DNA from: Serratia oryzae
GTDB taxonomy: Bacteria > Pseudomonadota > Gammaproteobacteria > Enterobacterales > Enterobacteriaceae
DNA: 64,000 nucleotides
Direction: 5' to 3'
Assembly (NCBI RefSeq): GCF_001976145.1
Contig: NZ_MOXD01000004.1
Coordinates: 124,482 to 188,481, forward strand
In this document: piece by piece, positions 1-64,000 of the stretch
Layout: each line of letters begins with the position of its first letter
Position numbering within the stretch: the stretch's first letter is position 1
Program-made: the position numbers and the translations under genes
The notes under the pieces: generated by a model
Database searches by the model: none
What the model was told of the DNA's origin: nothing
Seen by the model: the letters and a program-made list of their open reading frames with translations, nothing else

Positions 1-2
1 AT

Positions 3-1634
3 TATCTGTTGGTGCGTTTTTTGACCTCGGCCTTTTCCCTCAAACTGGAAGATTTAGCTGACGAATGGTTTGTCAGCCGCGGCACGCTGCAAAACGATAT
101 GGCGGAGGTGAGAGAGCACCTGGCACGTTACCAGTTAACCATTGAAACCAAACCGCGCTATGGCATGAAGCTGTTTGGCTCTGAAATGGCGATCCGCGCC
201 TGCTTGACCGACCTGCTGTTTCAGTTGCATCTGGCCGATCCGGAAAACCCGTTGCTGAACAATGAGATCTTGCATCAGCCGCAGGTGGTGACCTTTGCCG
301 AGCTGCTGCATCCGTTGCTGACGCAATACGCCATCCGCTTGACGGATGAAGGCGAGCAATACCTGATTTTCTATTGTGCCGTTGCGCTGCAGCGCATTAT
401 TGATGGCTATCCGCTGCCGGATTTTGAGGTTGAGGACGGCGATGATGCGGTGCGCAAGGCCTCTTGCCGCTTGGCGAGCGAACTGCGCAAGGCGGCGGGC
501 AAAGAGATCTCGGCGGCCGAAGAGGCCTATTTACGGGTGAATATTGCCGCCCGGCGCGTGCAGGAAGTGCAGCCGACGGAGATCAATGCCGATGATGAAG
601 AGGCGTTGGTGGATTACATCCTGTCCTACATCAATGCGCACTATAACTACAATCTGCAGGGTGACAAACAGCTGCGCGCCGATCTGCTCACCCATATCAA
701 GACCATGATAACCCGGGTGAAGTACCAGATTACGATCCCGAATCCGCTGCTGACCAACATCAAGCAGCACTATCCGATGGCCTACGACGTCACGCTGGCG
801 GCGGTATCGAGCTGGGGGAAACACACGCCTTATACCCTGAGTGAGAATGAGATCGGCTACCTGGTGCTGCATATCGGCGTCGGCCTGGAGCGGCATTACA
901 ATATCGGCTATGAGCGCCACCCGCAGGTGATGCTGGTGTGCGATACCGGCAACTCCACGGTGCGCATGATTCAGGCGCAGATTGCCCGCAAGTATCCGCA
1001 ACTGGTGATGACGCGCATTGTTTCGCTGCGCGATTACGAGATCCTTAGCCAGATCGAAGAGGATTTCGTGATTTCAAACGCGCGTATCAGCGAGAAGAAT
1101 AAACCGGTGGTGGTGATGTCACCTTTCCCGACCGAATATCAGCTCGAACAGTTGGGCAAGCTGGTGCTGGTGGATCGTACCAAGCCGTATATGCTGGAAA
1201 AATTCTTCGACGCCAATCATTTCATGATTGTCAACGAACCGCTGACACAGGAGCAGTTGTTTAAAAAAGTCTGTACCCAGTTGGAGCAGGAAGATTACGT
1301 GGGCAGCGATTTCTACCCTTCCGTGGTAGAGCGTGAAGCGATCGTTTCCACCCTGCTGGGTGAGGGCATTGCCTTGCCACACTCGCTAGGCCTGCTGGCG
1401 AAAAAGACCGTGGTCGTCACCTTGTTAGCCCCGCAGGGTATCGCTTGGGGAGAGGGAGAGATCGCTCATGTGGTATTCCTGTTGGCGATCAGCAAGCGTG
1501 ATTATGAAGAGGCGATGGCGATTTACGATCTGTTCGTTACCTTTGTGCGCGAACGTTCGATGAGCCGCCTGTTGGGCAGTGATAATTTCGACAGCTTCAA
1601 GGCAGTGGCGCTGGATTGCCTGAGCCGGATTTGA
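3..1634 (+). CDS. PRD-containing transcriptional regulator/antiterminator with PTS EIIB- and EIIA-like domains (5' end outside window)
   Basis: The frame is open to the left edge, so the true start is upstream of the window; the in-frame TTG at 9 is not a credible start. Visible in order: the end of a helix-turn-helix region (VSRGTLQNDM), a central region of two PRD-type modules, an EIIB-like segment with a P-loop-like Cys motif (VCDTGNSTVRM), and a C-terminal EIIA of the mannitol/fructose type with its probable phospho-histidine in ALPHSLG. This order is typical of BglG/MtlR-type regulators, whose activity is set by phosphorylation from the PTS in response to a sugar. No PTS permease is in the window, so the sugar is unknown; partner genes may lie to the left. 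Family assignment is firm, target unknown. Confidence 0.85.
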   Translation, partial: YLLVRFLTSAFSLKLEDLADEWFVSRGTLQNDMAEVREHLARYQLTIETKPRYGMKLFGSEMAIRACLTDLLFQLHLADPENPLLNNEILHQPQVVTFAELLHPLLTQYAIRLTDEGEQYLIFYCAVALQRIIDGYPLPDFEVEDGDDAVRKASCRLASELRKAAGKEISAAEEAYLRVNIAARRVQEVQPTEINADDEEALVDYILSYINAHYNYNLQGDKQLRADLLTHIKTMITRVKYQITIPNPLLTNIKQHYPMAYDVTLAAVSSWGKHTPYTLSENEIGYLVLHIGVGLERHYNIGYERHPQVMLVCDTGNSTVRMIQAQIARKYPQLVMTRIVSLRDYEILSQIEEDFVISNARISEKNKPVVVMSPFPTEYQLEQLGKLVLVDRTKPYMLEKFFDANHFMIVNEPLTQEQLFKKVCTQLEQEDYVGSDFYPSVVEREAIVSTLLGEGIALPHSLGLLAKKTVVVTLLAPQGIAWGEGEIAHVVFLLAISKRDYEEAMAIYDLFVTFVRERSMSRLLGSDNFDSFKAVALDCLSRI

Positions 1635-1638
1635 ATGA

Positions 1639-1659
1639 CCCTCTCGAGCGGGGAGAGGG
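1639..1659. terminator. REP-like hairpin downstream of the PRD regulator
   Basis: CCCTCTC and GAGAGGG form a 7-bp perfect stem four bases after the PRD-regulator stop codon. The sequence is of the same CCCTCTCC/GGGAGAGG kind as the repeats near 5.5-5.8, 40.1 and 58.3 kb. There is no long T tract immediately after it, so it may be a repeat element, a weak terminator, or both. Confidence 0.45.
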
Positions 1660-1668
1660 GATTGAGGT

Positions 1669-1761
1669 TTATTGCTCTTTTTTTTTGCCAAAGATCTTGA
1701 TCAGCGCCCCGACGATCAGCCCCACCGCGATGCCGGTTAAAATCCAGTCGATAATGCTCAT
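1669..1761 (-). CDS. Small single-span membrane protein, 30 aa (unrecognised)
   Basis: ATG at 1761 to TAA at 1669 encodes 30 residues: a short start (MSIIDW), a hydrophobic stretch of about 19 residues rich in Ile, Gly, Leu and Val (roughly residues 6-24), and a basic tail ending GKKKEQ. This is the architecture of a one-pass inner-membrane small protein with a positively charged end. A purine-rich stretch (GAGAGAAAG) lies a few bases before the ATG. It is convergent with the PRD regulator and followed upstream by an ERIC element. I do not recognise the family; toxin-like or small stress peptides share this shape, but nothing here proves such a role. Confidence 0.5.
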   Translation of the reverse strand: MSIIDWILTGIAVGLIVGALIKIFGKKKEQ

Positions 1762-1781
1762 AGGCTTTCTCTCACTATTTT

Positions 1782-1901
1782 TACCCTAAAAATTCGAGTT
1801 GCAGGAAGGCGGCAAGTGAGTCCCCAGTAGCATAGACAACGCTGTGACTGGGGTGAACGAATGCAGCCAACGCACAGGCAACTTGAAATATGACGGGTAT
1901 A
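1782..1901. repeat. ERIC element (about 120 bp)
   Basis: The core contains the two diagnostic ERIC inner arms, GTGAGTCCCCAG near 1817 and GTGACTGGGGTGAACG near 1846, inverted to each other. The outer ends are TACCC at 1782 and GACGGGTATA at 1892-1901, with an inner CAACTTGAAA. It ends three bases before the stop codon of the leftward alcohol dehydrogenase gene, so it would form the 3' end of that transcript. Confidence 0.8.
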
Positions 1902-1904
1902 TTA

Positions 1905-3032
1905 TCATGCAATCGGGAATGCCTCTTCGATCATCAGTTGCCGCTGTTGTTCTGAATAGGTGACCCAGGAGTTCTTGCTGTTCGACTTCTCTAAAACGAT
2001 GGCCAACTCCTCACGGGTGAGTGGTAAATCGTTCTGCCAGAAGGGGATAATCGCATGGCGGGTAATGAAGTCGATCAGGAAACGCTCTGGGCTGTCTTGC
2101 TCTTTAGGGAACAAATATTGAGCAAGCTCCGCCATCAGCGCACGCTGCTGCGGGTGTTCACTGCCATCGAGCAATTCCAGGAAGGGTAACAGCAGGCGGC
2201 CACATACCTGGCCGTGATGGTAGTCACGCAGTGCGCCAATCTCGCCAGCAATACCGTGGATCACCCCCAGCCCAGCCATACTCAGCGTTAGGCCACCCAG
2301 ATAGGACGCCTGCATAATGGCCTCTCTGGCTTCATCACTGTGCTTCAGCATCGGCCAGGCGCTGAGGAAGTGCTGAATACCGGCCAGCGACATAGCGCGT
2401 GACAGGCTGCTGGCCGTTTTAGACAGGTAAGACTCAAACAGATGAGTGAAGGCGTCTATGGCGCAATAGACCAGCACCTGGTCCGGTGCTCCTTTCAGCA
2501 GATCGGGATCGAGGATCGCCACCTGCGGTACGAAGTTGGGGTGGCGTAAAGAGGCTTTGACTTTGCTGAACCGGGTATCGGTGATCACGGCATTTTGCGT
2601 TACCTCGCTACCGGTACCCGCGGTGGTTGGAATAGCGATCACCGGCAGCGTAGCACCGCTGACTTTGCTGTCGCCGACTTTTTCCATATAGCGCAGCGTT
2701 GGCAACGGGTGTTCGACGAGGGCGGCAAAGGCTTTGGCGGCATCTAGGACGCTGCCGCCACCGATGGCGACCACTCTTCTTACCTTGCCACGCCAGCGTG
2801 CGACCCAGGCATCGATCTCTTGCGGCGAAGCTTCATGAGCAACAACTTCGCTGCCAACCAGCAGCGACATCAGCGCATCCGCCAGCGAAGAGTAAATCGG
2901 GCCATTGATAAATGAATGGCAGGTGAACAGCAGTGTGGGCTGGGGCTCAGTCTGCAACAAAGGGAGCAATTGCTGGATACTGCCGCTACCTAACCAGGTC
3001 TGCCGGTTAGCTATCATCAGGCTAGTGGTCAT
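1905..3032 (-). CDS. Iron-containing alcohol dehydrogenase (group III ADH family)
   Basis: A 375-residue NAD(P)-dependent, metal-dependent dehydrogenase that interconverts an alcohol and its aldehyde. The N-terminal nucleotide-binding domain has the family motif AIGGGSVLDAAK and the TTAGTGSE segment; the C-terminal helical domain carries metal-ligand signatures (AIDAFTHLFES, then two His-containing segments around GVIHGIAGE and DYHHGQ). I chose the ATG at 3032 rather than the upstream in-frame one because AGGAG sits six bases before it. The gene is divergent from the LuxR-type regulator at 3307, and the shared 270-bp intergenic region holds several operator-like repeats. Its position beside an amine-oxidase-like enzyme and an aldehyde dehydrogenase suggests handling of the same aldehyde or alcohol; substrate unknown. 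Confidence 0.88.
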   Translation of the reverse strand: MTTSLMIANRQTWLGSGSIQQLLPLLQTEPQPTLLFTCHSFINGPIYSSLADALMSLLVGSEVVAHEASPQEIDAWVARWRGKVRRVVAIGGGSVLDAAKAFAALVEHPLPTLRYMEKVGDSKVSGATLPVIAIPTTAGTGSEVTQNAVITDTRFSKVKASLRHPNFVPQVAILDPDLLKGAPDQVLVYCAIDAFTHLFESYLSKTASSLSRAMSLAGIQHFLSAWPMLKHSDEAREAIMQASYLGGLTLSMAGLGVIHGIAGEIGALRDYHHGQVCGRLLLPFLELLDGSEHPQQRALMAELAQYLFPKEQDSPERFLIDFITRHAIIPFWQNDLPLTREELAIVLEKSNSKNSWVTYSEQQRQLMIEEAFPIA

Positions 3033-3121
3033 GATTTCTCCTCGGTACACGTCAGTATGGAAATCACAGCATAATTCAGCCTTTAGAGGTGAACCAACGC
3101 TTTTTATGCGACTAACTCTTA

Positions 3122-3137
3122 ATTGTTAATATGTTAA
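3122..3137. promoter_or_regulatory. Candidate operator box A (TGTTAA direct repeat)
   Basis: ATTGTTAATATGTTAA contains TGTTAA twice with an 8-bp period. An almost identical copy (15 of 16 bases) occurs at 3274-3289, and the two flank the adh/luxR divergent region. Function as a binding site is inference. Confidence 0.35.
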
Positions 3138-3173
3138 CTGCCGATAGTGAGCCAAGCGGCCGAACTTGTGATT

Positions 3174-3190
3174 TGTTTAACATGTAAACA
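3174..3190. promoter_or_regulatory. 17-bp palindrome, candidate operator
   Basis: TGTTTA and TAAACA form a perfect 6-bp inverted repeat around a 5-base spacer, in the middle of the divergent adh/luxR intergenic region. Dyad operators of this size are common for dimeric regulators; the regulator is not identified. Confidence 0.35.
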
Positions 3191-3238
3191 GTCTCGACCT
3201 TGCATTCTTACCGGTTGAATGCTTTCTATAGCCTACGG

Positions 3239-3251
3239 GCACAAATTGTGC
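3239..3251. promoter_or_regulatory. 13-bp palindrome GCACA-N3-TGTGC, candidate operator
   Basis: Perfect 5-bp arms around AAT, about 55 bases upstream of the luxR-type start. Together with the TGTTTA palindrome and the two TGTTAA boxes it makes this short intergenic region unusually rich in regulatory-looking symmetry. Confidence 0.3.
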
Positions 3252-3273
3252 GGCCATTATCCGGAAGAGATAG

Positions 3274-3289
3274 ATTGTTAATTTGTTAA
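3274..3289. promoter_or_regulatory. Candidate operator box B (TGTTAA direct repeat)
   Basis: ATTGTTAATTTGTTAA matches box A at 3122 with one difference and has the same orientation. It ends 17 bases before the probable start codon of the LuxR-type gene, a position suited to autoregulation. Confidence 0.35.
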
Positions 3290-3306
3290 TGGTTGTGGGG
3301 GCGGGC

Positions 3307-4071
3307 ATGGATATTCAGATCGAAAGATTATCAGCGGTGATCGATGCAGTGGCGACCCGTCAGTTCTATTCCAATCTGTTGGCTTATCTGGAAGGGTTCT
3401 TCGCTTTTGATAATGCCATTGTCTATGCCTTCGAACATGGCCAGGCACCGCGTTGCCTGATGAAAGCAGAAAAGGAAAACAGCGATGCGGTAAACCAGAT
3501 TTATCAGCAGGGCGCTTACCTTGACGATCCTTTTTACCAGGCGCTGAATGGCGGTGGGCAGGGAGAGGTATTCACCCTGCGCCAGTTAGCGCCCTGCGGT
3601 TTCTATCAGACGGATTATTATCGCAATTTCTACCGTAAAACCGGCTGGCACGATGAAGCCGGGGTATTGCTGCAACTGACGCCGGAGCAGGGGTTGGGGG
3701 TGTTTTTCGGCTCTGCACGGCAAACGGTAGGGGTACGTTATCCTCACTTGGCGGACTTACGCGGTGCGCTGACGCTGGTGAAAAGCGTAGCGCGATTGCA
3801 CAGTGAAGTGGTGCCCGCCAACGTTCCTGCCTCTTCAGCGCCAGCGACGGATAATGCTGCTCAGGCACGTTATGCCCTGACGCCGCGTGAACGTGAGATT
3901 GTTGATCTGATCCTCAAAGGGAAAGGATCGCAGCAGATTGCCGAACGGCTGTTTATCAGCCTGGGAACGGTAAAAAATCACCGTAAGAACATCTATGGCA
4001 AGCTGAATATCGGTTCTCAGGCTGAGTTGTTCAACCTGTTCCTTACGACGCCGCTGCGGCGCAGCGCATAA
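3307..4071 (+). CDS. LuxR-family transcriptional regulator
   Basis: 254 residues if translation starts at the ATG at 3307, which follows a G-rich stretch; ATG 3289 and TTG 3283 are in frame upstream but lack a ribosome site. Residues 1-160 form an uncharacterised sensor region without a recognisable receiver or autoinducer signature, followed by an Ala/Pro-rich linker (about 165-187) and a C-terminal LuxR helix-turn-helix (about 190-246, LTPREREIVDLIL ... GTVKNHRKNIYGKL). It is divergent from the alcohol dehydrogenase and 100 bp upstream of the FAD oxidoreductase, so it probably controls the oxidation module. The inducer is unknown; I would guess the substrate or aldehyde of that pathway rather than an acyl-homoserine lactone. 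Confidence 0.85.
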   Translation: MDIQIERLSAVIDAVATRQFYSNLLAYLEGFFAFDNAIVYAFEHGQAPRCLMKAEKENSDAVNQIYQQGAYLDDPFYQALNGGGQGEVFTLRQLAPCGFYQTDYYRNFYRKTGWHDEAGVLLQLTPEQGLGVFFGSARQTVGVRYPHLADLRGALTLVKSVARLHSEVVPANVPASSAPATDNAAQARYALTPREREIVDLILKGKGSQQIAERLFISLGTVKNHRKNIYGKLNIGSQAELFNLFLTTPLRRSA

Positions 4072-4116
4072 TGTTAAAATTCTGTTGCAAATATCCCTAA
4101 AGGGACATAGCCGCCC

Positions 4117-4167
4117 GCACTCCCTCTCCTGATAATTCAGGCTAAGGCAATGGGTATAGGGGAGTGC
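4117..4167 (+). promoter_or_regulatory. mRNA hairpin that can pair the Shine-Dalgarno sequence of the FAD oxidoreductase
   Basis: GCACTCCC (4117-4124) is perfectly complementary to GGGAGTGC (4160-4167), which contains most of the GGGGAG ribosome site seven bases before the ATG at 4172. The 35-base loop holds a small inner hairpin (CCTGA/TCAGG, 4128-4141). Another short dyad (TCCCT/AGGGA) lies just upstream at 4094-4105. If transcribed, the leader could switch translation off and on. Confidence 0.4.
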
Positions 4168-4171
4168 AGTA

Positions 4172-5473
4172 ATGAACAATGAAATCGAATCGTTAACCTA
4201 CTATGCGGCGACCAAAAAATACGATCTGCGCTTCCCGACGCTGGAAGAGGATCTGGACGTTGACGTGGTGATCATCGGCGGCGGCTTTTCTGGCATTAAT
4301 ACCGCGCTGGAGCTGGCGGAAAAGGGCATTACCAATATTGCCATTCTGGAAGGCCGCTATCTGGGCTACGGCGGCACCGGCCGCAACGGCGGGCAGGTGA
4401 TGGCCGGGATCGGCCACGATCTGGAAAAGATCAAACGCCACGTTGGCCCGGCCGGGCTGGAAACCATCTTCAAGATCAGCAACCTGGGGGCTGGGATCAT
4501 CCGTGAGCGGATCAAAAAGTACGGCATTGATGCTGATTTCTGCTTCGGCTACGGCTATCTGGGCAGCAATGCGCGGCAGGAGAAAACCCTGCGCAGCTGG
4601 CTGAAGGAGTTCAAGGCGGTTTCGCCGGATGAGGAGATCGAACTCTATACCGGTGCAGAGGTAAAACAGGTGGTGGGTTCTGATGCCTATACCTGCGCGC
4701 TGAAACATATGGGCGGTGGTCATGTTCATTCACTCAACCTGCTGTTGGGGGAAGCGCAAGCTTTAACGGAGTATGGCGTAAAAATCTTCGAGAACAGCAG
4801 CGTGCTGAACGTGGAGTATGGCTCGCGGATTACCGTGCGCACGGCGATGGGCTCGGTGCGCGCCAAGAAAATGCTCTGGGCCTGCAATGGTTTCCTGAAC
4901 GGTATGGAGCCCTTTATCTACCACAAAACCATTAACACTTATGCTTTTCAACTGGCAACCGAACCATTATCTGACGAACTGATCCGCCAGATCAGCCCGA
5001 TCCGTGGCGCTTATAGCGATATCCGGCCGGTGATCGACTACTACCGCGTGACCAACGAGAACCGGCTGTTGTTTGGCAGTGCAACTCGCTTGTTTGAATA
5101 CATTCCGTCGGATCTCAAGGCCTGGAACCGCAACCTGATGCTGAAGGTGTTCCCGTACCTGAAAGACGTGAAGATTGACCTGGCCTGGGGCGGGCCGTTG
5201 TGCTGCAGCGCCAACCTGTTCCCGCAGATTGGCACATTGCCACAGCACGACAATGTGTTCTACGTGCAAGGGTATTCCGGCTTTGGCGTGACGCCGAGCC
5301 ATATTGTTTGCAAGGTGTTGGCAGAGGGGATGAGTGAAGGTTCCGATCGTTACGATCTGATGAGTTCGATCCCGCACGTTAATATTTTTGGTAAAGACAA
5401 GCTACGCCGGGTGATGACCACTGCCGGTAAAGTCTGGCACCAGACTTCGGGCTACTGGAAGGGCCGCCGTTGA
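4172..5473 (+). CDS. FAD-dependent oxidoreductase, DAO family (gamma-glutamylputrescine oxidase-like)
   Basis: 433 residues, usual length for PuuB-like flavoenzymes that oxidise primary or secondary amines to aldehydes with release of H2O2. The N-terminus has the FAD dinucleotide-binding motif IIGGGFSG (about 34-41), an acidic residue at the end of the second strand (E60) and the conserved GTGRNGGQ segment (about 68-75); the C-terminus has the second FAD-contact region (YVQGYSGFGVTPSH). It follows the LuxR-type regulator and is followed, after a repeat array, by a cupin and an aldehyde dehydrogenase, the standard amine-to-acid arrangement. No glutamate-putrescine ligase gene is present, so putrescine degradation via PuuA cannot be claimed here. 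Family sure, substrate not. Confidence 0.85.
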   Translation: MNNEIESLTYYAATKKYDLRFPTLEEDLDVDVVIIGGGFSGINTALELAEKGITNIAILEGRYLGYGGTGRNGGQVMAGIGHDLEKIKRHVGPAGLETIFKISNLGAGIIRERIKKYGIDADFCFGYGYLGSNARQEKTLRSWLKEFKAVSPDEEIELYTGAEVKQVVGSDAYTCALKHMGGGHVHSLNLLLGEAQALTEYGVKIFENSSVLNVEYGSRITVRTAMGSVRAKKMLWACNGFLNGMEPFIYHKTINTYAFQLATEPLSDELIRQISPIRGAYSDIRPVIDYYRVTNENRLLFGSATRLFEYIPSDLKAWNRNLMLKVFPYLKDVKIDLAWGGPLCCSANLFPQIGTLPQHDNVFYVQGYSGFGVTPSHIVCKVLAEGMSEGSDRYDLMSSIPHVNIFGKDKLRRVMTTAGKVWHQTSGYWKGRR

Positions 5474-5481
5474 TTCTGTCG

Positions 5482-5517
5482 CCCCTCACCCCGGCCCTCT
5501 CCCCAAGGGAGAGGGGG
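5482..5517. repeat. Left REP-like inverted end of the 5.5-5.8 kb array
   Basis: CCCCTCACCCCGGCCCTCTC continues into a palindrome with arms CCCTCTCCCC and GGGAGAGGGG. It is the near-perfect inverted counterpart of 5775-5810 on the other side of the tandem array. This is a common enterobacterial intergenic palindrome class; a terminator role for the oxidoreductase transcript is possible. Confidence 0.65.
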
Positions 5518-5534
5518 AAAAGAGGTTAGCGGCC

Positions 5535-5774
5535 CGTTTGTGCAAGGTGCCACGTTGCAGGAGAACGCCGTTGCAGCAGCGATGCACTAGACGGTTCCCT
5601 CTCCTCAGGGAGAGAGGACGGCACTGTTTGTGCAAGGTGCCACGTTGCAGGAGAACGCCGTTGCAGCAGCGATGCACCAGACGGCTCCCTCTCCTCAGGG
5701 AGAGAGGACGGCACTGTTTGTGCAAGGTGCCACGTTGCAGGAGAACGCCGTTGCAGCAGCGATGCACCAGACAG
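5535..5774. repeat. Three tandem copies of a 90-bp repeat
   Basis: TGCAAGGTGCCACGTTGCAG starts at 5541, 5631 and 5721, a period of exactly 90 bp, with only a few substitutions between copies (for example CACTAG versus CACCAG). Each of the first two units ends with a short palindrome of the CCCTCTCC/GGGAGAGA type. Because 90 is divisible by three, all frames stay open and produce spurious repetitive ORFs on both strands; I do not consider any of them a gene. The array separates the oxidoreductase from the cupin gene. Confidence 0.9.
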
Positions 5775-5810
5775 TCCCCTCTCCCTTGGGGAGAGGGTTA
5801 GGGTGAGGGG
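5775..5810. repeat. Right REP-like inverted end of the 5.5-5.8 kb array
   Basis: TCCCCTCTCCCTTGGGGAGA, then GGGTTAGGGTGAGGGG: the reverse complement of the left end with few mismatches. The pair encloses the 90-bp tandem units, making the whole 5482-5810 block look like one composite element. Confidence 0.65.
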
Positions 5811-5842
5811 AAACCACGTCATTGATTTTAAAAGGAAAAACT

Positions 5843-6208
5843 ATGAAACCATTACTGCTTAAACAAGCGTTACCGGAACTGCTACAAATCGGCAGCGTCA
5901 GCAATCTGGGGGCAACGGTCGTTGCCGGTGAACCTAACGTCGGTGTGGCGATGATCTTCGGTGAACCGTCAGACAACCTGAACTGCGGTGTCTTTAGCTG
6001 TACCCGCGGTGCGTTCGTGATGGAGTATCCGTTTAATGAACATGCCACCGTATGGGAAGGCACTGCCACGCTGACCAACGAAAACACCGGTGAATCGGTG
6101 CATTATCAAGCCGGTGATTCCTGGTTTGTGGAAAAAGGCACCCCGGTACGCTGGGAAATTACCTCCGATCGCTTTGTTAAGCACTATCTGGCGATTGTCG
6201 AAGGCTAA
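5843..6208 (+). CDS. Cupin-domain protein (Cupin_3/DUF861-like)
   Basis: 121 residues starting at the ATG at 5843, preceded by AAAGGAAA. A single small beta-barrel domain with the C-terminal cupin motif region (YQAGDSWFVEKGTPVRWEI, about 88-106) and an upstream strand pair (EHATVWEGTATL). Members of this family are small enzymes or ligand-binding proteins of varied function. The first-motif metal ligands are weak (one His at about 67, one Glu at about 72), so metal catalysis is uncertain. It sits 20 bp upstream of the aldehyde dehydrogenase and is surely co-transcribed with it; a binding or chaperoning role for a pathway intermediate is only a guess. Confidence 0.8.
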   Translation: MKPLLLKQALPELLQIGSVSNLGATVVAGEPNVGVAMIFGEPSDNLNCGVFSCTRGAFVMEYPFNEHATVWEGTATLTNENTGESVHYQAGDSWFVEKGTPVRWEITSDRFVKHYLAIVEG

Positions 6209-6228
6209 CTCTGTAAGAGGGTGATGCG

Positions 6229-7722
6229 ATGACTGACATTACACTGTTGCCGAAGGTGACGGCATTTCTGGGCCGCGATCATGGCCACTACATTAACGGC
6301 CGGTTACTGAGTGGAACAGGAACGGAACGTTTTGCGGTGGTTAACCCGGCCACCGGGCAGGCGATTGCTCAGGTTATGGAAGGTGGGCAGGAAGAGGTTG
6401 ATGCCGCGATGCAGGCGGCGTTTACTGCTTTCCACGGTGCCTGGGCGCAGGTTTCGCCAATGGAGCGCGGCAACTGCCTGACGCGCCTGGCCGACCTGTT
6501 ACAGGCGCACCGTGAAGAGTTAGCGCAGTTAGAAAGCCTGTGCTCCGGCAAAACCATTCAACTGGCGCGGGGCCTGGAAATTGATATGGCCGCGCAGTTC
6601 CTGCGTTACTTTGCCGGCTGGTCGAGCAAAATCAGTGGGGAAACGCTTAACGTTTCATTACCTTCCTTCCGAGGTGAACAGTACACCGCTTTCACCCGGC
6701 GCGAGCCTTTGGGCGTGGTAGTGGGGATTATTCCGTGGAATTTCTCCATCATGATCGCCATCTGGAAGCTGGCAGCGGCGCTGACCTGCGGCTGTACGGT
6801 GGTATTAAAACCCAGTGAGTACACGCCGCTGACCATGTTGCGGGTGGCCGAACTGGCAAAAGAAGCGGGGATCCCAGATGGTGCGCTGAACGTGGTGAAT
6901 GGTTCCGGTGCGCGCTTGGGCCCGGCACTGATCGCTCATCCACATTGTGCCAAGGTGACTTTTACCGGTTCGGTGCCGACGGGGATTGCCGTGGGTAAAG
7001 CGGCCATGGAGCAGGGGATTGTGCGCACCACGCTGGAGTTGGGTGGCAAAAATGGCGCGGCGTTTCTGGCCGATGTCTCCGTCGATAAGATGGTCGACGG
7101 CATCATCGAAGCGGGTTATCTGAATCAAGGGCAAATCTGCGCGGCGGCCGAGCGTTTTTACCTGCCCGCTAGCCATATTGATGAAGTGCTGGAAAAGCTG
7201 GCGCAGCGTTTGGGGGCGATGAAGGTCGGTTCATCACTGGATGAAACCACCGAAGTGGGGCCGCTGGCCAACGAAGCGCATTATCGCAAGGTGCTGGGCC
7301 TGTTCGATCGGGCGCGTGCCGAAGGTAGCCAGATTGTCTGCGGTGGCCATGCGCTTGCGGGGCCCGGTTTCTTTGTGGCCCCGACGGCGATCCGCGCTAC
7401 TGGGCCGAACGATCTGCTGATGCGGGAAGAAACCTTCGGCCCGGTCGGCACTTTCCTGGCCTATGACGACGAAGAGCAGATGATCGCCATGATGAACGAC
7501 TCGCCTTACGGCCTGGCGGCCAGCCTGTGGACCAACGATCTCAGCAAGGCGATGCGCATGATCCCACGGATCGAAGCCGGTACGGTGTGGATCAATATGC
7601 ACACCTTCCTCGATCCGGCATTGCCTTTCGGCGGGGTGAAATCGTCAGGGATCGGGCGCGAGTTTGGCAGCGCGTTTATCGAGCATTACACCGAGCTGAA
7701 ATCGGTGATGATGAGGTACTAA
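6229..7722 (+). CDS. Aldehyde dehydrogenase (NAD(P)+), FeaB/PuuC-like
   Basis: 497 residues, normal length. All catalytic features of the superfamily are visible: the oxyanion Asn in IIPWNF (N171), the general base Glu in LELGGKN (E270), the nucleophilic Cys in GQICAA (C304) and the late REETFGPV motif. Sequence flavour is close to E. coli phenylacetaldehyde dehydrogenase FeaB (similar N-terminal FLGRDHGHYINGR block), so an aromatic or amine-derived aldehyde is a reasonable substrate, but this is not proven. As last gene of the module it would oxidise the aldehyde released by the flavin oxidase. An ERIC element follows immediately. Confidence 0.9.
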   Translation: MTDITLLPKVTAFLGRDHGHYINGRLLSGTGTERFAVVNPATGQAIAQVMEGGQEEVDAAMQAAFTAFHGAWAQVSPMERGNCLTRLADLLQAHREELAQLESLCSGKTIQLARGLEIDMAAQFLRYFAGWSSKISGETLNVSLPSFRGEQYTAFTRREPLGVVVGIIPWNFSIMIAIWKLAAALTCGCTVVLKPSEYTPLTMLRVAELAKEAGIPDGALNVVNGSGARLGPALIAHPHCAKVTFTGSVPTGIAVGKAAMEQGIVRTTLELGGKNGAAFLADVSVDKMVDGIIEAGYLNQGQICAAAERFYLPASHIDEVLEKLAQRLGAMKVGSSLDETTEVGPLANEAHYRKVLGLFDRARAEGSQIVCGGHALAGPGFFVAPTAIRATGPNDLLMREETFGPVGTFLAYDDEEQMIAMMNDSPYGLAASLWTNDLSKAMRMIPRIEAGTVWINMHTFLDPALPFGGVKSSGIGREFGSAFIEHYTELKSVMMRY

Positions 7723-7725
7723 ACA

Positions 7726-7849
7726 TACCCGTCGTCTTTCAAGCCGCAGCGTTGTTGGCTGCGTGCGTGAACCCCAGGCACTTACCTAAGTAAGCTCCTG
7801 GGGATTAAAGCCCTTGCCGCCTAGCTGCAACTTGAAATCCATAGGGTAT
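7726..7849. repeat. ERIC element (about 124 bp)
   Basis: Starts TACCCGTCGTCTTTCAAG and ends GCAACTTGAAATCCATAGGG, with the inner arms GTGAACCCCAGG and AAGTAAGCTCCTGGGGATT that match the ERIC consensus well. It lies between the convergent aldehyde dehydrogenase and npr genes, the usual transcribed intergenic setting. Confidence 0.85.
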
Positions 7850-7867
7850 TCTGGGATGGGAAGAGGA

Positions 7868-8140
7868 TTAATCCTCATCAAAGCCGGAATTAAACAGCTC
7901 AATCACCGCCGCCAGGGCCTGTTGTTCTTCCGGCCCGGAGGCTTCGATTTCGATCTGGCGGCCTTGGGCGGAATCCAGCATCAGCAGCGCTATGACGCTG
8001 CTGGCTTCCGCTTCGGTGCCGCTGTCATTACGCAGCAGCACTTCGGCGTCAAAACTTTGCACCAGTTCAAACAGCTTCATCGCTGGCCGGGCATGCATGC
8101 CCAGCCGATTTTTGATTTCTACCGTTTGCTTGACCGTCAT
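7868..8140 (-). CDS. npr: Nitrogen-PTS phosphocarrier protein NPr
   Basis: 90-residue HPr-like protein (also called ptsO) that relays phosphate from EI-Ntr (PtsP) to EIIA-Ntr (PtsN). The active-site loop [10 protein letters not shown] places the phosphorylated histidine at position 16, and Ser in the second helix region ([11 protein letters not shown]) corresponds to the HPr regulatory site. The start overlaps the rapZ stop by 4 bp (ATGA), showing translational coupling. It is the last gene of the rpoN-hpf-ptsN-rapZ-npr cluster, as in E. coli. Confidence 0.97.
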
Positions 8141-8991
8141 TGCTTGCGTTTTTCCAGCGTACGGTGGCGTGATTGCACGTTCTTGCCGCGTGAGCGGAAA
8201 TAATCTGCCAGTTGTTCTGCCACATACACCGAACGGTGTTTACCACCGGTACAGCCGATAGCCACGGTCAGATAGCTGCGATTGTTGGTTTCCAGCATCG
8301 GCAGCCACAGCTCCAGATAGCTGCGCGTCTGGTAGATAAAGTTATGCACTTCGGTATGGCGATCGAGGAACGAGGCGACCGGTCTATCCAGGCCGGTCAT
8401 CGGGCGCAATTTCGGATCCCAGTGCGGGTTCGGCAGGAAGCGCACGTCAAACACATAGTCGGCATCAATAGGAATACCGTGTTTGAAGCCGAAAGACTCG
8501 AACACCATGGTCAATTCGCGTTCGCGTTTGCCCAGCAGGCGGGTGCGCAGCATTTCGGCCAGTTCGTGCACCGACATCTCTGATGTGTCGATGATCAGAT
8601 CGGCGCGTGAACGTAAAGGTTCCAGCAAATCGCTTTCTTCATCAATCGCGCTTTCCAGCGACAGATTTTTGGCAGAAAGCGGGTGCAGGCGACGGGTGTC
8701 ACTGTAGCGACGGATCAGGGTATTGCGATCGGCATCAAGGAACAGCAGTTGCGGGGAAAAACTCTCAGGCAACTGGGTCATGGCGTATTCGAATACTTCC
8801 GGTGATTCCGGCATGTTACGCACGTCAATGCTCACCGCAGCAGAGGTATTGCGTTCGGCCAGCGTCTGAGCGAGCTGTGGCAACAGGACCACCGGCAGGT
8901 TATCAACACAGTAAAAACCCATATCTTCCAGCGCCCGTAGGGCGACAGACTTCCCTGAACCGGAACGGCCGCTGACAATCATCAGCACCAT
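8137..8991 (-). CDS. rapZ: RNase adapter protein RapZ
   Basis: 284 residues, the standard length. RapZ binds the sRNA GlmZ and delivers it to RNase E, and is titrated by GlmY, tuning glucosamine-6-phosphate synthase; it also senses glucosamine-6-phosphate. A Walker A motif GRSGSGKS is at about residues 8-15, and the C-terminal RNA-binding domain contains the GCTGGKHRS motif (about 247-255) and a basic tail ([11 protein letters not shown]). Located between ptsN and npr, overlapping npr by 4 bp. Confidence 0.97.
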
Positions 8992-9123
8992 GTGGCAACT
9001 CCCCCTGGCATATCAATGGCGCTTATCGCCACCGTTAGGATCTTTATTATCCAAGCCGCAGCCTGGATGCATTATCAGTAAAACACTAGCTTTTTCATGG
9101 CTAAAAGTCACGCCAACTCGCGA

Positions 9124-9585
9124 TTACTCAGTGATAATCTGATAGAGCTCTTCATCGGTCTGTGCTGCGCGCAGGCGGCGGCAGACGGTTTTGTCTGCCA
9201 GCCGTTTGGCGACCAGCGACAGGGTATGCAAATGCGTTTTGCATTGATCGGCGGGCACCAGTAAGGCAAACAGCAGGTCGACCGGCTGGTTATCAATGGC
9301 GTCAAAGGCGATGGGTTCTTCCAGACGGATAAACACGCCAACGGCACGCAGGGTGTCCTCTTCCAGTTTGCCATGGGGGATCGCGATACCGTTGCCGATA
9401 CCGGTGCTGCCCATGCGTTCACGGGTGAGAACGGCATCAAACACCACCTGCGACGGCAGGTTGAGCTGTTTAGCGGCCAATTCGCTGATAATCTCCAACG
9501 CCCGTTTCTTGCTGGTGCAGTGTACCGAGCTCTTGGTGCACTCGATGTTTAACACCGAGCTTAATTGCATTATTTCGTTGTTCAT
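9124..9585 (-). CDS. ptsN: PTS EIIA-Ntr regulatory protein
   Basis: 153 residues, about ten shorter at the C-terminus than the E. coli protein, which ends after YQIITD; here translation stops after YQIITE. EIIA-Ntr is the terminal phosphoacceptor of the nitrogen PTS and controls potassium transport (TrkA, KdpD) and other targets by its phosphorylation state. The phosphorylated His is in AIPHGKLEED (H71). It lies 240 bp downstream of hpf and 132 bp upstream of rapZ. Confidence 0.97.
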   Translation of the reverse strand: MNNEIMQLSSVLNIECTKSSVHCTSKKRALEIISELAAKQLNLPSQVVFDAVLTRERMGSTGIGNGIAIPHGKLEEDTLRAVGVFIRLEEPIAFDAIDNQPVDLLFALLVPADQCKTHLHTLSLVAKRLADKTVCRRLRAAQTDEELYQIITE

Positions 9586-9728
9586 CTCATCTTCACTTAA
9601 AAAACTCTCATTAAGCGCTTTATCGGGCTTTTTGCCGCCAGCCAGTGATGCGCTAAGTGGCTGGCAAACTGTCTGCTCCGATGACGCCTGATGAATCGCT
9701 TTTTTCGCCGGTTTAACCCTGATGGCGG

Positions 9729-9762
9729 GTCGGCGCGCCCCTTTCAGGGGGAGCGTGCCGAC
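9729..9762. repeat. Long hairpin between hpf and ptsN
   Basis: GTCGGCGCGCCCC and the GGGG..GTGCCGAC arm form a long, GC-rich stem with a short loop. No T tract follows on either strand, so it is not a classical terminator; it could stabilise upstream mRNA or partly uncouple ptsN from rpoN-hpf. The 240-bp hpf-ptsN gap otherwise shows nothing I recognise. Confidence 0.45.
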
Positions 9763-9825
9763 GTTGCCTGGTAGCCAATGGACTACAATTTGAGCGGCGT
9801 TCGCTGAGGCGATCGCGGCTCAATG

Positions 9826-10113
9826 TCAGTGCTGCTTTAGTTTGTCTTTATGTTTGTTCAATTGACGCGCCAGTTTATCGATCAGGCTGTCAATCGCGGC
9901 ATACATATCCTCTTTTTCCGAGGTGGCGTGCAACTCGCCTCCATTCACGTGCACCGTTGCTTCCGCAATCTGCTGCACTTTTTCCACACTGAGAACGACG
10001 TACACCTGATTAATGCGATCAAAATACTGTTCGAGTTTGGCGAACTTATTGTTCACGAACTGACGCATTGGTTCAGTGATTTCGATGTGGTGTCCGGTAA
10101 TGTTGAGCTGCAT
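9826..10113 (-). CDS. hpf: Ribosome hibernation promoting factor HPF (short form)
   Basis: 95 residues from the ATG at 10113, which has AGAAGGAAG upstream; the longer frame from 10140 would add nine unconserved residues and overlap rpoN. HPF stabilises 100S ribosome dimers in stationary phase together with RMF. The beta-alpha-beta fold is seen in QLNITGHHIEITEPM and the basic helix near the C-terminus (KLARQLNKHKDKLKQH). It is directly downstream of rpoN. Confidence 0.97.
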   Translation of the reverse strand: MQLNITGHHIEITEPMRQFVNNKFAKLEQYFDRINQVYVVLSVEKVQQIAEATVHVNGGELHATSEKEDMYAAIDSLIDKLARQLNKHKDKLKQH

Positions 10114-10136
10114 AATGTCTTCCTTCTCTGTAGAGG

Positions 10137-11570
10137 TCAAATCAACTGTTTGCGCTGATTTGACGGCGGGATGGACAAAGACTCTCGGTACTTGGCAACG
10201 GTGCGCCGTGCCACCATGATCCCCTGATCGGAAAGCATCGTGGCCAGCTTGCTGTCGCTAAGCGGTTTGGCGGGGTTTTCCGCCGTAATCAATTTCTTCA
10301 CTAACGCCCGGATCGCCGTAGAGGAGGCTTCGCCACCGCTGTCGGTATTCACATGGCTGGAGAAGAAATACTTCAATTCGAAAATACCACGCGGGCTGTG
10401 CAGGAACTTCTGCGTCGTCACGCGCGAGATCGTCGATTCGTGCATCTCCACGGCCTGGGCGATATCGGCCAGCACCATGGGTTTCATAAACTCTTCCCCC
10501 TGTTCAAAGAAATCTTCCTGCTGCTCGACAATGCAGCGGGTAACTTTGAGCAGAGTATCATTACGGCTTTCCAGGCTTTTGATCAGCCACTTTGCTTCCT
10601 GCAGGTTGCTGCGAATAAACTGGCCGTCGGCATCGTTACGCACGTTATTGCCGAGCGCGGCATACTGCTGGTTGATCTTCAGGCGCGGGATGCTGTCAGT
10701 ATTGAGTTCAACCTGCCATTTACCTTGCACCTTACGCACCAGGACATCCGGGATCACATACTCGGATTCACCGGTATTGATCGACTGACCAGGGCGCGGA
10801 TCGAGCGACTGGATCAGCAGCATCGCTTCTTTCAGTGTATCTTCTTTTGAGCGGGTTGTTCGCATCAGGCTGCGAAAGTCGTGATTGGCCAGCAAATCTA
10901 GGTGCTCGCTGACGATCAGGCGCGCCTCCGCCAGATAAGGCGTGTCTTTGGGGTATTGGGAAAGCTGGATCAGCAGGCAATCACGCAGATCGCGCGCCGC
11001 CACGCCGATAGGATCGAAGCGCTGTACGCGTTTCAAGACCGCTTCGACTTCATCCATGGTGACATTGTCGTCACCGATGCTTTCCAGAATGTCTTCCAGC
11101 GGCACGGTGAGATAGCCGGTATCATCAACGGCATCGACGATCGAGGTGGCAATCGCTGCGTCGGTATCGGAAAACGGCGTTAAATCCACCTGCCACATCA
11201 GATAGTCCTGCAGCGTCTGGGTGGTTTCTCCCTGGTAGACCGGCAATTCGTCATCGCTGTAATCGATGCTGCTGCCGGAGGGGGTGCCTGCGGTGTAGAT
11301 CTCATCCCAGGTGGCATCCAGAGGCAGCTCTTCGGGCATATCCTTTTGTTCCAGCGCCTCACGGGTGTCCAGCGCTTCGGTCTCCGGGCGTTCTTCGGTA
11401 TCAATTTCTTCGTGCAGGTCGGTTTGTTCAAGCAGTGGGTTGCTTTCTAACGCCAGTTGGATTTCCTGCTGGAGCTCAAGCGTGGACAGCTGCAACAGGC
11501 GTATCGCCTGCTGTAGCTGGGGAGTCATCGCCAATTGTTGGCTGAGCCTGAGTTGCAAACCTTGCTTCAT
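10137..11570 (-). CDS. rpoN: RNA polymerase sigma-54 factor
   Basis: 477 residues. Region I (glutamine/leucine-rich, [18 protein letters not shown]) binds enhancer-dependent activators; an acidic region II (about 45-115) follows; the C-terminal DNA-binding part contains the RpoN box [10 protein letters not shown] (about 454-463) that reads the -24 promoter element. It directs nitrogen and other alternative metabolism genes. It follows lptB after 30 bp and precedes hpf, the conserved enterobacterial order. Confidence 0.98.
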
Positions 11571-11600
11571 AATCTTCAGGTTACTTCCGTTAGCTAGAAC

Positions 11601-12326
11601 CTAGAGGCGGAATTCTTCGCCCAGATAAACGCGTTTCACTTGCTCATCGGCCAGAATAGCATCTGGTGTGCCATGGGCAATCAATTTGCCTTGGCTGACG
11701 ATGTAGGCGCGTTCACACACGTCCAGCGTTTCGCGCACGTTGTGGTCAGTGATTAATACCCCCAGACCGCTGTTACGCAGGTGCTCGATGATTTTCTTGA
11801 TATCGATAACGGAAATCGGGTCAACCCCGGCAAAGGGTTCATCCAGCAGGATGAATTTCGGGTTGGCGGCCAGCGCACGGGCAATTTCCACGCGGCGGCG
11901 TTCACCACCGGACAGTGACTGGCCCATGCTGTTGCGCAGATGGGAAATATGGAATTCCTCCATCAGTTCGACGGCGCGATCGGCACGCTGCTCGCTGGTG
12001 AGATCGTCACGGATCTCCAGCACCGCCATCAGATTGTCGTAAACGCTCAGGCGACGGAAGATCGAGGCTTCCTGCGGCAGATAGCCGATACCCCGGCGCG
12101 CACGGGCATGCAGCGGTAGAATACTGATGTCTTCTTCATCGATGGCGATACGCCCAGCATCGCGCTGAACGATACCCACCACCATATAGAACGTGGTGGT
12201 CTTGCCGGCGCCGTTGGGGCCCAGCAGGCCGACGATTTCGCCAGATTTCACTTTCAGGCTGACGTCTTCGACGACTTTGCGGCCTTTATAGGCTTTCGCC
12301 AGATTTTCTGCGATGAGTGTTGCCAT
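11601..12326 (-). CDS. lptB: LPS export ABC transporter ATPase LptB
   Basis: 241 residues, cytoplasmic ATPase that, with LptF and LptG, extracts lipopolysaccharide from the inner membrane and pushes it along the LptC-LptA bridge. Walker [10 protein letters not shown] (about 36-44), signature LSGGERRR, and Walker B with the catalytic Glu in [13 protein letters not shown] are all intact. It follows lptA by six bases in the kdsD-kdsC-lptC-lptA-lptB operon. Confidence 0.98.
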
Positions 12327-12332
12327 AAGGGA

Positions 12333-12872
12333 TTAGTTACTCTTCTTTTGAGCGTTTTTGTCTTGCAACTGTGAGGGCACCAGGACCGTTGTCACACGTT
12401 TGCCTTTATCGCTGAATGCCTGCATCTGCTGCTGTTGCACCAGATAAGTGATGCGATCGCCCTGCACATTGCTGTCCAGCTGTTCCAGATAGGCATTGCC
12501 GGTGAGTGTGACCAATTGGGTTGCGACGTCGTAGCGGACTTTCTGCGCATGGCCTTTCACCGGTTTGCCGTTATCCTGCATCTGGTAGAACGTGACCGGA
12601 TTACCAAAGGCTTCAATATAGGTTTTGTTCTGATCGCCATCGGGGCGCGTGACGACCACTTTATCGGCTTTGATCTCGATGGTGCCCTGCCTGATCACCA
12701 CGTCGTCAGTAAAGGTGCTGACGTTGCTCTGCATGTCTAATGACTGTTTCAGCGAATTGATATTCACCGGCTGATCGGCGTCGGATTTCAACGCCATAAC
12801 CGGAGCGCTGGCGGTCAAAACGAGGCTGGCGATCAATAGATTACGGAGTTGTCTTTGGGTTTTGAATTTCAT
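12333..12872 (-). CDS. lptA: LPS transport periplasmic protein LptA
   Basis: 179 residues from the ATG at 12872 (MKFKTQRQ). It has a cleavable signal peptide ending near PVMA and then the OstA/LptA jellyroll strands that make the periplasmic LPS bridge. The start lies 32 bp inside the end of lptC, the same overlap found in E. coli, which supports this start over the longer frame from 12893. Confidence 0.96.
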   Translation of the reverse strand: MKFKTQRQLRNLLIASLVLTASAPVMALKSDADQPVNINSLKQSLDMQSNVSTFTDDVVIRQGTIEIKADKVVVTRPDGDQNKTYIEAFGNPVTFYQMQDNGKPVKGHAQKVRYDVATQLVTLTGNAYLEQLDSNVQGDRITYLVQQQQMQAFSDKGKRVTTVLVPSQLQDKNAQKKSN

Positions 12873-13419
12873 AGTTGGTTTTGACCTTATCAATCAGCTC
12901 AGCGGTTTTGTCCCGCAGGTTTCCACGCATTTTCATGCCGTTAGAAGTAAAGTTCGTCCCGAACAGGGTCACTTCATCATCGGAGTAAACATCCTGCGTG
13001 ACCAGATTAACCCGAGCGTTATCCGTTTTGATTTTTTCTAGCTGCGAGGTGGTGGTTAGGCTGTTCACCTCAACGTGACCGTACAGATACAGCATACGAT
13101 CCTTGGTCAGTTTGGCGCGATCGGCGCGTACCGACCACGTGGCCACGGCATCATCATTAAACAGCGTCATTACCGGCTGGGTGAACCAGCTTAACTCATC
13201 GGCGGTGTAATATTTCACCTCTTCGGCCACCAGTTTATAGTTCAACTTACCGGTTGGGCTGTATACCACCGTTACCGTGTGTTGACTCTGATAGGTCGGA
13301 TCTTGGTTATTGATCGGTGCCGAGCTGCTTTCATCGCTGAAGTCAGCCATATTCCAGCCGATCAGCGCCAGTACGATCACCGCCAGTATCAGGGTGATCC
13401 AGAGTTTGGTTTTACTCAT
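12841..13419 (-). CDS. lptC: LPS export protein LptC
   Basis: 192 residues. A single N-terminal membrane anchor (about 7-25, LWITLILAVIVLALIGW) is followed by a periplasmic jellyroll domain that receives LPS from LptB2FG and hands it to LptA. Overlaps kdsC by 4 bp upstream and lptA by 32 bp downstream, so the operon is tightly coupled. Confidence 0.96.
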   Translation of the reverse strand: MSKTKLWITLILAVIVLALIGWNMADFSDESSSAPINNQDPTYQSQHTVTVVYSPTGKLNYKLVAEEVKYYTADELSWFTQPVMTLFNDDAVATWSVRADRAKLTKDRMLYLYGHVEVNSLTTTSQLEKIKTDNARVNLVTQDVYSDDEVTLFGTNFTSNGMKMRGNLRDKTAELIDKVKTNYEIQNPKTTP

Positions 13420-13970
13420 ATCGACAGCCCTTTGGCCCCTTCCAGTTTGTTCTGAGCCAAAAGAATCATGTCACACAGTTCACGCACGGCACCACGTCCA
13501 CCGGAGATGCGCGTGACGTAATGAGCCCGCGGCGTCAGCAGCGGATGCGCATCCGCCACGGCAACCGCCAGGCCGACTTCAGCCATCACCGGCCAGTCGA
13601 TCAGATCGTCGCCGATATAAGCCACGTGTTCGGGTGTTAACGACAGTTTATCCAACAGTTCACGGAAGGCCAAAAGCTTATCGGATTGCCCTTGATACAG
13701 ATGGGTGATATCCAAGGTTTTTGCCCGATCTTCCAGCAGCTTGGCTGAACGGCCGGTGATGATGGCGACTTCGATACCAGAGGTTTTCAGGCAGCGGATG
13801 CCGTAACCATCGCGCACATTGAAGGCTTTCAGCTCTTCACCCTGGTTGCCCATGTAGATCAGGCCGTCTGACAGCACGCCGTCGACATCACAAATCAGCA
13901 GGCGGATCTTTCCGGCTCGTGCCATCACGTCTTCAGTCACCGGCCCGTAGCAGGTTTCAACCAGACTCAT
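13416..13970 (-). CDS. kdsC: 3-deoxy-D-manno-octulosonate-8-phosphate phosphatase KdsC
   Basis: HAD-family phosphatase that removes phosphate from KDO-8-phosphate during LPS core synthesis. Motif I is DVDGVLSDG and motif III/IV contains YIGDDLIDWPVM. I favour the ATG at 13970 (184 residues) because AAAGGAA lies eight bases before it; an in-frame ATG at 13988 that overlaps the kdsD stop (TAATG) would add six residues (MKGTQR) and cannot be excluded. Overlaps lptC by 4 bp. Confidence 0.95.
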   Translation of the reverse strand: MSLVETCYGPVTEDVMARAGKIRLLICDVDGVLSDGLIYMGNQGEELKAFNVRDGYGIRCLKTSGIEVAIITGRSAKLLEDRAKTLDITHLYQGQSDKLLAFRELLDKLSLTPEHVAYIGDDLIDWPVMAEVGLAVAVADAHPLLTPRAHYVTRISGGRGAVRELCDMILLAQNKLEGAKGLSI

Positions 13971-13987
13971 TCTTTGGGTTCCTTTCA

Positions 13988-14974
13988 TTAGACAACGCCG
14001 GCACGCAGCATGTCATGCATATGTACCACACCCAGCAACTGGTCGCCATCAGCAACCAGCACGGCGGTGATATGGCGTTGCTGCATCAGATTGAGCGCAT
14101 CGACCGCCAGCATGTTCGGACGCACGCGAATACCCCCTGGGGTCATCACATCGGCGATTTTGGCGTTATTGAGATCGATACCCATATCGAAAACCCGGCG
14201 TAAGTCACCGTCGGTGAAGATCCCGGCGATTTTCATCAGATCGTTGCAGATCACGGTCATGCCGAGGTTTTTGCGGGTGATCTCCAGCAGGGCATCGCGC
14301 AGAGAGGCGTCGGCGCTCACCTGCGGGATCTCATCGCCGCTGTGCATGATATCGCTGACGCGCAGCAGCAGGCGGCGACCCAGTGCTCCACCAGGGTGCG
14401 ACAGGGCAAAATCTTCTGGTGTAAAACCGCGTGCTTTCAGCAGTGCCACCGCCAAAGCATCACCCATCACCAGCGTGGCGGTGGTGCTGGTGGTGGGAGC
14501 CAGACCAAGCGGGCAGGCTTCCTGCGGCACCTTGATGCACAGGTGTACTTCCGCCGCTTTGCCCATTGAGCTTTCCGGGTTATTGGTCAGGCAAATCAGT
14601 GGGATCTGCTGGCGTTTCAGCACCGGGATCAGTGCCAGAATCTCATTAGATTCACCGGAGTTGGAGATGGCCAACACAATGTCCTGCGCTGATACCATGC
14701 CCAGATCGCCGTGGCTGGCCTCTGCCGGGTGTACGAAAAATGCCGGGGTGCCGGTGCTGGCCAGCGTGGCGGCAATCTTGCAGCCGATGTGGCCGGATTT
14801 ACCCATGCCCATCACCACGACTTTGCCACAGCAGGCGGCGATCATTTCGCAGGCACGGGTGAAGTCGGTGTTGATGTACTGATCGAGCTGGGCTAGGCCT
14901 GCACGCTCAATCTGAAGCACTTCCTTACCTGCCTGCTGAAAATCAAAGCCCGGTTGCCACTGAATGTTCGACAT
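13988..14974 (-). CDS. kdsD: D-arabinose 5-phosphate isomerase KdsD
   Basis: Converts ribulose-5-phosphate to arabinose-5-phosphate, the first committed step to KDO. 328 residues from the ATG at 14974 (MSNIQWQPGF), which matches the length of the E. coli enzyme; three further ATGs upstream (14980-14989) are in frame. It has an N-terminal SIS sugar-isomerase domain (GMGKSGHIG, ISNSGES) and a C-terminal pair of CBS domains (about 210-328). Follows yrbG directly. Confidence 0.95.
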   Translation of the reverse strand: MSNIQWQPGFDFQQAGKEVLQIERAGLAQLDQYINTDFTRACEMIAACCGKVVVMGMGKSGHIGCKIAATLASTGTPAFFVHPAEASHGDLGMVSAQDIVLAISNSGESNEILALIPVLKRQQIPLICLTNNPESSMGKAAEVHLCIKVPQEACPLGLAPTTSTTATLVMGDALAVALLKARGFTPEDFALSHPGGALGRRLLLRVSDIMHSGDEIPQVSADASLRDALLEITRKNLGMTVICNDLMKIAGIFTDGDLRRVFDMGIDLNNAKIADVMTPGGIRVRPNMLAVDALNLMQQRHITAVLVADGDQLLGVVHMHDMLRAGVV

Positions 14975-14989
14975 ACTCATTCCCATCAC

Positions 14990-15970
14990 TTAGCCAAAAA
15001 ACGTGCTGAAAGGGTTAAACAACAACACCGCAAGATACGCAATAAAGCCACATAATAACAGAGCACCCGCCAGATGGCCGATACGATGTTTACGCCTGAG
15101 GCACAAGGCGCTGAGCAGGATGCTGGCTGCCAGCATCACCCAGTAATCGCGCTGGAAGGCGGCAGGATCGATCCTGCCCGGCGATAGCAGCGCGGGGATG
15201 CCCAGGACGATCACCAGGTTAAAAATGTTGGAGCCGATGATATTACCAATCGCCATATCATCTTCGCCCTTTAGTGCTCCGGCAATGGTGGTGGCCAGTT
15301 CGGGTAGGCTGGTGCCGATGGCAATAATCGTCAGGCCGACCACCAGTTCACTCAGGGCGAAGTAATGGGCGATCACCGTGGCGTTGTCGATGATCATCTT
15401 CGAAGAGAGCGGCAGGATGATAAATGCCAGCACCAGCCACAGTATGGCCACGGTGTTGCTGCTGTCCTGTGGCAGTTCGGCGAGTTGTTCCATGGTCAGG
15501 CTGTCATTGCCTTCACGCTGGGCCTGCCGGGCGATTTTCAGCATCAGCAGAATAAAGCCGGTGGCGGCAGCCAGCAGCAGCACACCGTCCAGCCTGCTGA
15601 GGCTGTTGTCCATCAGCACAAAACCGCATATCAGGGTGACAGCCAACATCAGCGGCAGTTCGCGCCGCAGGATGTCAGAATGGGCCGCCAAAGGGTGGAT
15701 CAGCGCAGCAACCCCCAGGATCAATAAAATATTGGTGATGTTGGAACCCAATACGTTGCCAACGGCCATATCGGTCTGGCCATTCAGCGCCGCAGTGACC
15801 GAGACGATCAGCTCCGGCAGGGAAGTGCCGATACCGACAATGGTCATACCGATAATCAGCGGCGGTACGCCCAACGAGCGGCTAAGCACCGCCGCACCAT
15901 AAACTAATCGATCCGCTCCATACACCAGTAAAAATAAACCAACGATTAACAATACGATCGCGAGAAACAT
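14990..15970 (-). CDS. yrbG: Calcium/sodium:proton antiporter family protein YrbG
   Basis: 326 residues with about ten membrane segments arranged as two inverted halves. Each half carries the hallmark alpha-repeat of the Na+/Ca2+ exchanger family: GIGTSLPELIVS with GNVLGSNITN, and AIGTSLPELATT with GNIIGSNIFN. It is the first gene of the kdsD-kdsC-lptCAB-rpoN run and is divergent from mlaF. The physiological ion is not certain. Confidence 0.93.
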   Translation of the reverse strand: MFLAIVLLIVGLFLLVYGADRLVYGAAVLSRSLGVPPLIIGMTIVGIGTSLPELIVSVTAALNGQTDMAVGNVLGSNITNILLILGVAALIHPLAAHSDILRRELPLMLAVTLICGFVLMDNSLSRLDGVLLLAAATGFILLMLKIARQAQREGNDSLTMEQLAELPQDSSNTVAILWLVLAFIILPLSSKMIIDNATVIAHYFALSELVVGLTIIAIGTSLPELATTIAGALKGEDDMAIGNIIGSNIFNLVIVLGIPALLSPGRIDPAAFQRDYWVMLAASILLSALCLRRKHRIGHLAGALLLCGFIAYLAVLLFNPFSTFFG

Positions 15971-16411
15971 GCAGGGTCCTTTATTAGGTATAATGCCCCT
16001 GGTTTTTCAGGTTGCAGTGTCGTGGGTTGTACACGTTCACCCCGCTGGTGGGGCACGGACTTACCGCCTGGCTACAACTTGAAATCCATTGGGTATTATC
16101 CCGGTTCGTTGGTAAAGCCGAAATTCGGCCATCTTGCTTGCCCATCGTTGTGCAAAGTTAAGCTGCAGCAACGGATTTTCCCGGTTAAAGGTTGAACAGT
16201 TTCATTTTTTTGCGTTATTTCTTAATTTTGACTGCCTGAAGCTTAAAAGTAAAACCAATGGCATCATTGGTAGCAAAATGGCGGTAAGTTTTTGTAAAGA
16301 TGAGACGCATTGCGTCTGTTGCTTTAACATCACGGATAGATTTAGAGCCTGCCCAACCACCCTCATTAAGGCTGGCCCTTAGCAAGAGCGACCGGTAAAG
16401 GATCAATAAAC
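15971..16411. other. Divergent yrbG/mlaF intergenic region with a degenerate ERIC-like repeat
   Basis: 441 bp without a gene. 15990-16097 resembles a diverged ERIC: it has inner CACCCCGCTGGTGGGG arms, the TACAACTTGAAATCCA end and a terminal GGGTATT like the elements at 1.8 and 7.7 kb. 16100-16411 is AT-rich and should hold the mlaF promoter; I could not pick a reliable -35/-10 pair. Small ORFs here have no coding features I trust. Confidence 0.5.
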
Positions 16412-17227
16412 ATGCACCAGAAGGCAGATAATCTGGTCGAAGTGCGCGGTATGAGCTTCTCTCGCGGCGATCGGCTGATATTTGAAGACATCAATCTGAC
16501 GGTTCCCCGCGGCAAGGTGACAGCGATCATGGGGCCGTCGGGGATTGGGAAAACCACGCTATTACGCCTGATCGGTGGTCAGTTAGCGCCGGATCGCGGC
16601 GAGATTTGGTTTGATGGTGATAATATTCCCGCCTTATCGCGCCATCAGCTGTATGAATCGCGCAAGAAGATGAGCATGCTGTTCCAATCGGGAGCGCTGT
16701 TCACCGATCTGACGGTGTTTGAAAACGTGGCTTTTCCGCTGCGTGAACACAGCCGCCTGCCGGAGCTAATCCTGCGCAGCACGGTGCTGATGAAGCTTGA
16801 AGCCGTGGGGCTACGCGGTGCCGCTGAGCTGATGCCAAACGAGCTTTCTGGCGGGATGGCACGGCGTGCCGCACTGGCGCGGGCGATTGCGCTGGATCCG
16901 GCGTTGATCATGTTCGACGAGCCCTTTGTCGGCCAGGATCCCATTACGATGGGCGTGTTGGTGAAGCTGATTGATGAGCTGAATCATGCGCTGGGTATGA
17001 CTTGCATCGTGGTTTCACATGATGTGCCAGAGGTATTGAGCATTGCTGATTACGCCTATATCGTGGCGGATCACCATGTGATTGCCGAGGGTACGGCAGC
17101 GCAGTTGCAGAACAATCCTGATGCACGCGTGCGTCAGTTTCTGGATGGTATTGCCGACGGGCCGGTACCCTTCCGCTATCCGGCCAGTGATTATCAGACT
17201 GAGCTTCTAAGGAATGGGAGTAAATAA
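16412..17227 (+). CDS. mlaF: Phospholipid ABC transporter ATPase MlaF
   Basis: 271 residues. ATPase of the MlaFEDB inner-membrane complex that maintains outer-membrane lipid asymmetry by moving phospholipids to or from the periplasmic carrier MlaC. Walker [10 protein letters not shown], signature [10 protein letters not shown] and Walker [14 protein letters not shown] are intact, and the C-terminal extension that docks MlaB is present. First gene of mlaFEDCB. Confidence 0.97.
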
Positions 17228-17231
17228 TTTC

Positions 17232-18014
17232 ATGTTTTTACAGGCGTTAGCGTCGTTAGGGCGCCGTGGCATCAACACCAGCGCCGCTTTTGGGCGCGCC
17301 GGGCTGATGCTGTTCCATGCGCTGATCGGGCGCCCGGAACCGCATAAGCAGTGGCCGCTGCTGATCAGGCAACTTTACAGCGTGGGTGTGCAGTCGTTAT
17401 TGATCATCATGGTTTCTGGCGTGTTTATCGGTATGGTTCTGGGGCTGCAAGGGTACATTGTTCTGACCACCTACAGCGCAGAAGCCAGCCTTGGCATGAT
17501 GGTGGCGCTGTCGCTGCTGCGTGAGCTGGGGCCGGTCGTGACCGCCCTGCTGTTTGCCGGCCGTGCCGGTTCTGCCTTGACCGCCGAGATCGGCTTGATG
17601 AAAGCCACAGAACAGCTCTCCAGCCTGGAAATGATGGCGGTCGATCCGCTGCGGCGCATCGTTGCTCCGCGTTTCTGGGCGGGATTAATCAGTATGCCGC
17701 TGCTGACGATCATTTTTGTGGCTGTCGGGATCTGGGGCGGATCGGTAGTGGGCGTGGACTGGAAAGGGATCGACAGCGGTTTCTTCTGGTCGGCGATGCA
17801 AGGGGCGGTTGAATGGCGCAAGGATTTGCTCAACTGCCTGATTAAGAGCGTGGTATTTGCCATTACCGTGACCTGGATTGCGATCTTCAACGGCTACGAT
17901 GCGGTGCCGACTTCTGAAGGGATTAGCCGGGCAACGACAAGGACCGTGGTACATTCGTCACTGGCGGTGTTGGGATTGGATTTTGTGCTGACTGCACTGA
18001 TGTTTGGGAATTGA
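17232..18014 (+). CDS. mlaE: Phospholipid transporter permease MlaE
   Basis: 260 residues starting at [10 protein letters not shown] (ATG 17232), which aligns with the E. coli start; the ATG at 17214 overlaps the mlaF stop and adds unconserved residues. Five to six membrane segments; conserved core [24 protein letters not shown] (read in two parts) typical of MlaE/YrbE permeases. Forms the dimeric membrane core of the Mla complex. Confidence 0.96.
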
Positions 18015-18018
18015 TTCG

Positions 18019-18561
18019 ATGCAAACGAAGAAGAGTGAAATCTGGGTTGGGGCGTTCATGCTGATTGCACTGTGTGCCATCGTCTTCCTCTGCCTGCAGG
18101 TGGCAAATATTAAGTCGATCGGTAATGAGCCGACTTACCGTATCTATGCCACCTTTGATAATATCGGTGGCTTGAAAGCGCGTTCACCGGTGAAGATCGG
18201 TGGGGTGGTGATTGGCCGGGTAGCGGAGATCTCGCTCGATCCGAAAACCTACACGCCGCGTGTGGCGCTGGATATTCAGAGTAAATATAACCAGATACCA
18301 GACACTAGTTCATTGGCGGTGCGTACCTCCGGCCTATTGGGGGAACAATATCTGGCGTTGAACATCGGTTTTGAAGATCCTGATATGGGCACCACCATTC
18401 TGAAAGATGGCGGAACCCTTCAGGACACCAAGTCAGCCATGGTGCTGGAAGATTTGATCGGCCAGTTCCTGTACAAGAGTGGCAGCCAGGATAGTGCGGG
18501 CAAACCGGCGGCTGCGGCACCGGCAGCCGATGCTGCTCCACAACCTGCCCCAAGTCATTAA
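18019..18561 (+). CDS. mlaD: Phospholipid-binding MCE protein MlaD
   Basis: 180 residues from the ATG at 18019 ([11 protein letters not shown]). One N-terminal membrane anchor (about 10-30) and a single MCE domain (about 38-117) that forms the hexameric ring through which lipid passes on the periplasmic side of MlaFE. The C-terminal tail is Ala/Pro-rich ([14 protein letters not shown]). Four bases after mlaE. Confidence 0.96.
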
Positions 18562-18575
18562 TAGAGGAAGCCTGC

Positions 18576-19205
18576 ATGTTTAAACGTTTACTGATGGTGG
18601 CTCTGCTGGTGGTTGCTCCGCTAGCGTCTGCGGTTGATCAGACCAATCCTTATAGCCTGATGCAGGATGCCGCGGATAAAACCTTCGCGCGCCTGAAAAC
18701 CGAACAGCCTAAAATCAAACAGGATCCCAACTACCTGCGCACCATCGTGCATGAGGAATTGATGCCGTTTGTGCAGGTGAAATACGCCGGTGCGCTGGTA
18801 TTGGGCCGTTACTACAAAGAGGCCTCCCCGGCACAGCGTGAGGCTTATTTTGCCGCTTTCCAGGCTTATCTGGAGCAGGCGTACGGCCAGGCTCTGGCGA
18901 TGTATCATGGCCAGACTTATCAGATTGAACCGGCGCAGCCTCTGGGAGATGCCGACATTGTCGCCATTCGTGTGACGATCATCGATAACGCGGGCCGCCC
19001 ACCGGTGCGCTTGGACTTCCAATGGCGAAAAAACAGCAAGACCGGCTATTGGCAGGCGTATGACATGATTGCCGAAGGCGTCAGCATGATCACCACCAAG
19101 CAGAATGAGTGGGCATCGACTCTGCGTACCAAAGGGGTTGATGGCCTGACTCAACAGTTGCTGGTTGCGGCGCAGCAGCCAATCACCTTGGATCAGAAAA
19201 ACTGA
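18576..19205 (+). CDS. mlaC: Periplasmic phospholipid carrier MlaC
   Basis: 209 residues. Signal peptide ending near PLASA (about residue 19), then a Tol_Tol_Ttg2-type fold that binds a phospholipid and shuttles it between the MlaA-porin complex and MlaFEDB. Overlaps mlaB by one base (TGATGG), so the last two genes are coupled. Confidence 0.96.
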
Positions 19206-19507
19206 TGGCCGAAGCATTAAGCTGGGAATCACAACCGCCAATCCTGATTCTGCGCGGCGAACTGACGCGCGAAACCCTGCTGCCACTTTGGCAACAGCGT
19301 GAGGCACTGGTGGCGGATAAAGCCATCGTGGACGTGGCTCAGTTGCAGCGCGTTGACTCCTCCGGCCTGGCATTGCTGCTGCATTTGCGCGAACAGCAGC
19401 GCCAGCGGGGTGTCGAATTAAAAATTTCTGGCGTGACAGAGCGGTTGCAAACGCTGATTGCGCTTTACAATCTGCAAGCGATAATGCCTGCAGATACCGT
19501 CGCTTAG
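19205..19507 (+). CDS. mlaB: Mla complex STAS-domain subunit MlaB
   Basis: 100 residues, a single STAS domain with the conserved VDSSGLALLLHL motif (about 49-60). MlaB binds the MlaF C-terminus and is needed for assembly and activity of the transporter. Last gene of the operon and followed by an intrinsic terminator. Confidence 0.95.
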   Translation: MAEALSWESQPPILILRGELTRETLLPLWQQREALVADKAIVDVAQLQRVDSSGLALLLHLREQQRQRGVELKISGVTERLQTLIALYNLQAIMPADTVA

Positions 19508-19532
19508 CCCGCTTTAGGCTGGTTTTATGTTG

Positions 19533-19562
19533 AAAGCCCCTGTTGCCCAGGGGCTTTTTCTT
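19533..19562 (+). terminator. Intrinsic terminator after mlaB
   Basis: AAAGCCCCTG and CAGGGGCTTTTTC form a strong stem followed by T residues, 25 bases past the mlaB stop. Confidence 0.9.
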
Positions 19563-19635
19563 TAGTTTAAGAAAGCGTCGGATTCCACTAAGATACTAGG
19601 TTGATAACGATCCTTTTGATACAGAACTGGATACT

Positions 19636-21206
<1,571 letters not shown>

Positions 21207-21231
21207 GGCTGCGTTTGGCCTAGAAAATGAG

Positions 21232-21253
21232 AGCCCGGGAAACCGGGCTTTTA
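21232..21253 (+). terminator. Intrinsic terminator between convergent murA and degS
   Basis: AGCCCGG-GAAA-CCGGGCT with TTTTAG following. It overlaps the stop codon of degS on the other strand, where the T tract is weaker. Confidence 0.85.
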
Positions 21254-22309
21254 GCTATTATCTTCCGGGAACTCACCCACCGTCATTTTCAGCGTCAGGC
21301 GTTGGCCTTCACGCAGTACCACAACCGGGATCTCGGTCCCTGGGCGAATTTCAGCCACTTGATCCATGGTTTCCAGCACGGCCACGGCCGGTTTATTATC
21401 GACGTTGATAATGATGTCGTTGATATGGAAGCCTGCGTTGGCGGCTGGCCCATTGGGCGTGAGTTCGGTGACGATAATGCCTTGCAGACGATCGATACCG
21501 CTATTGGAAGTGCGCACCGGAATAATCTCTTTCCCCTGAATACCAAAGTAACCGCGGATCACTCGGCCATCGCGGATCAGCTTATCCATGATCTTGGTTG
21601 CCAGCGCCGTTGGAATAGCGAAGCCTAACCCTTCCGGTGTTTCCCCATCGGTCACCTTGTCATAAGTCAGGGTATTGATGCCCATCAGTTCACCCAGTGA
21701 ATTGACCAACGCACCGCCGGAGTTGCCACGGTTGATCGAGGCATCGGTTTGCAGGAAGGTTTGCCGCCCGGTGGTGCTAAGGCTGATGCGGCCAGTGGCA
21801 CTGATAATCCCCTGAGTCACGGTTTGCCCCAGGTTGTAAGGGTTGCCGATCGCCAGCACTACATCGCCGATATGCGCCGGACGTTGGCTATTGATCGGGA
21901 TCACCGGCAAGTTACCGGGATCGATTTTCAGCACCGCCAAATCAGTCAGGCTGTCGGAACCCACCAGCAGTGCCTCATAACGGCGGCCATCCTGCAGCAC
22001 CACGGTAATCAGTTGGGCATCTTTGATCACATGGCGATTGGTAATGATGTAGCCGCGATCGTTCATGATCACACCGGAACCTAACGACAGCACGTTGGCT
22101 GTGCCACTCATATTGCGGTTATAGATATTCACCACCGCAGGCGCTGCGCGGCGTACGCCGGTATTGTAGCTGGCAGGGATTTCGTCGCTGGTGTTTCCAG
22201 GTTTGCTGGCGAAAATATTACTGGAAGAACGCAGCACGGGCAGGGCAACCAACAACAGGCCAGCGACAATCAAACCAATAACAACTGAACGCAAAAGCTT
22301 AGCAAACAT
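21251..22309 (-). CDS. degS: Outer-membrane-stress sensor protease DegS
   Basis: 352 residues. One N-terminal membrane anchor (about 7-27), a trypsin-like protease domain with the catalytic Ser in NRGNSGGAL and one PDZ domain (about 258-345). In the periplasm its PDZ senses misfolded porin C-termini and DegS then cuts RseA to release sigma-E. Downstream of degQ by 89 bp on the same strand. Confidence 0.96.
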   Translation of the reverse strand: MFAKLLRSVVIGLIVAGLLLVALPVLRSSSNIFASKPGNTSDEIPASYNTGVRRAAPAVVNIYNRNMSGTANVLSLGSGVIMNDRGYIITNRHVIKDAQLITVVLQDGRRYEALLVGSDSLTDLAVLKIDPGNLPVIPINSQRPAHIGDVVLAIGNPYNLGQTVTQGIISATGRISLSTTGRQTFLQTDASINRGNSGGALVNSLGELMGINTLTYDKVTDGETPEGLGFAIPTALATKIMDKLIRDGRVIRGYFGIQGKEIIPVRTSNSGIDRLQGIIVTELTPNGPAANAGFHINDIIINVDNKPAVAVLETMDQVAEIRPGTEIPVVVLREGQRLTLKMTVGEFPEDNS

Positions 22310-22398
22310 GGGGTTTTAATATGCTAAATGGATGGTAAATGGAGGATAGCATGAGTTAACCGGGGGCAGTATGTTACCGCACCCGGTTTTGAGACAAA

Positions 22399-23772
22399 TT
22401 AACGCATTAACAGATAAATGTTTTCATTGCCGCGCATGATGCTCAATGCCGTAACGGCTGGCTTGGTGTCGAGCAGTTTGCGTAATGCCGCGATGTCCTC
22501 AATCCGTTCACGATTGACACCGATGATCACATCCCCTTTCTGCAGGCCAATCTGGGCGGCCGGAGTGCCTTTCTCGACGTTCTCAATCTTCACGCCTTTC
22601 TCACCGCCTGGCAGAGCACCGTTACTGAGAGATGCCCCTTGCAGCGCAGGAGAGAGCGTCTCGGCATTGGTAGAGGCGCTTTCGCTGTTTTCCAGGGTGA
22701 CCGACACTTCCATCGGTTTACCCTCACGCAGCAGACCCACTTTGATGGTGGTACCTGGTGCAGTGGTGCCGACTTTGGCGCGCAGCTCAGCAAAACTGCT
22801 GATCGGCTTGCCTTCAATAGAAACCAGAATGTCACCGGCTTTGATACCCGCTTTGGCGGCGGCAGATTTTGGCAACACTTCGCTGACGAAGGCACCGCGT
22901 TGCACGTCGGTATTAAAGGCTTTCCCCATATCGGCGGTCATTTCACTGCCTTTGATGCCCAACAGGCCGCGTTTGACTTCGCCAAACTCAATCAGTTGCT
23001 TACTCAGGCTCTGCGCCATATTGCTGGGGATCGCGAAACCGATACCGATATTGCCCCCGCCCGGAGCCAGAATTGCGGTGTTGATACCGATCAGTTCACC
23101 GTTGAGGTTAACCAGCGCACCGCCGGAATTACCACGGTTGATGGAGGCATCGGTCTGGATGAAGTTTTCCAGCCCTTCCAGGCTCAGGCCGCTGCGGCCT
23201 AAGGCAGAGATAATGCCGGAGGTTGCCGTCTGGCCGAGGCCGAAGGGGTTACCAACGGCGACGGCGAAGTCACCTACGCGCAGTTTGTCGGAATCTGCCA
23301 CTTTTACCGCAGTCAGATTTTTTGCACCGCTGACCTGCAACAGGGCAATGTCGGATTGCTCATCACGGCCAAGCAGCTTGGCCTCATATTCACGGCCATC
23401 GTTAAGCTGGATGCTGATCTTGTCGGCGTTGCTGATGACGTGGTTGTTGGTCAGAATATAACCTTTTTCCGCATCAATAATCACACCGGAACCCAGGCCT
23501 TCAAAAGGACGCGAGCTTTGCCGCTGTGATGGCATGTTGGGGCCAAAGAAGAATTTAAACTCTTCCGGCAATTGCTGCTGGCGTTGTACCTGGGTGCCTT
23601 CCACACGCACGCTCACCACGGCGGGCAGGACTTTTTCCAGCATTGGTGCCAGGCTTGGCAGCGGTTGCCCCTCAACGGCAACCGGCATGGCTGCGTTGGC
23701 TACGGGTGCAGAAGCCAGCGTTAGACTCATGCTCATTGCTAACGCGCTAAGAATTAATGATTTTTTCTTCAT
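22399..23772 (-). CDS. degQ: Periplasmic serine endoprotease DegQ
   Basis: 457 residues from the ATG at 23772 (MKKKSLIL); six upstream residues in the longer frame are not part of a signal peptide. Signal peptide ends near VANAA, followed by a protease domain (catalytic Ser in NRGNSGGALVN) and two PDZ domains. Adjacency to degS and the length near 455 favour DegQ over DegP. It degrades and chaperones misfolded envelope proteins. Confidence 0.93.
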   Translation of the reverse strand: MKKKSLILSALAMSMSLTLASAPVANAAMPVAVEGQPLPSLAPMLEKVLPAVVSVRVEGTQVQRQQQLPEEFKFFFGPNMPSQRQSSRPFEGLGSGVIIDAEKGYILTNNHVISNADKISIQLNDGREYEAKLLGRDEQSDIALLQVSGAKNLTAVKVADSDKLRVGDFAVAVGNPFGLGQTATSGIISALGRSGLSLEGLENFIQTDASINRGNSGGALVNLNGELIGINTAILAPGGGNIGIGFAIPSNMAQSLSKQLIEFGEVKRGLLGIKGSEMTADMGKAFNTDVQRGAFVSEVLPKSAAAKAGIKAGDILVSIEGKPISSFAELRAKVGTTAPGTTIKVGLLREGKPMEVSVTLENSESASTNAETLSPALQGASLSNGALPGGEKGVKIENVEKGTPAAQIGLQKGDVIIGVNRERIEDIAALRKLLDTKPAVTALSIMRGNENIYLLMR

Positions 23773-23925
23773 TGATAATAACTCTCTCAATACCTGCCGG
23801 TGAAATTCTGATGATAAAGCAATAGCGATACCCGTGTAAGACTGTGAATTTGCGTGAAAAGTTCACTTAATCGTCAGTAGAAAGAATAGCGCAGATGCAG
23901 GGGGTAAGGCGTGGAGAAGATCAAC

Positions 23926-23956
23926 AAACCCGTGGGGTGAACCACGGGTTTGCATC
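23926..23956 (-). terminator. Hairpin after zapG
   Basis: CAAACCCGTGG and CCACGGGTTTG form an 11-bp stem with a short loop just downstream of the zapG stop on the minus strand, separating it from degQ. Confidence 0.75.
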
Positions 23957-23963
23957 AGAGAAA

Positions 23964-24365
23964 TTAATCGCGACGTGGCGTTGTGCCACGCAGCAGACCA
24001 GATGCCCCTTCAGAATAGTCACGCGGCATTTCTACCGGGGCCTGATCGTTATCGGCTTCCACTTCAGTCAGACGATAACGGAACGGATTGTCTTGGAGCG
24101 GCAGATCCGGCAGCAGGTTGTTGGAACTTTTCGCCATATGCTGATAGAGCAGGCGATAGTCGCGCGCCATGTTGTCCAACAGTTCGGCACTGCGGGCAAA
24201 GTGGCCAACCAGTTCCTGACGGTATTCCTCGAGCTCGGTTTTGCTTTTATCCAACTCGCTTTGCAGCTCTTGTTGTTGACGTAATTTACGGTTACCAAAA
24301 CGCATCGCTACCGCACCAATCACGATACCGACAACCAAACCAATCAGCGCATACTCCCAGGTCAT
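23964..24365 (-). CDS. zapG: Cell division/envelope protein ZapG (YhcB, DUF1043)
   Basis: 133 residues. One N-terminal membrane segment (about 5-23, YALIGLVVGIVIGAVAM), a coiled coil (about 27-75) and an acidic, proline-containing tail. In E. coli YhcB/ZapG links cell division, peptidoglycan and phospholipid synthesis. Upstream of degQ and divergent from zapE. Confidence 0.93.
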   Translation of the reverse strand: MTWEYALIGLVVGIVIGAVAMRFGNRKLRQQQELQSELDKSKTELEEYRQELVGHFARSAELLDNMARDYRLLYQHMAKSSNNLLPDLPLQDNPFRYRLTEVEADNDQAPVEMPRDYSEGASGLLRGTTPRRD

Positions 24366-24597
24366 GATGACTCCTATTGTGACTTCGTTGTTCCGCAGGG
24401 ATTTTTCACTTAATAATGTTCACTATAACCGTTAACCTTGTCTGAGTGGAATCCTGATAAACCGTTACCGAACGTTTGCCGGGTTTTTTCTCTGGCCACA
24501 GCGTGGGTAAATGTGGCGATCAGGGGGCGAAGCAGCTGCGAAACGCCGCGAAAATTTGCAAAATAAATTCTCAGAATTCTTAGGGATCTTCGAATAA

Positions 24598-25725
24598 ATG
24601 CAGGCACAGTCACCGTTATCACGCTACCAGCAGGCGCTGGATGCGGGGGAATACCAGGCCGATGCGGTTCAGCGTCAGGCCGTTACGCAGTTGGATCAGA
24701 TCTATCAGGCGTTGCTGCAGGTACCGGCTCAAGGCGCAACGGCGGGCGGTTTACGCGGCAAGTTCAGCCGACTGTGGGGCAAAAACAGCACAACGCTGAA
24801 CCCGCGCCCGGTGCAAGGATTGTATATGTGGGGCGGCGTTGGCCGTGGCAAAACCTGGCTGATGGATCTGTTTTTCCACAGCTTGCCGGGCGAACGCAAG
24901 CTGCGGCTGCATTTCCACCGTTTTATGCTGCGGGTGCACGAAGAACTGACCGAATTGCAGGGCCATGAAAATCCGCTGGAGATCGTGGCCGATGGCTTCA
25001 AAGCACAGGCCGATGTGTTGTGCTTTGATGAATTTTTCGTTTCGGATATCACCGACGCGATGCTGCTGGCAACGCTGTTGCAGGCGCTGTTTGCGCGCGG
25101 GATCACGCTGGTGGCCACGTCCAATATCCTGCCGGACAACCTCTATCATAACGGTTTGCAGCGGGCGCGATTCCTGCCCGCCATCGCCTTGATCAAAGAA
25201 TATTGTGACGTGATGAACGTCGATGCCGGTATTGATTATCGCTTGCGCACCTTGACACAGGCGCACCTGTATCTGACACCGCTCACCCCACAGACGCAAA
25301 GCGCGATGGACCAGATCTTTTTGAAGCTGGCCGGCAGAGCGGGTGAAGATGCGCCGGTGTTGCAGATCAACCATCGGCCATTAGCGACGATCCGCGCGGT
25401 AGAAGGGGTGTTGGCAGTGGATTTTCACACGCTGTGCGAAGATGCGCGCAGCCAGTTGGATTATATTGCGCTGTCGCGCCTGTATCACAGCGTGATGCTG
25501 TATAACGTGCGCATTATGGGGCCGCTGAAGGAGAATACCGCCCGCCGTTTTCTGGCACTGGTGGATGAATTTTATGAGCGCCATGTCAAGCTGGTGATTA
25601 CCGCTGAGGCATCGATGTTCGAGATTTATCAGGGTGAGCGGCTGAAGTTTGAATTCCAGCGCTGTTTGTCGCGTTTGCAGGAGATGCAGAGTGAAGAGTA
25701 TCTGAAGCTGCCTCACTTGCCATAA
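24598..25725 (+). CDS. zapE: Cell division AFG1-family ATPase ZapE
   Basis: 375 residues, P-loop ATPase (formerly YhcM) recruited late to the division ring, where it modulates FtsZ polymers. Walker A GGVGRGKT (about 79-86), Walker B LCFDEFFVSD (about 141-150) and the arginine-containing sensor region VATSNILPDNLY are visible. The first codon follows a long divergent intergenic region with zapG. Confidence 0.96.
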   Translation: MQAQSPLSRYQQALDAGEYQADAVQRQAVTQLDQIYQALLQVPAQGATAGGLRGKFSRLWGKNSTTLNPRPVQGLYMWGGVGRGKTWLMDLFFHSLPGERKLRLHFHRFMLRVHEELTELQGHENPLEIVADGFKAQADVLCFDEFFVSDITDAMLLATLLQALFARGITLVATSNILPDNLYHNGLQRARFLPAIALIKEYCDVMNVDAGIDYRLRTLTQAHLYLTPLTPQTQSAMDQIFLKLAGRAGEDAPVLQINHRPLATIRAVEGVLAVDFHTLCEDARSQLDYIALSRLYHSVMLYNVRIMGPLKENTARRFLALVDEFYERHVKLVITAEASMFEIYQGERLKFEFQRCLSRLQEMQSEEYLKLPHLP

Positions 25726-25748
25726 ATCGCGGTTTGCCTCAAAAACTG

Positions 25749-25778
25749 TTCGATCTTTGTGGGCGACTTCTCTATAAT
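25749..25778 (+). promoter_or_regulatory. Candidate rplM-rpsI promoter
   Basis: A perfect TATAAT (25773-25778) is preceded 18 bases upstream by TTCGAT. It lies 168 bp before the rplM start, in the position expected for the ribosomal-protein operon promoter. Confidence 0.6.
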
Positions 25779-25784
25779 CCTGCG

Positions 25785-26782
<998 letters not shown>

Positions 26783-27172
26783 TTCTTGCTGCCTCGGCAG
26801 TGCGTTTTACGCGAAAAACCCGGTGCCTCACCGGGTTTTTTTATGCCTGAAATTCCTTGAAACTTCATGGAAATCTGCGGCCTGGCTGACAATTCAACAT
26901 GAAATCGCCGCATGGTCCCCACAAGAGAGTCAAAATCTGGTAAACTATGACCCACTTTTGCGCCTGTTCGCCGTGCAGTTGCTGTCAGTCTACCTCCGAG
27001 GCCCGTTTCTCGACCTAAGGTTTATCTGCGAACTGCAGGCTTGCGGTCAAGACTATTCAGAATAGCAGCCTGATGGGCCCAATAGATTTCAAGCCGCGGC
27101 AAGATGCCAACTTGAAAGACAAAGGGAAGTTGGCTATTCGCAGTATTTTCTAGATAACACTTGGAGGTTTTC
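26783..27172. other. rpsI-sspA intergenic region (390 bp)
   Basis: After the rpsI terminator there is no convincing gene. TAAACTAT at 26941 is a plausible sspA -10 element, which would give a leader of over 200 bases. 27087-27117 holds an inverted repeat TTTCAAG-N17-CTTGAAA resembling ERIC ends but without an ERIC core. AGGAGG-like TGGAGG precedes the sspA ATG. Confidence 0.5.
26815..26842 (+). terminator. Intrinsic terminator after rpsI
   Basis: AACCCGGTG-CCT-CACCGGGTT with seven T residues after it, 33 bases past the rpsI stop. Confidence 0.95.
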
Positions 27173-27814
27173 ATGGCTGTCGCTGCCAACAAACGTTCGG
27201 TAATGACGCTGTTTTCTGGCCCGACCGACATCTTTAGCCATCAAGTACGTATCGTACTGGCGGAGAAAGGTGTCAGCGTCGAGATCGAGCAGGTTGAACC
27301 GGATAACCTGCCGCAGGATCTGATTGACCTCAATCCTTACCAAACGGTACCTACGCTGGTCGATCGCGAACTGACGCTGTACGAGTCCCGCATCATCATG
27401 GAATACCTTGATGAGCGTTTCCCGCACCCACCGCTGATGCCGGTTTATCCGGTTGCGCGTGGCGAAAGCCGCCTGATGATGCTGCGTATCGAGAAAAACT
27501 GGTACTCGCTGATGTATAAAATCGAGCAGAGTAACGGTCAGGAAGCCGAGTCAGCACGCCGTCAACTGCGCGAAGAGCTGCTGGCAATCGCGCCAATCTT
27601 CGGTCAGACGCCATATTTCATGAGCGAAGAGTTCAGCCTGGTGGATTGCTACCTGGCACCGTTGCTGTGGCGTTTGCCGCAACTGGGTATTGAGTTGAGC
27701 GGTGTGGGTTCTAAAGAGCTGAAAGGCTACATGACCCGTGTGTTCGAGCGTGATGCATTCCTGGCCTCCCTGACCGAAGCCGAGCGCGAAATGCGCCTGC
27801 AAACCCGGGGTTAA
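27173..27814 (+). CDS. sspA: Stringent starvation protein A
   Basis: 213 residues from ATG 27173 with TGGAGG upstream. GST-fold protein without GST activity that binds RNA polymerase and helps stationary-phase and acid-tolerance gene expression, partly by lowering H-NS. Conserved surface block (HPPLMPVYPVARGESRL) that contacts polymerase is intact. Five bases before sspB. Confidence 0.97.
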   Translation: MAVAANKRSVMTLFSGPTDIFSHQVRIVLAEKGVSVEIEQVEPDNLPQDLIDLNPYQTVPTLVDRELTLYESRIIMEYLDERFPHPPLMPVYPVARGESRLMMLRIEKNWYSLMYKIEQSNGQEAESARRQLREELLAIAPIFGQTPYFMSEEFSLVDCYLAPLLWRLPQLGIELSGVGSKELKGYMTRVFERDAFLASLTEAEREMRLQTRG

Positions 27815-27819
27815 ACGTC

Positions 27820-28317
27820 ATGGATATGTCTCAGATGACCCCGCGCCGCCCTTATCTGCTGCGGGCATTCTATGACTGGTTGCTGGATAACCAACTCACC
27901 CCGCATCTGGTGGTGGATGTTATGCGCCCTGATGTCCAGGTGCCAATGGAGTTTGCCCGTGATGGCCAGATAGTGCTGAACATCGCGCCGCGCGCCGTCG
28001 GTAACCTGCAGTTGGGCGATAATGACGTGAGTTTCAACGCCCGTTTTGGTGGGGTGCCGCGTCAGGTGTTGGTGCCAATGGCCGCCGTACTGGCGATCTA
28101 TGCACGTGAAAACGGCGCAGGTACCATGTTCGAGCCTGAAGCTGCCTATGAAACGGAAAGGGCTTTCGAAGGCCTGGATAATCAAACCGGTTCTTCAGAA
28201 AATCTGATGTCAGTGATCGACGGCGATCGTCAGGACCACCATGACGATCATGGCCCTGATGATGAACCGCCGCAGCCGCCACGCGGTGGCCGCCCGGCGT
28301 TGCGCGTCGTGAAGTAA
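27820..28317 (+). CDS. sspB: ClpXP protease specificity-enhancing factor SspB
   Basis: 165 residues. An N-terminal dimeric domain binds the ssrA tag (LLRAFYDWLLDNQLTPHLVV), an acidic flexible linker follows (about 115-153, rich in Asp/His), and the C-terminal tail GRPALRVVK is the ClpX-docking motif. Delivers ssrA-tagged proteins and RseA fragments to ClpXP. Confidence 0.98.
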   Translation: MDMSQMTPRRPYLLRAFYDWLLDNQLTPHLVVDVMRPDVQVPMEFARDGQIVLNIAPRAVGNLQLGDNDVSFNARFGGVPRQVLVPMAAVLAIYARENGAGTMFEPEAAYETERAFEGLDNQTGSSENLMSVIDGDRQDHHDDHGPDDEPPQPPRGGRPALRVVK

Positions 28318-28331
28318 CTGCGTCAGCAGGA

Positions 28332-28361
28332 TAAAAAGGTACAGCATGCTGTGCCTTTTTT
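28332..28361 (+). terminator. Intrinsic terminator after sspB
   Basis: AAAAAGGTACAGC and GCTGTGCCTTTTTT form a 13-bp stem with one G-T wobble and a T tract, 15 bases past sspB. Confidence 0.9.
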
Positions 28362-28390
28362 GTTGCCCAGCGTTTGGACGTTTGCCAAAA

Positions 28391-28416
28391 AATAAAGGGC
28401 CAGCATGCTGGCCCCT
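28391..28416 (-). terminator. Intrinsic terminator after gltD
   Basis: On the minus strand GGGCCAGC-ATGC-type stem (GGGCCAGCATGCTGGCCC) is followed by TTTATTTTTT, 22 bases past the gltD stop. Confidence 0.9.
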
Positions 28417-28438
28417 TGGAATCACACAGAGGAGTTAC

Positions 28439-34329
<5,891 letters not shown>

Positions 34330-34500
34330 ATCAGTGAACCTCCCCAGGCTCTGCGTGACTCTCACAACCACTCACGAGGGGGCTTTCTGGTTTCAGGCAG
34401 AAGTCCGAACGGCGAGGTTAATGGCGCCGAACTGCTTTTCCGCCCTCCATCAATGGCCTCTCGTGACGGTTTTCACAAGTGGTAAATGACTTGTTTTAAG
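34330..34500 (-). promoter_or_regulatory. Structured gltB mRNA leader (possible three-way junction)
   Basis: On the gltB sense strand CACGAGAGGC (near 34462) pairs with GCCCCCTCGTG (near 34373), extended by ACC/GGT outside. Enclosed are GTTCGGCG/CGCC..GGAC (stem of about 8 bp, near 34402-34430) and CTTCTG/CAGAAAG (near 34384-34402). This makes a closing stem with two hairpins, ending 45 bases before the gltB start. I know of no named RNA family matching it. Confidence 0.4.
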
Positions 34501-34711
34501 AGGGAGTCTTAAATTACTGCATAAATATGACGAGACGTTTGCCCGTCCAGAAAGCTTCCAGCGGACTTCCAACTTATACGAGAAAGAATACGCAGGTCAA
34601 ATATAGGCTTAAGAAGGTTTTTTGATGGCGTAATCAGGCTTATTATTATGAAAAATAAGATTTTTCATACGTTTTCCCCGCCATGTGACGTCAAGGGGAA
34701 GCTCAGGGAAA

Positions 34712-34727
34712 TGTGAGCTGTCTCACT
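34712..34727. promoter_or_regulatory. CRP-like site upstream of gltB
   Basis: TGTGAGCTGTCTCACT matches the CRP consensus TGTGA-N6-TCACA at nine of ten conserved positions. CRP control of gltBD is known in E. coli. Confidence 0.55.
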
Positions 34728-35025
34728 ATAGTGCGCGGCCTGAATCTCTGAACCATGCTGGTTTGTGAGTTAATGTTGGAATTTTATTCTGCAAAGTATC
34801 TATTTATTGTCGGTTATAACTATTTTTCATCACTTTGTCATAAAGACATTAATCAGTGTGCGCTGATTAGAAAAATTCATCGTGACGGAAGTGATTTTAT
34901 TTTCAGTAATAGTGAATAGTTATGCCTGTTTCGGCCTTTAGAGAAAAGCGTTGATCTCTGTCATCGCGGGAAAAGCCACCTTTGATTAGCATCACGGGCT
35001 TTGAACACAGAGAAACACCAAGATT

Positions 35026-35952
35026 ATGCAGTTGCCGCAATTAGTCAATATGTTTGGCAGCGATCTCCAGCGCCGCTATGGCGAAAAGATCCACAAACTC
35101 ACGCTGCATGGCGGGTTTAGCTGCCCAAATCGCGATGGCACGCTTGGACGTGGCGGCTGCACCTTCTGTAATGTTGCCTCGTTTGCCGATGAACAGATGC
35201 AGCAGCAGAGTATCGCCGAACAGCTGGCGGTGCAGGCGCAAAAGGTCAATCGTGCCAAACGCTATCTGGCTTACTTCCAGGCCTATACCAGTACTTATGC
35301 AGAAGTGGAACTGCTGGCCAGCATGTATCGCCAGGCATTGTTAAAAGCCGCAATGGTCGGCCTCTGTGTGGGCACCCGCCCAGACTGCGTACCCAATGCC
35401 GCGCTTGACTTATTGGCCGGTTACCGTGAGCAAGGGTTTGAAGTGTGGCTGGAACTGGGGCTGCAAACGGCACACGATAAAACGCTAAAGCGCATCAACC
35501 GTGGCCATAATTTCTCCTGCTATCAACAGACCGCCCGGCGCGCGCGTGAGCGTGGCCTGAAGGTCTGTACCCATCTGATTGTCGGCCTGCCGGGGGAAAC
35601 CCAGGCCGAGCACCTGGCAACGCTTCAGGCGGTGGTAGAGTGCGGGGTAGACGGCATCAAGCTGCACCCGCTGCATATCGTCACCGGCAGTATTATGGCG
35701 CGAGCCTGGCAGGCAGGCCGTTTACCGGCGCTGGCGTTGGACGATTACGCCTCCAGCGCCGGTGAAATGATCCGCCATACGCCGAAAGAGATTGTCTATC
35801 ACCGTCTCTCCGCCAGCGCGCGCCGGCCAACGCTGCTGGCACCATTATGGTGCGAAAACCGCTGGAATGGCATGCAGGCTGTGGGCAGTTACCTGCAATG
35901 CCGTGGCGGGCAGGGCAGTGCTCTTGATAGCAGGCATCACTACTCTCTTTAA
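35026..35952 (+). CDS. yhcC: Radical SAM protein YhcC (TIGR01212 family)
   Basis: 308 residues. The N-terminal [4Fe-4S] cysteines are in SCPNRDGTLGRGGCTFC, a C-X11-C-X2-C arrangement characteristic of this family rather than the usual CX3CX2C. A TIM-barrel follows (LELGLQTAHD, LIVGLPGE). Divergent from gltB and upstream of arcB, as in E. coli. Function is not firmly known. Confidence 0.9.
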   Translation: MQLPQLVNMFGSDLQRRYGEKIHKLTLHGGFSCPNRDGTLGRGGCTFCNVASFADEQMQQQSIAEQLAVQAQKVNRAKRYLAYFQAYTSTYAEVELLASMYRQALLKAAMVGLCVGTRPDCVPNAALDLLAGYREQGFEVWLELGLQTAHDKTLKRINRGHNFSCYQQTARRARERGLKVCTHLIVGLPGETQAEHLATLQAVVECGVDGIKLHPLHIVTGSIMARAWQAGRLPALALDDYASSAGEMIRHTPKEIVYHRLSASARRPTLLAPLWCENRWNGMQAVGSYLQCRGGQGSALDSRHHYSL

Positions 35953-36066
35953 ACACCCTCCAGTCAGTTTGGGTTTGTAATCATTCCCACACTTCCCATC
36001 AAGGTTTCTTATCTCATTGGTGTTTTACGGTATGATTTAAACGTTTATGTCTGATGGGAATGGCTC

Positions 36067-38406
36067 ATGAAGCAAGTCCGGGTGTTGGCGCAGTACTACG
36101 TTGATTTAATGGTAAAGCTGGGGCTGGTGCGTTTTTCGCTGTTGCTGGCTTCGGCGCTGGTGCTGCTGGCGATGGTGGTGCAGATGGCGGTCACTATGCT
36201 GCTGCGTGGCCAGGTGGAAAGTATCGATGTGGTGCGCTCCATCTTCTTTGGCCTGCTGATCACGCCTTGGGCGGTCTATTTTCTTTCGGTGGTGGTCGAG
36301 CAACTGGAAGAGTCGCGCCAGCGCCTGGCTCGGTTGGTGGATAAGCTTGAAGAGATGCGTAATCGCGATCTCGCTCTGAACCAGCAGATGAAAGAGAACA
36401 TCACCCAGCTTAACCAGGAAATTGCCGAGCGCATCAAGGCGGAAGAAGGCCGCCAGCAGGTGATGGACAAGTTGACCGAAGAAATGGAACAGCGCGAGCA
36501 GGCGCAGATAGAGCTCGGCCAGCAGTCGGTGCTGTTGCGTTCATTCCTCGATGCTTCACCGGATTTGGTGTATTACCGCAACGAAGACAAAGAGTTCTCC
36601 GGCTGTAACCGGGCGATGGAACTGTTGACCGGCAAGAGCGAAAAGCAGTTGATCGGCCTGACGCCGTTTGATGTTTACAGCCAGGATGTCGCGGAGAAGG
36701 TCATCGAAACCGATGAAAAAGTGTTCCGCCACAACGTTTCTCTCACCTACGAGCAGTGGTTGGTGTACCCAGACGGGCGCAAAGCCTGTTTTGAACTGCG
36801 CAAGGTGCCGTTTTACGATCGCGTGGGCAAGCGTCACGGGCTGATGGGGTTTGGGCGCGATATAACCGAGCGCAAGCGCTACCAGGACGCGCTGGAGAAT
36901 GCCAGCAGGGAGAAGACCACCTTTATCTCAACGATTAGCCACGAGCTGCGTACGCCGCTTAATGGCATTGTCGGCCTGAGCCGTATCTTGCTCGATACCG
37001 AGCTGAATGATGAGCAACTGAACTACCTGAAAACCATCCACGTCAGCGCCATTACCCTGGGTAATATTTTCAACGATATTATCGAGATGGATAAACTTGA
37101 GCGGCGCAAAGTGCAGTTGGACAATCAGCCGGTGGATTTTACCGGTTTCCTGGCAGACCTGGAGAACCTTGCTGGCCTGCTGGCACAGCCGAAAGGGCTG
37201 CAGTTTGTGATGGAGCCGCAGCTCCCCTTGCCGCAGAAAATCATCACCGACGGCACGCGCCTGCGCCAGATTCTGTGGAATCTGATCGGTAATGCGGTGA
37301 AGTTCACTCCCCAGGGCCGTATTGTGGTGCGCGTGCGCTGTGAAGATCAGGAGCGGATGATTTTCGAAGTGGAAGATTCCGGCATGGGCATTCCCCAGGA
37401 TGAACAGGATAAGATCTTCGCCATGTATTACCAGGTGAAAGACCAGAACGGCGGGCGGCCCGCTACCGGAACGGGGATCGGCCTGGCGGTTTCCAAGCGG
37501 TTGGCGCAGAGCATGGGGGGGGATATTACCGTGCAAAGCGTACAGGGGCACGGTTCTTGCTTCACGTTGACTATCATGGCTCCGGCGGTGGAAGACTTGG
37601 TAAACGAGACCGAGCAGGAAGAAGAGTTGCCGTTGCCGGCATTGCACATTCTGCTGGTGGAAGATATTGAGCTGAACGTAATTGTTGCCCGTTCGGTGCT
37701 CGAGAAGTTGGGCAACAGCGTGGAGGTGGCGATGAATGGCCATGATGCGCTGGCGATGTTTGATCCGGACGAATTCGATCTGGTGCTGCTGGATATCCAG
37801 TTGCCGGACATGACCGGGCTGGATATTGCCCGCGAATTACGCCGCCGTTACAGCGGCCAGGCGCTGCCACCGTTGATTGCGTTGACGGCCAACGTACTGA
37901 AAGACAAAAAAGAATATCTTGATGCGGGTATGGACGATGTGTTGAGCAAACCCTTGTCGGTACCGGCCTTGACCCAGATGATCAAACATTACTGGGATCT
38001 ACAACCCTCGCATACCACAAAAAAAATGGAGCAAAAGGCAATGCAGATTAACGAATCGTTACTGGATACCGTCATGCTGGAGCAGTACATGGACCTGGTG
38101 GGGCCGCAGTTGATTTACCAGAGCCTGGACATGTTTGAGCAGGTGATGCCGGGCTATCTGGCGCTGCTGGATTCCAATATGACCGCGCGGGACCAGAAAG
38201 GGATCACGGAAGAAGGCCACAAGATTAAGGGGGCCGCGGGCTCCGTGGGGCTGAAGCATCTGCAGCAACTGGCACAGCAGATTCAGACACCGACCTTACC
38301 GGCATGGTGGGACAACGTGCAGGATTGGGTCGATGAGCTTAAGCAAGAGTGGCGTAACGATGTGGCAATGCTGCGGGCATGGGTAGAGAACGCTGAAAAA
38401 AAATGA
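36067..38406 (+). CDS. arcB: Aerobic respiration control sensor histidine kinase ArcB
   Basis: 779-residue tripartite hybrid kinase that senses quinone redox state and phosphorylates ArcA under low oxygen. Two N-terminal membrane segments (about 22-48 and 58-77), a coiled coil, a PAS domain (about 155-270), HisKA with SHELRTPLNG (about His 293), an ATPase domain, a receiver with LLDIQLPDM (Asp about 577) and an HPt domain with EEGHKIKGAAGS (His about 718). The 3' end overlaps the antisense sRNA gene arcZ. Confidence 0.98.
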   Translation: MKQVRVLAQYYVDLMVKLGLVRFSLLLASALVLLAMVVQMAVTMLLRGQVESIDVVRSIFFGLLITPWAVYFLSVVVEQLEESRQRLARLVDKLEEMRNRDLALNQQMKENITQLNQEIAERIKAEEGRQQVMDKLTEEMEQREQAQIELGQQSVLLRSFLDASPDLVYYRNEDKEFSGCNRAMELLTGKSEKQLIGLTPFDVYSQDVAEKVIETDEKVFRHNVSLTYEQWLVYPDGRKACFELRKVPFYDRVGKRHGLMGFGRDITERKRYQDALENASREKTTFISTISHELRTPLNGIVGLSRILLDTELNDEQLNYLKTIHVSAITLGNIFNDIIEMDKLERRKVQLDNQPVDFTGFLADLENLAGLLAQPKGLQFVMEPQLPLPQKIITDGTRLRQILWNLIGNAVKFTPQGRIVVRVRCEDQERMIFEVEDSGMGIPQDEQDKIFAMYYQVKDQNGGRPATGTGIGLAVSKRLAQSMGGDITVQSVQGHGSCFTLTIMAPAVEDLVNETEQEEELPLPALHILLVEDIELNVIVARSVLEKLGNSVEVAMNGHDALAMFDPDEFDLVLLDIQLPDMTGLDIARELRRRYSGQALPPLIALTANVLKDKKEYLDAGMDDVLSKPLSVPALTQMIKHYWDLQPSHTTKKMEQKAMQINESLLDTVMLEQYMDLVGPQLIYQSLDMFEQVMPGYLALLDSNMTARDQKGITEEGHKIKGAAGSVGLKHLQQLAQQIQTPTLPAWWDNVQDWVDELKQEWRNDVAMLRAWVENAEKK

Positions 38407-38502
38407 CCCCGACCTAGGCCGGGGTGCGCGAATATTGCGCCAACACCAGGGAAATTGTGAACCTGCGTATTGGTTTTCAATGTTCAGGTGGAGCAGGTTG
38501 CA
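38397..38502 (-). ncRNA. arcZ: Hfq-dependent small RNA ArcZ
   Basis: Encoded opposite the arcB-elbB gap, the same place as in E. coli. The minus strand contains the highly conserved 3' part TTTCCCTGGTGTTGGCGCAA then TATTCGCGCA, followed by a terminator CCCCGGCC-TAGG-TCGGGG and a run of T. The TGGTGTTGG core is the seed that activates rpoS translation and represses flhDC and other mRNAs. The 5' part differs from E. coli; I placed the 5' end at 38502 a few bases downstream of a TATACG -10-like element, so that boundary is approximate. Confidence 0.9.
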
Positions 38503-38643
38503 GAAAAATCGTATACATCATACAGCGAACAACATAGCAAATGTAAGCGCTCTTGTTAGAAGATTCATTAAAATGTGTGATGTAGTTAGTGTTTGTTCGT
38601 TTTGGATGCTCATCCGTTGGTCGTCCTGATTGGGAGAATATCG

Positions 38644-39297
38644 ATGAAACAGGTCGGTGTGGTACTGAGTGGTTGTGGTGTTTATGACGGTGCAGAGATC
38701 CATGAAGCTGTCCTCACCTTGCTGGCATTGGATCGTGCCGGTGCCCGTGCGGTGTGCTTTGCGCCTGATGAAGACCAACTCCATGTTATTAATCACTTAT
38801 CTGGTGATTTTTTACCTGAAAAGCGTAACGTTTTAGTGGAATCTGCGCGCATTGCTCGGGGGAAGATTCAGCCTCTTTCCCAGGCTGATGTCAGCCAGTT
38901 GGATGCCCTGATCGTACCCGGTGGATTTGGGGTAGCCAAGAATCTCAGCAGTTTTGCCGAGGAGGGCGCTGAATGTTTTGTTAATACAGATTTTGCTGAG
39001 ATTACGCAAAAAATGCATAAGGCACATAAACCAATTGGTTTTATGTGCATTGCTCCTGCGCTGTTACCGAAGATATTCGGCCAACAAATCCGGCTGACCA
39101 TTGGTAACGATCCCGATCTCGCTGAGGTGATCGATGCCATGGGGGGAGAGCCAGTGACTTGCCCTGTAGGTGATATTGTGGTCGATATTGAGAACAAAGT
39201 GGTAACGACGCCAGCCTACATGCTGGCTCAATCGATCGGTGAAGCGGCCCGCGGGATTGATAAGCTGGTTTCACGGGTTCTGGATCTCACCGCATGA
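38644..39297 (+). CDS. elbB: Glyoxalase ElbB (isoprenoid biosynthesis/DJ-1-like protein)
   Basis: 217 residues from ATG 38644 ([16 protein letters not shown]); the longer frame from 38593 would run into the arcZ promoter region. DJ-1/PfpI-type fold with the nucleophile Cys in [10 protein letters not shown] and ALIVPGGFG. In E. coli it shows glyoxalase activity and was earlier called sigma cross-reacting protein 27A. Overlaps mtgA by 4 bp. Confidence 0.95.
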
Positions 39298-40025
39298 GCA
39301 GATGGGTGAGTCAGTCGCTGCTTTCCCGGCTGTGGTATTGGCTCAAACGCGCTTTGCTGGCGGTGCTGGGGTTGTGGCTGGCGGGGATTATCCTGTTTGC
39401 CTTTCTGCCGGTGCCCTTTTCTGCTGTGATGGTGGAGCGGCAAATCAGCGCCTGGTTAAGTGGTGATTTCAGCTATGTGGCGCATTCGGATTGGGTGTCG
39501 ATGGATGACATTTCACCGAATATGGTGCTGGCAGTGATGGCAGCAGAAGATCAGAAATTCCCCGATCATTGGGGTTTTGATGTGGCGGCCATCGAGAAAG
39601 CATTAAGCCACAATGAGCGCCGTCCGACACGCATTCGCGGTGCTTCTACGCTGTCCCAGCAGATGGTAAAAAACCTGTTTTTATGGGACGGACGCAGTTG
39701 GATACGCAAAGGGCTCGAGGCTGGCCTGACGGCAGGTATTGAGGTGGTGTGGACTAAGCGGCGTATTTTGACGGTGTATCTGAATATTGTCGAATTCGGT
39801 GATGGTATTTTCGGTGTGGAAGCCGCGGCACAGCGTTTTTTCAACAAACCGGCCAAACGGCTGACGGTATCAGAGGCGGCCTTGTTGGCGGCGGTTTTGC
39901 CCAATCCTCATCGGTTTAAGGTGAAGGCCCCATCAGGGTATGTGATTCAGCGCAAGCAATGGATTATCCGTCAGATGCGGCAGTTGGGTGGGGAAGGGTT
40001 TCTTAAAGAGAATGAGCTGGAGTGA
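39294..40025 (+). CDS. mtgA: Monofunctional peptidoglycan glycosyltransferase MtgA
   Basis: 243 residues. One N-terminal membrane segment (about 18-40) and a GT51 domain with the catalytic Glu in [14 protein letters not shown], plus [16 protein letters not shown]. Polymerises lipid II into glycan strands without a transpeptidase domain. Start overlaps the elbB stop (ATGA). Confidence 0.97.
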
Positions 40026-40097
40026 TGGGTCATTAGGCCTGAAAGCGTGCACCTTTTAACCCGTTGGTTATAACACCGGGCACCATTCCAGAGATGA

Positions 40098-40129
40098 CGC
40101 CCTCTTGGTAGAGGGCCGGGGTGAGGGCG
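40098..40129. repeat. REP-like palindrome between mtgA and dolP
   Basis: CGCCCTCTTGGTAGAGGG followed by CCGGGGTGAGGGCG; same motif class as the ends of the 5.5-5.8 kb array. Sits between convergent genes and may help stop transcription. Confidence 0.6.
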
Positions 40130-40162
40130 CAGATAACCCTGCTCTTACCCCGGTGTGCGAGT

Positions 40163-40738
40163 TTACTTAACGTAAGTAAATGCCTTGGTAACGTGCCTTA
40201 CACCGCTGATCTGGCTAGCGATCTGTGCTGCTGACTGCCCTTCTTTTGGCGTTACCAAACCCAGTAAGAACACTTCACCATTCTCGGTTGTTACCTTCAC
40301 GTTCGAGGATTTGACCGTGTCGCTGGTCAGGAGTTGCGAACGGACTTTGGTGGTGATCCAGGTGTCTGAAGACGCGGTTCCCAGGCTGATCGGCGTGCCC
40401 TGGCGGATTTCGTTATACACTTCTGTTGCCCCCTCTACGCCGAGTGCGATCTGCTTGGCACGGCTGGCAAGCTCGGTGCTGGGTGATTGACCGGTCAACA
40501 GCACCTTGCCCTGATAAGCGGTGGCAACAACCCGGGCTTCTTTTTTCAGTTGCTGATCTTTGCTCAGGGCACTTTCAACCCGGGCTTCCAAGGTTCCGTC
40601 ATCGACCTGCGTTCCTACGGAGCGCGGGTCTGTGGCGGTCTTTGTGGCAACGGCAGCACTGCCGACCACGACAGCGCCGACGCAGCCTTGTAACAGCAGG
40701 GCGCTGAACAGCACTGCCAATGTTGTTTTCAGCTTCAT
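40163..40738 (-). CDS. dolP: Outer-membrane division lipoprotein DolP (YraP)
   Basis: 191 residues from ATG 40738 (MKLKTTLAVL). Lipobox LLQGC gives the acylated Cys about residue 19; two BON domains follow (about 45-112 and 122-190). DolP localises to the division site via anionic lipids and keeps the outer membrane intact. Ten bases downstream of diaA. Confidence 0.96.
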   Translation of the reverse strand: MKLKTTLAVLFSALLLQGCVGAVVVGSAAVATKTATDPRSVGTQVDDGTLEARVESALSKDQQLKKEARVVATAYQGKVLLTGQSPSTELASRAKQIALGVEGATEVYNEIRQGTPISLGTASSDTWITTKVRSQLLTSDTVKSSNVKVTTENGEVFLLGLVTPKEGQSAAQIASQISGVRHVTKAFTYVK

Positions 40739-40748
40739 CTTGGTTCCT

Positions 40749-41339
40749 TTAATCGTCCTGGTGGGGGAACAACGTATTATCAATCAGGTCGCATAGGCAA
40801 TTTATGGTAAACATATGCATTTCCTGAATGCGTGCACTGCGGTGGGAAGGGATACGGATCTCAACGTCCTGTTGGCCAAGTAAGCCCGCCAATTCCCCGC
40901 CATCGTAACCCGTGAGGGCGACAATGGTCATATCTCGCGTTACCGCAGCTTCAACCGCTTTCACAATATCACGGCTATTACCGCGGGTGGAAATCGCCAG
41001 CAAGACATCCCCAGCATGGCCCAATGCCCGCACCTGTTTGGCATACACTTCGTCATGCAGACGATCGTTACCGATCGCGGTCAGTACCACGTTATCGGCA
41101 TTCAGCGCGATAGCCGGCAAGCTGGGGCGCTCGGTTTCAAAACGGTTGATCATACTGGCGGCAAAATGCTGCGCATTGGCGGCTGAAGTCCCATTGCCAC
41201 AGCACAGGATCTTGTTGCCGTTCAATAATGATTGCACCAGGGTCATCGCGGCGCGGGAGATTGCGTCCGGCAGGGCTTCCGCCGCTGCAATCTGGGTTTG
41301 GATACTTTCGGTAAAACAGACTTTGATTCGATCCAGCAC
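40749..41339 (-). CDS. diaA: DnaA initiator-associating protein DiaA
   Basis: 196-residue SIS-domain protein that forms a tetramer, binds several DnaA molecules and promotes orderly assembly at ori[23 protein letters not shown] and [11 protein letters not shown] are the SIS loops. Between yraN and dolP, conserved order. Confidence 0.96.
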
Positions 41340-41389
41340 GTTGTTTTTAATCCACTAAGTCAAAGGCCGGTTACACCGGTAAACCATAG

Positions 41390-41782
41390 TTAATCCGCAT
41401 TGAAGGCATTCGGTATCCATTCTAACTGGCTACCGGTGATGGCAAAAACATCAAAACGGCAAGATGATGTGTCAAAACTGGCTCCGCGCCCTGCCAACCA
41501 GACCGCGGCGGCATGCAGCAAACGCTGTTGCTTGCGGTAAGTGACGCTGGCTGCGGCGTCACCAAAGGCGGCGCTGCGCCGATAGCGCACTTCGACGAAT
41601 ACCCAGGTTTGACCATCGCGCATGATAAGATCAAGCTCACCACCGCGCACCGTCACGTTGGCGGCGGTGAAGGTCAGCCCTGCGCGCTCCAGATAGCGGC
41701 GGGCCTGTATTTCGTAGCCCGCCCCTTTGGCGCGTCGACTCAGGAGACCGGAACGACCGAGCCCCGGCGGTATTGCAACCAA
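41390..41782 (-). CDS. yraN: UPF0102 family protein YraN
   Basis: 130 residues. The restriction-endonuclease-like fold has the conserved GGELDLIM and FVEVRYRRS motifs (Glu, Asp and Lys/Arg positions). Function unproven; possible nuclease linked to DNA repair or uptake. Its start overlaps the lpoA 3' end by 43 bp. Confidence 0.93.
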
Positions 41783-43740
41783 GTTAGCTTCCTAGAGATC
41801 ACACAGTTGGGTGAAGCACTCAGCACACCGCTGGCACCAGAAACCTGGAACCCTGGCAGCTGACGCATTTCAGCAAAGTGGTTGGCCAATGTCCAGGCAT
41901 CCATCCCCATGGCGTAAAGGCGTACCAAAGAATAGTCGTTGCCGAATTTAGCACTGGCCTGCTGCTGCAGCGCTGGGTTAACCCCCGCCAACAGCGGGAT
42001 ATCACTGAATTGCAAACCTTCCATTTCCAGACGGAAATCGGGGCCTGCACCGGCCTGATAGCCGCGTGAGCTGGCGAACATGGCGGGTTTGCTGCGCGAG
42101 TTGGTGGTCATGTCGATCATCGGCTTGATCAGCATCAGTTGATCCTGCGTGGCCACGATATACACCGCATCAACGCCACCGCCGGTGGACGCCGGGATAT
42201 CGCTTGGCGGGGCAGGAATGGTCAGGCCGGCGATAGTCACCGACTGTGGCGCTTGCGCGGCGACCGAGACCGGCGTGCCGCTCATGCGGATACCGCCGCT
42301 GTTAACCATCTGACGCAGTTCTGTGGTAGAGCCGATGCTCTGTTGTAATACGGTTTGTCCCCCCTGCTTCTGCCACTCTTCGGCAAAGGCTTTGGCAATA
42401 CGATCGCCGAACGCGCCGCGCGGGATCAACAACAACGGCAGGCGTTTCTGCTGTGCCCAGATATGGCGTGCCGCATCGCGGGCTTCGTCTTCTGGGGAAA
42501 GTGCGAAGTAGCAGATGTTCGGGCTATCCTGCGGTTGTTCCGGCTGATTGAGGGCCAGCACGTTCAGCGTGGTGGGTGTGCTGGCAAGCTGTTCAACATC
42601 GGTTTTCAGTAACGGACCCACCACCAACGTGGCACCTTCCTGTTGAGCCTGAGCCAGCAAAGCGGACAACGGCTGACCGGAAGTATCATAGACCTTCACC
42701 TGAGCATTGGCGGGTTGCGTAGGCATCGCTGGCGCGGCGGATGGGGCTGCCGGTTGGGCCGGAGCAATGTCCGCAGGCGGCGCGGAAGGGCTCACCGCGC
42801 CGTTGGCATTTGGTGCCGCGGCAGCACTCTGATCCGGGTTATTGGTTGGCGGCGTTGGCTGAACCGGTACGGTGAGCGTAATGCCGCTTTGGGCGGTGGC
42901 AAAACCTTGCTGGATAGCGTCAGCAAACACCTTGGCTTGGCCGTTCAGCGGCAACAGCAACGCGATGTGCGAGGTGGAGGCCTGGCTGAAACTCAGCACC
43001 TGGTTCAATTGGCTTGGCAGATTTTTGGCCGCTGGGTTTTGTGGGTAGCGGTTCTGCCAGTCTTTGATGCCGGCTTTCAGCAGTTCGGGATCCTGTTTGT
43101 TTTCCTGGTAAACCCGCAACAGATCCAGCCAGCCCTGCAGCACGTTTTCGTCGGCGTTAATCACCAGGCTGTTCATATCAGCGGGCTTGAGGCCGAGCAG
43201 CGCCTTCCAGGTCTGATCCAGGTTATCCTGCCGTGCATTGACGGGCAGCAGCGGTTCCTGAGCAATATAGGCACGGATCAACGGCAGCGACGCATGGCCC
43301 TGATTGGCCGCAATCTGAGCCTGATACAGGCGCACTAACTGATTAGACGAAAGCGCGTTGCTGTCGATGCTGCTCAGTGAATTGCGTGCGGCATCGTAAC
43401 TTTTGTTGCCCACCTGCAGTTCTGCAAGCAGCAACTGGCGTTCTACCAATTGCGAGTTGTTCATGTCTTGTGGCAGGGCGTTCAGTTGCGCAGCAGCCTG
43501 CGGCAATTGGCCCTCACGGATTAATGCGCGAATAGCAAGTAATTGCCAGTCAGCCTTGTTATCATCGCTGCTTTGCTGCAGTTGTTGCAGATAGTAATCA
43601 GAGTTGGCGCTCGCTTCATCTTGTATATTTATCGGCGGAGTTTGTGGCGCCTGACTCGGGCAACCGGCTAACAGCATGGCTGCCAGTACAACAGGGAGTA
43701 AACGCCCTGCTTTGGTACGAATGAATGTTGAGGAAAGCAT
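41740..43740 (-). CDS. lpoA: Penicillin-binding protein activator lipoprotein LpoA
   Basis: 666 residues from ATG 43740 ([10 protein letters not shown]). Lipobox LLAGC anchors it in the outer membrane. The N-terminal TPR-like domain (about 30-250) spans the periplasm to reach PBP1A; a Pro/Ala-rich linker (about 285-345) leads to a PBP1-like ligand-binding C-domain. The linker is long and repetitive ([13 protein letters not shown]). Divergent from rsmI. Confidence 0.95.
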
Positions 43741-43802
43741 ACTGTATCCAGTGATGTTTTTTTCAAGATGCTCAATATTAAATCGGCAATCCGGATGAAA
43801 CA

Positions 43803-44666
43803 ATGAATCAACAGCAACAATCAGTCATTTCTGCCTCAACGCTGTACGTGGTGCCTACTCCCATCGGTAACCTGGGGGATATCACTTATCGGGCACTCGA
43901 AGTACTGAAAAGCGTCGATCTGATTGCGGCGGAAGATACGCGTCATACCGGGTTGCTGTTGCAACACTTTGCCATTAGCGCGCGGTTGTTTGCGCTGCAC
44001 GACCATAACGAACAGCAGAAGGCGGACCAATTGCTGGCGAAACTGCAGGAAGGCCAGAGCATAGCACTGGTTTCCGACGCTGGCACGCCATTGATCAACG
44101 ACCCGGGTTATCACCTGGTGCGCCGCTGCCGTGAAGCCGGGATCCGCGTCGTGCCGCTGCCGGGTGCCTGTGCTGCCACCACGGCGCTGTGCGCCGCAGG
44201 GCTGGCATCCGATCGCTTCTGCTACGAAGGGTTCCTGCCGGCGAAAACCAAAGGCCGTAAGGATACTCTGCTGGCGTTGGCAGAGGAACCGCGCACGCTG
44301 ATTTTCTATGAATCAACCCACCGCTTACTGGACAGCCTGCAGGACATGGTCACCGTATGGGGGCCGCAACGCTATGTGGTGCTGGCTCGTGAGTTGACCA
44401 AAACCTGGGAGTCGATCCACGGTGCGCCGGTAGGGGAACTGCTGGCCTGGGTGCAGGAGGATGAAGTTCGCCGCCGCGGGGAGATGGTGCTGATTGTTGA
44501 AGGCCACCAGGTGCAGGATGACGATCTCCCACTGGAGGCGCTGCGCACGTTGGCGCTGCTGCAAAAAGAGCTGCCGCTGAAAAAGGCGGCGGCTTTGGCG
44601 GCAGAAATCCACGGCGTGAAGAAAAATGCGCTGTATAAACATGCGCTAGAGCATCAGGAGCAGTAA
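43803..44666 (+). CDS. rsmI: 16S rRNA (cytidine(1402)-2'-O)-methyltransferase RsmI
   Basis: 287 residues, tetrapyrrole-methylase-like fold. [27 protein letters not shown] and [12 protein letters not shown] are the family signatures. Modifies C1402 in the ribosomal P site with RsmH. Immediately upstream of rnpB, whose promoter begins at the rsmI stop. Confidence 0.97.
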
Positions 44667-44672
44667 AGCTGT

Positions 44673-44701
44673 TGACCTGCCGGGGGCACGACGCTACTAT
44701 C
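44673..44701 (+). promoter_or_regulatory. rnpB promoter
   Basis: TTGACC and TACTAT are spaced like a sigma-70 promoter and end about eight bases before the RNA start; the intervening GC-rich stretch is typical of a stable-RNA promoter. Confidence 0.8.
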
Positions 44702-44707
44702 CGCGCC

Positions 44708-45086
<379 letters not shown>

Positions 45087-45094
45087 ATCACATA

Positions 45095-45132
45095 GAAAAC
45101 CCCGCATAGCCTGAGCTGCGCGGGGTTTTTCT
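45095..45132. terminator. Bidirectional terminator between rnpB and yhaK
   Basis: AAAACCCCGC and GCGGGGTTTTTC stem with A/T runs on both sides, serving rnpB on the plus strand and yhaK on the minus strand. Confidence 0.9.
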
Positions 45133-45133
45133 T

Positions 45134-45835
45134 TTAAACAGGCAAATCAATCAGCAGTGCGCGCAGCGGTGTCTCAGCCCGGAGGGTAAGGCGATTTTCC
45201 TCGCGGATAAACGCGCCGTCTCCGCAGGTCAGCTTTTGGCCGTCGTGGTGTTCGCCGTTGGCTGAAAGCGTACCGTGGATCGATTGCAGATAAGCTCGTG
45301 GCCCGTTCAGTGCCAGCGTCAGTTGTTCGCCAGCGGGTAAATTCAGGTGATGGATCCACACCTGTTGCCGCAGTTGCAGGCTGCCTTGTGCGCCATCAGG
45401 CGATGCCAGTAGCTGATGTGGCTGTGCGGACAGGCTCAGGTGCTGCACCCGATCGTTACTGCGCTCCGGGCAGGCATCCAGCCACAGTTGCATGCGGGTG
45501 AGCGGTGTGCTGCTGCTGATGTTCTGCTCGCTGTAGCTGAGCCCGGCTTGCGTGGCCAGCAGCAGCGCTTCCCCCGTTCCCACTCGCACGGTATTACCGT
45601 CGCTGTCGCGGTATTCGGCTTCCCCTTGCAGGATCAGATTCAGAATATCGACGTTAGGGTAGGTGCGTGGTTGGAATGACGCACCCGGTGCCAGCACTTC
45701 CTGATTCAGCACCCGTAACGAGGCGTAGCCCATCAGTTTTGGATCAAAGTAATGCCCAAAGGAAAAGGTATAACGAGCCTGTAGCCAACCAAAGTCAGCT
45801 TGCCCGCATTGTTGTGCTGTTCTGCATGTAATCAT
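45134..45835 (-). CDS. yhaK: Pirin-family redox-sensitive bicupin YhaK
   Basis: 233 residues, strongly similar to E. coli YhaK. The N-terminal cupin has the pirin metal-site pattern (RYTFSFGHYFDPK, FQPRTYPNVDILN) and the C-terminal cupin ends ALLIDLPV. E. coli YhaK responds to oxidative stress; activity is unknown. Divergent from the regulator yhaJ, which may control it. Confidence 0.93.
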   Translation of the reverse strand: MITCRTAQQCGQADFGWLQARYTFSFGHYFDPKLMGYASLRVLNQEVLAPGASFQPRTYPNVDILNLILQGEAEYRDSDGNTVRVGTGEALLLATQAGLSYSEQNISSSTPLTRMQLWLDACPERSNDRVQHLSLSAQPHQLLASPDGAQGSLQLRQQVWIHHLNLPAGEQLTLALNGPRAYLQSIHGTLSANGEHHDGQKLTCGDGAFIREENRLTLRAETPLRALLIDLPV

Positions 45836-45944
45836 GGCAATCGGCTCTTTAAATATTCATTACTCGAATGGTAAGCATCTGGACGCAGGATTGTTAGCCA
45901 GTTAATCTGGTCAGTATATTCAAATTTCCTGAAAGAGAGACTCG

Positions 45945-46850
45945 ATGGCCAGAGATCGTGCATTAACGCTGGAAGCGCTGAGGGTAATGGATGCGATTGA
46001 CCGCCGTGGCAGCTTCGCCGCCGCTGCCGATGAACTGGGGCGTGTGCCTTCGGCGCTCAGCTATACCATGCAAAAGTTGGAAGAAGAGCTGGACGTGGTG
46101 CTGTTCGATCGTTCAGGGCATCGCACCAAGTTTACCAACGTCGGGCGGATGCTGCTGGAGCGCGGGCGCGTGTTGCTTGAGGCCGCTGATAAGCTGACCA
46201 CCGATGCAGAGGCATTGGCGCGCGGCTGGGAAACTCATCTGACCATCGTGAGCGAAGCCCTTTCACCGGCGGCTAAACTGTTTCCGCTGATCGACAAACT
46301 GGCGCTGAAGGCGAACACCCAGGTTTCGATCTTTACCGAAGTGCTGGCCGGTGCCTGGGAGCGTTTGGAGCAGGGGCGTGCCGACATTGTGATCGCGCCG
46401 GATATGCACTTTCGTGCCTCATCGGAAATCAATACCCGTAAGCTGTACAAAGTGATGAGCGTCTATGTGGCGGCACCGGATCACCCGATCCACCTGGAGC
46501 CGGAGCCGTTGTCAGAAACCACGCGGGTGAAGTATCGCGGCATTGCGGTGGCTGATACCGCGCGGGAACGGCCGGTGCTGACCGTGCAACTGCTGGATAA
46601 GCAGCAGCGCCTGACGGTCAGCACTATTGAAGATAAACGCCGTGCTCTGCTGGCCGGGCTGGGGGTGGCCACCCTGCCGTACAGCATGGTGGAAAAAGAC
46701 ATCGAAGCGGGGCGTTTGCGCGTGGTTGGGCCGGAATACAGTCAGGAAGTTGAGATCATCATGGCCTGGCGGCGTGACAGCATGGGGGAGGCCAAATCCT
46801 GGTTCCTGCGTGAGATCCCACGCCTGTTTGCCCGGCAGGAAAATCAGTAA
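45945..46850 (+). CDS. yhaJ: LysR-family transcriptional regulator YhaJ
   Basis: 301 residues. N-terminal winged helix-turn-helix (about 7-66, GSFAAAADELGRVPSALSYTMQ) and a substrate-binding domain. In E. coli YhaJ activates yhaK/yqj-type targets and responds to aromatic nitro compounds. Divergent placement against yhaK is the classic LysR arrangement. Confidence 0.93.
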   Translation: MARDRALTLEALRVMDAIDRRGSFAAAADELGRVPSALSYTMQKLEEELDVVLFDRSGHRTKFTNVGRMLLERGRVLLEAADKLTTDAEALARGWETHLTIVSEALSPAAKLFPLIDKLALKANTQVSIFTEVLAGAWERLEQGRADIVIAPDMHFRASSEINTRKLYKVMSVYVAAPDHPIHLEPEPLSETTRVKYRGIAVADTARERPVLTVQLLDKQQRLTVSTIEDKRRALLAGLGVATLPYSMVEKDIEAGRLRVVGPEYSQEVEIIMAWRRDSMGEAKSWFLREIPRLFARQENQ

Positions 46851-46872
46851 CCCCGTCTGGTGGACGGGGTAA
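46850..46872. terminator. Terminator between convergent yhaJ and yqjG
   Basis: ACCCCGTC-TGGTG-GACGGGGT followed by AAAACG; overlaps the yhaJ stop and ends five bases before yqjG. Confidence 0.75.
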
Positions 46873-46876
46873 AACG

Positions 46877-47863
46877 TTAACCAAAGTGCCGATCGCGCCC
46901 GTGTGGCGCATTAAGATCCTGCGTCGGCCCAAGAGAAATAATGCCATGCGGATTGAGGGTGGCATGGCTGCGGTAATAGTGATGGCGGATATGCGCCATA
47001 TTGACCGTCTCCGCAATGCCCGGCATCTGATAGATATCGCGCAGGAAACCGTACAGATTAGGGTAATCGCTGATGCGGCGTTGATCGCATTTGAAATGGG
47101 TGACATACACCGGATCAAAGCGAACCAGCGTGGTCCACAGGCGCAAATCGGCTTCGGTCAGGCGATCGCCTGTCAGATAGCGGTGCTGTGCCAGAATCTG
47201 CTCCAGCCGTTCCAGCGCGGCAAACACTCCGTGCACGGCTTCGTCATACGCTTCCTGGCGGGTGGCAAAACCGGCTCGATACACCCCGTTATTCACACCG
47301 TCATAAATCCAGCCGTTCAGTTCGTCGATCTTGGCGCGTAGCTCAGCAGGATAATAGTCACCTGCACGCGCACCAATGGCATCAAACGCGCTGTTGAACA
47401 TGCGCATGATGTCGGCCGACTCGTTGCTGACGATGGTGTTCTGCTGTTTGTCCCACAGCACTGGGACGGTCACGCGCCCGCTGTAGTGCGGGTCGGCACG
47501 CAGGTAGAGCTGGTAGAGAAAATCGGCGTGATGCAGTGCGTCGCCGGTGGCTGCAGGGAAATCTTCGCCAAAGGTCCAACCGTTTTCCAGCATCAGCGGA
47601 TGGACAACGGAAAGCGGAACGATCTGCTCCAACCCTTTTAGCTTGCGCATCAGCAGGGTACGGTGTGCCCAAGGGCAGGCGAGGGAAACGTAAAGGTGGT
47701 AACGATCGGTTTCTGCCTTGAATCCGCCGTTGCCATCAACGCCGGGCTGGCCGTCTGCTGTAACCCAGTTGCGGAACTGAGCGGCTGAACGCTTGAAATG
47801 GCCCCCGGTAGAGGTGGTGTCATACCAGGTGTCTTGCCAAACGCCATCAACGAGTTGCCCCAT
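46877..47863 (-). CDS. yqjG: Glutathionyl-hydroquinone reductase YqjG
   Basis: 328 residues from ATG 47863, which has GGAG six bases upstream; twelve extra residues in the longer frame are not needed. Xi-class GST that reduces glutathionyl-hydroquinones; the catalytic Cys is C63 in LACPWAHRT and the C-domain has the family tail HYYRSHATLNPHGI. Downstream of yqjF behind a hairpin. Confidence 0.96.
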   Translation of the reverse strand: MGQLVDGVWQDTWYDTTSTGGHFKRSAAQFRNWVTADGQPGVDGNGGFKAETDRYHLYVSLACPWAHRTLLMRKLKGLEQIVPLSVVHPLMLENGWTFGEDFPAATGDALHHADFLYQLYLRADPHYSGRVTVPVLWDKQQNTIVSNESADIMRMFNSAFDAIGARAGDYYPAELRAKIDELNGWIYDGVNNGVYRAGFATRQEAYDEAVHGVFAALERLEQILAQHRYLTGDRLTEADLRLWTTLVRFDPVYVTHFKCDQRRISDYPNLYGFLRDIYQMPGIAETVNMAHIRHHYYRSHATLNPHGIISLGPTQDLNAPHGRDRHFG

Positions 47864-47895
47864 GATGATCTCCTTCATCGCGCAGTGAGAAAAGC

Positions 47896-47923
47896 CCAAA
47901 GGCCCGGAATTCCAGGCCTTTGG
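47896..47923 (-). terminator. Intrinsic terminator between yqjF and yqjG
   Basis: CCAAAGGCC and GGCCTTTGG form a stem with a 10-base loop, followed on the minus strand by GCTTTTC. Confidence 0.7.
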
Positions 47924-47937
47924 ATGAGATGGTTAAC

Positions 47938-48333
47938 TTACCATTTCTTGTTCAGAAGGCGGTCGAGGCTGAAACCACCAGGGCCTGCAATGGCCAGAAC
48001 GATGTAACCACCGGCAATGCTCAGGTTTTTCATAAACATCAGTTGGTTTACACCTTCGGCAAAGTTAGCGTGGAACAACAGTGCAGTCAGAATGGTGAAA
48101 CCGGCGGTGAACAGTGCCACGGTGCGGGTCAGGAAACCGAACAAAATCGCCAGACCGCCGCCCAGTTCCAGCAGAATAGTCAATGGCAATAGAAAACCAG
48201 GTACCCCCATTGCCTGCATGTATTGTTGGGTGCCCGCATAGGCATCACCCATTTTGCCGTAACCTGCCACGATAAACAGGATTGGCATCAGAATACGTGC
48301 TACCAGCAAACCTGCATCTTCTAATTTTTTCAT
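47938..48333 (-). CDS. yqjF: DoxX-family membrane protein YqjF
   Basis: 131 residues from ATG 48333 (MKKLEDAGLLVARI). Four membrane segments; near-identical layout to E. coli YqjF (QQYMQAMGVPGFLLP, HANFAEGVNQLMFMKN). E. coli yqjF is induced by DNT/aromatic stress through YhaJ, so nearness of yhaJ fits. Confidence 0.94.
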   Translation of the reverse strand: MKKLEDAGLLVARILMPILFIVAGYGKMGDAYAGTQQYMQAMGVPGFLLPLTILLELGGGLAILFGFLTRTVALFTAGFTILTALLFHANFAEGVNQLMFMKNLSIAGGYIVLAIAGPGGFSLDRLLNKKW

Positions 48334-48568
48334 CGTTAACTCCGAAAGTGATTTTGTTTGCCAATTTTGGCATCCGCTTGGCCAGAGGGCATGATGCACC
48401 AATCGCCTGTTGATGAAATAAATGGTAGACGAGAATGGTTACGGTTGTTAGCAAGTAAATCTGTTTTATTTTTTCAAAAAAACTGAATATTTAGTCTGCT
48501 AATAAAGCCGAGATAATCAACACGTTGCTACACGGTTAGCGATAAAAACGAAAAGGTGGTACAGATAG

Positions 48569-48583
48569 CGTGGTTTTACCACG
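48569..48583 (-). terminator. Hairpin after yqjK
   Basis: CGTGGT-AAA-ACCACG on the minus strand with TTTTCGTTTTT about 15 bases later; probable end of the yqjCDEK transcript. Confidence 0.5.
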
Positions 48584-48609
48584 GGTTCATTGAACGAGCG
48601 ATGAAGAAG

Positions 48610-48897
48610 TTACTTTGCGGTAAATGCTTTACGGATCAAACGAATAGTGCTAAAAATGCCAAAAGCACGCCGCGACCAGCGGATAAATTTGCCAGGGTGA
48701 CGGATGCCGTACAAGGCAACAACGCTGGAACCGATCGCCACGTATTTACGCAGGTTAAATAGCGTCTGCCAACCTTGGTCGAGGTATTCAGTCTTTGCCA
48801 ACCACAGCGTTTTATTTTCGACCAGATCCAGGCGTTGCTGCTCGATTTGCCGGATTAACTGCTCTTTTTTCCATTCACGGTACTGGCGGTGATTCAT
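48610..48897 (-). CDS. yqjK: YqjK-like family protein
   Basis: 95 residues. Basic N-terminus (MNHRQYREWKKEQLIRQIEQQR) with a coiled-coil pattern, one weak hydrophobic segment (about 50-65) and a basic C-terminus. Function unknown. Overlaps yqjE by 23 bp, last gene of the yqjDEK set. Confidence 0.88.
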   Translation of the reverse strand: MNHRQYREWKKEQLIRQIEQQRLDLVENKTLWLAKTEYLDQGWQTLFNLRKYVAIGSSVVALYGIRHPGKFIRWSRRAFGIFSTIRLIRKAFTAK

Positions 48898-49297
48898 TGT
48901 TTCCCTCCAGCGTGGCGCGATCGAGCTCCAGTTGCCTGCGTGTGGCGCTCAGCAACGTCGAACGGCGTGCCTTGGCCAGGGTCCAGACGGCTCCCACAAT
49001 AGCCAGCAACAATAATACGGCGGTGGTGGCGCCTAGTGCGAACAGCCGATTGGCAGGCTCGACCGCCCAGAATATCAGCAACAGCAGGCTCATCAGGCCA
49101 AAAGCGGTGAACAGCAGAGTTATTCCAGCCATTAACAGCAGTTGAACGAGGTTGGTTTTCTCTTCTTCCAGCTCAATAACGGCCAATCGCACCCGTGTTT
49201 CCACCATATTGACCAAAATGGCGAGGATGCGCTGACCAATATCCAGGACCCCTTTAGCGGGGCCCTGAGCGCGAGTTTGCGGTTTGTCGCTCATCAT
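48875..49297 (-). CDS. yqjE: Phage-holin-family membrane protein YqjE
   Basis: 140 residues from the ATG that overlaps the yqjD stop (TGATG at 49297); the second ATG at 49294 is equally possible. Two membrane segments (about 50-72 and 82-104) in a hairpin, flanked by charged helices. Family DUF1469. Likely ribosome- or membrane-stress linked with YqjD; not proven. Confidence 0.92.
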   Translation of the reverse strand: MMSDKPQTRAQGPAKGVLDIGQRILAILVNMVETRVRLAVIELEEEKTNLVQLLLMAGITLLFTAFGLMSLLLLIFWAVEPANRLFALGATTAVLLLLAIVGAVWTLAKARRSTLLSATRRQLELDRATLEGNNESPPVP

Positions 49298-49602
49298 CAG
49301 CGGCGCGCAAGCAGAACGCCTAACACGATGCCGACCGCAGCGCCGATGCCGATACCGGTCCACGGGTTTTCACGTACATAATCGTCCGCCTGGCAGGCCA
49401 TCTGCTTGGTTTGATGGGCCAGCTTATCACCTGCATTACTCAGGCGCTCCCGGGTATCTTTCAACCGGTCTTCTGCTTTGGCGCGGAGTTTTTCCAGCTC
49501 AGCCTTAGATTTATCGGTAGAAGAATTGAGCACTTCTTCCAATGTATCGGCCAGAGACTTCAGTTCAGCGCGTAAGTTTTCTGCATTTGAATCTTGTGCC
49601 AT
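49297..49602 (-). CDS. yqjD: ElaB/YqjD/DUF883 membrane-anchored ribosome-binding protein
   Basis: 101 residues: long charged amphipathic helix (about 5-75) and a C-terminal membrane anchor GIGIGAAVGIVLGVLLARR. In E. coli YqjD tethers stationary-phase ribosomes to the inner membrane and is controlled by RpoS. First of yqjD-yqjE-yqjK, all overlapping. Confidence 0.94.
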   Translation of the reverse strand: MAQDSNAENLRAELKSLADTLEEVLNSSTDKSKAELEKLRAKAEDRLKDTRERLSNAGDKLAHQTKQMACQADDYVRENPWTGIGIGAAVGIVLGVLLARR

Positions 49603-49760
49603 TTCGATAACTCCTTAACGTCGACAGACTTTCACCATAGCGGATTTATTCGGCGGAGCAAAGGGCTTGTACCTGGTTCATCTCACTGAACAACGACGCA
49701 ATTGGTTACTAAAATTCCGCCAGGCATGACTCTCATCGATAAATCCGCTAGTACAAAAAA

Positions 49761-50135
49761 TTATTTCGCTTCAGCTGCTTTCAGCTCAGCCTGCGCTTCG
49801 GCCAGCTTGCGCTGTTTAGCGGCAACTTTGTCCGCTTTACCTGCTTGCCGTGCATCCTGCAGTTCCTGTTGGCGTTCGGCAACTTTGTTTTGCTTCTCCG
49901 CGATTTTCTGTTGGCGCTCGGCTTCTAAACCTGCTTCGGTACAGTGATTTTGCACCTCGCCCAGAGCCTTTTCCAAGCCTTCCACACGTTGGCGGTTGCC
50001 ATACTGTTTGGCGTTATCGATTTGTGCTTGAATCGCTTGCGCTTTTTTGGCACAGCCGCTAGCGCTGGTGGCTGAAGAGTAAGCAGAATAGGCCAGCAGT
50101 GGAACGGCCAGTAAAAGCGTGTGGCGTAATTTCAT
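49761..50135 (-). CDS. yqjC: DUF1090 periplasmic protein YqjC
   Basis: 124 residues from ATG 50135 (MKLRHTLLLAV), with a signal peptide ending near SSATS. The mature part is a charged helical protein of Lys/Gln/Glu-rich repeats (KQNKVAERQQEL) with two conserved Cys. Induced by acid in E. coli; role unknown. Confidence 0.92.
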   Translation of the reverse strand: MKLRHTLLLAVPLLAYSAYSSATSASGCAKKAQAIQAQIDNAKQYGNRQRVEGLEKALGEVQNHCTEAGLEAERQQKIAEKQNKVAERQQELQDARQAGKADKVAAKQRKLAEAQAELKAAEAK

Positions 50136-50253
50136 GATATTCACTTCCTTATTATCGTGCGGTCTGGCTGACATTCAGCTTAGTCATCAATAACCGATAA
50201 CTCCAACGAGTGGCTGAGAGTTCGCCCGATAAAATGCAGTTGAGCAAAAGAAA

Positions 50254-50628
50254 TCATCCCAGATTGAATGGCGTGCGGGCAAACTCGCGAACCCACTGGC
50301 TCGCTGCCGGGGATTCGCTCAGGGCGATGGTGTAGCCAGGGGGCAGAAGGGGTTGTAATGCTTCGCGTGCCAAGAGTTGCTGCTCAGGGGAGTCCAGGCG
50401 GATCACCAGGCCATCACCTTCAGGGGTAATGCTCTTGATACGAATGCCACGCTCATCCAGGCGCTGGTAGACATAAAAACCATCTGGCAATGACAGGCCT
50501 TGATGCGGGGCATGAATGCGCAGTTCACTTTCGGTACGTAACATCTGTGGCACGAACACTGCAGCCAGGGCCAACAGTGCTAGTGTGGTAACCAGCACGT
50601 ATTGCCAGCGTGGGCGTTGGGTGCTCAC
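50254..50628 (-). CDS. mzrA: EnvZ/OmpR modulator MzrA
   Basis: 124 residues, single N-terminal membrane segment (about 10-27) and a small periplasmic domain with the conserved [16 protein letters not shown] pattern. In E. coli MzrA links CpxAR to EnvZ by binding EnvZ. Overlaps yqjA by 4 bp, so co-translated. Confidence 0.92.
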
Positions 50629-51305
50629 ACACCTTTCCCCTGATCGTGATTGCCTGAGCGTTTCTTACGCCACAGCACGACCAGTGAACCGACCAAGCCG
50701 ATGACCAACAATACCAGCGGCAGCATCATCAGACCGAACATCAGTTGATCTTCATACTTACGGAACATTGGGGTTTTACCCAAAGCGAAGCCGACGGAGA
50801 CTAGGATCAAAACCCACAGCAGGCCACTGATCCAGTTGAAAAACTGGAAGCGCGCATTGCTCAGGCCAGACAGGCCGGCAATGGTTGGCAGCAGGGTACG
50901 CACGAAAGCCAGGAAACGCCCGACCAACAGGGCCGACAGCCCGTGGCGGTGGAACAGTTGGTGCGCTCGTTGATGATAATGAGCAGGCAAGTGTGAAAGC
51001 CAACTCTGCACCGTTCGCGTATTCCCCAACCATCGGCCTTGGATATAACTGAGCCAGCAACCCAGGCTGGCGGCGGTGGTCAGGATCAGTATGGTCAACG
51101 GGAAGTTCATGGCGTCTTTGGCGACCAATACGCCCACCAGGATCAGCAGGCTGTCACCCGGCAGAAATGCTGCTGGCAGCAGGCCGTTTTCCAGAAATAA
51201 AATCATGAACAACAGGATATAGAGCGTCCAGATCAGCGAAGGGTTCGCCAGTGTTTCGAAGTCTTGCTGCCATAAGGCATCCAACAATTGCTTAATAATA
51301 TCCAT
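50625..51305 (-). CDS. yqjA: DedA-family membrane protein YqjA
   Basis: 226 residues with about five membrane segments. DedA signatures: [12 protein letters not shown], then the GRWLGNTR and [16 protein letters not shown] motifs with acidic and Arg residues essential for proton-dependent undecaprenyl-phosphate/lipid transport. Needed for alkaline tolerance in E. coli. Upstream partner of mzrA. Confidence 0.95.
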
Positions 51306-51442
51306 CCGGTGTTCCTAAAACGTCATTGTTTGCTTTATTCAGCGCTGGACGTGGTGAGCGAAAAACTCGCGCAAGGCCCAAACTGCTGATAGTGATGAAA
51401 CGGTGTTGCTTTATTCGTCGTTCTAATGGGTGCGACACCGGG

Positions 51443-51886
51443 TCATGAGTGATAAGTCAATGAACCACGGTAAAGAATATTGCTGTCTTTCCAGCCACCG
51501 ATTTTGCTCTGCTGCTGGGAAGAGTGCAGAGCCCAGTTGATTTGCGTAAGCCGGTTGGGGGCTGGGGAGTCTGCCTGCCGCTGAGTCTTGGCATTACTGT
51601 CCGGGTCTGTTGCTAAAGTATAGGTCGGAACCTGTTGTGCGGGAGAAAGCAACGAACTGGGAAAGGACTGTAATCGCGGCAGTAACAACAGCAATTTGCC
51701 AGGGGCATTACGACGAAGCTCCGCAAATGGGCGGTGAGCCTGGTCGTTAGGGGTGAGCATCGGCAGATCAGGCGATGCCAGAGAGTTTAATACTGCGGTT
51801 TTGGTTTGGGCTGCGCATAACTCTTGGCCGGAAACCGAACTGGCCCAGCAGAAAAGAGCAATAAGCATGGCAAACAACCAGCGCAT
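51443..51886 (-). CDS. Hypothetical exported protein, 147 aa
   Basis: From ATG 51886 it encodes a clear signal peptide (RWLFAMLIALFCWASSVSGQ) then a mature region of about 120 residues with no domain I recognise: Gln/Ser/Pro-rich, one Cys, ending SLTYHS. A G-rich stretch lies upstream of the start; a TTG at 51907 would add seven residues. It stands alone between yqjA and exuR where E. coli has no gene. Coding signal is moderate; could be lineage-specific. Confidence 0.6.
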   Translation of the reverse strand: MRWLFAMLIALFCWASSVSGQELCAAQTKTAVLNSLASPDLPMLTPNDQAHRPFAELRRNAPGKLLLLLPRLQSFPSSLLSPAQQVPTYTLATDPDSNAKTQRQADSPAPNRLTQINWALHSSQQQSKIGGWKDSNILYRGSLTYHS

Positions 51887-52073
51887 GTATTCGCGTTCCG
51901 CCCCCAAGCCAGTAGGTAAAAAAGTGCTCTAACTCTACCAAAATAGCATGATTGGCAACAGGGAAATCTGCATCGCCACGGGCGAAATATTCTCTGATGG
52001 GCACCATCGCTGGTATCGATTCAGCCGTTTTTACATTACCTGACACAAGCCGACCTCTTTTGACTGCAAAACG

Positions 52074-52850
52074 CTACTTATTTCCTATTGCCACGCTTTC
52101 CAAATGCACTACCGGATTTTCGGCAAACAGATAACGATCGGCGTTGTATTCGAAATCGTCGGTGGTGGCATTGAACAGCATTTGCTTGGTGTTTTCCAGG
52201 TGCTGCCACATCGCCAGTTTGGCGGCATGGGGATCTTTGCGGATCAACGCCTTGAGGATCTCATCGTGATCGTCACACCAACTGGCGATCGAACGATCGT
52301 CAATGTGTTCATGCAGTTTGATCCAGTACGGGTTGTTCACCCTCTGTGCCCACATTTTCTCGACAATCGTAGCCAAAGCGGTGTTTTGGGTAGCCAGAGC
52401 CACCTGAACGTGGAACTTGAGATCCCACTCGGAGTCACGGAAACGATCTTCCTTGCGCGCCTGTTCCTGGATCTCCATCAGGTTAACAATATCCTGTTTG
52501 GTCACCTGAGTAGCGGCGAATTCGGCGATGTTGCTTTCGATTAACTGGCGTGCCTGCAGCAGCTCAAAAGGGCCTGAGGTGGCAAATTCAAGGCTATCGC
52601 CCGGTATCACCAGGTTTTTCTGCTGGTTGGAGATCACGTGGATACCTGAGCCTTTGCGCACTTCAACATAGCCTTCGACTTCCAGCATGATGATCGCTTC
52701 GCGTACCACGGTGCGGCTTACGTTCATTTCTTCAGCAATGTAGCGCTCAGCCGGCAGCTTATCACCCACCGGATAAACGCCGCTTTCAATGCGATGTTTG
52801 AGTTTGGCGGCCAACTGCTGATAAAGGCGTCTGGTTTCAGTGAATTCCAT
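52074..52850 (-). CDS. exuR: Hexuronate regulon repressor ExuR (GntR family)
   Basis: 258 residues. N-terminal winged HTH (about 8-75, [27 protein letters not shown]) and a FadR-type all-helical effector domain (about 95-230). Represses hexuronate uptake and catabolism until galacturonate/glucuronate derivatives bind. Intact although its target exuT is broken. Confidence 0.96.
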
Positions 52851-52887
52851 AGTGAATACTCTGTGGTAGGAAGGCTTGATGCCATGG

Positions 52888-52905
52888 CAGTTGTTATACC
52901 ACTTA
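52888..52905. promoter_or_regulatory. Candidate ExuR/UxuR operator upstream of exuR
   Basis: CAGTTGTTATACCACTTA matches the ExuR/UxuR palindrome AAATTGGTATACCAATTT at 13 of 18 positions, 38 bases before the exuR start. The consensus is recalled from comparative work on the regulon, so treat as candidate. Confidence 0.45.
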
Positions 52906-52935
52906 TCCGCTACGGCTGCCAGTAGCGCCAGTTTG

Positions 52936-52959
52936 GAAAGCCCGGCACAGGGGCCGGGC
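52936..52959 (-). terminator. Terminator after exuT
   Basis: GCCCGGC and GCCGGGC stem with TTTCC after it on the minus strand, just past the exuT stop at 52969. Confidence 0.6.
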
Positions 52960-52968
52960 GGCGTGACG

Positions 52969-54265
52969 TTAACTGCAGGCGTTTGCTGTCTGCAGAGATT
53001 CTGGTGGGGGTTCTGCCGCCGGGCGATTTTGCAGCACGGTCCAGATCACAATTGCCCCCAGGATGTCGAACACCGACAGAGCCGCGAACAGCGGGCTGAA
53101 GCCCAGCGTATCAGCCAGTGCACCCACCACCAGGGCAAACAGGGTGCTGGCTGTCCAGGCGGCCATACCCGTCAGGCCGTTGGCCGTGGCGACTTCGTTG
53201 CGGCCAAACACGTCTGAGGAGAGGGTGATCAGTGCCCCAGACAGTGACTGGTGGGCAAAACCGCCGACGCACAGCAAGGCTATGGCGGCATAAGGGCTGG
53301 TAAATAAACCGATCATTCCTGGGCCAATCATCAGCAGTGCCCCACGGTGACAACCAGTTTGCGTGACACGATCAGGTTCACTTTAAAGTGTTTCTGGAAG
53401 AATGGCGGCAGATAGCCCCGCATGATGCAGCCGAGATCGGCAAACAGCATCGGCATCCAGGCAAACATAGCGATTTCTTTCAGGTTAAAGCCATAAGCTT
53501 TAAACATGAACAGTGGGATCCAGGCGTTGAATGTCCCCCAAACCGGTTCAGCCAGAAAACGTGGCAGTGCGATGCCCCAGAACTGCCGGTTACGCACGAT
53601 CTGCCAGGCAGACATCTTTTTGGCATTACTGGTCCGGTGCTGCGCCTCTTGCCCTTCGAGGATGTAGGTACGTTCTTCACTGCTGAGTTTTTTCTGGTCT
53701 TTCGGGTGTTTATAGAAAATAGCCAGCAGATGGTCCAGATTAGGCTCAGAATCCCGACGATGATAAACGCCAGTTTCCAAGTGTGGGCTACGATGGCCCA
53801 CACCACCAGAGGTGGGGCCAACATGCCGCCGATAGAGGAACCCACGTTGAAATACCCTACGGCGATAGAACGCTCTTTGGCAGGATACCACTCACTGGTA
53901 GCCTTTAGCCCGGCTGGGGTCATGGCGACTTCGGCCATCCCGGCCGCACCGCGGGCCAGGGCCAGGCCGCCCCAGCTATTGGCCAGCGCGGTGCCCATAC
54001 AAAACAGGGCCTACAGAATGGCAAACATGGCATAACCGATCTTGGTACCCAGCACGTCCAGTATGTAGCCTGCAACGGGTTGCATGACGGTATAACAGGC
54101 GGAATAGGCGGCAACAATATAGGAATATTGCTGCGTGGTGATATGTAACGTGCCTTCCAGAGTTGGAGCTGCGACCGCCATTGCATTGTGGGTCAGGTAA
54201 CCGAGCATGGTACCAATAGTAACCAAGCCGATCATATACCAGCGTAACCCTTTAATTTTACGCAT
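52969..54265 (-). pseudogene. exuT: Hexuronate (galacturonate/glucuronate) transporter, three inactivating lesions
   Basis: The full set of ExuT segments is present in order, but in three frames. From ATG 54265 the frame reads well to codon 84, then an amber codon (TAG, 54011-54013) replaces the Trp of the E. coli protein, after which the same frame resumes. A one-base deletion near 53720 (WLIFYKHP region) shifts the frame, and a second one in a C run at 53340-53343 (VTVGALLMI region) shifts it again; the last part ends normally at 52969. ExuT is an MFS uptake permease for hexuronates. Adjacent long genes are intact, so scattered sequencing error is unlikely, though the homopolymer site alone could be. 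Confidence 0.92.
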
Positions 54266-54450
54266 CCAAAACCTCTCCCAATCTTGAAATTTTTGCCACC
54301 GACAAACCCGTGGCGCTTCATGTCGAGATTCCCTTTCTTTTATCTTTGCCAGTATTCCTCCTACTGGCGCTTTGCTTGCACATTATCATAGTGAGTTGCT
54401 GAAAAAGGGTGCAAGGCGGCGAGACGATAACTTGTCATACAGGTTTAAAA

Positions 54451-54466
54451 GTTGAGTGATATCACA
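54451..54466. promoter_or_regulatory. CRP-like site in exuT/uxaC region
   Basis: GTTGA-GTGATA-TCACA: right half perfect, left half three of five. The same bases also fit an FNR box loosely (TTGAG-TGAT-ATCAC). CRP activation of uxaCA and exuT is known in E. coli. Confidence 0.45.
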
Positions 54467-54608
54467 AAAGGCGTGCATCAATTAGGCAATAATAAGTTGC
54501 AAATTGTTACGCCATTTTGCTGCCTTTTCGCCCTAAAAATAGCTTTTCAGCCGCTTTAAGCCACGTATTGACTGAGGAACTGGGTGAAATATTGCTGGAC
54601 GGTCAATT

Positions 54609-54626
54609 AAATTGGTGTGATAACTT
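54609..54626. promoter_or_regulatory. Candidate ExuR operator upstream of uxaC
   Basis: AAATTGGTGTGATAACTT matches the ExuR/UxuR palindrome at 13 of 18 positions, with a perfect left half AAATTGGT, 48 bases before the uxaC start. Confidence 0.45.
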
Positions 54627-54674
54627 CACGAATTAACTGCAAGGCTAGCCAAGAGACAAGGTGAGGAACCCGAT

Positions 54675-56087
54675 ATGGCCACGTTTTTGAGCGATGATTT
54701 TTTGTTGGACAGTGAATTTGCCCGCCGCCTTTATCATGATTATGCTGCGGATCAGCCAATTTTCGACTATCACTGCCATCTGCCGCCGCAGCAGATTGCC
54801 GAAAACACCCGTTTCAAAAACATGTATGATATTTGGCTGAAGGGCGATCACTATAAATGGCGGGCGATGCGCACCAATGGGGTGGCAGAGCGTCTGTGTA
54901 CCGGCGATGCTTCCGATCGTGAAAAGTTTGATGCCTGGGCCGCGACGGTGCCGCATACTATTGGTAACCCACTGTATCACTGGACGCACCTGGAACTGCG
55001 CCGCCCGTTTGGTATCACCGGCAAACTGTTGTCACCAACGACGGCAGATGAAATCTGGCAGCGCGGTAACCAACTGCTGGCGCAAGACTCGTTCAGCGCG
55101 CGCGGCATCATGAAGCAGATGAAAGTGAAGATGGTCGGGACGACCGACGATCCGATCGACGATCTGCGCCATCATAAGACGATTGCTGCCGACGGCAGTT
55201 TCGACATCAAGGTATTACCAAGCTGGCGGCCGGATAAAGCCTTCAACATTGAAGCGCCAGGATTCAACGACTACCTGCAACAGTTGGAAGCCGCGGCGGA
55301 TACGGTGATCGCGCGTTTCAGCGATCTGCGCGACGCGCTGAAAAAGCGCATGGACCACTTTGCGGCGCACGGCTGCAAGGTGTCCGATCACGCGTTGGAT
55401 GTGGTGGTTTACGGTGAAGCCGATGAAGCCACGCTGGACACCATTCTGGCACAGCGGCTGAGCGGCAAGATGCCAACGCCGCAGCAGAGCGCGCAGTTCA
55501 AGACCGCCGTGCTGCTGTTCCTGGCTAGCGAATACCAGCGCCGCGAATGGGTGCAGCAATATCACATCGGTGCGCTGCGTAATAACAACAGCCGGATGTT
55601 TGAAACCATTGGCCCGGATATCGGCTTTGACTCGATTAACGATCAGCCTTTGGCCGAGCCTTTGTCACGCTTGCTGGATGCGCAGGCGAAGCAAGGCAAT
55701 CTGCCAAAAACCATCCTTTACTGCCTCAATCCACGTGATAACGAAGTGCTGGGCACCATGGTCGGTAACTTCCAAGGGGAAGGTACGCCGGGCAAGATGC
55801 AGTTCGGTTCTGGCTGGTGGTTCAACGATCAAAAAGACGGCATGCAGCGCCAGATGACGCAGTTGGCCCAGCTTGGGCTGCTCAGCCGCTTTGTCGGCAT
55901 GCTGACCGACAGCCGCAGTTTCCTGTCTTACACGCGCCACGAATACTTCCGCCGCATCCTGTGCCAGATGATTGGCCGTTGGGTAGAGGATGGAGAGGCT
56001 CCGGCGGATATCGCGTTGCTGGGCGAGATGGTGAAAAACATCAGCTTCGACAATGCTAAACAGTATTTCGCTATCGAATTGGCGTAG
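54675..56087 (+). CDS. uxaC: Glucuronate (uronate) isomerase UxaC
   Basis: 470 residues, amidohydrolase-type TIM barrel converting glucuronate to fructuronate and galacturonate to tagaturonate. Metal-binding [13 protein letters not shown] near the N-terminus is intact, as are [10 protein letters not shown] and the C-terminal [16 protein letters not shown]. Eight bases before uxaA, so one operon. Confidence 0.98.
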
Positions 56088-56095
56088 GTAGGTTT

Positions 56096-57586
56096 ATGCA
56101 AAGCATCATAAAAATTCACTCGAAAGACAATGTGGCGGTGGCACTGCGTGATTTGGTCGCCGGAGAGACGCAAGCGCTAGGCGAACAGACGATTACGCTG
56201 GCGCAAGCGGTGGCGCGCGGGCATAAATTTGCTCTTGAGCCGATTGCTGCGGGTGACATGATCGTCAAATACGGTTTGCCCATTGGCCATGCGTTAGTGG
56301 CGATTGCGCCAGGCGAGCACATTCATTCGCAAAATGCCAAAACCAACCTGAGCGATCTCGACAGCTACCAGTATCAACCGGAATTTCAGACCTTACCGGC
56401 GCAGGCGGCGGATCGTGAAGTGCAGATCTACCGGCGCAACCAGGGTGAAGTGGGGATCCGCAATGAGTTGTGGATCATCCCCACCGTGGGCTGTGTTAAC
56501 GGCATTGCCCGCCAGATCCAGCAGCGTTTTCTTAAAGAAACCGATGATGCGCAGGGGATCGACGGCGTTCACCTGTTCAGCCACCCGTTTGGCTGTTCGC
56601 AGCTCGGCCAGGATCATGAAAACACCCGCACCATGCTGCAAAATATGGTGCGTCACCCTAACGCGGGTGCGGTGTTGGTGATCGGGCTAGGGTGTGAGAA
56701 CAACCAGGTTGACGCATTCCGCACCACGCTCGGTGAGTTTGACGAACAGCGCGTGCATTTTATGGTTTGCCAGCAGCAGGATGATGAAGTTGAGGCCGGG
56801 CTGGAGCATTTACATCAGCTATACCAGGCTATGCGCGACGATCGTCGTCAGCCGGGTAAGCTCAGCGAACTGAAGTTTGGCCTGGAATGCGGCGGTTCGG
56901 ATGGCCTGTCCGGCATCACCGCTAACCCGTTGCTGGGATGCTTCTCGGATTATGTGATCGCCAATGGCGGTACGACGGTACTGACGGAGGTGCCGGAAAT
57001 GTTTGGTGCCGAACGTATTCTGATGAGCCGCTGCCGTGATGAAAGCACGTTCGAAAAAACCGTCAGCATGGTTAACGATTTCAAGCAGTATTTTATCGCC
57101 CACGATCAGCCGATCTACGAGAATCCGTCGCCGGGTAACAAAGCGGGTGGCATCACCACTCTGGAAGAAAAATCCCTCGGTTGTACGCAAAAAGCCGGGC
57201 AGAGCCAGGTGGTGGACGTGCTTAAATACGGCGAGCGCCTGCGTCGGCCAGGGTTGAACCTGCTGAGTGCGCCGGGTAACGACGCCGTGGCTACCAGCGC
57301 TTTGGCCGGTGCCGGTTGTCATATGGTGCTGTTCAGCACCGGGCGAGGCACGCCGTACGGTGGGTTTGTGCCAACGGTGAAATTGGCGACCAACTCGGAG
57401 CTGGCGGCGAAAAAACCGCACTGGATCGATTTCGATGCCGGGCAACTGATCCACGGTGTGCCGATGGATGAAATGCTGGAGCAGTTTGTTGAGCTGATTG
57501 TCGATATTGCCAATGGCAAACCGGCACGTAACGAAGCCAATGACTTCCGCGAACTGGCAATCTTTAAAAGCGGGGTAACGTTGTAA
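56096..57586 (+). CDS. uxaA: Altronate dehydratase UxaA
   Basis: 496 residues; dehydrates D-altronate to 2-keto-3-deoxygluconate. An N-terminal SAF domain (about 1-85) precedes the large catalytic domain with HLFSHPFGCSQLGQDHENTR, CGGSDGLSGITANP and the Cys-containing VLVIGLGCENNQ, all usual. uxaB (tagaturonate reductase) is not in the window. Confidence 0.98.
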   Translation: MQSIIKIHSKDNVAVALRDLVAGETQALGEQTITLAQAVARGHKFALEPIAAGDMIVKYGLPIGHALVAIAPGEHIHSQNAKTNLSDLDSYQYQPEFQTLPAQAADREVQIYRRNQGEVGIRNELWIIPTVGCVNGIARQIQQRFLKETDDAQGIDGVHLFSHPFGCSQLGQDHENTRTMLQNMVRHPNAGAVLVIGLGCENNQVDAFRTTLGEFDEQRVHFMVCQQQDDEVEAGLEHLHQLYQAMRDDRRQPGKLSELKFGLECGGSDGLSGITANPLLGCFSDYVIANGGTTVLTEVPEMFGAERILMSRCRDESTFEKTVSMVNDFKQYFIAHDQPIYENPSPGNKAGGITTLEEKSLGCTQKAGQSQVVDVLKYGERLRRPGLNLLSAPGNDAVATSALAGAGCHMVLFSTGRGTPYGGFVPTVKLATNSELAAKKPHWIDFDAGQLIHGVPMDEMLEQFVELIVDIANGKPARNEANDFRELAIFKSGVTL

Positions 57587-57660
57587 AGCCTGGCGGGCGG
57601 GAGTAGCATAAAACGGCGTTTCAATTCCAGCGTTTGTTATTACCGCCCCAGGATCCTCTA

Positions 57661-58200
57661 ATGACGTTTTATTGGTTTGCTCAGGCCGTTGGCGTGTTGG
57701 CCTTTTTGGTGGGTATCACCAGCTTCTTTAATCGCAACGATCAGCGCTTCAAATTACAGTTATCGGTTTACAGCCTGATTATCGGCATTCATTTCTTCCT
57801 GATGGGAGCCAGTGCTGCTGGCAGCAGCGCGCTGTTAGGTGCCTGCCGCAACCTGATCTCTATGCGCACCCGCAGCCTCTGGATGATGTGGCTCTTCATC
57901 ATCCTAACGCCGATCGTTGGTTTATCTCACTTCAAGCACTGGGTGGAGCTGCTGCCTATTTTGGGCACTACGGCGAGCACCTGGGCACTGTTTCGCACCC
58001 GTGGCCTGACAACGCGTTGCGTGATGTGGTGCTCAACCGCCTGTTGGGTGACGCATAATATCTGGTTGGGATCGATCGGCGGTTCGCTGATTGAGGGCAG
58101 TTTCCTGCTGATGAACGGTTTCAATATCATCCGTTTCCGCCGTTTGCAGTTACGGGGTATCGATCCTTTTGCAGTAGAAAAAAAGGCGCCCGTTGGGTAA
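57661..58200 (+). CDS. ygjV: YgjV family inner-membrane protein
   Basis: 179 residues from ATG 57661; five to six membrane segments (the first about 6-22, FAQAVGVLAFLVGITSFF). Orthologous in place to E. coli YgjV between uxaA and sstT. Function unknown. Confidence 0.9.
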   Translation: MTFYWFAQAVGVLAFLVGITSFFNRNDQRFKLQLSVYSLIIGIHFFLMGASAAGSSALLGACRNLISMRTRSLWMMWLFIILTPIVGLSHFKHWVELLPILGTTASTWALFRTRGLTTRCVMWCSTACWVTHNIWLGSIGGSLIEGSFLLMNGFNIIRFRRLQLRGIDPFAVEKKAPVG

Positions 58201-58255
58201 TGCTGATCAGTTAAGCGCAAAGCGACATAATTATGCATCATTTGCTAAAGGTGTC

Positions 58256-58281
58256 GCCCCCTCTCCCTGTGGGAGAGGGAA
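58256..58281. repeat. REP-like palindrome between ygjV and sstT
   Basis: CCCCCTCTCC-CTGT-GGGAGAGGGA, of the same class as the 5.5-5.8 kb array ends; convergent gene ends flank it. Confidence 0.6.
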
Positions 58282-58317
58282 CTGGTAACATTAGCGCTGG
58301 CTGACAATCGTAAATAC

Positions 58318-59553
58318 TTAACGCATCTTCAGCGGATCTTTATCTGCCAGCCGCTGATCTTCTGCCTGACAGGCCGCTGCGGTAAACAGCACGTCGGTGG
58401 AGGAGTTCAGCGCGGTTTCTGCCGAGTCCTGCAATACGCCGATGATAAAGCCTACGGCCACCACTTGCATTGCGACGTCGTTCGGAATGCCGAACATGTT
58501 ACACGCCAGCGGAATCAGCAGCAGTGATCCCCCGGCTACGCCGGAAGCACCGCAGGCACAGATGGCTGCTACCACGCTCAACAGCAGCGCGGTTGGCACA
58601 TCCACTGGGACACCCAAGGTATGCACCGCTGCCAGTGTCAGCACGGTGATGGTGATCGCCGCACCGGCCATGTTGATGGTGGCACCCAGCGGGATAGAAA
58701 CCGAGTAGGTATCTTCGTTCAGGTTTAGCTTCTTGCTGAGCTCCATGTTCACCGGGATATTGGCGGCGGAGCTACGGGTAAAGAAGGCGGTTACGCCACT
58801 TTCGCGCAGGCAAGTGAATACCAGTGGATACGGGTTACGGCGGATTTTCCAGTAGACGATCAGCGGGTTAAGCACCAGTGCCACCAGCAGCATACAGCCG
58901 ATCAACACCACCAGCAGTTGAGCGTAGCCCCACAGCGCGCTAAAGCCGGTTTCGGCCAGCGTGGAAGCCACCAAGCCAAAGATCCCCAGCGGTGCACAGC
59001 GGATCACCGCACGTACGACCAGGGTGATGGCATGTGACATGTCGTTGATCAGGGATTTGGTCGTCTCAGAAGCATGGCGTAATGCCAGCCCCAGACCGAC
59101 CGCCCAAGCCAGAATGCCAATGTAGTTGGCGTTGATCAGGGCGTTGAACGGGTTGGCGACTACGCTCATCAGCAGGTTTTTCAGCACTTCAACGATGCCG
59201 CCTGGCGGATTGATATCGGTATTGCCCACGGCCAGAGCCAGCGTTGAAGGGAAGATAAAGCTGATGATAACGGCGGTCAGCGCTGCCGCAAAGGTGCCCA
59301 GCAGATAGAGAAACAGAATCGGGCGGATATTGGTTTTCTGCCCCTGTTTGTGGTTGGCGATGGAAGCCATCACCAGCACCAGTACTAATACTGGCGCAAC
59401 GGCCTTCAGCGCGCCGACGAACAACGCCCCGAGCAGGCCAACGGCGCTGGCAGCGGCTGGAGAAACCAGCGCTACTACGATCCCGGCCGCGAGGCCGATC
59501 ATGATTTGTTTAACCAGGCTGCCCTGAGTGATGCGTACTAATAGTTTATTCAT
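58318..59553 (-). CDS. sstT: Serine/threonine:Na+ symporter SstT
   Basis: 411 residues from ATG 59553 ([10 protein letters not shown]). DAACS-family transporter with re-entrant loop motifs ([13 protein letters not shown], the sodium/substrate-binding NMAGAAITI and [11 protein letters not shown]). Imports serine and threonine with sodium. The ATGs upstream in the frame are not conserved. Confidence 0.97.
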
Positions 59554-59755
59554 GATACTGTTGCGTTTCCGCTCCCCTGAAAAGTGGCGTACAGATGATT
59601 GCGCCTCGGCAGGAACGCTGCCGGGCAAATGTTATTTGTATCTGTAACTAAGTGTGTTTGCTTGACCAGTATTCAGTAAATGCGGGTGGTTGAAAAGAGG
59701 CGAAGCTGAAATTACGTGCGCGGAGTAATTGTTTATAACATTCTATTTACATTTG

Positions 59756-59771
59756 TGTGATCGCAATAACA
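59756..59771. promoter_or_regulatory. CRP-like site upstream of sstT
   Basis: TGTGA-TCGCAA-TAACA: left half perfect, right half four of five. It lies about 200 bp before sstT and 60 bp after the alx stop, so the assignment to sstT is tentative. Confidence 0.3.
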
Positions 59772-59801
59772 TTTGGTATTTAAGGATTATTGCCAAACAA
59801 T

Positions 59802-59822
59802 CACGGGGCGGCTAGCGCCCCG
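59802..59822 (-). terminator. Hairpin after alx
   Basis: GGGGCG-GCTAG-CGCCCC just past the alx stop; weak T tract on the minus strand. Confidence 0.5.
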
Positions 59823-59831
59823 GAGAACAGA

Positions 59832-60806
59832 TTATGGTGTGTTTCTGGATTTCACATCATTACGGTGATTAACCCAGGCGTTGATCAGCAGCGTCAGCAG
59901 CAGGATACCGGCAACCACGCCCAAAGAAATAGCGATCGGGATATGGTAGAAATCGACGATCAGCATTTTGATACCGATAAATACCAGGATCACCGAGAGG
60001 CCATATTTCAGCATCGAGAAACGCTCTGCTACGTTTGCCAACAGGAAATACATGGCACGTAGCCCCATGATGGCGAACAGGTTAGAGGTCAGCACGATAA
60101 AGGGATCGGTGGTGACGGCGAAGATCGCGGGAATACTGTCGACGGCGAAAATCACGTCGCTCAGTTCCACCAGGATCAGTACCAACAACAGCGGGGTGGC
60201 AAACAGCACACCGTTGCGGCGCACGAAGAAACGTTCACCTTCCAGGTTATCGGTCATGCGCAGGTGACTACGCAGCCACTTCACCAGCGGTTTGTCGCCG
60301 ATAGCAGCCCCATCTTCCTTCGCCAGCGCCATCTTGATACCGGTAAAAAGCAGGAAAGCGCCAAACAGATACAGCAACCAGGAGAATTGCGAGATCAGCC
60401 AACTGCCCGCGAAGATCATGATTGTGCGCAGCACGATCGCGCCAAGAACGCCCAATATCAGTACGCGGCGCTGCAAGTGGGCGGGGATGGCGAAATAGCT
60501 GAACAGCATCAGCCAGACGAACACGTTATCGACCGCCAGCGCTTTCTCTATCAGATAACCGGTTAGGAAGGCCAGAGCCTGTGTATCTGCTACGGCGCGC
60601 CCGGCAGTAGCATTCAGGTAATACCAAAAACCGGCGTTAAACAGCAGCGCCAAACTCACCCACACCAGGGACCAGCAGGCCGCCTGCTTCAGGGTCATGG
60701 TTTGTGCGCCCTTGCGGCCTTGCAGTAATAAGTCGACGGCCAGCATCACGACGATGATGGCGGCGAAACTGGCCCAGAGCCAGGGAGTGCCAACGGTATT
60801 CAACAT
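59832..60806 (-). CDS. alx: TerC-family manganese exporter/alkaline-pH protein Alx
   Basis: 324 residues, about nine membrane segments with the TerC signatures [14 protein letters not shown] and [15 protein letters not shown] carrying acidic metal-binding residues. In E. coli expressed at high pH and by Mn2+ through its riboswitch leader and involved in Mn2+ homeostasis. The leader here has both riboswitch and terminator hairpin. Confidence 0.96.
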
Positions 60807-60819
60807 CAGAGGTATCCTT

Positions 60820-60857
60820 CAAAAACAAAAACGGCCAACGTCGGAAGACGCTAGCCG
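60820..60857 (-). terminator. Riboswitch-linked intrinsic terminator before alx
   Basis: CGGCTAGCGTC-TTCC-GACGTTGGCCG hairpin followed by TTTTTGTTTTT, ending a few bases before the ribosome site (AAGGA) of alx: the expected position for an expression platform. Confidence 0.85.
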
Positions 60858-60869
60858 CTCTGTGAACGC

Positions 60870-61014
60870 TGCAAGCAAACCTCGCCTTCCGGCAAGGTCT
60901 CACTTACAACGTTGATGAAGGTAATGACACCTTAGACACCAGGTTGCCCGGTAACCGGATGCTTGCGCATCGTAATGACGATTGACCGGCAATGAAGTTA
61001 CTCCCCTTTGCCCG
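60870..61014 (-). promoter_or_regulatory. yybP-ykoY manganese riboswitch (alx leader, PRE)
   Basis: The two conserved metal-site loops are present on the minus strand: AAAGGGGAGTA (near 61010) and GAGACCTTGCCGG (near 60901), joined by the CCGGTCAATCGTCATTACGA and CATCCGG..TAAGG helices. The E. coli alx leader is the founding pH-responsive element and a member of this riboswitch class. Confidence 0.92.
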
Positions 61015-61059
61015 AGAAAAAATAGTGTAAAATATGCGTTTGGTCAATGCTTAAAATAA

Positions 61060-61791
61060 TTACCCGGCGTTTGAGCGTTGTGCACCGAGGCTGACGACAA
61101 AACCTTGCAATAGCATCTGGCTGAACGGGGTATTGCTGACCTGTTGTTGTTTTACCTGGTAGGCCTGCTGATTTTCTGGCTCCCGCTCGCTGAGCCAACT
61201 TAGATAGCGCTGCATGGCTGCCCCATCAAATTCCGGGTGGAATTGGGTGGTTAAGGCGTTGTCCCCGTAACGCAGGATCTGGCACGCATCCTGCCGCGAG
61301 CGCGCCAGCACTTCGGCAGCGGGCGGCGGCGTCAACACTGATTGAGAGTGAATCAGATTGGCTTTGAAACGCGGCGGCAGCGCCATCAGGCGTTTGTCAT
61401 GGCTGGCTGCGGGGAGTAATTCGATCTCCAAGGTGCCCACTTCCATCCCTTGGGGGTGATAACCCACTTCTCCTCCCAGCGCATAGGCCAGAAGCTGGTG
61501 GCCGTAGCACACGCCAAAAATTGGCAGCCTGATCTGCATCGCCTGGCGCAGCCACGCGGCTGCCTGTTCGCTCCATGGCAGTTGTTCTGTCACCATCGCC
61601 GGTGAACCGGTGATCACCACGCCGCAGTAATTTTCTGGTGGCAACAAGGGGTCACCGGCAGGAAGATGCACAATCTGCACGCGATCGGCGGCGATATTCC
61701 CCTGTTGCAAGAACATCTGGTCAAAGTTGGCCAATTCACGCTGAATGGCTTGCGGTGCGTCGCCAGTTTGCATTAACAGCAGCGGCTTCAT
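61060..61791 (-). CDS. Class I glutamine amidotransferase-like protein
   Basis: 243 residues. Nucleophile elbow FGVCYGHQLLA puts the catalytic Cys at 95, with the His in TTQFHPEFDG (about 188) and Glu in the same stretch completing the triad. Resembles stand-alone GMP-synthase-type amidotransferases; the acceptor partner is unknown. Two bases after ygjR on the same strand, so probably one operon. Confidence 0.88.
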   Translation of the reverse strand: MKPLLLMQTGDAPQAIQRELANFDQMFLQQGNIAADRVQIVHLPAGDPLLPPENYCGVVITGSPAMVTEQLPWSEQAAAWLRQAMQIRLPIFGVCYGHQLLAYALGGEVGYHPQGMEVGTLEIELLPAASHDKRLMALPPRFKANLIHSQSVLTPPPAAEVLARSRQDACQILRYGDNALTTQFHPEFDGAAMQRYLSWLSEREPENQQAYQVKQQQVSNTPFSQMLLQGFVVSLGAQRSNAG

Positions 61792-61792
61792 C

Positions 61793-62773
61793 TTATTCTC
61801 CGTCTGCCGGGAATATCACACCGGTCTGGCGACGGATTTCGGTCAGCAGGCCGGCGACGACCAATGAGCGTTCCAAACCAGGGTGCTCGATCTGCCGCTG
61901 TTCCACCAACTCGGCAAAGGCTTCCGCCTCGTACAGCATGGTATTGATGTGCTGCGGTTGAGTCAGATCCTGCTGGCTGGCTCCGCGCGGCGTCAGCACC
62001 ACTTTTTGATATTCGGAGATTTTCTCGATCACCAGCGTGCCGTCTTCCCCCTGGATCTCGCTGGGGATATCCGAGTTGCTGACTTTGGAATGGGTGATAG
62101 TCACGCCGAAGTCACCGTAGTTCAGGCAGACGGTGCCGTGCGCATCCACCCCGGTATCCAACAGTGACGCGCAGGCGAGCACCGATTGCGGCGCGCCGAA
62201 CAGGGCCACCGCGTTGGCAACGCAGTAGTAGCCAATATCCATGATCGAACCGTTGGAGAACTGTGGATTAAAGGTATTGGGATTTTCACCGGCCAGATAG
62301 CGCGGATAGCGGGAGGAGTATTGGCAAAAGTTGAGCAGCGCTTTACGCAGCCGGCCGATTTTCGGCAAGGCCTGTTGCAGCAACAGAAAGTTCGGTAAAT
62401 AGGCGCTTTTGAACGCTTCAAACAGCACCACCTGGTTTTGGCGCGCGCAGGCGATCAGCTTTTCCACTTGTTGTAGGTTGGAAGCGAGTGGTTTTTCGCA
62501 GATCACATGCTTTCTATGGCTGAGAAACAGCAGCGCCTGTGGGTAATGCAGGGAGTTGGGGCTGGCGATATACACGGCGTCGATCGCATCGGACTGGGCC
62601 AGCGCCTCAAGAGAATCGAAAAAATGTTCGATCGGGTAATTGGCACCAAATGTTCGCGCCTGCTCAAGGTTACGCGAGTAAATGGCGGTGAGCTTCATTT
62701 TGCCGCTCTCATGAGCCGCATCAATAAAGCGTTCCGTAATCCAGTTGGTGCCGATGACAGCAAAGCGAATCAT
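61793..62773 (-). CDS. ygjR: Gfo/Idh/MocA family oxidoreductase YgjR
   Basis: 326 residues from ATG 62773 (MIRFAVIGTNWITE), with the NAD(P)-binding loop AVIGTNWI and the conserved CEKPLASN (catalytic Lys) and DIGYYCVANA segments. Substrate unknown. Order alx-[amidotransferase]-ygjR-ygjP parallels E. coli, where ygjQ occupies the middle. Confidence 0.92.
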   Translation of the reverse strand: MIRFAVIGTNWITERFIDAAHESGKMKLTAIYSRNLEQARTFGANYPIEHFFDSLEALAQSDAIDAVYIASPNSLHYPQALLFLSHRKHVICEKPLASNLQQVEKLIACARQNQVVLFEAFKSAYLPNFLLLQQALPKIGRLRKALLNFCQYSSRYPRYLAGENPNTFNPQFSNGSIMDIGYYCVANAVALFGAPQSVLACASLLDTGVDAHGTVCLNYGDFGVTITHSKVSNSDIPSEIQGEDGTLVIEKISEYQKVVLTPRGASQQDLTQPQHINTMLYEAEAFAELVEQRQIEHPGLERSLVVAGLLTEIRRQTGVIFPADGE

Positions 62774-62850
62774 AGATAACTCCGGTTCCCGCAAACAGAT
62801 GGCTTAGTAAAGCAGATTATAACGCTGGCGAATGTGCTTAAAATCCCTAT

Positions 62851-63357
62851 TTATTCATACAGTTCACCGAAAATTGACAGATGCGTCAGATACAGCCGGG
62901 TGTCAAACTCCAACTGGTGATAGCGGGGTTCCATATGGCAGCACAGGCTGTAGAAGGCTTTGTTATGATCTTTCTCTTTCAGGTGCGCCAGCTCATGCAC
63001 CACGATCATGCGCAGAAAAGGTTCCGGTGCGTTTTTGAACACCGTCGCCACCCGGATCTCCGCTTTGGCCTTCAGTTTACCGCCCTGCACGCGAGAAATA
63101 GCGGTATGCATACCCAGCGCATGTTTCATCACCTGGATTTTGCTGTCGTAAGCCACCTTGCTCAGCGGTTGCGCATTGCGCAGATACTGGTTTTTCAGAT
63201 CGAGTGTGAATTGATACAGCGATTTATCGGTGGTGCGGTCGTGCACCTGTGGGTAGCGCTCTAATAACGCCTTGCCCAGCCGCTGCTGCTGGATAAGCTG
63301 CTGCACCTGCGTTTGCAGATGTTCGGGGTAGCCTTGCAGGTAGGTCAACTCAGGCAT
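62851..63357 (-). CDS. ygjP: M48-like metallohydrolase YgjP (WLM/DUF45 family)
   Basis: 168 residues. Zinc motif HELAH (H121, E122, H125) and a third ligand His at about 131 in EKDHNKAFY. E. coli YgjP has been reported as a UTP pyrophosphatase; protease function is unproven. Precedes rlmG divergently. Confidence 0.92.
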   Translation of the reverse strand: MPELTYLQGYPEHLQTQVQQLIQQQRLGKALLERYPQVHDRTTDKSLYQFTLDLKNQYLRNAQPLSKVAYDSKIQVMKHALGMHTAISRVQGGKLKAKAEIRVATVFKNAPEPFLRMIVVHELAHLKEKDHNKAFYSLCCHMEPRYHQLEFDTRLYLTHLSIFGELYE

Positions 63358-63507
63358 GCTGTTCAGGATTCAATGGCCAAACGGGGCGGTTATTGTATGA
63401 CGTTTTTTCGCGCAAATCCCGCAAACGGTAATTAATGCCAAAAAACATTTTACTGATGCGCGTTTTTAAGGGATAAACAGCTCAAATTTTATCAGTCAGG
63501 AGGGGCA

Positions 63508-64000
63508 ATGAGCCAACTCGATCTGGGAACACAGCAACTTGAGCTGGAGCGTTATCCCCAACAAGAAGAATCCACCCAACTGCAGGCGTGGGAAGCGGCG
63601 GATGAATATCTGCTGCAACAGCTTGAAAATACTGCCGTGGGCGAACGCCCGGTGCTGATTTTCAACGATCATTTCGGCACGCTGGCCTGCGCCTTGCACG
63701 CCCATAAGCCTTACAGCATCAGTGATTCCTACATGAATCAACTGGCGACGCGCCATAATCTGAGGCTGAATGAACTGGATGTTGAACAGGTGACGCTGCT
63801 GGACAGCCTGGCAGATCTGCCTGCTAACCCGGCGGTGGTGCTGATGCGGGTGCCGAAAGCGTTGGCCTTGCTGGAGCAGCAACTGCGCGCGCTGCGCAAA
63901 GTGGTATCTGCCGATACGCTGATTATCGCCGGCGCCAAAGCACGCGACGTGCATACCTCGACCATGCAGGTGTTTGAACGCATACTTGGCCCGACCCGCA
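63508..64000 (+). CDS. rlmG: 23S rRNA (guanine(1835)-N2)-methyltransferase RlmG (3' end outside window)
   Basis: Open to the right edge with no stop, about 164 codons. ATG 63508 follows GGAGGGG. N-terminal domain matches E. coli RlmG ([43 protein letters not shown]), the RNA-binding half; the SAM-binding half is outside. The minus-strand ORFs over it are shadows. Confidence 0.95.

Follow-up and report, generated by a model that had tools for sequence, protein, structure and literature searches.

Probable recent loss of the hexuronate transporter gene exuT beside intact uronate catabolic genes in Serratia oryzae

The exu locus of Serratia oryzae raises a question of supply, since the gene for its hexuronate transporter appears broken whereas the regulatory and catabolic genes around it are open: has exuT truly decayed, and if so, which route still feeds the isomerase and the dehydratase? 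We analyzed a 64,000-nucleotide stretch of the genome, referred to here as the window. In agreement with the initial annotation, all three neighboring frames are open in the window: exuR (52074..52850, minus strand) for a GntR-family repressor of 258 amino acids scoring above the NF008571 cut-off, uxaC (54675..56087, plus strand) for a uronate isomerase of 470 amino acids scoring above the NF002794 cut-off, and uxaA (56096..57586, plus strand) for an altronate dehydratase of 496 amino acids with SAF and GD_AH domains. The exact name uxaA is our assumption from synteny and general knowledge of the locus. The alignment of the divergent exuT/uxaC intergenic region (54266..54674) contains conserved blocks, which are also kept in a genome of the same genus that lacks exuT (G003, see below). 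In Klebsiella, the exuT, uxaC, uxaB, and uxaA genes are repressed by ExuR, according to the available part of one study (PMC8612250), and the accessible text of a review names ExuT as the bacterial transporter of galacturonate and glucuronate (PMC6353982). At the other end of the window (1-19400), 20 ORFs have no match in the compared 80 kb of the nearest genome, and synteny holds from about 19.5 kb on; judged from sequence, this part may be an island or a rearrangement border.

The exuT gene occupies 52969..54265 on the minus strand and represents a pseudogene of a hexuronate transporter from the ACS family of the MFS, with three disabling lesions recognized by alignment, ORF reading, and tblastn. 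Read from 54265, its frame extends for 84 codons and ends at TAG (54013-54011); this in-frame amber at codon 85 (54011..54013) stands where all 28 aligned relatives have Trp. The alignment further places a one-base deletion at the junction between 53721 and 53720 (53720..53721) and a second one at 53340..53343, the exact position of which is ambiguous in a run of G; all of these sites are read on the minus strand. Both the coordinates and the nature of the lesions claimed in the initial annotation, one nonsense and two frameshifts with the amber replacing a conserved Trp, are thereby borne out against the 28 relatives, which were picked from 83 intact loci. The gene measures 1297 bases, versus 1299 in the loci of two relatives (L002 and L005). 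Two missense changes at residues invariant in 28 of 28 relatives were mapped on the same strand, namely R26H (54188..54190) and G283R (53418..53420). The former converts the TM1 arginine of the ACS family to histidine; it aligns with Arg residue 47 of chain 6e9n_A of the D-galactonate transporter DgoT, and we take this arginine to be a substrate contact.

For comparison, we used 84 loci in which exuT was matched at E 1e-50; L003 and L012 among them belong to the same contig. The other 83 contain one open frame of 430-437 codons and none of the S. oryzae lesions, and the longest open frame at the S. oryzae locus is 186 codons. A single frame of about 430 codons, as expected of a functional 12-TM MFS transporter, is therefore missing, as it is split into three pieces that occupy three different frames when compared with the sister genome and that are 90, 92, and 94% identical to the protein of the nearest relative (tblastn). 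The gene is nevertheless the counterpart of ExuT from the exuR-exuT-uxaCA locus of Enterobacterales by orthology and synteny, lying in the same position between exuR and uxaC and with the same neighbors as in G006. It differs from intact ExuT in having no frame longer than 84 codons from the start and in the change of the TM1 arginine and other invariant residues. The name ExuT itself is one that we assume from synteny with ExuR and from general knowledge; an intact relative scores 388.8 bits with the NCBIfam model TIGR00893, below the cut-off of 395. A second intact copy was ruled out by a tblastn search of the S. oryzae genome, in which the best other match is 43% identical. The literature searched yielded no report on exuT in S. 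oryzae, and no mention of it was noticed in the published study of this species (PMC6831795).

Loss of constraint was assessed by assigning changes either to the S. oryzae branch or to that of the nearest genome (G006, from the same genus and with intact exuT), which was used as sister, with four other members of the genus as outgroups. On the S. oryzae branch, exuT has accumulated 20 nonsynonymous changes (the amber included) and 50 synonymous ones, versus 5 and 48 on the G006 branch; the respective missense to synonymous ratios, 19:50 and 5:48, differ at p=0.02. The raw ratio on the S. oryzae branch does not differ significantly from that of exuR, uxaC, and uxaA taken together (p=0.15), nor from that of six neighboring genes (p=0.06; the terC-like gene among them has a single outgroup only). 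The distribution of the missense changes is more telling: on the S. oryzae branch, 9 of 19 in exuT fall at codons invariant in relatives other than G006, whereas exuR, uxaC, and uxaA together have 1 of 25 at such codons (p=0.001). In exuT of G006, none of the 5 missense changes does so. Because of this difference, the decay of exuT looks real. Based on ten changes at invariant codons including the amber, the neutral divergence since inactivation is estimated at 1.5% (95% interval 0.7-2.8%); judged by the excess of missense changes, about 13% of the S. oryzae branch (95% interval 4-25%) was neutral. Over this estimated period, 0.9 nonsense changes are expected in exuT under an assumed transition and AT bias, and one is observed. 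Thus, the S. oryzae gene combines lesions not present in orthologs, relaxed selection, and no second intact copy, as a pseudogene does.

A locally wrong draft, with exuT intact in the strain itself, would account for the broken frame in another way. The genome is a single draft assembly of 81 contigs, both indels involve one base, and one of them lies within a short run of G. However, the remaining lesion is a substitution, and missense changes at invariant codons are in excess in exuT over its three neighbors. We also compared ORFs across the region. Of the 72 ORFs retained in an 80-kb part of G006, 41 were matched in the window and five of these were flagged, four with stops only upstream of the likely start; exuT is the sole internally broken ORF of the 41. 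In the reverse comparison, 41 of 61 window ORFs were matched in G006 and five were flagged, including one antisense to exuT, two with stops only ahead of the first Met, and two with two stops each that look like spurious frames. In two further stretches compared with the sister, 11/11 and 7/8 ORFs are clean, the single flag being a NUDIX-like protein whose frame meets a stop about 12 residues short of the end, and in a third stretch, compared with G003, 12 ORFs were matched with one flag, in an upstream extension. Therefore, the three exuT lesions are not part of generally bad sequence, and sequencing error, rejected as the leading idea in view of the substitution lesion, the invariant-codon missense, and the clean surrounding ORFs, is very improbable. 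Restoration of a working ExuT by recoding, through amber suppression combined with frameshifting, can be practically dismissed, given that three separate events would be required and that the protein would still carry missense changes at the TM1 arginine and at eight other invariant residues.

The genus provides a second case. In G003, exuR, uxaC, and uxaA are present in order and exuT is cleanly deleted (L141:8086-8645), with about 90 bases in place of the 1.3 kb in the window and a recognizable remnant of the exuT 5' flank; exuT was not found elsewhere in this genome (one contig of 5.49 Mb). A seven-gene tree groups S. oryzae (G000) and G006 against G003 and the rest with UFboot 100 and SH-aLRT 99.9, and the support for the grouping of S. 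oryzae with G006 in a three-gene tree is 90. Because G006 has an intact exuT, the losses in G003 and S. oryzae are independent, unless G006 regained the gene. The claim of real decay in the initial annotation is hence strengthened by a second loss in the genus, in addition to lesions confined to one of the compared loci and to constraint lost in exuT but not in its three neighbors. The nonsynonymous to synonymous ratios on the G003 branch are low for uxaC (4:28) and uxaA (5:31). For exuR, the ratio of 10:17 is above that in the other genomes tallied; nothing is drawn from it because two unrelated genes show similar ratios (13:16 and 23:21).

Similar arrangements were observed more widely. An exuT match at E 1e-50 is missing in two of the 80 named uxaC loci. 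In Brenneria sp. 4F2 (L037:2746-5410), exuR adjoins uxaC without an intervening exuT, and the 9.4-kb locus yielded no match to uxaA; in Pantoea sp. IMH (L038:720-3577), the interval between exuR and uxaCBA contains genes read as a TRAP permease and its binding protein. These two strains and G003 resemble S. oryzae in keeping exuR and uxaC without a functional exuT; however, they have a clean deletion or a replacement, with TRAP-like genes filling the place in Pantoea, whereas S. oryzae has a decaying copy. In the wider family, 63 of 119 genomes have an ExuT match at E 1e-60, and four besides S. oryzae have a stop in the match: G032 carries an intact exuT-like copy together with a second one split into two pieces, G034 (a genome 49% complete) has a match with five stops, and G041 and G054 have one stop each, perhaps terminal, in an otherwise full-length match. 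Pseudogenization of exuT is already on record in Salmonella enterica subsp. diarizonae ST432, of which S. oryzae is a further instance: in the accessible part of that study, exuT is a pseudogene in ST432 and is kept in the compared lineage ST439 (PMC8549363). Both cases, as far as that text goes, are lineage-specific pseudogenizations of exuT in an enterobacterium; however, in the sheep-adapted ST432 serovar exuT is one of ten such genes, whereas in S. oryzae, a species known from rice stems and lake water (PMC6831795), it is the only broken one among the 41 matched window ORFs.

The pathway behind the transporter is open beyond the exu locus, as tagaturonate reductase UxaB, mannonate dehydratase UxuA, and fructuronate reductase UxuB have open frames that score above their NCBIfam cut-offs. 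The oligogalacturonate lyase Ogl (PL22, PF14583) is encoded in all seven genomes of the genus, and in S. oryzae the genes near ogl encode KduD (above its cut-off), a GPH-like symporter (below the NCBIfam cut-off), and some components of an ABC importer for sugars. The published gene set of S. oryzae J11-6T, taken here as the source strain of the window, includes KdgM, TogMNAB, and TogT (PMC6831795); the presence of KdgK, KdgA, TogMNAB, and PehX in this species is likewise taken from that paper. According to the model proposed for strain S32 (ANI >99% to J11-6T), TogMNAB and TogT take up the oligomers, which PehX and Ogl then break down to monomers in the cytoplasm (PMC6831795). The suggestion in the initial annotation that the isomerase and dehydratase have an alternative feed thus finds candidates both in the published importers and in the genes clustered around ogl.

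Another candidate feed is a cluster on contig C53 of S. oryzae (302740-309776; L115:4741-11777), which encodes a regulator read as DeoR-type, a 374-aa protein, an ACS transporter 28% identical to ExuT, a GH2 beta-glucuronidase-like enzyme, and a 530-aa protein. The best solved match of the GH2 protein is the beta-glucuronidase 6ncy (E 7.8e-184), and the alignment keeps the N-x-K motif, which we take as the mark of GH2 beta-glucuronidases. At 242.5 bits, the protein is below the cut-off of 544 of the NCBIfam beta-glucuronidase equivalog NF007538, and it is close to 7vqm as well, which bears the name of a GH2 beta-galacturonate enzyme. The S. oryzae enzyme might supply UxaC with glucuronate freed inside the cell. 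Its gene looks acquired because it was found in one of seven genomes of the genus (E 1e-40; in S. oryzae only and not in G003) and in 6 of 295 genomes of the family, S. oryzae included (E 1e-100). No PDB match was obtained for the 530-aa protein and no Pfam (E 1e-5) or NCBIfam (E 1e-10) match for either it or the 374-aa protein, the best PDB match of the latter being unusable (E 0.5). A separate cluster in G003 (L163:6851-13337; contig C1, about 1530850-1537340) encodes a second PL22 oligogalacturonate lyase, a 531-aa protein sharing 40% identity with the 530-aa protein of S. oryzae, and proteins read as oxidoreductase-like, sugar-binding-like, and isomerase-like. One speculative and rather unlikely reading would connect these observations: ExuT would have been lost repeatedly in Serratia living on polymeric pectin, with the scavenging of monomers abandoned and UxaC-UxaB-UxaA kept for the galacturonate and glucuronate that imported oligomers yield within the cell, and the family of about 530 residues shared by the extra clusters of both exuT-less genomes may be a new uronide-processing enzyme.

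Several other carriers were considered, as the initial annotation had named kdgT and another ExuT-like MFS protein among the genes to be sought. A KdgT-family protein is encoded on contig C1; however, although it passes Pfam, its 290.6 bits are far below the kdgT equivalog cut-off of 453.8, and KdgT was rejected as the obvious replacement. The gene (L117:4692-8661) adjoins genes read as DUF1537-like, PdxA-like, and DeoR-like, which suggests an operon for four-carbon acid sugars rather than for KDG uptake. ExuT-like MFS proteins do occur in S. oryzae, namely the 28% paralog on C53 and the 43% paralog on C71. An extra ACS protein of G003 (C1:5428987) was rejected as a hexuronate carrier, as it is flanked by genes read as 2-dehydro-3-deoxygalactonokinase and an aldolase.

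We estimate at roughly 0.7 the probability that exuT is a genuine, recently inactivated pseudogene and that the uxa genes are kept for galacturonate and glucuronate arising inside the cell from imported oligomers or glucuronides. In this scenario, selection on exuT would have stopped, after which the nonsense change, both single-base deletions, and nine missense substitutions at invariant sites would have accumulated. Galacturonate and glucuronate would still arise inside the cell and keep ExuR, UxaC, and UxaA useful. They would probably stem from pectin oligomers that TogMNAB/TogT bring in and PehX/Ogl cleave, and possibly also from glucuronides that enter through the C53-cluster MFS protein and are cleaved by the GH2 enzyme of that cluster. 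We infer that UxaC is supplied through one or both of these routes and that the cell can do without the uptake of monomers through ExuT.

The reading that competes most closely, which we hold to be possible but somewhat improbable, is that another transporter (the C71 or C53 ACS protein, a TRAP system, or other) took over monomer import and made ExuT redundant. Strains S32 and J9 of S. oryzae grow on D-galacturonate and D-glucuronate as well as on polygalacturonate (PMC6831795); therefore, either exuT is kept there or another importer works, and their growth on both free hexuronates calls for caution before the species is declared unable to import them. We lean slightly toward the lesions being common to S32 and J9, and if they are, monomer import would continue by another route. 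The two ExuT paralogs are stop-free, and the genes read as TRAP-type that occupy the exuT position in Pantoea sp. IMH offer a precedent, as does Salmonella, for which the available part of one study proposes that a TRAP system for hexuronates works together with a putative transporter of the UhpC/ExuT type (PMC7660916). However, the C71 paralog adjoins a GH31 glycosidase and a regulator read as LacI-type, and it occurs in six of the seven genomes of the genus, four of them with intact exuT. Alternatively, the whole hexuronate pathway may be decaying with exuT first, leaving uxaC, uxaA, and exuR idle and merely not yet broken. The inactivation might indeed be young enough that uxaC and uxaA have simply not yet decayed, as some 13% of the branch is too short for many lesions in genes that have been idle for less time. 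This is doubtful, however, in view of the missense changes in uxaC, uxaA, and exuR, which avoid invariant codons (although most of the branch predates the loss), the open frames of UxaB, UxuA, and UxuB, the low ratios for uxaC and uxaA in G003 without exuT (its deletion being undated), and the published S32 model, which routes oligomer-freed galacturonate through the uxaC/uxaA branch (PMC6831795).

Gene-presence predictions of growth treat ExuT as the gate to hexuronate use, and in S. oryzae this gate is defective, with the downstream pathway still open. The value of the case lies in clear genetics combined with a simple growth test; no match was found in the literature on the growth of exuT mutants on galacturonate, and S. 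oryzae can serve as a simple natural experiment that would distinguish a supply of UxaC by imported oligomers alone from one by another carrier. That exuT was lost twice independently among seven genomes, although two cases are few, hints at a repeated switch in the uptake of pectin sugars. The loss of exuT fits a bacterium that is able to import larger pectin fragments and to cut them inside the cell.
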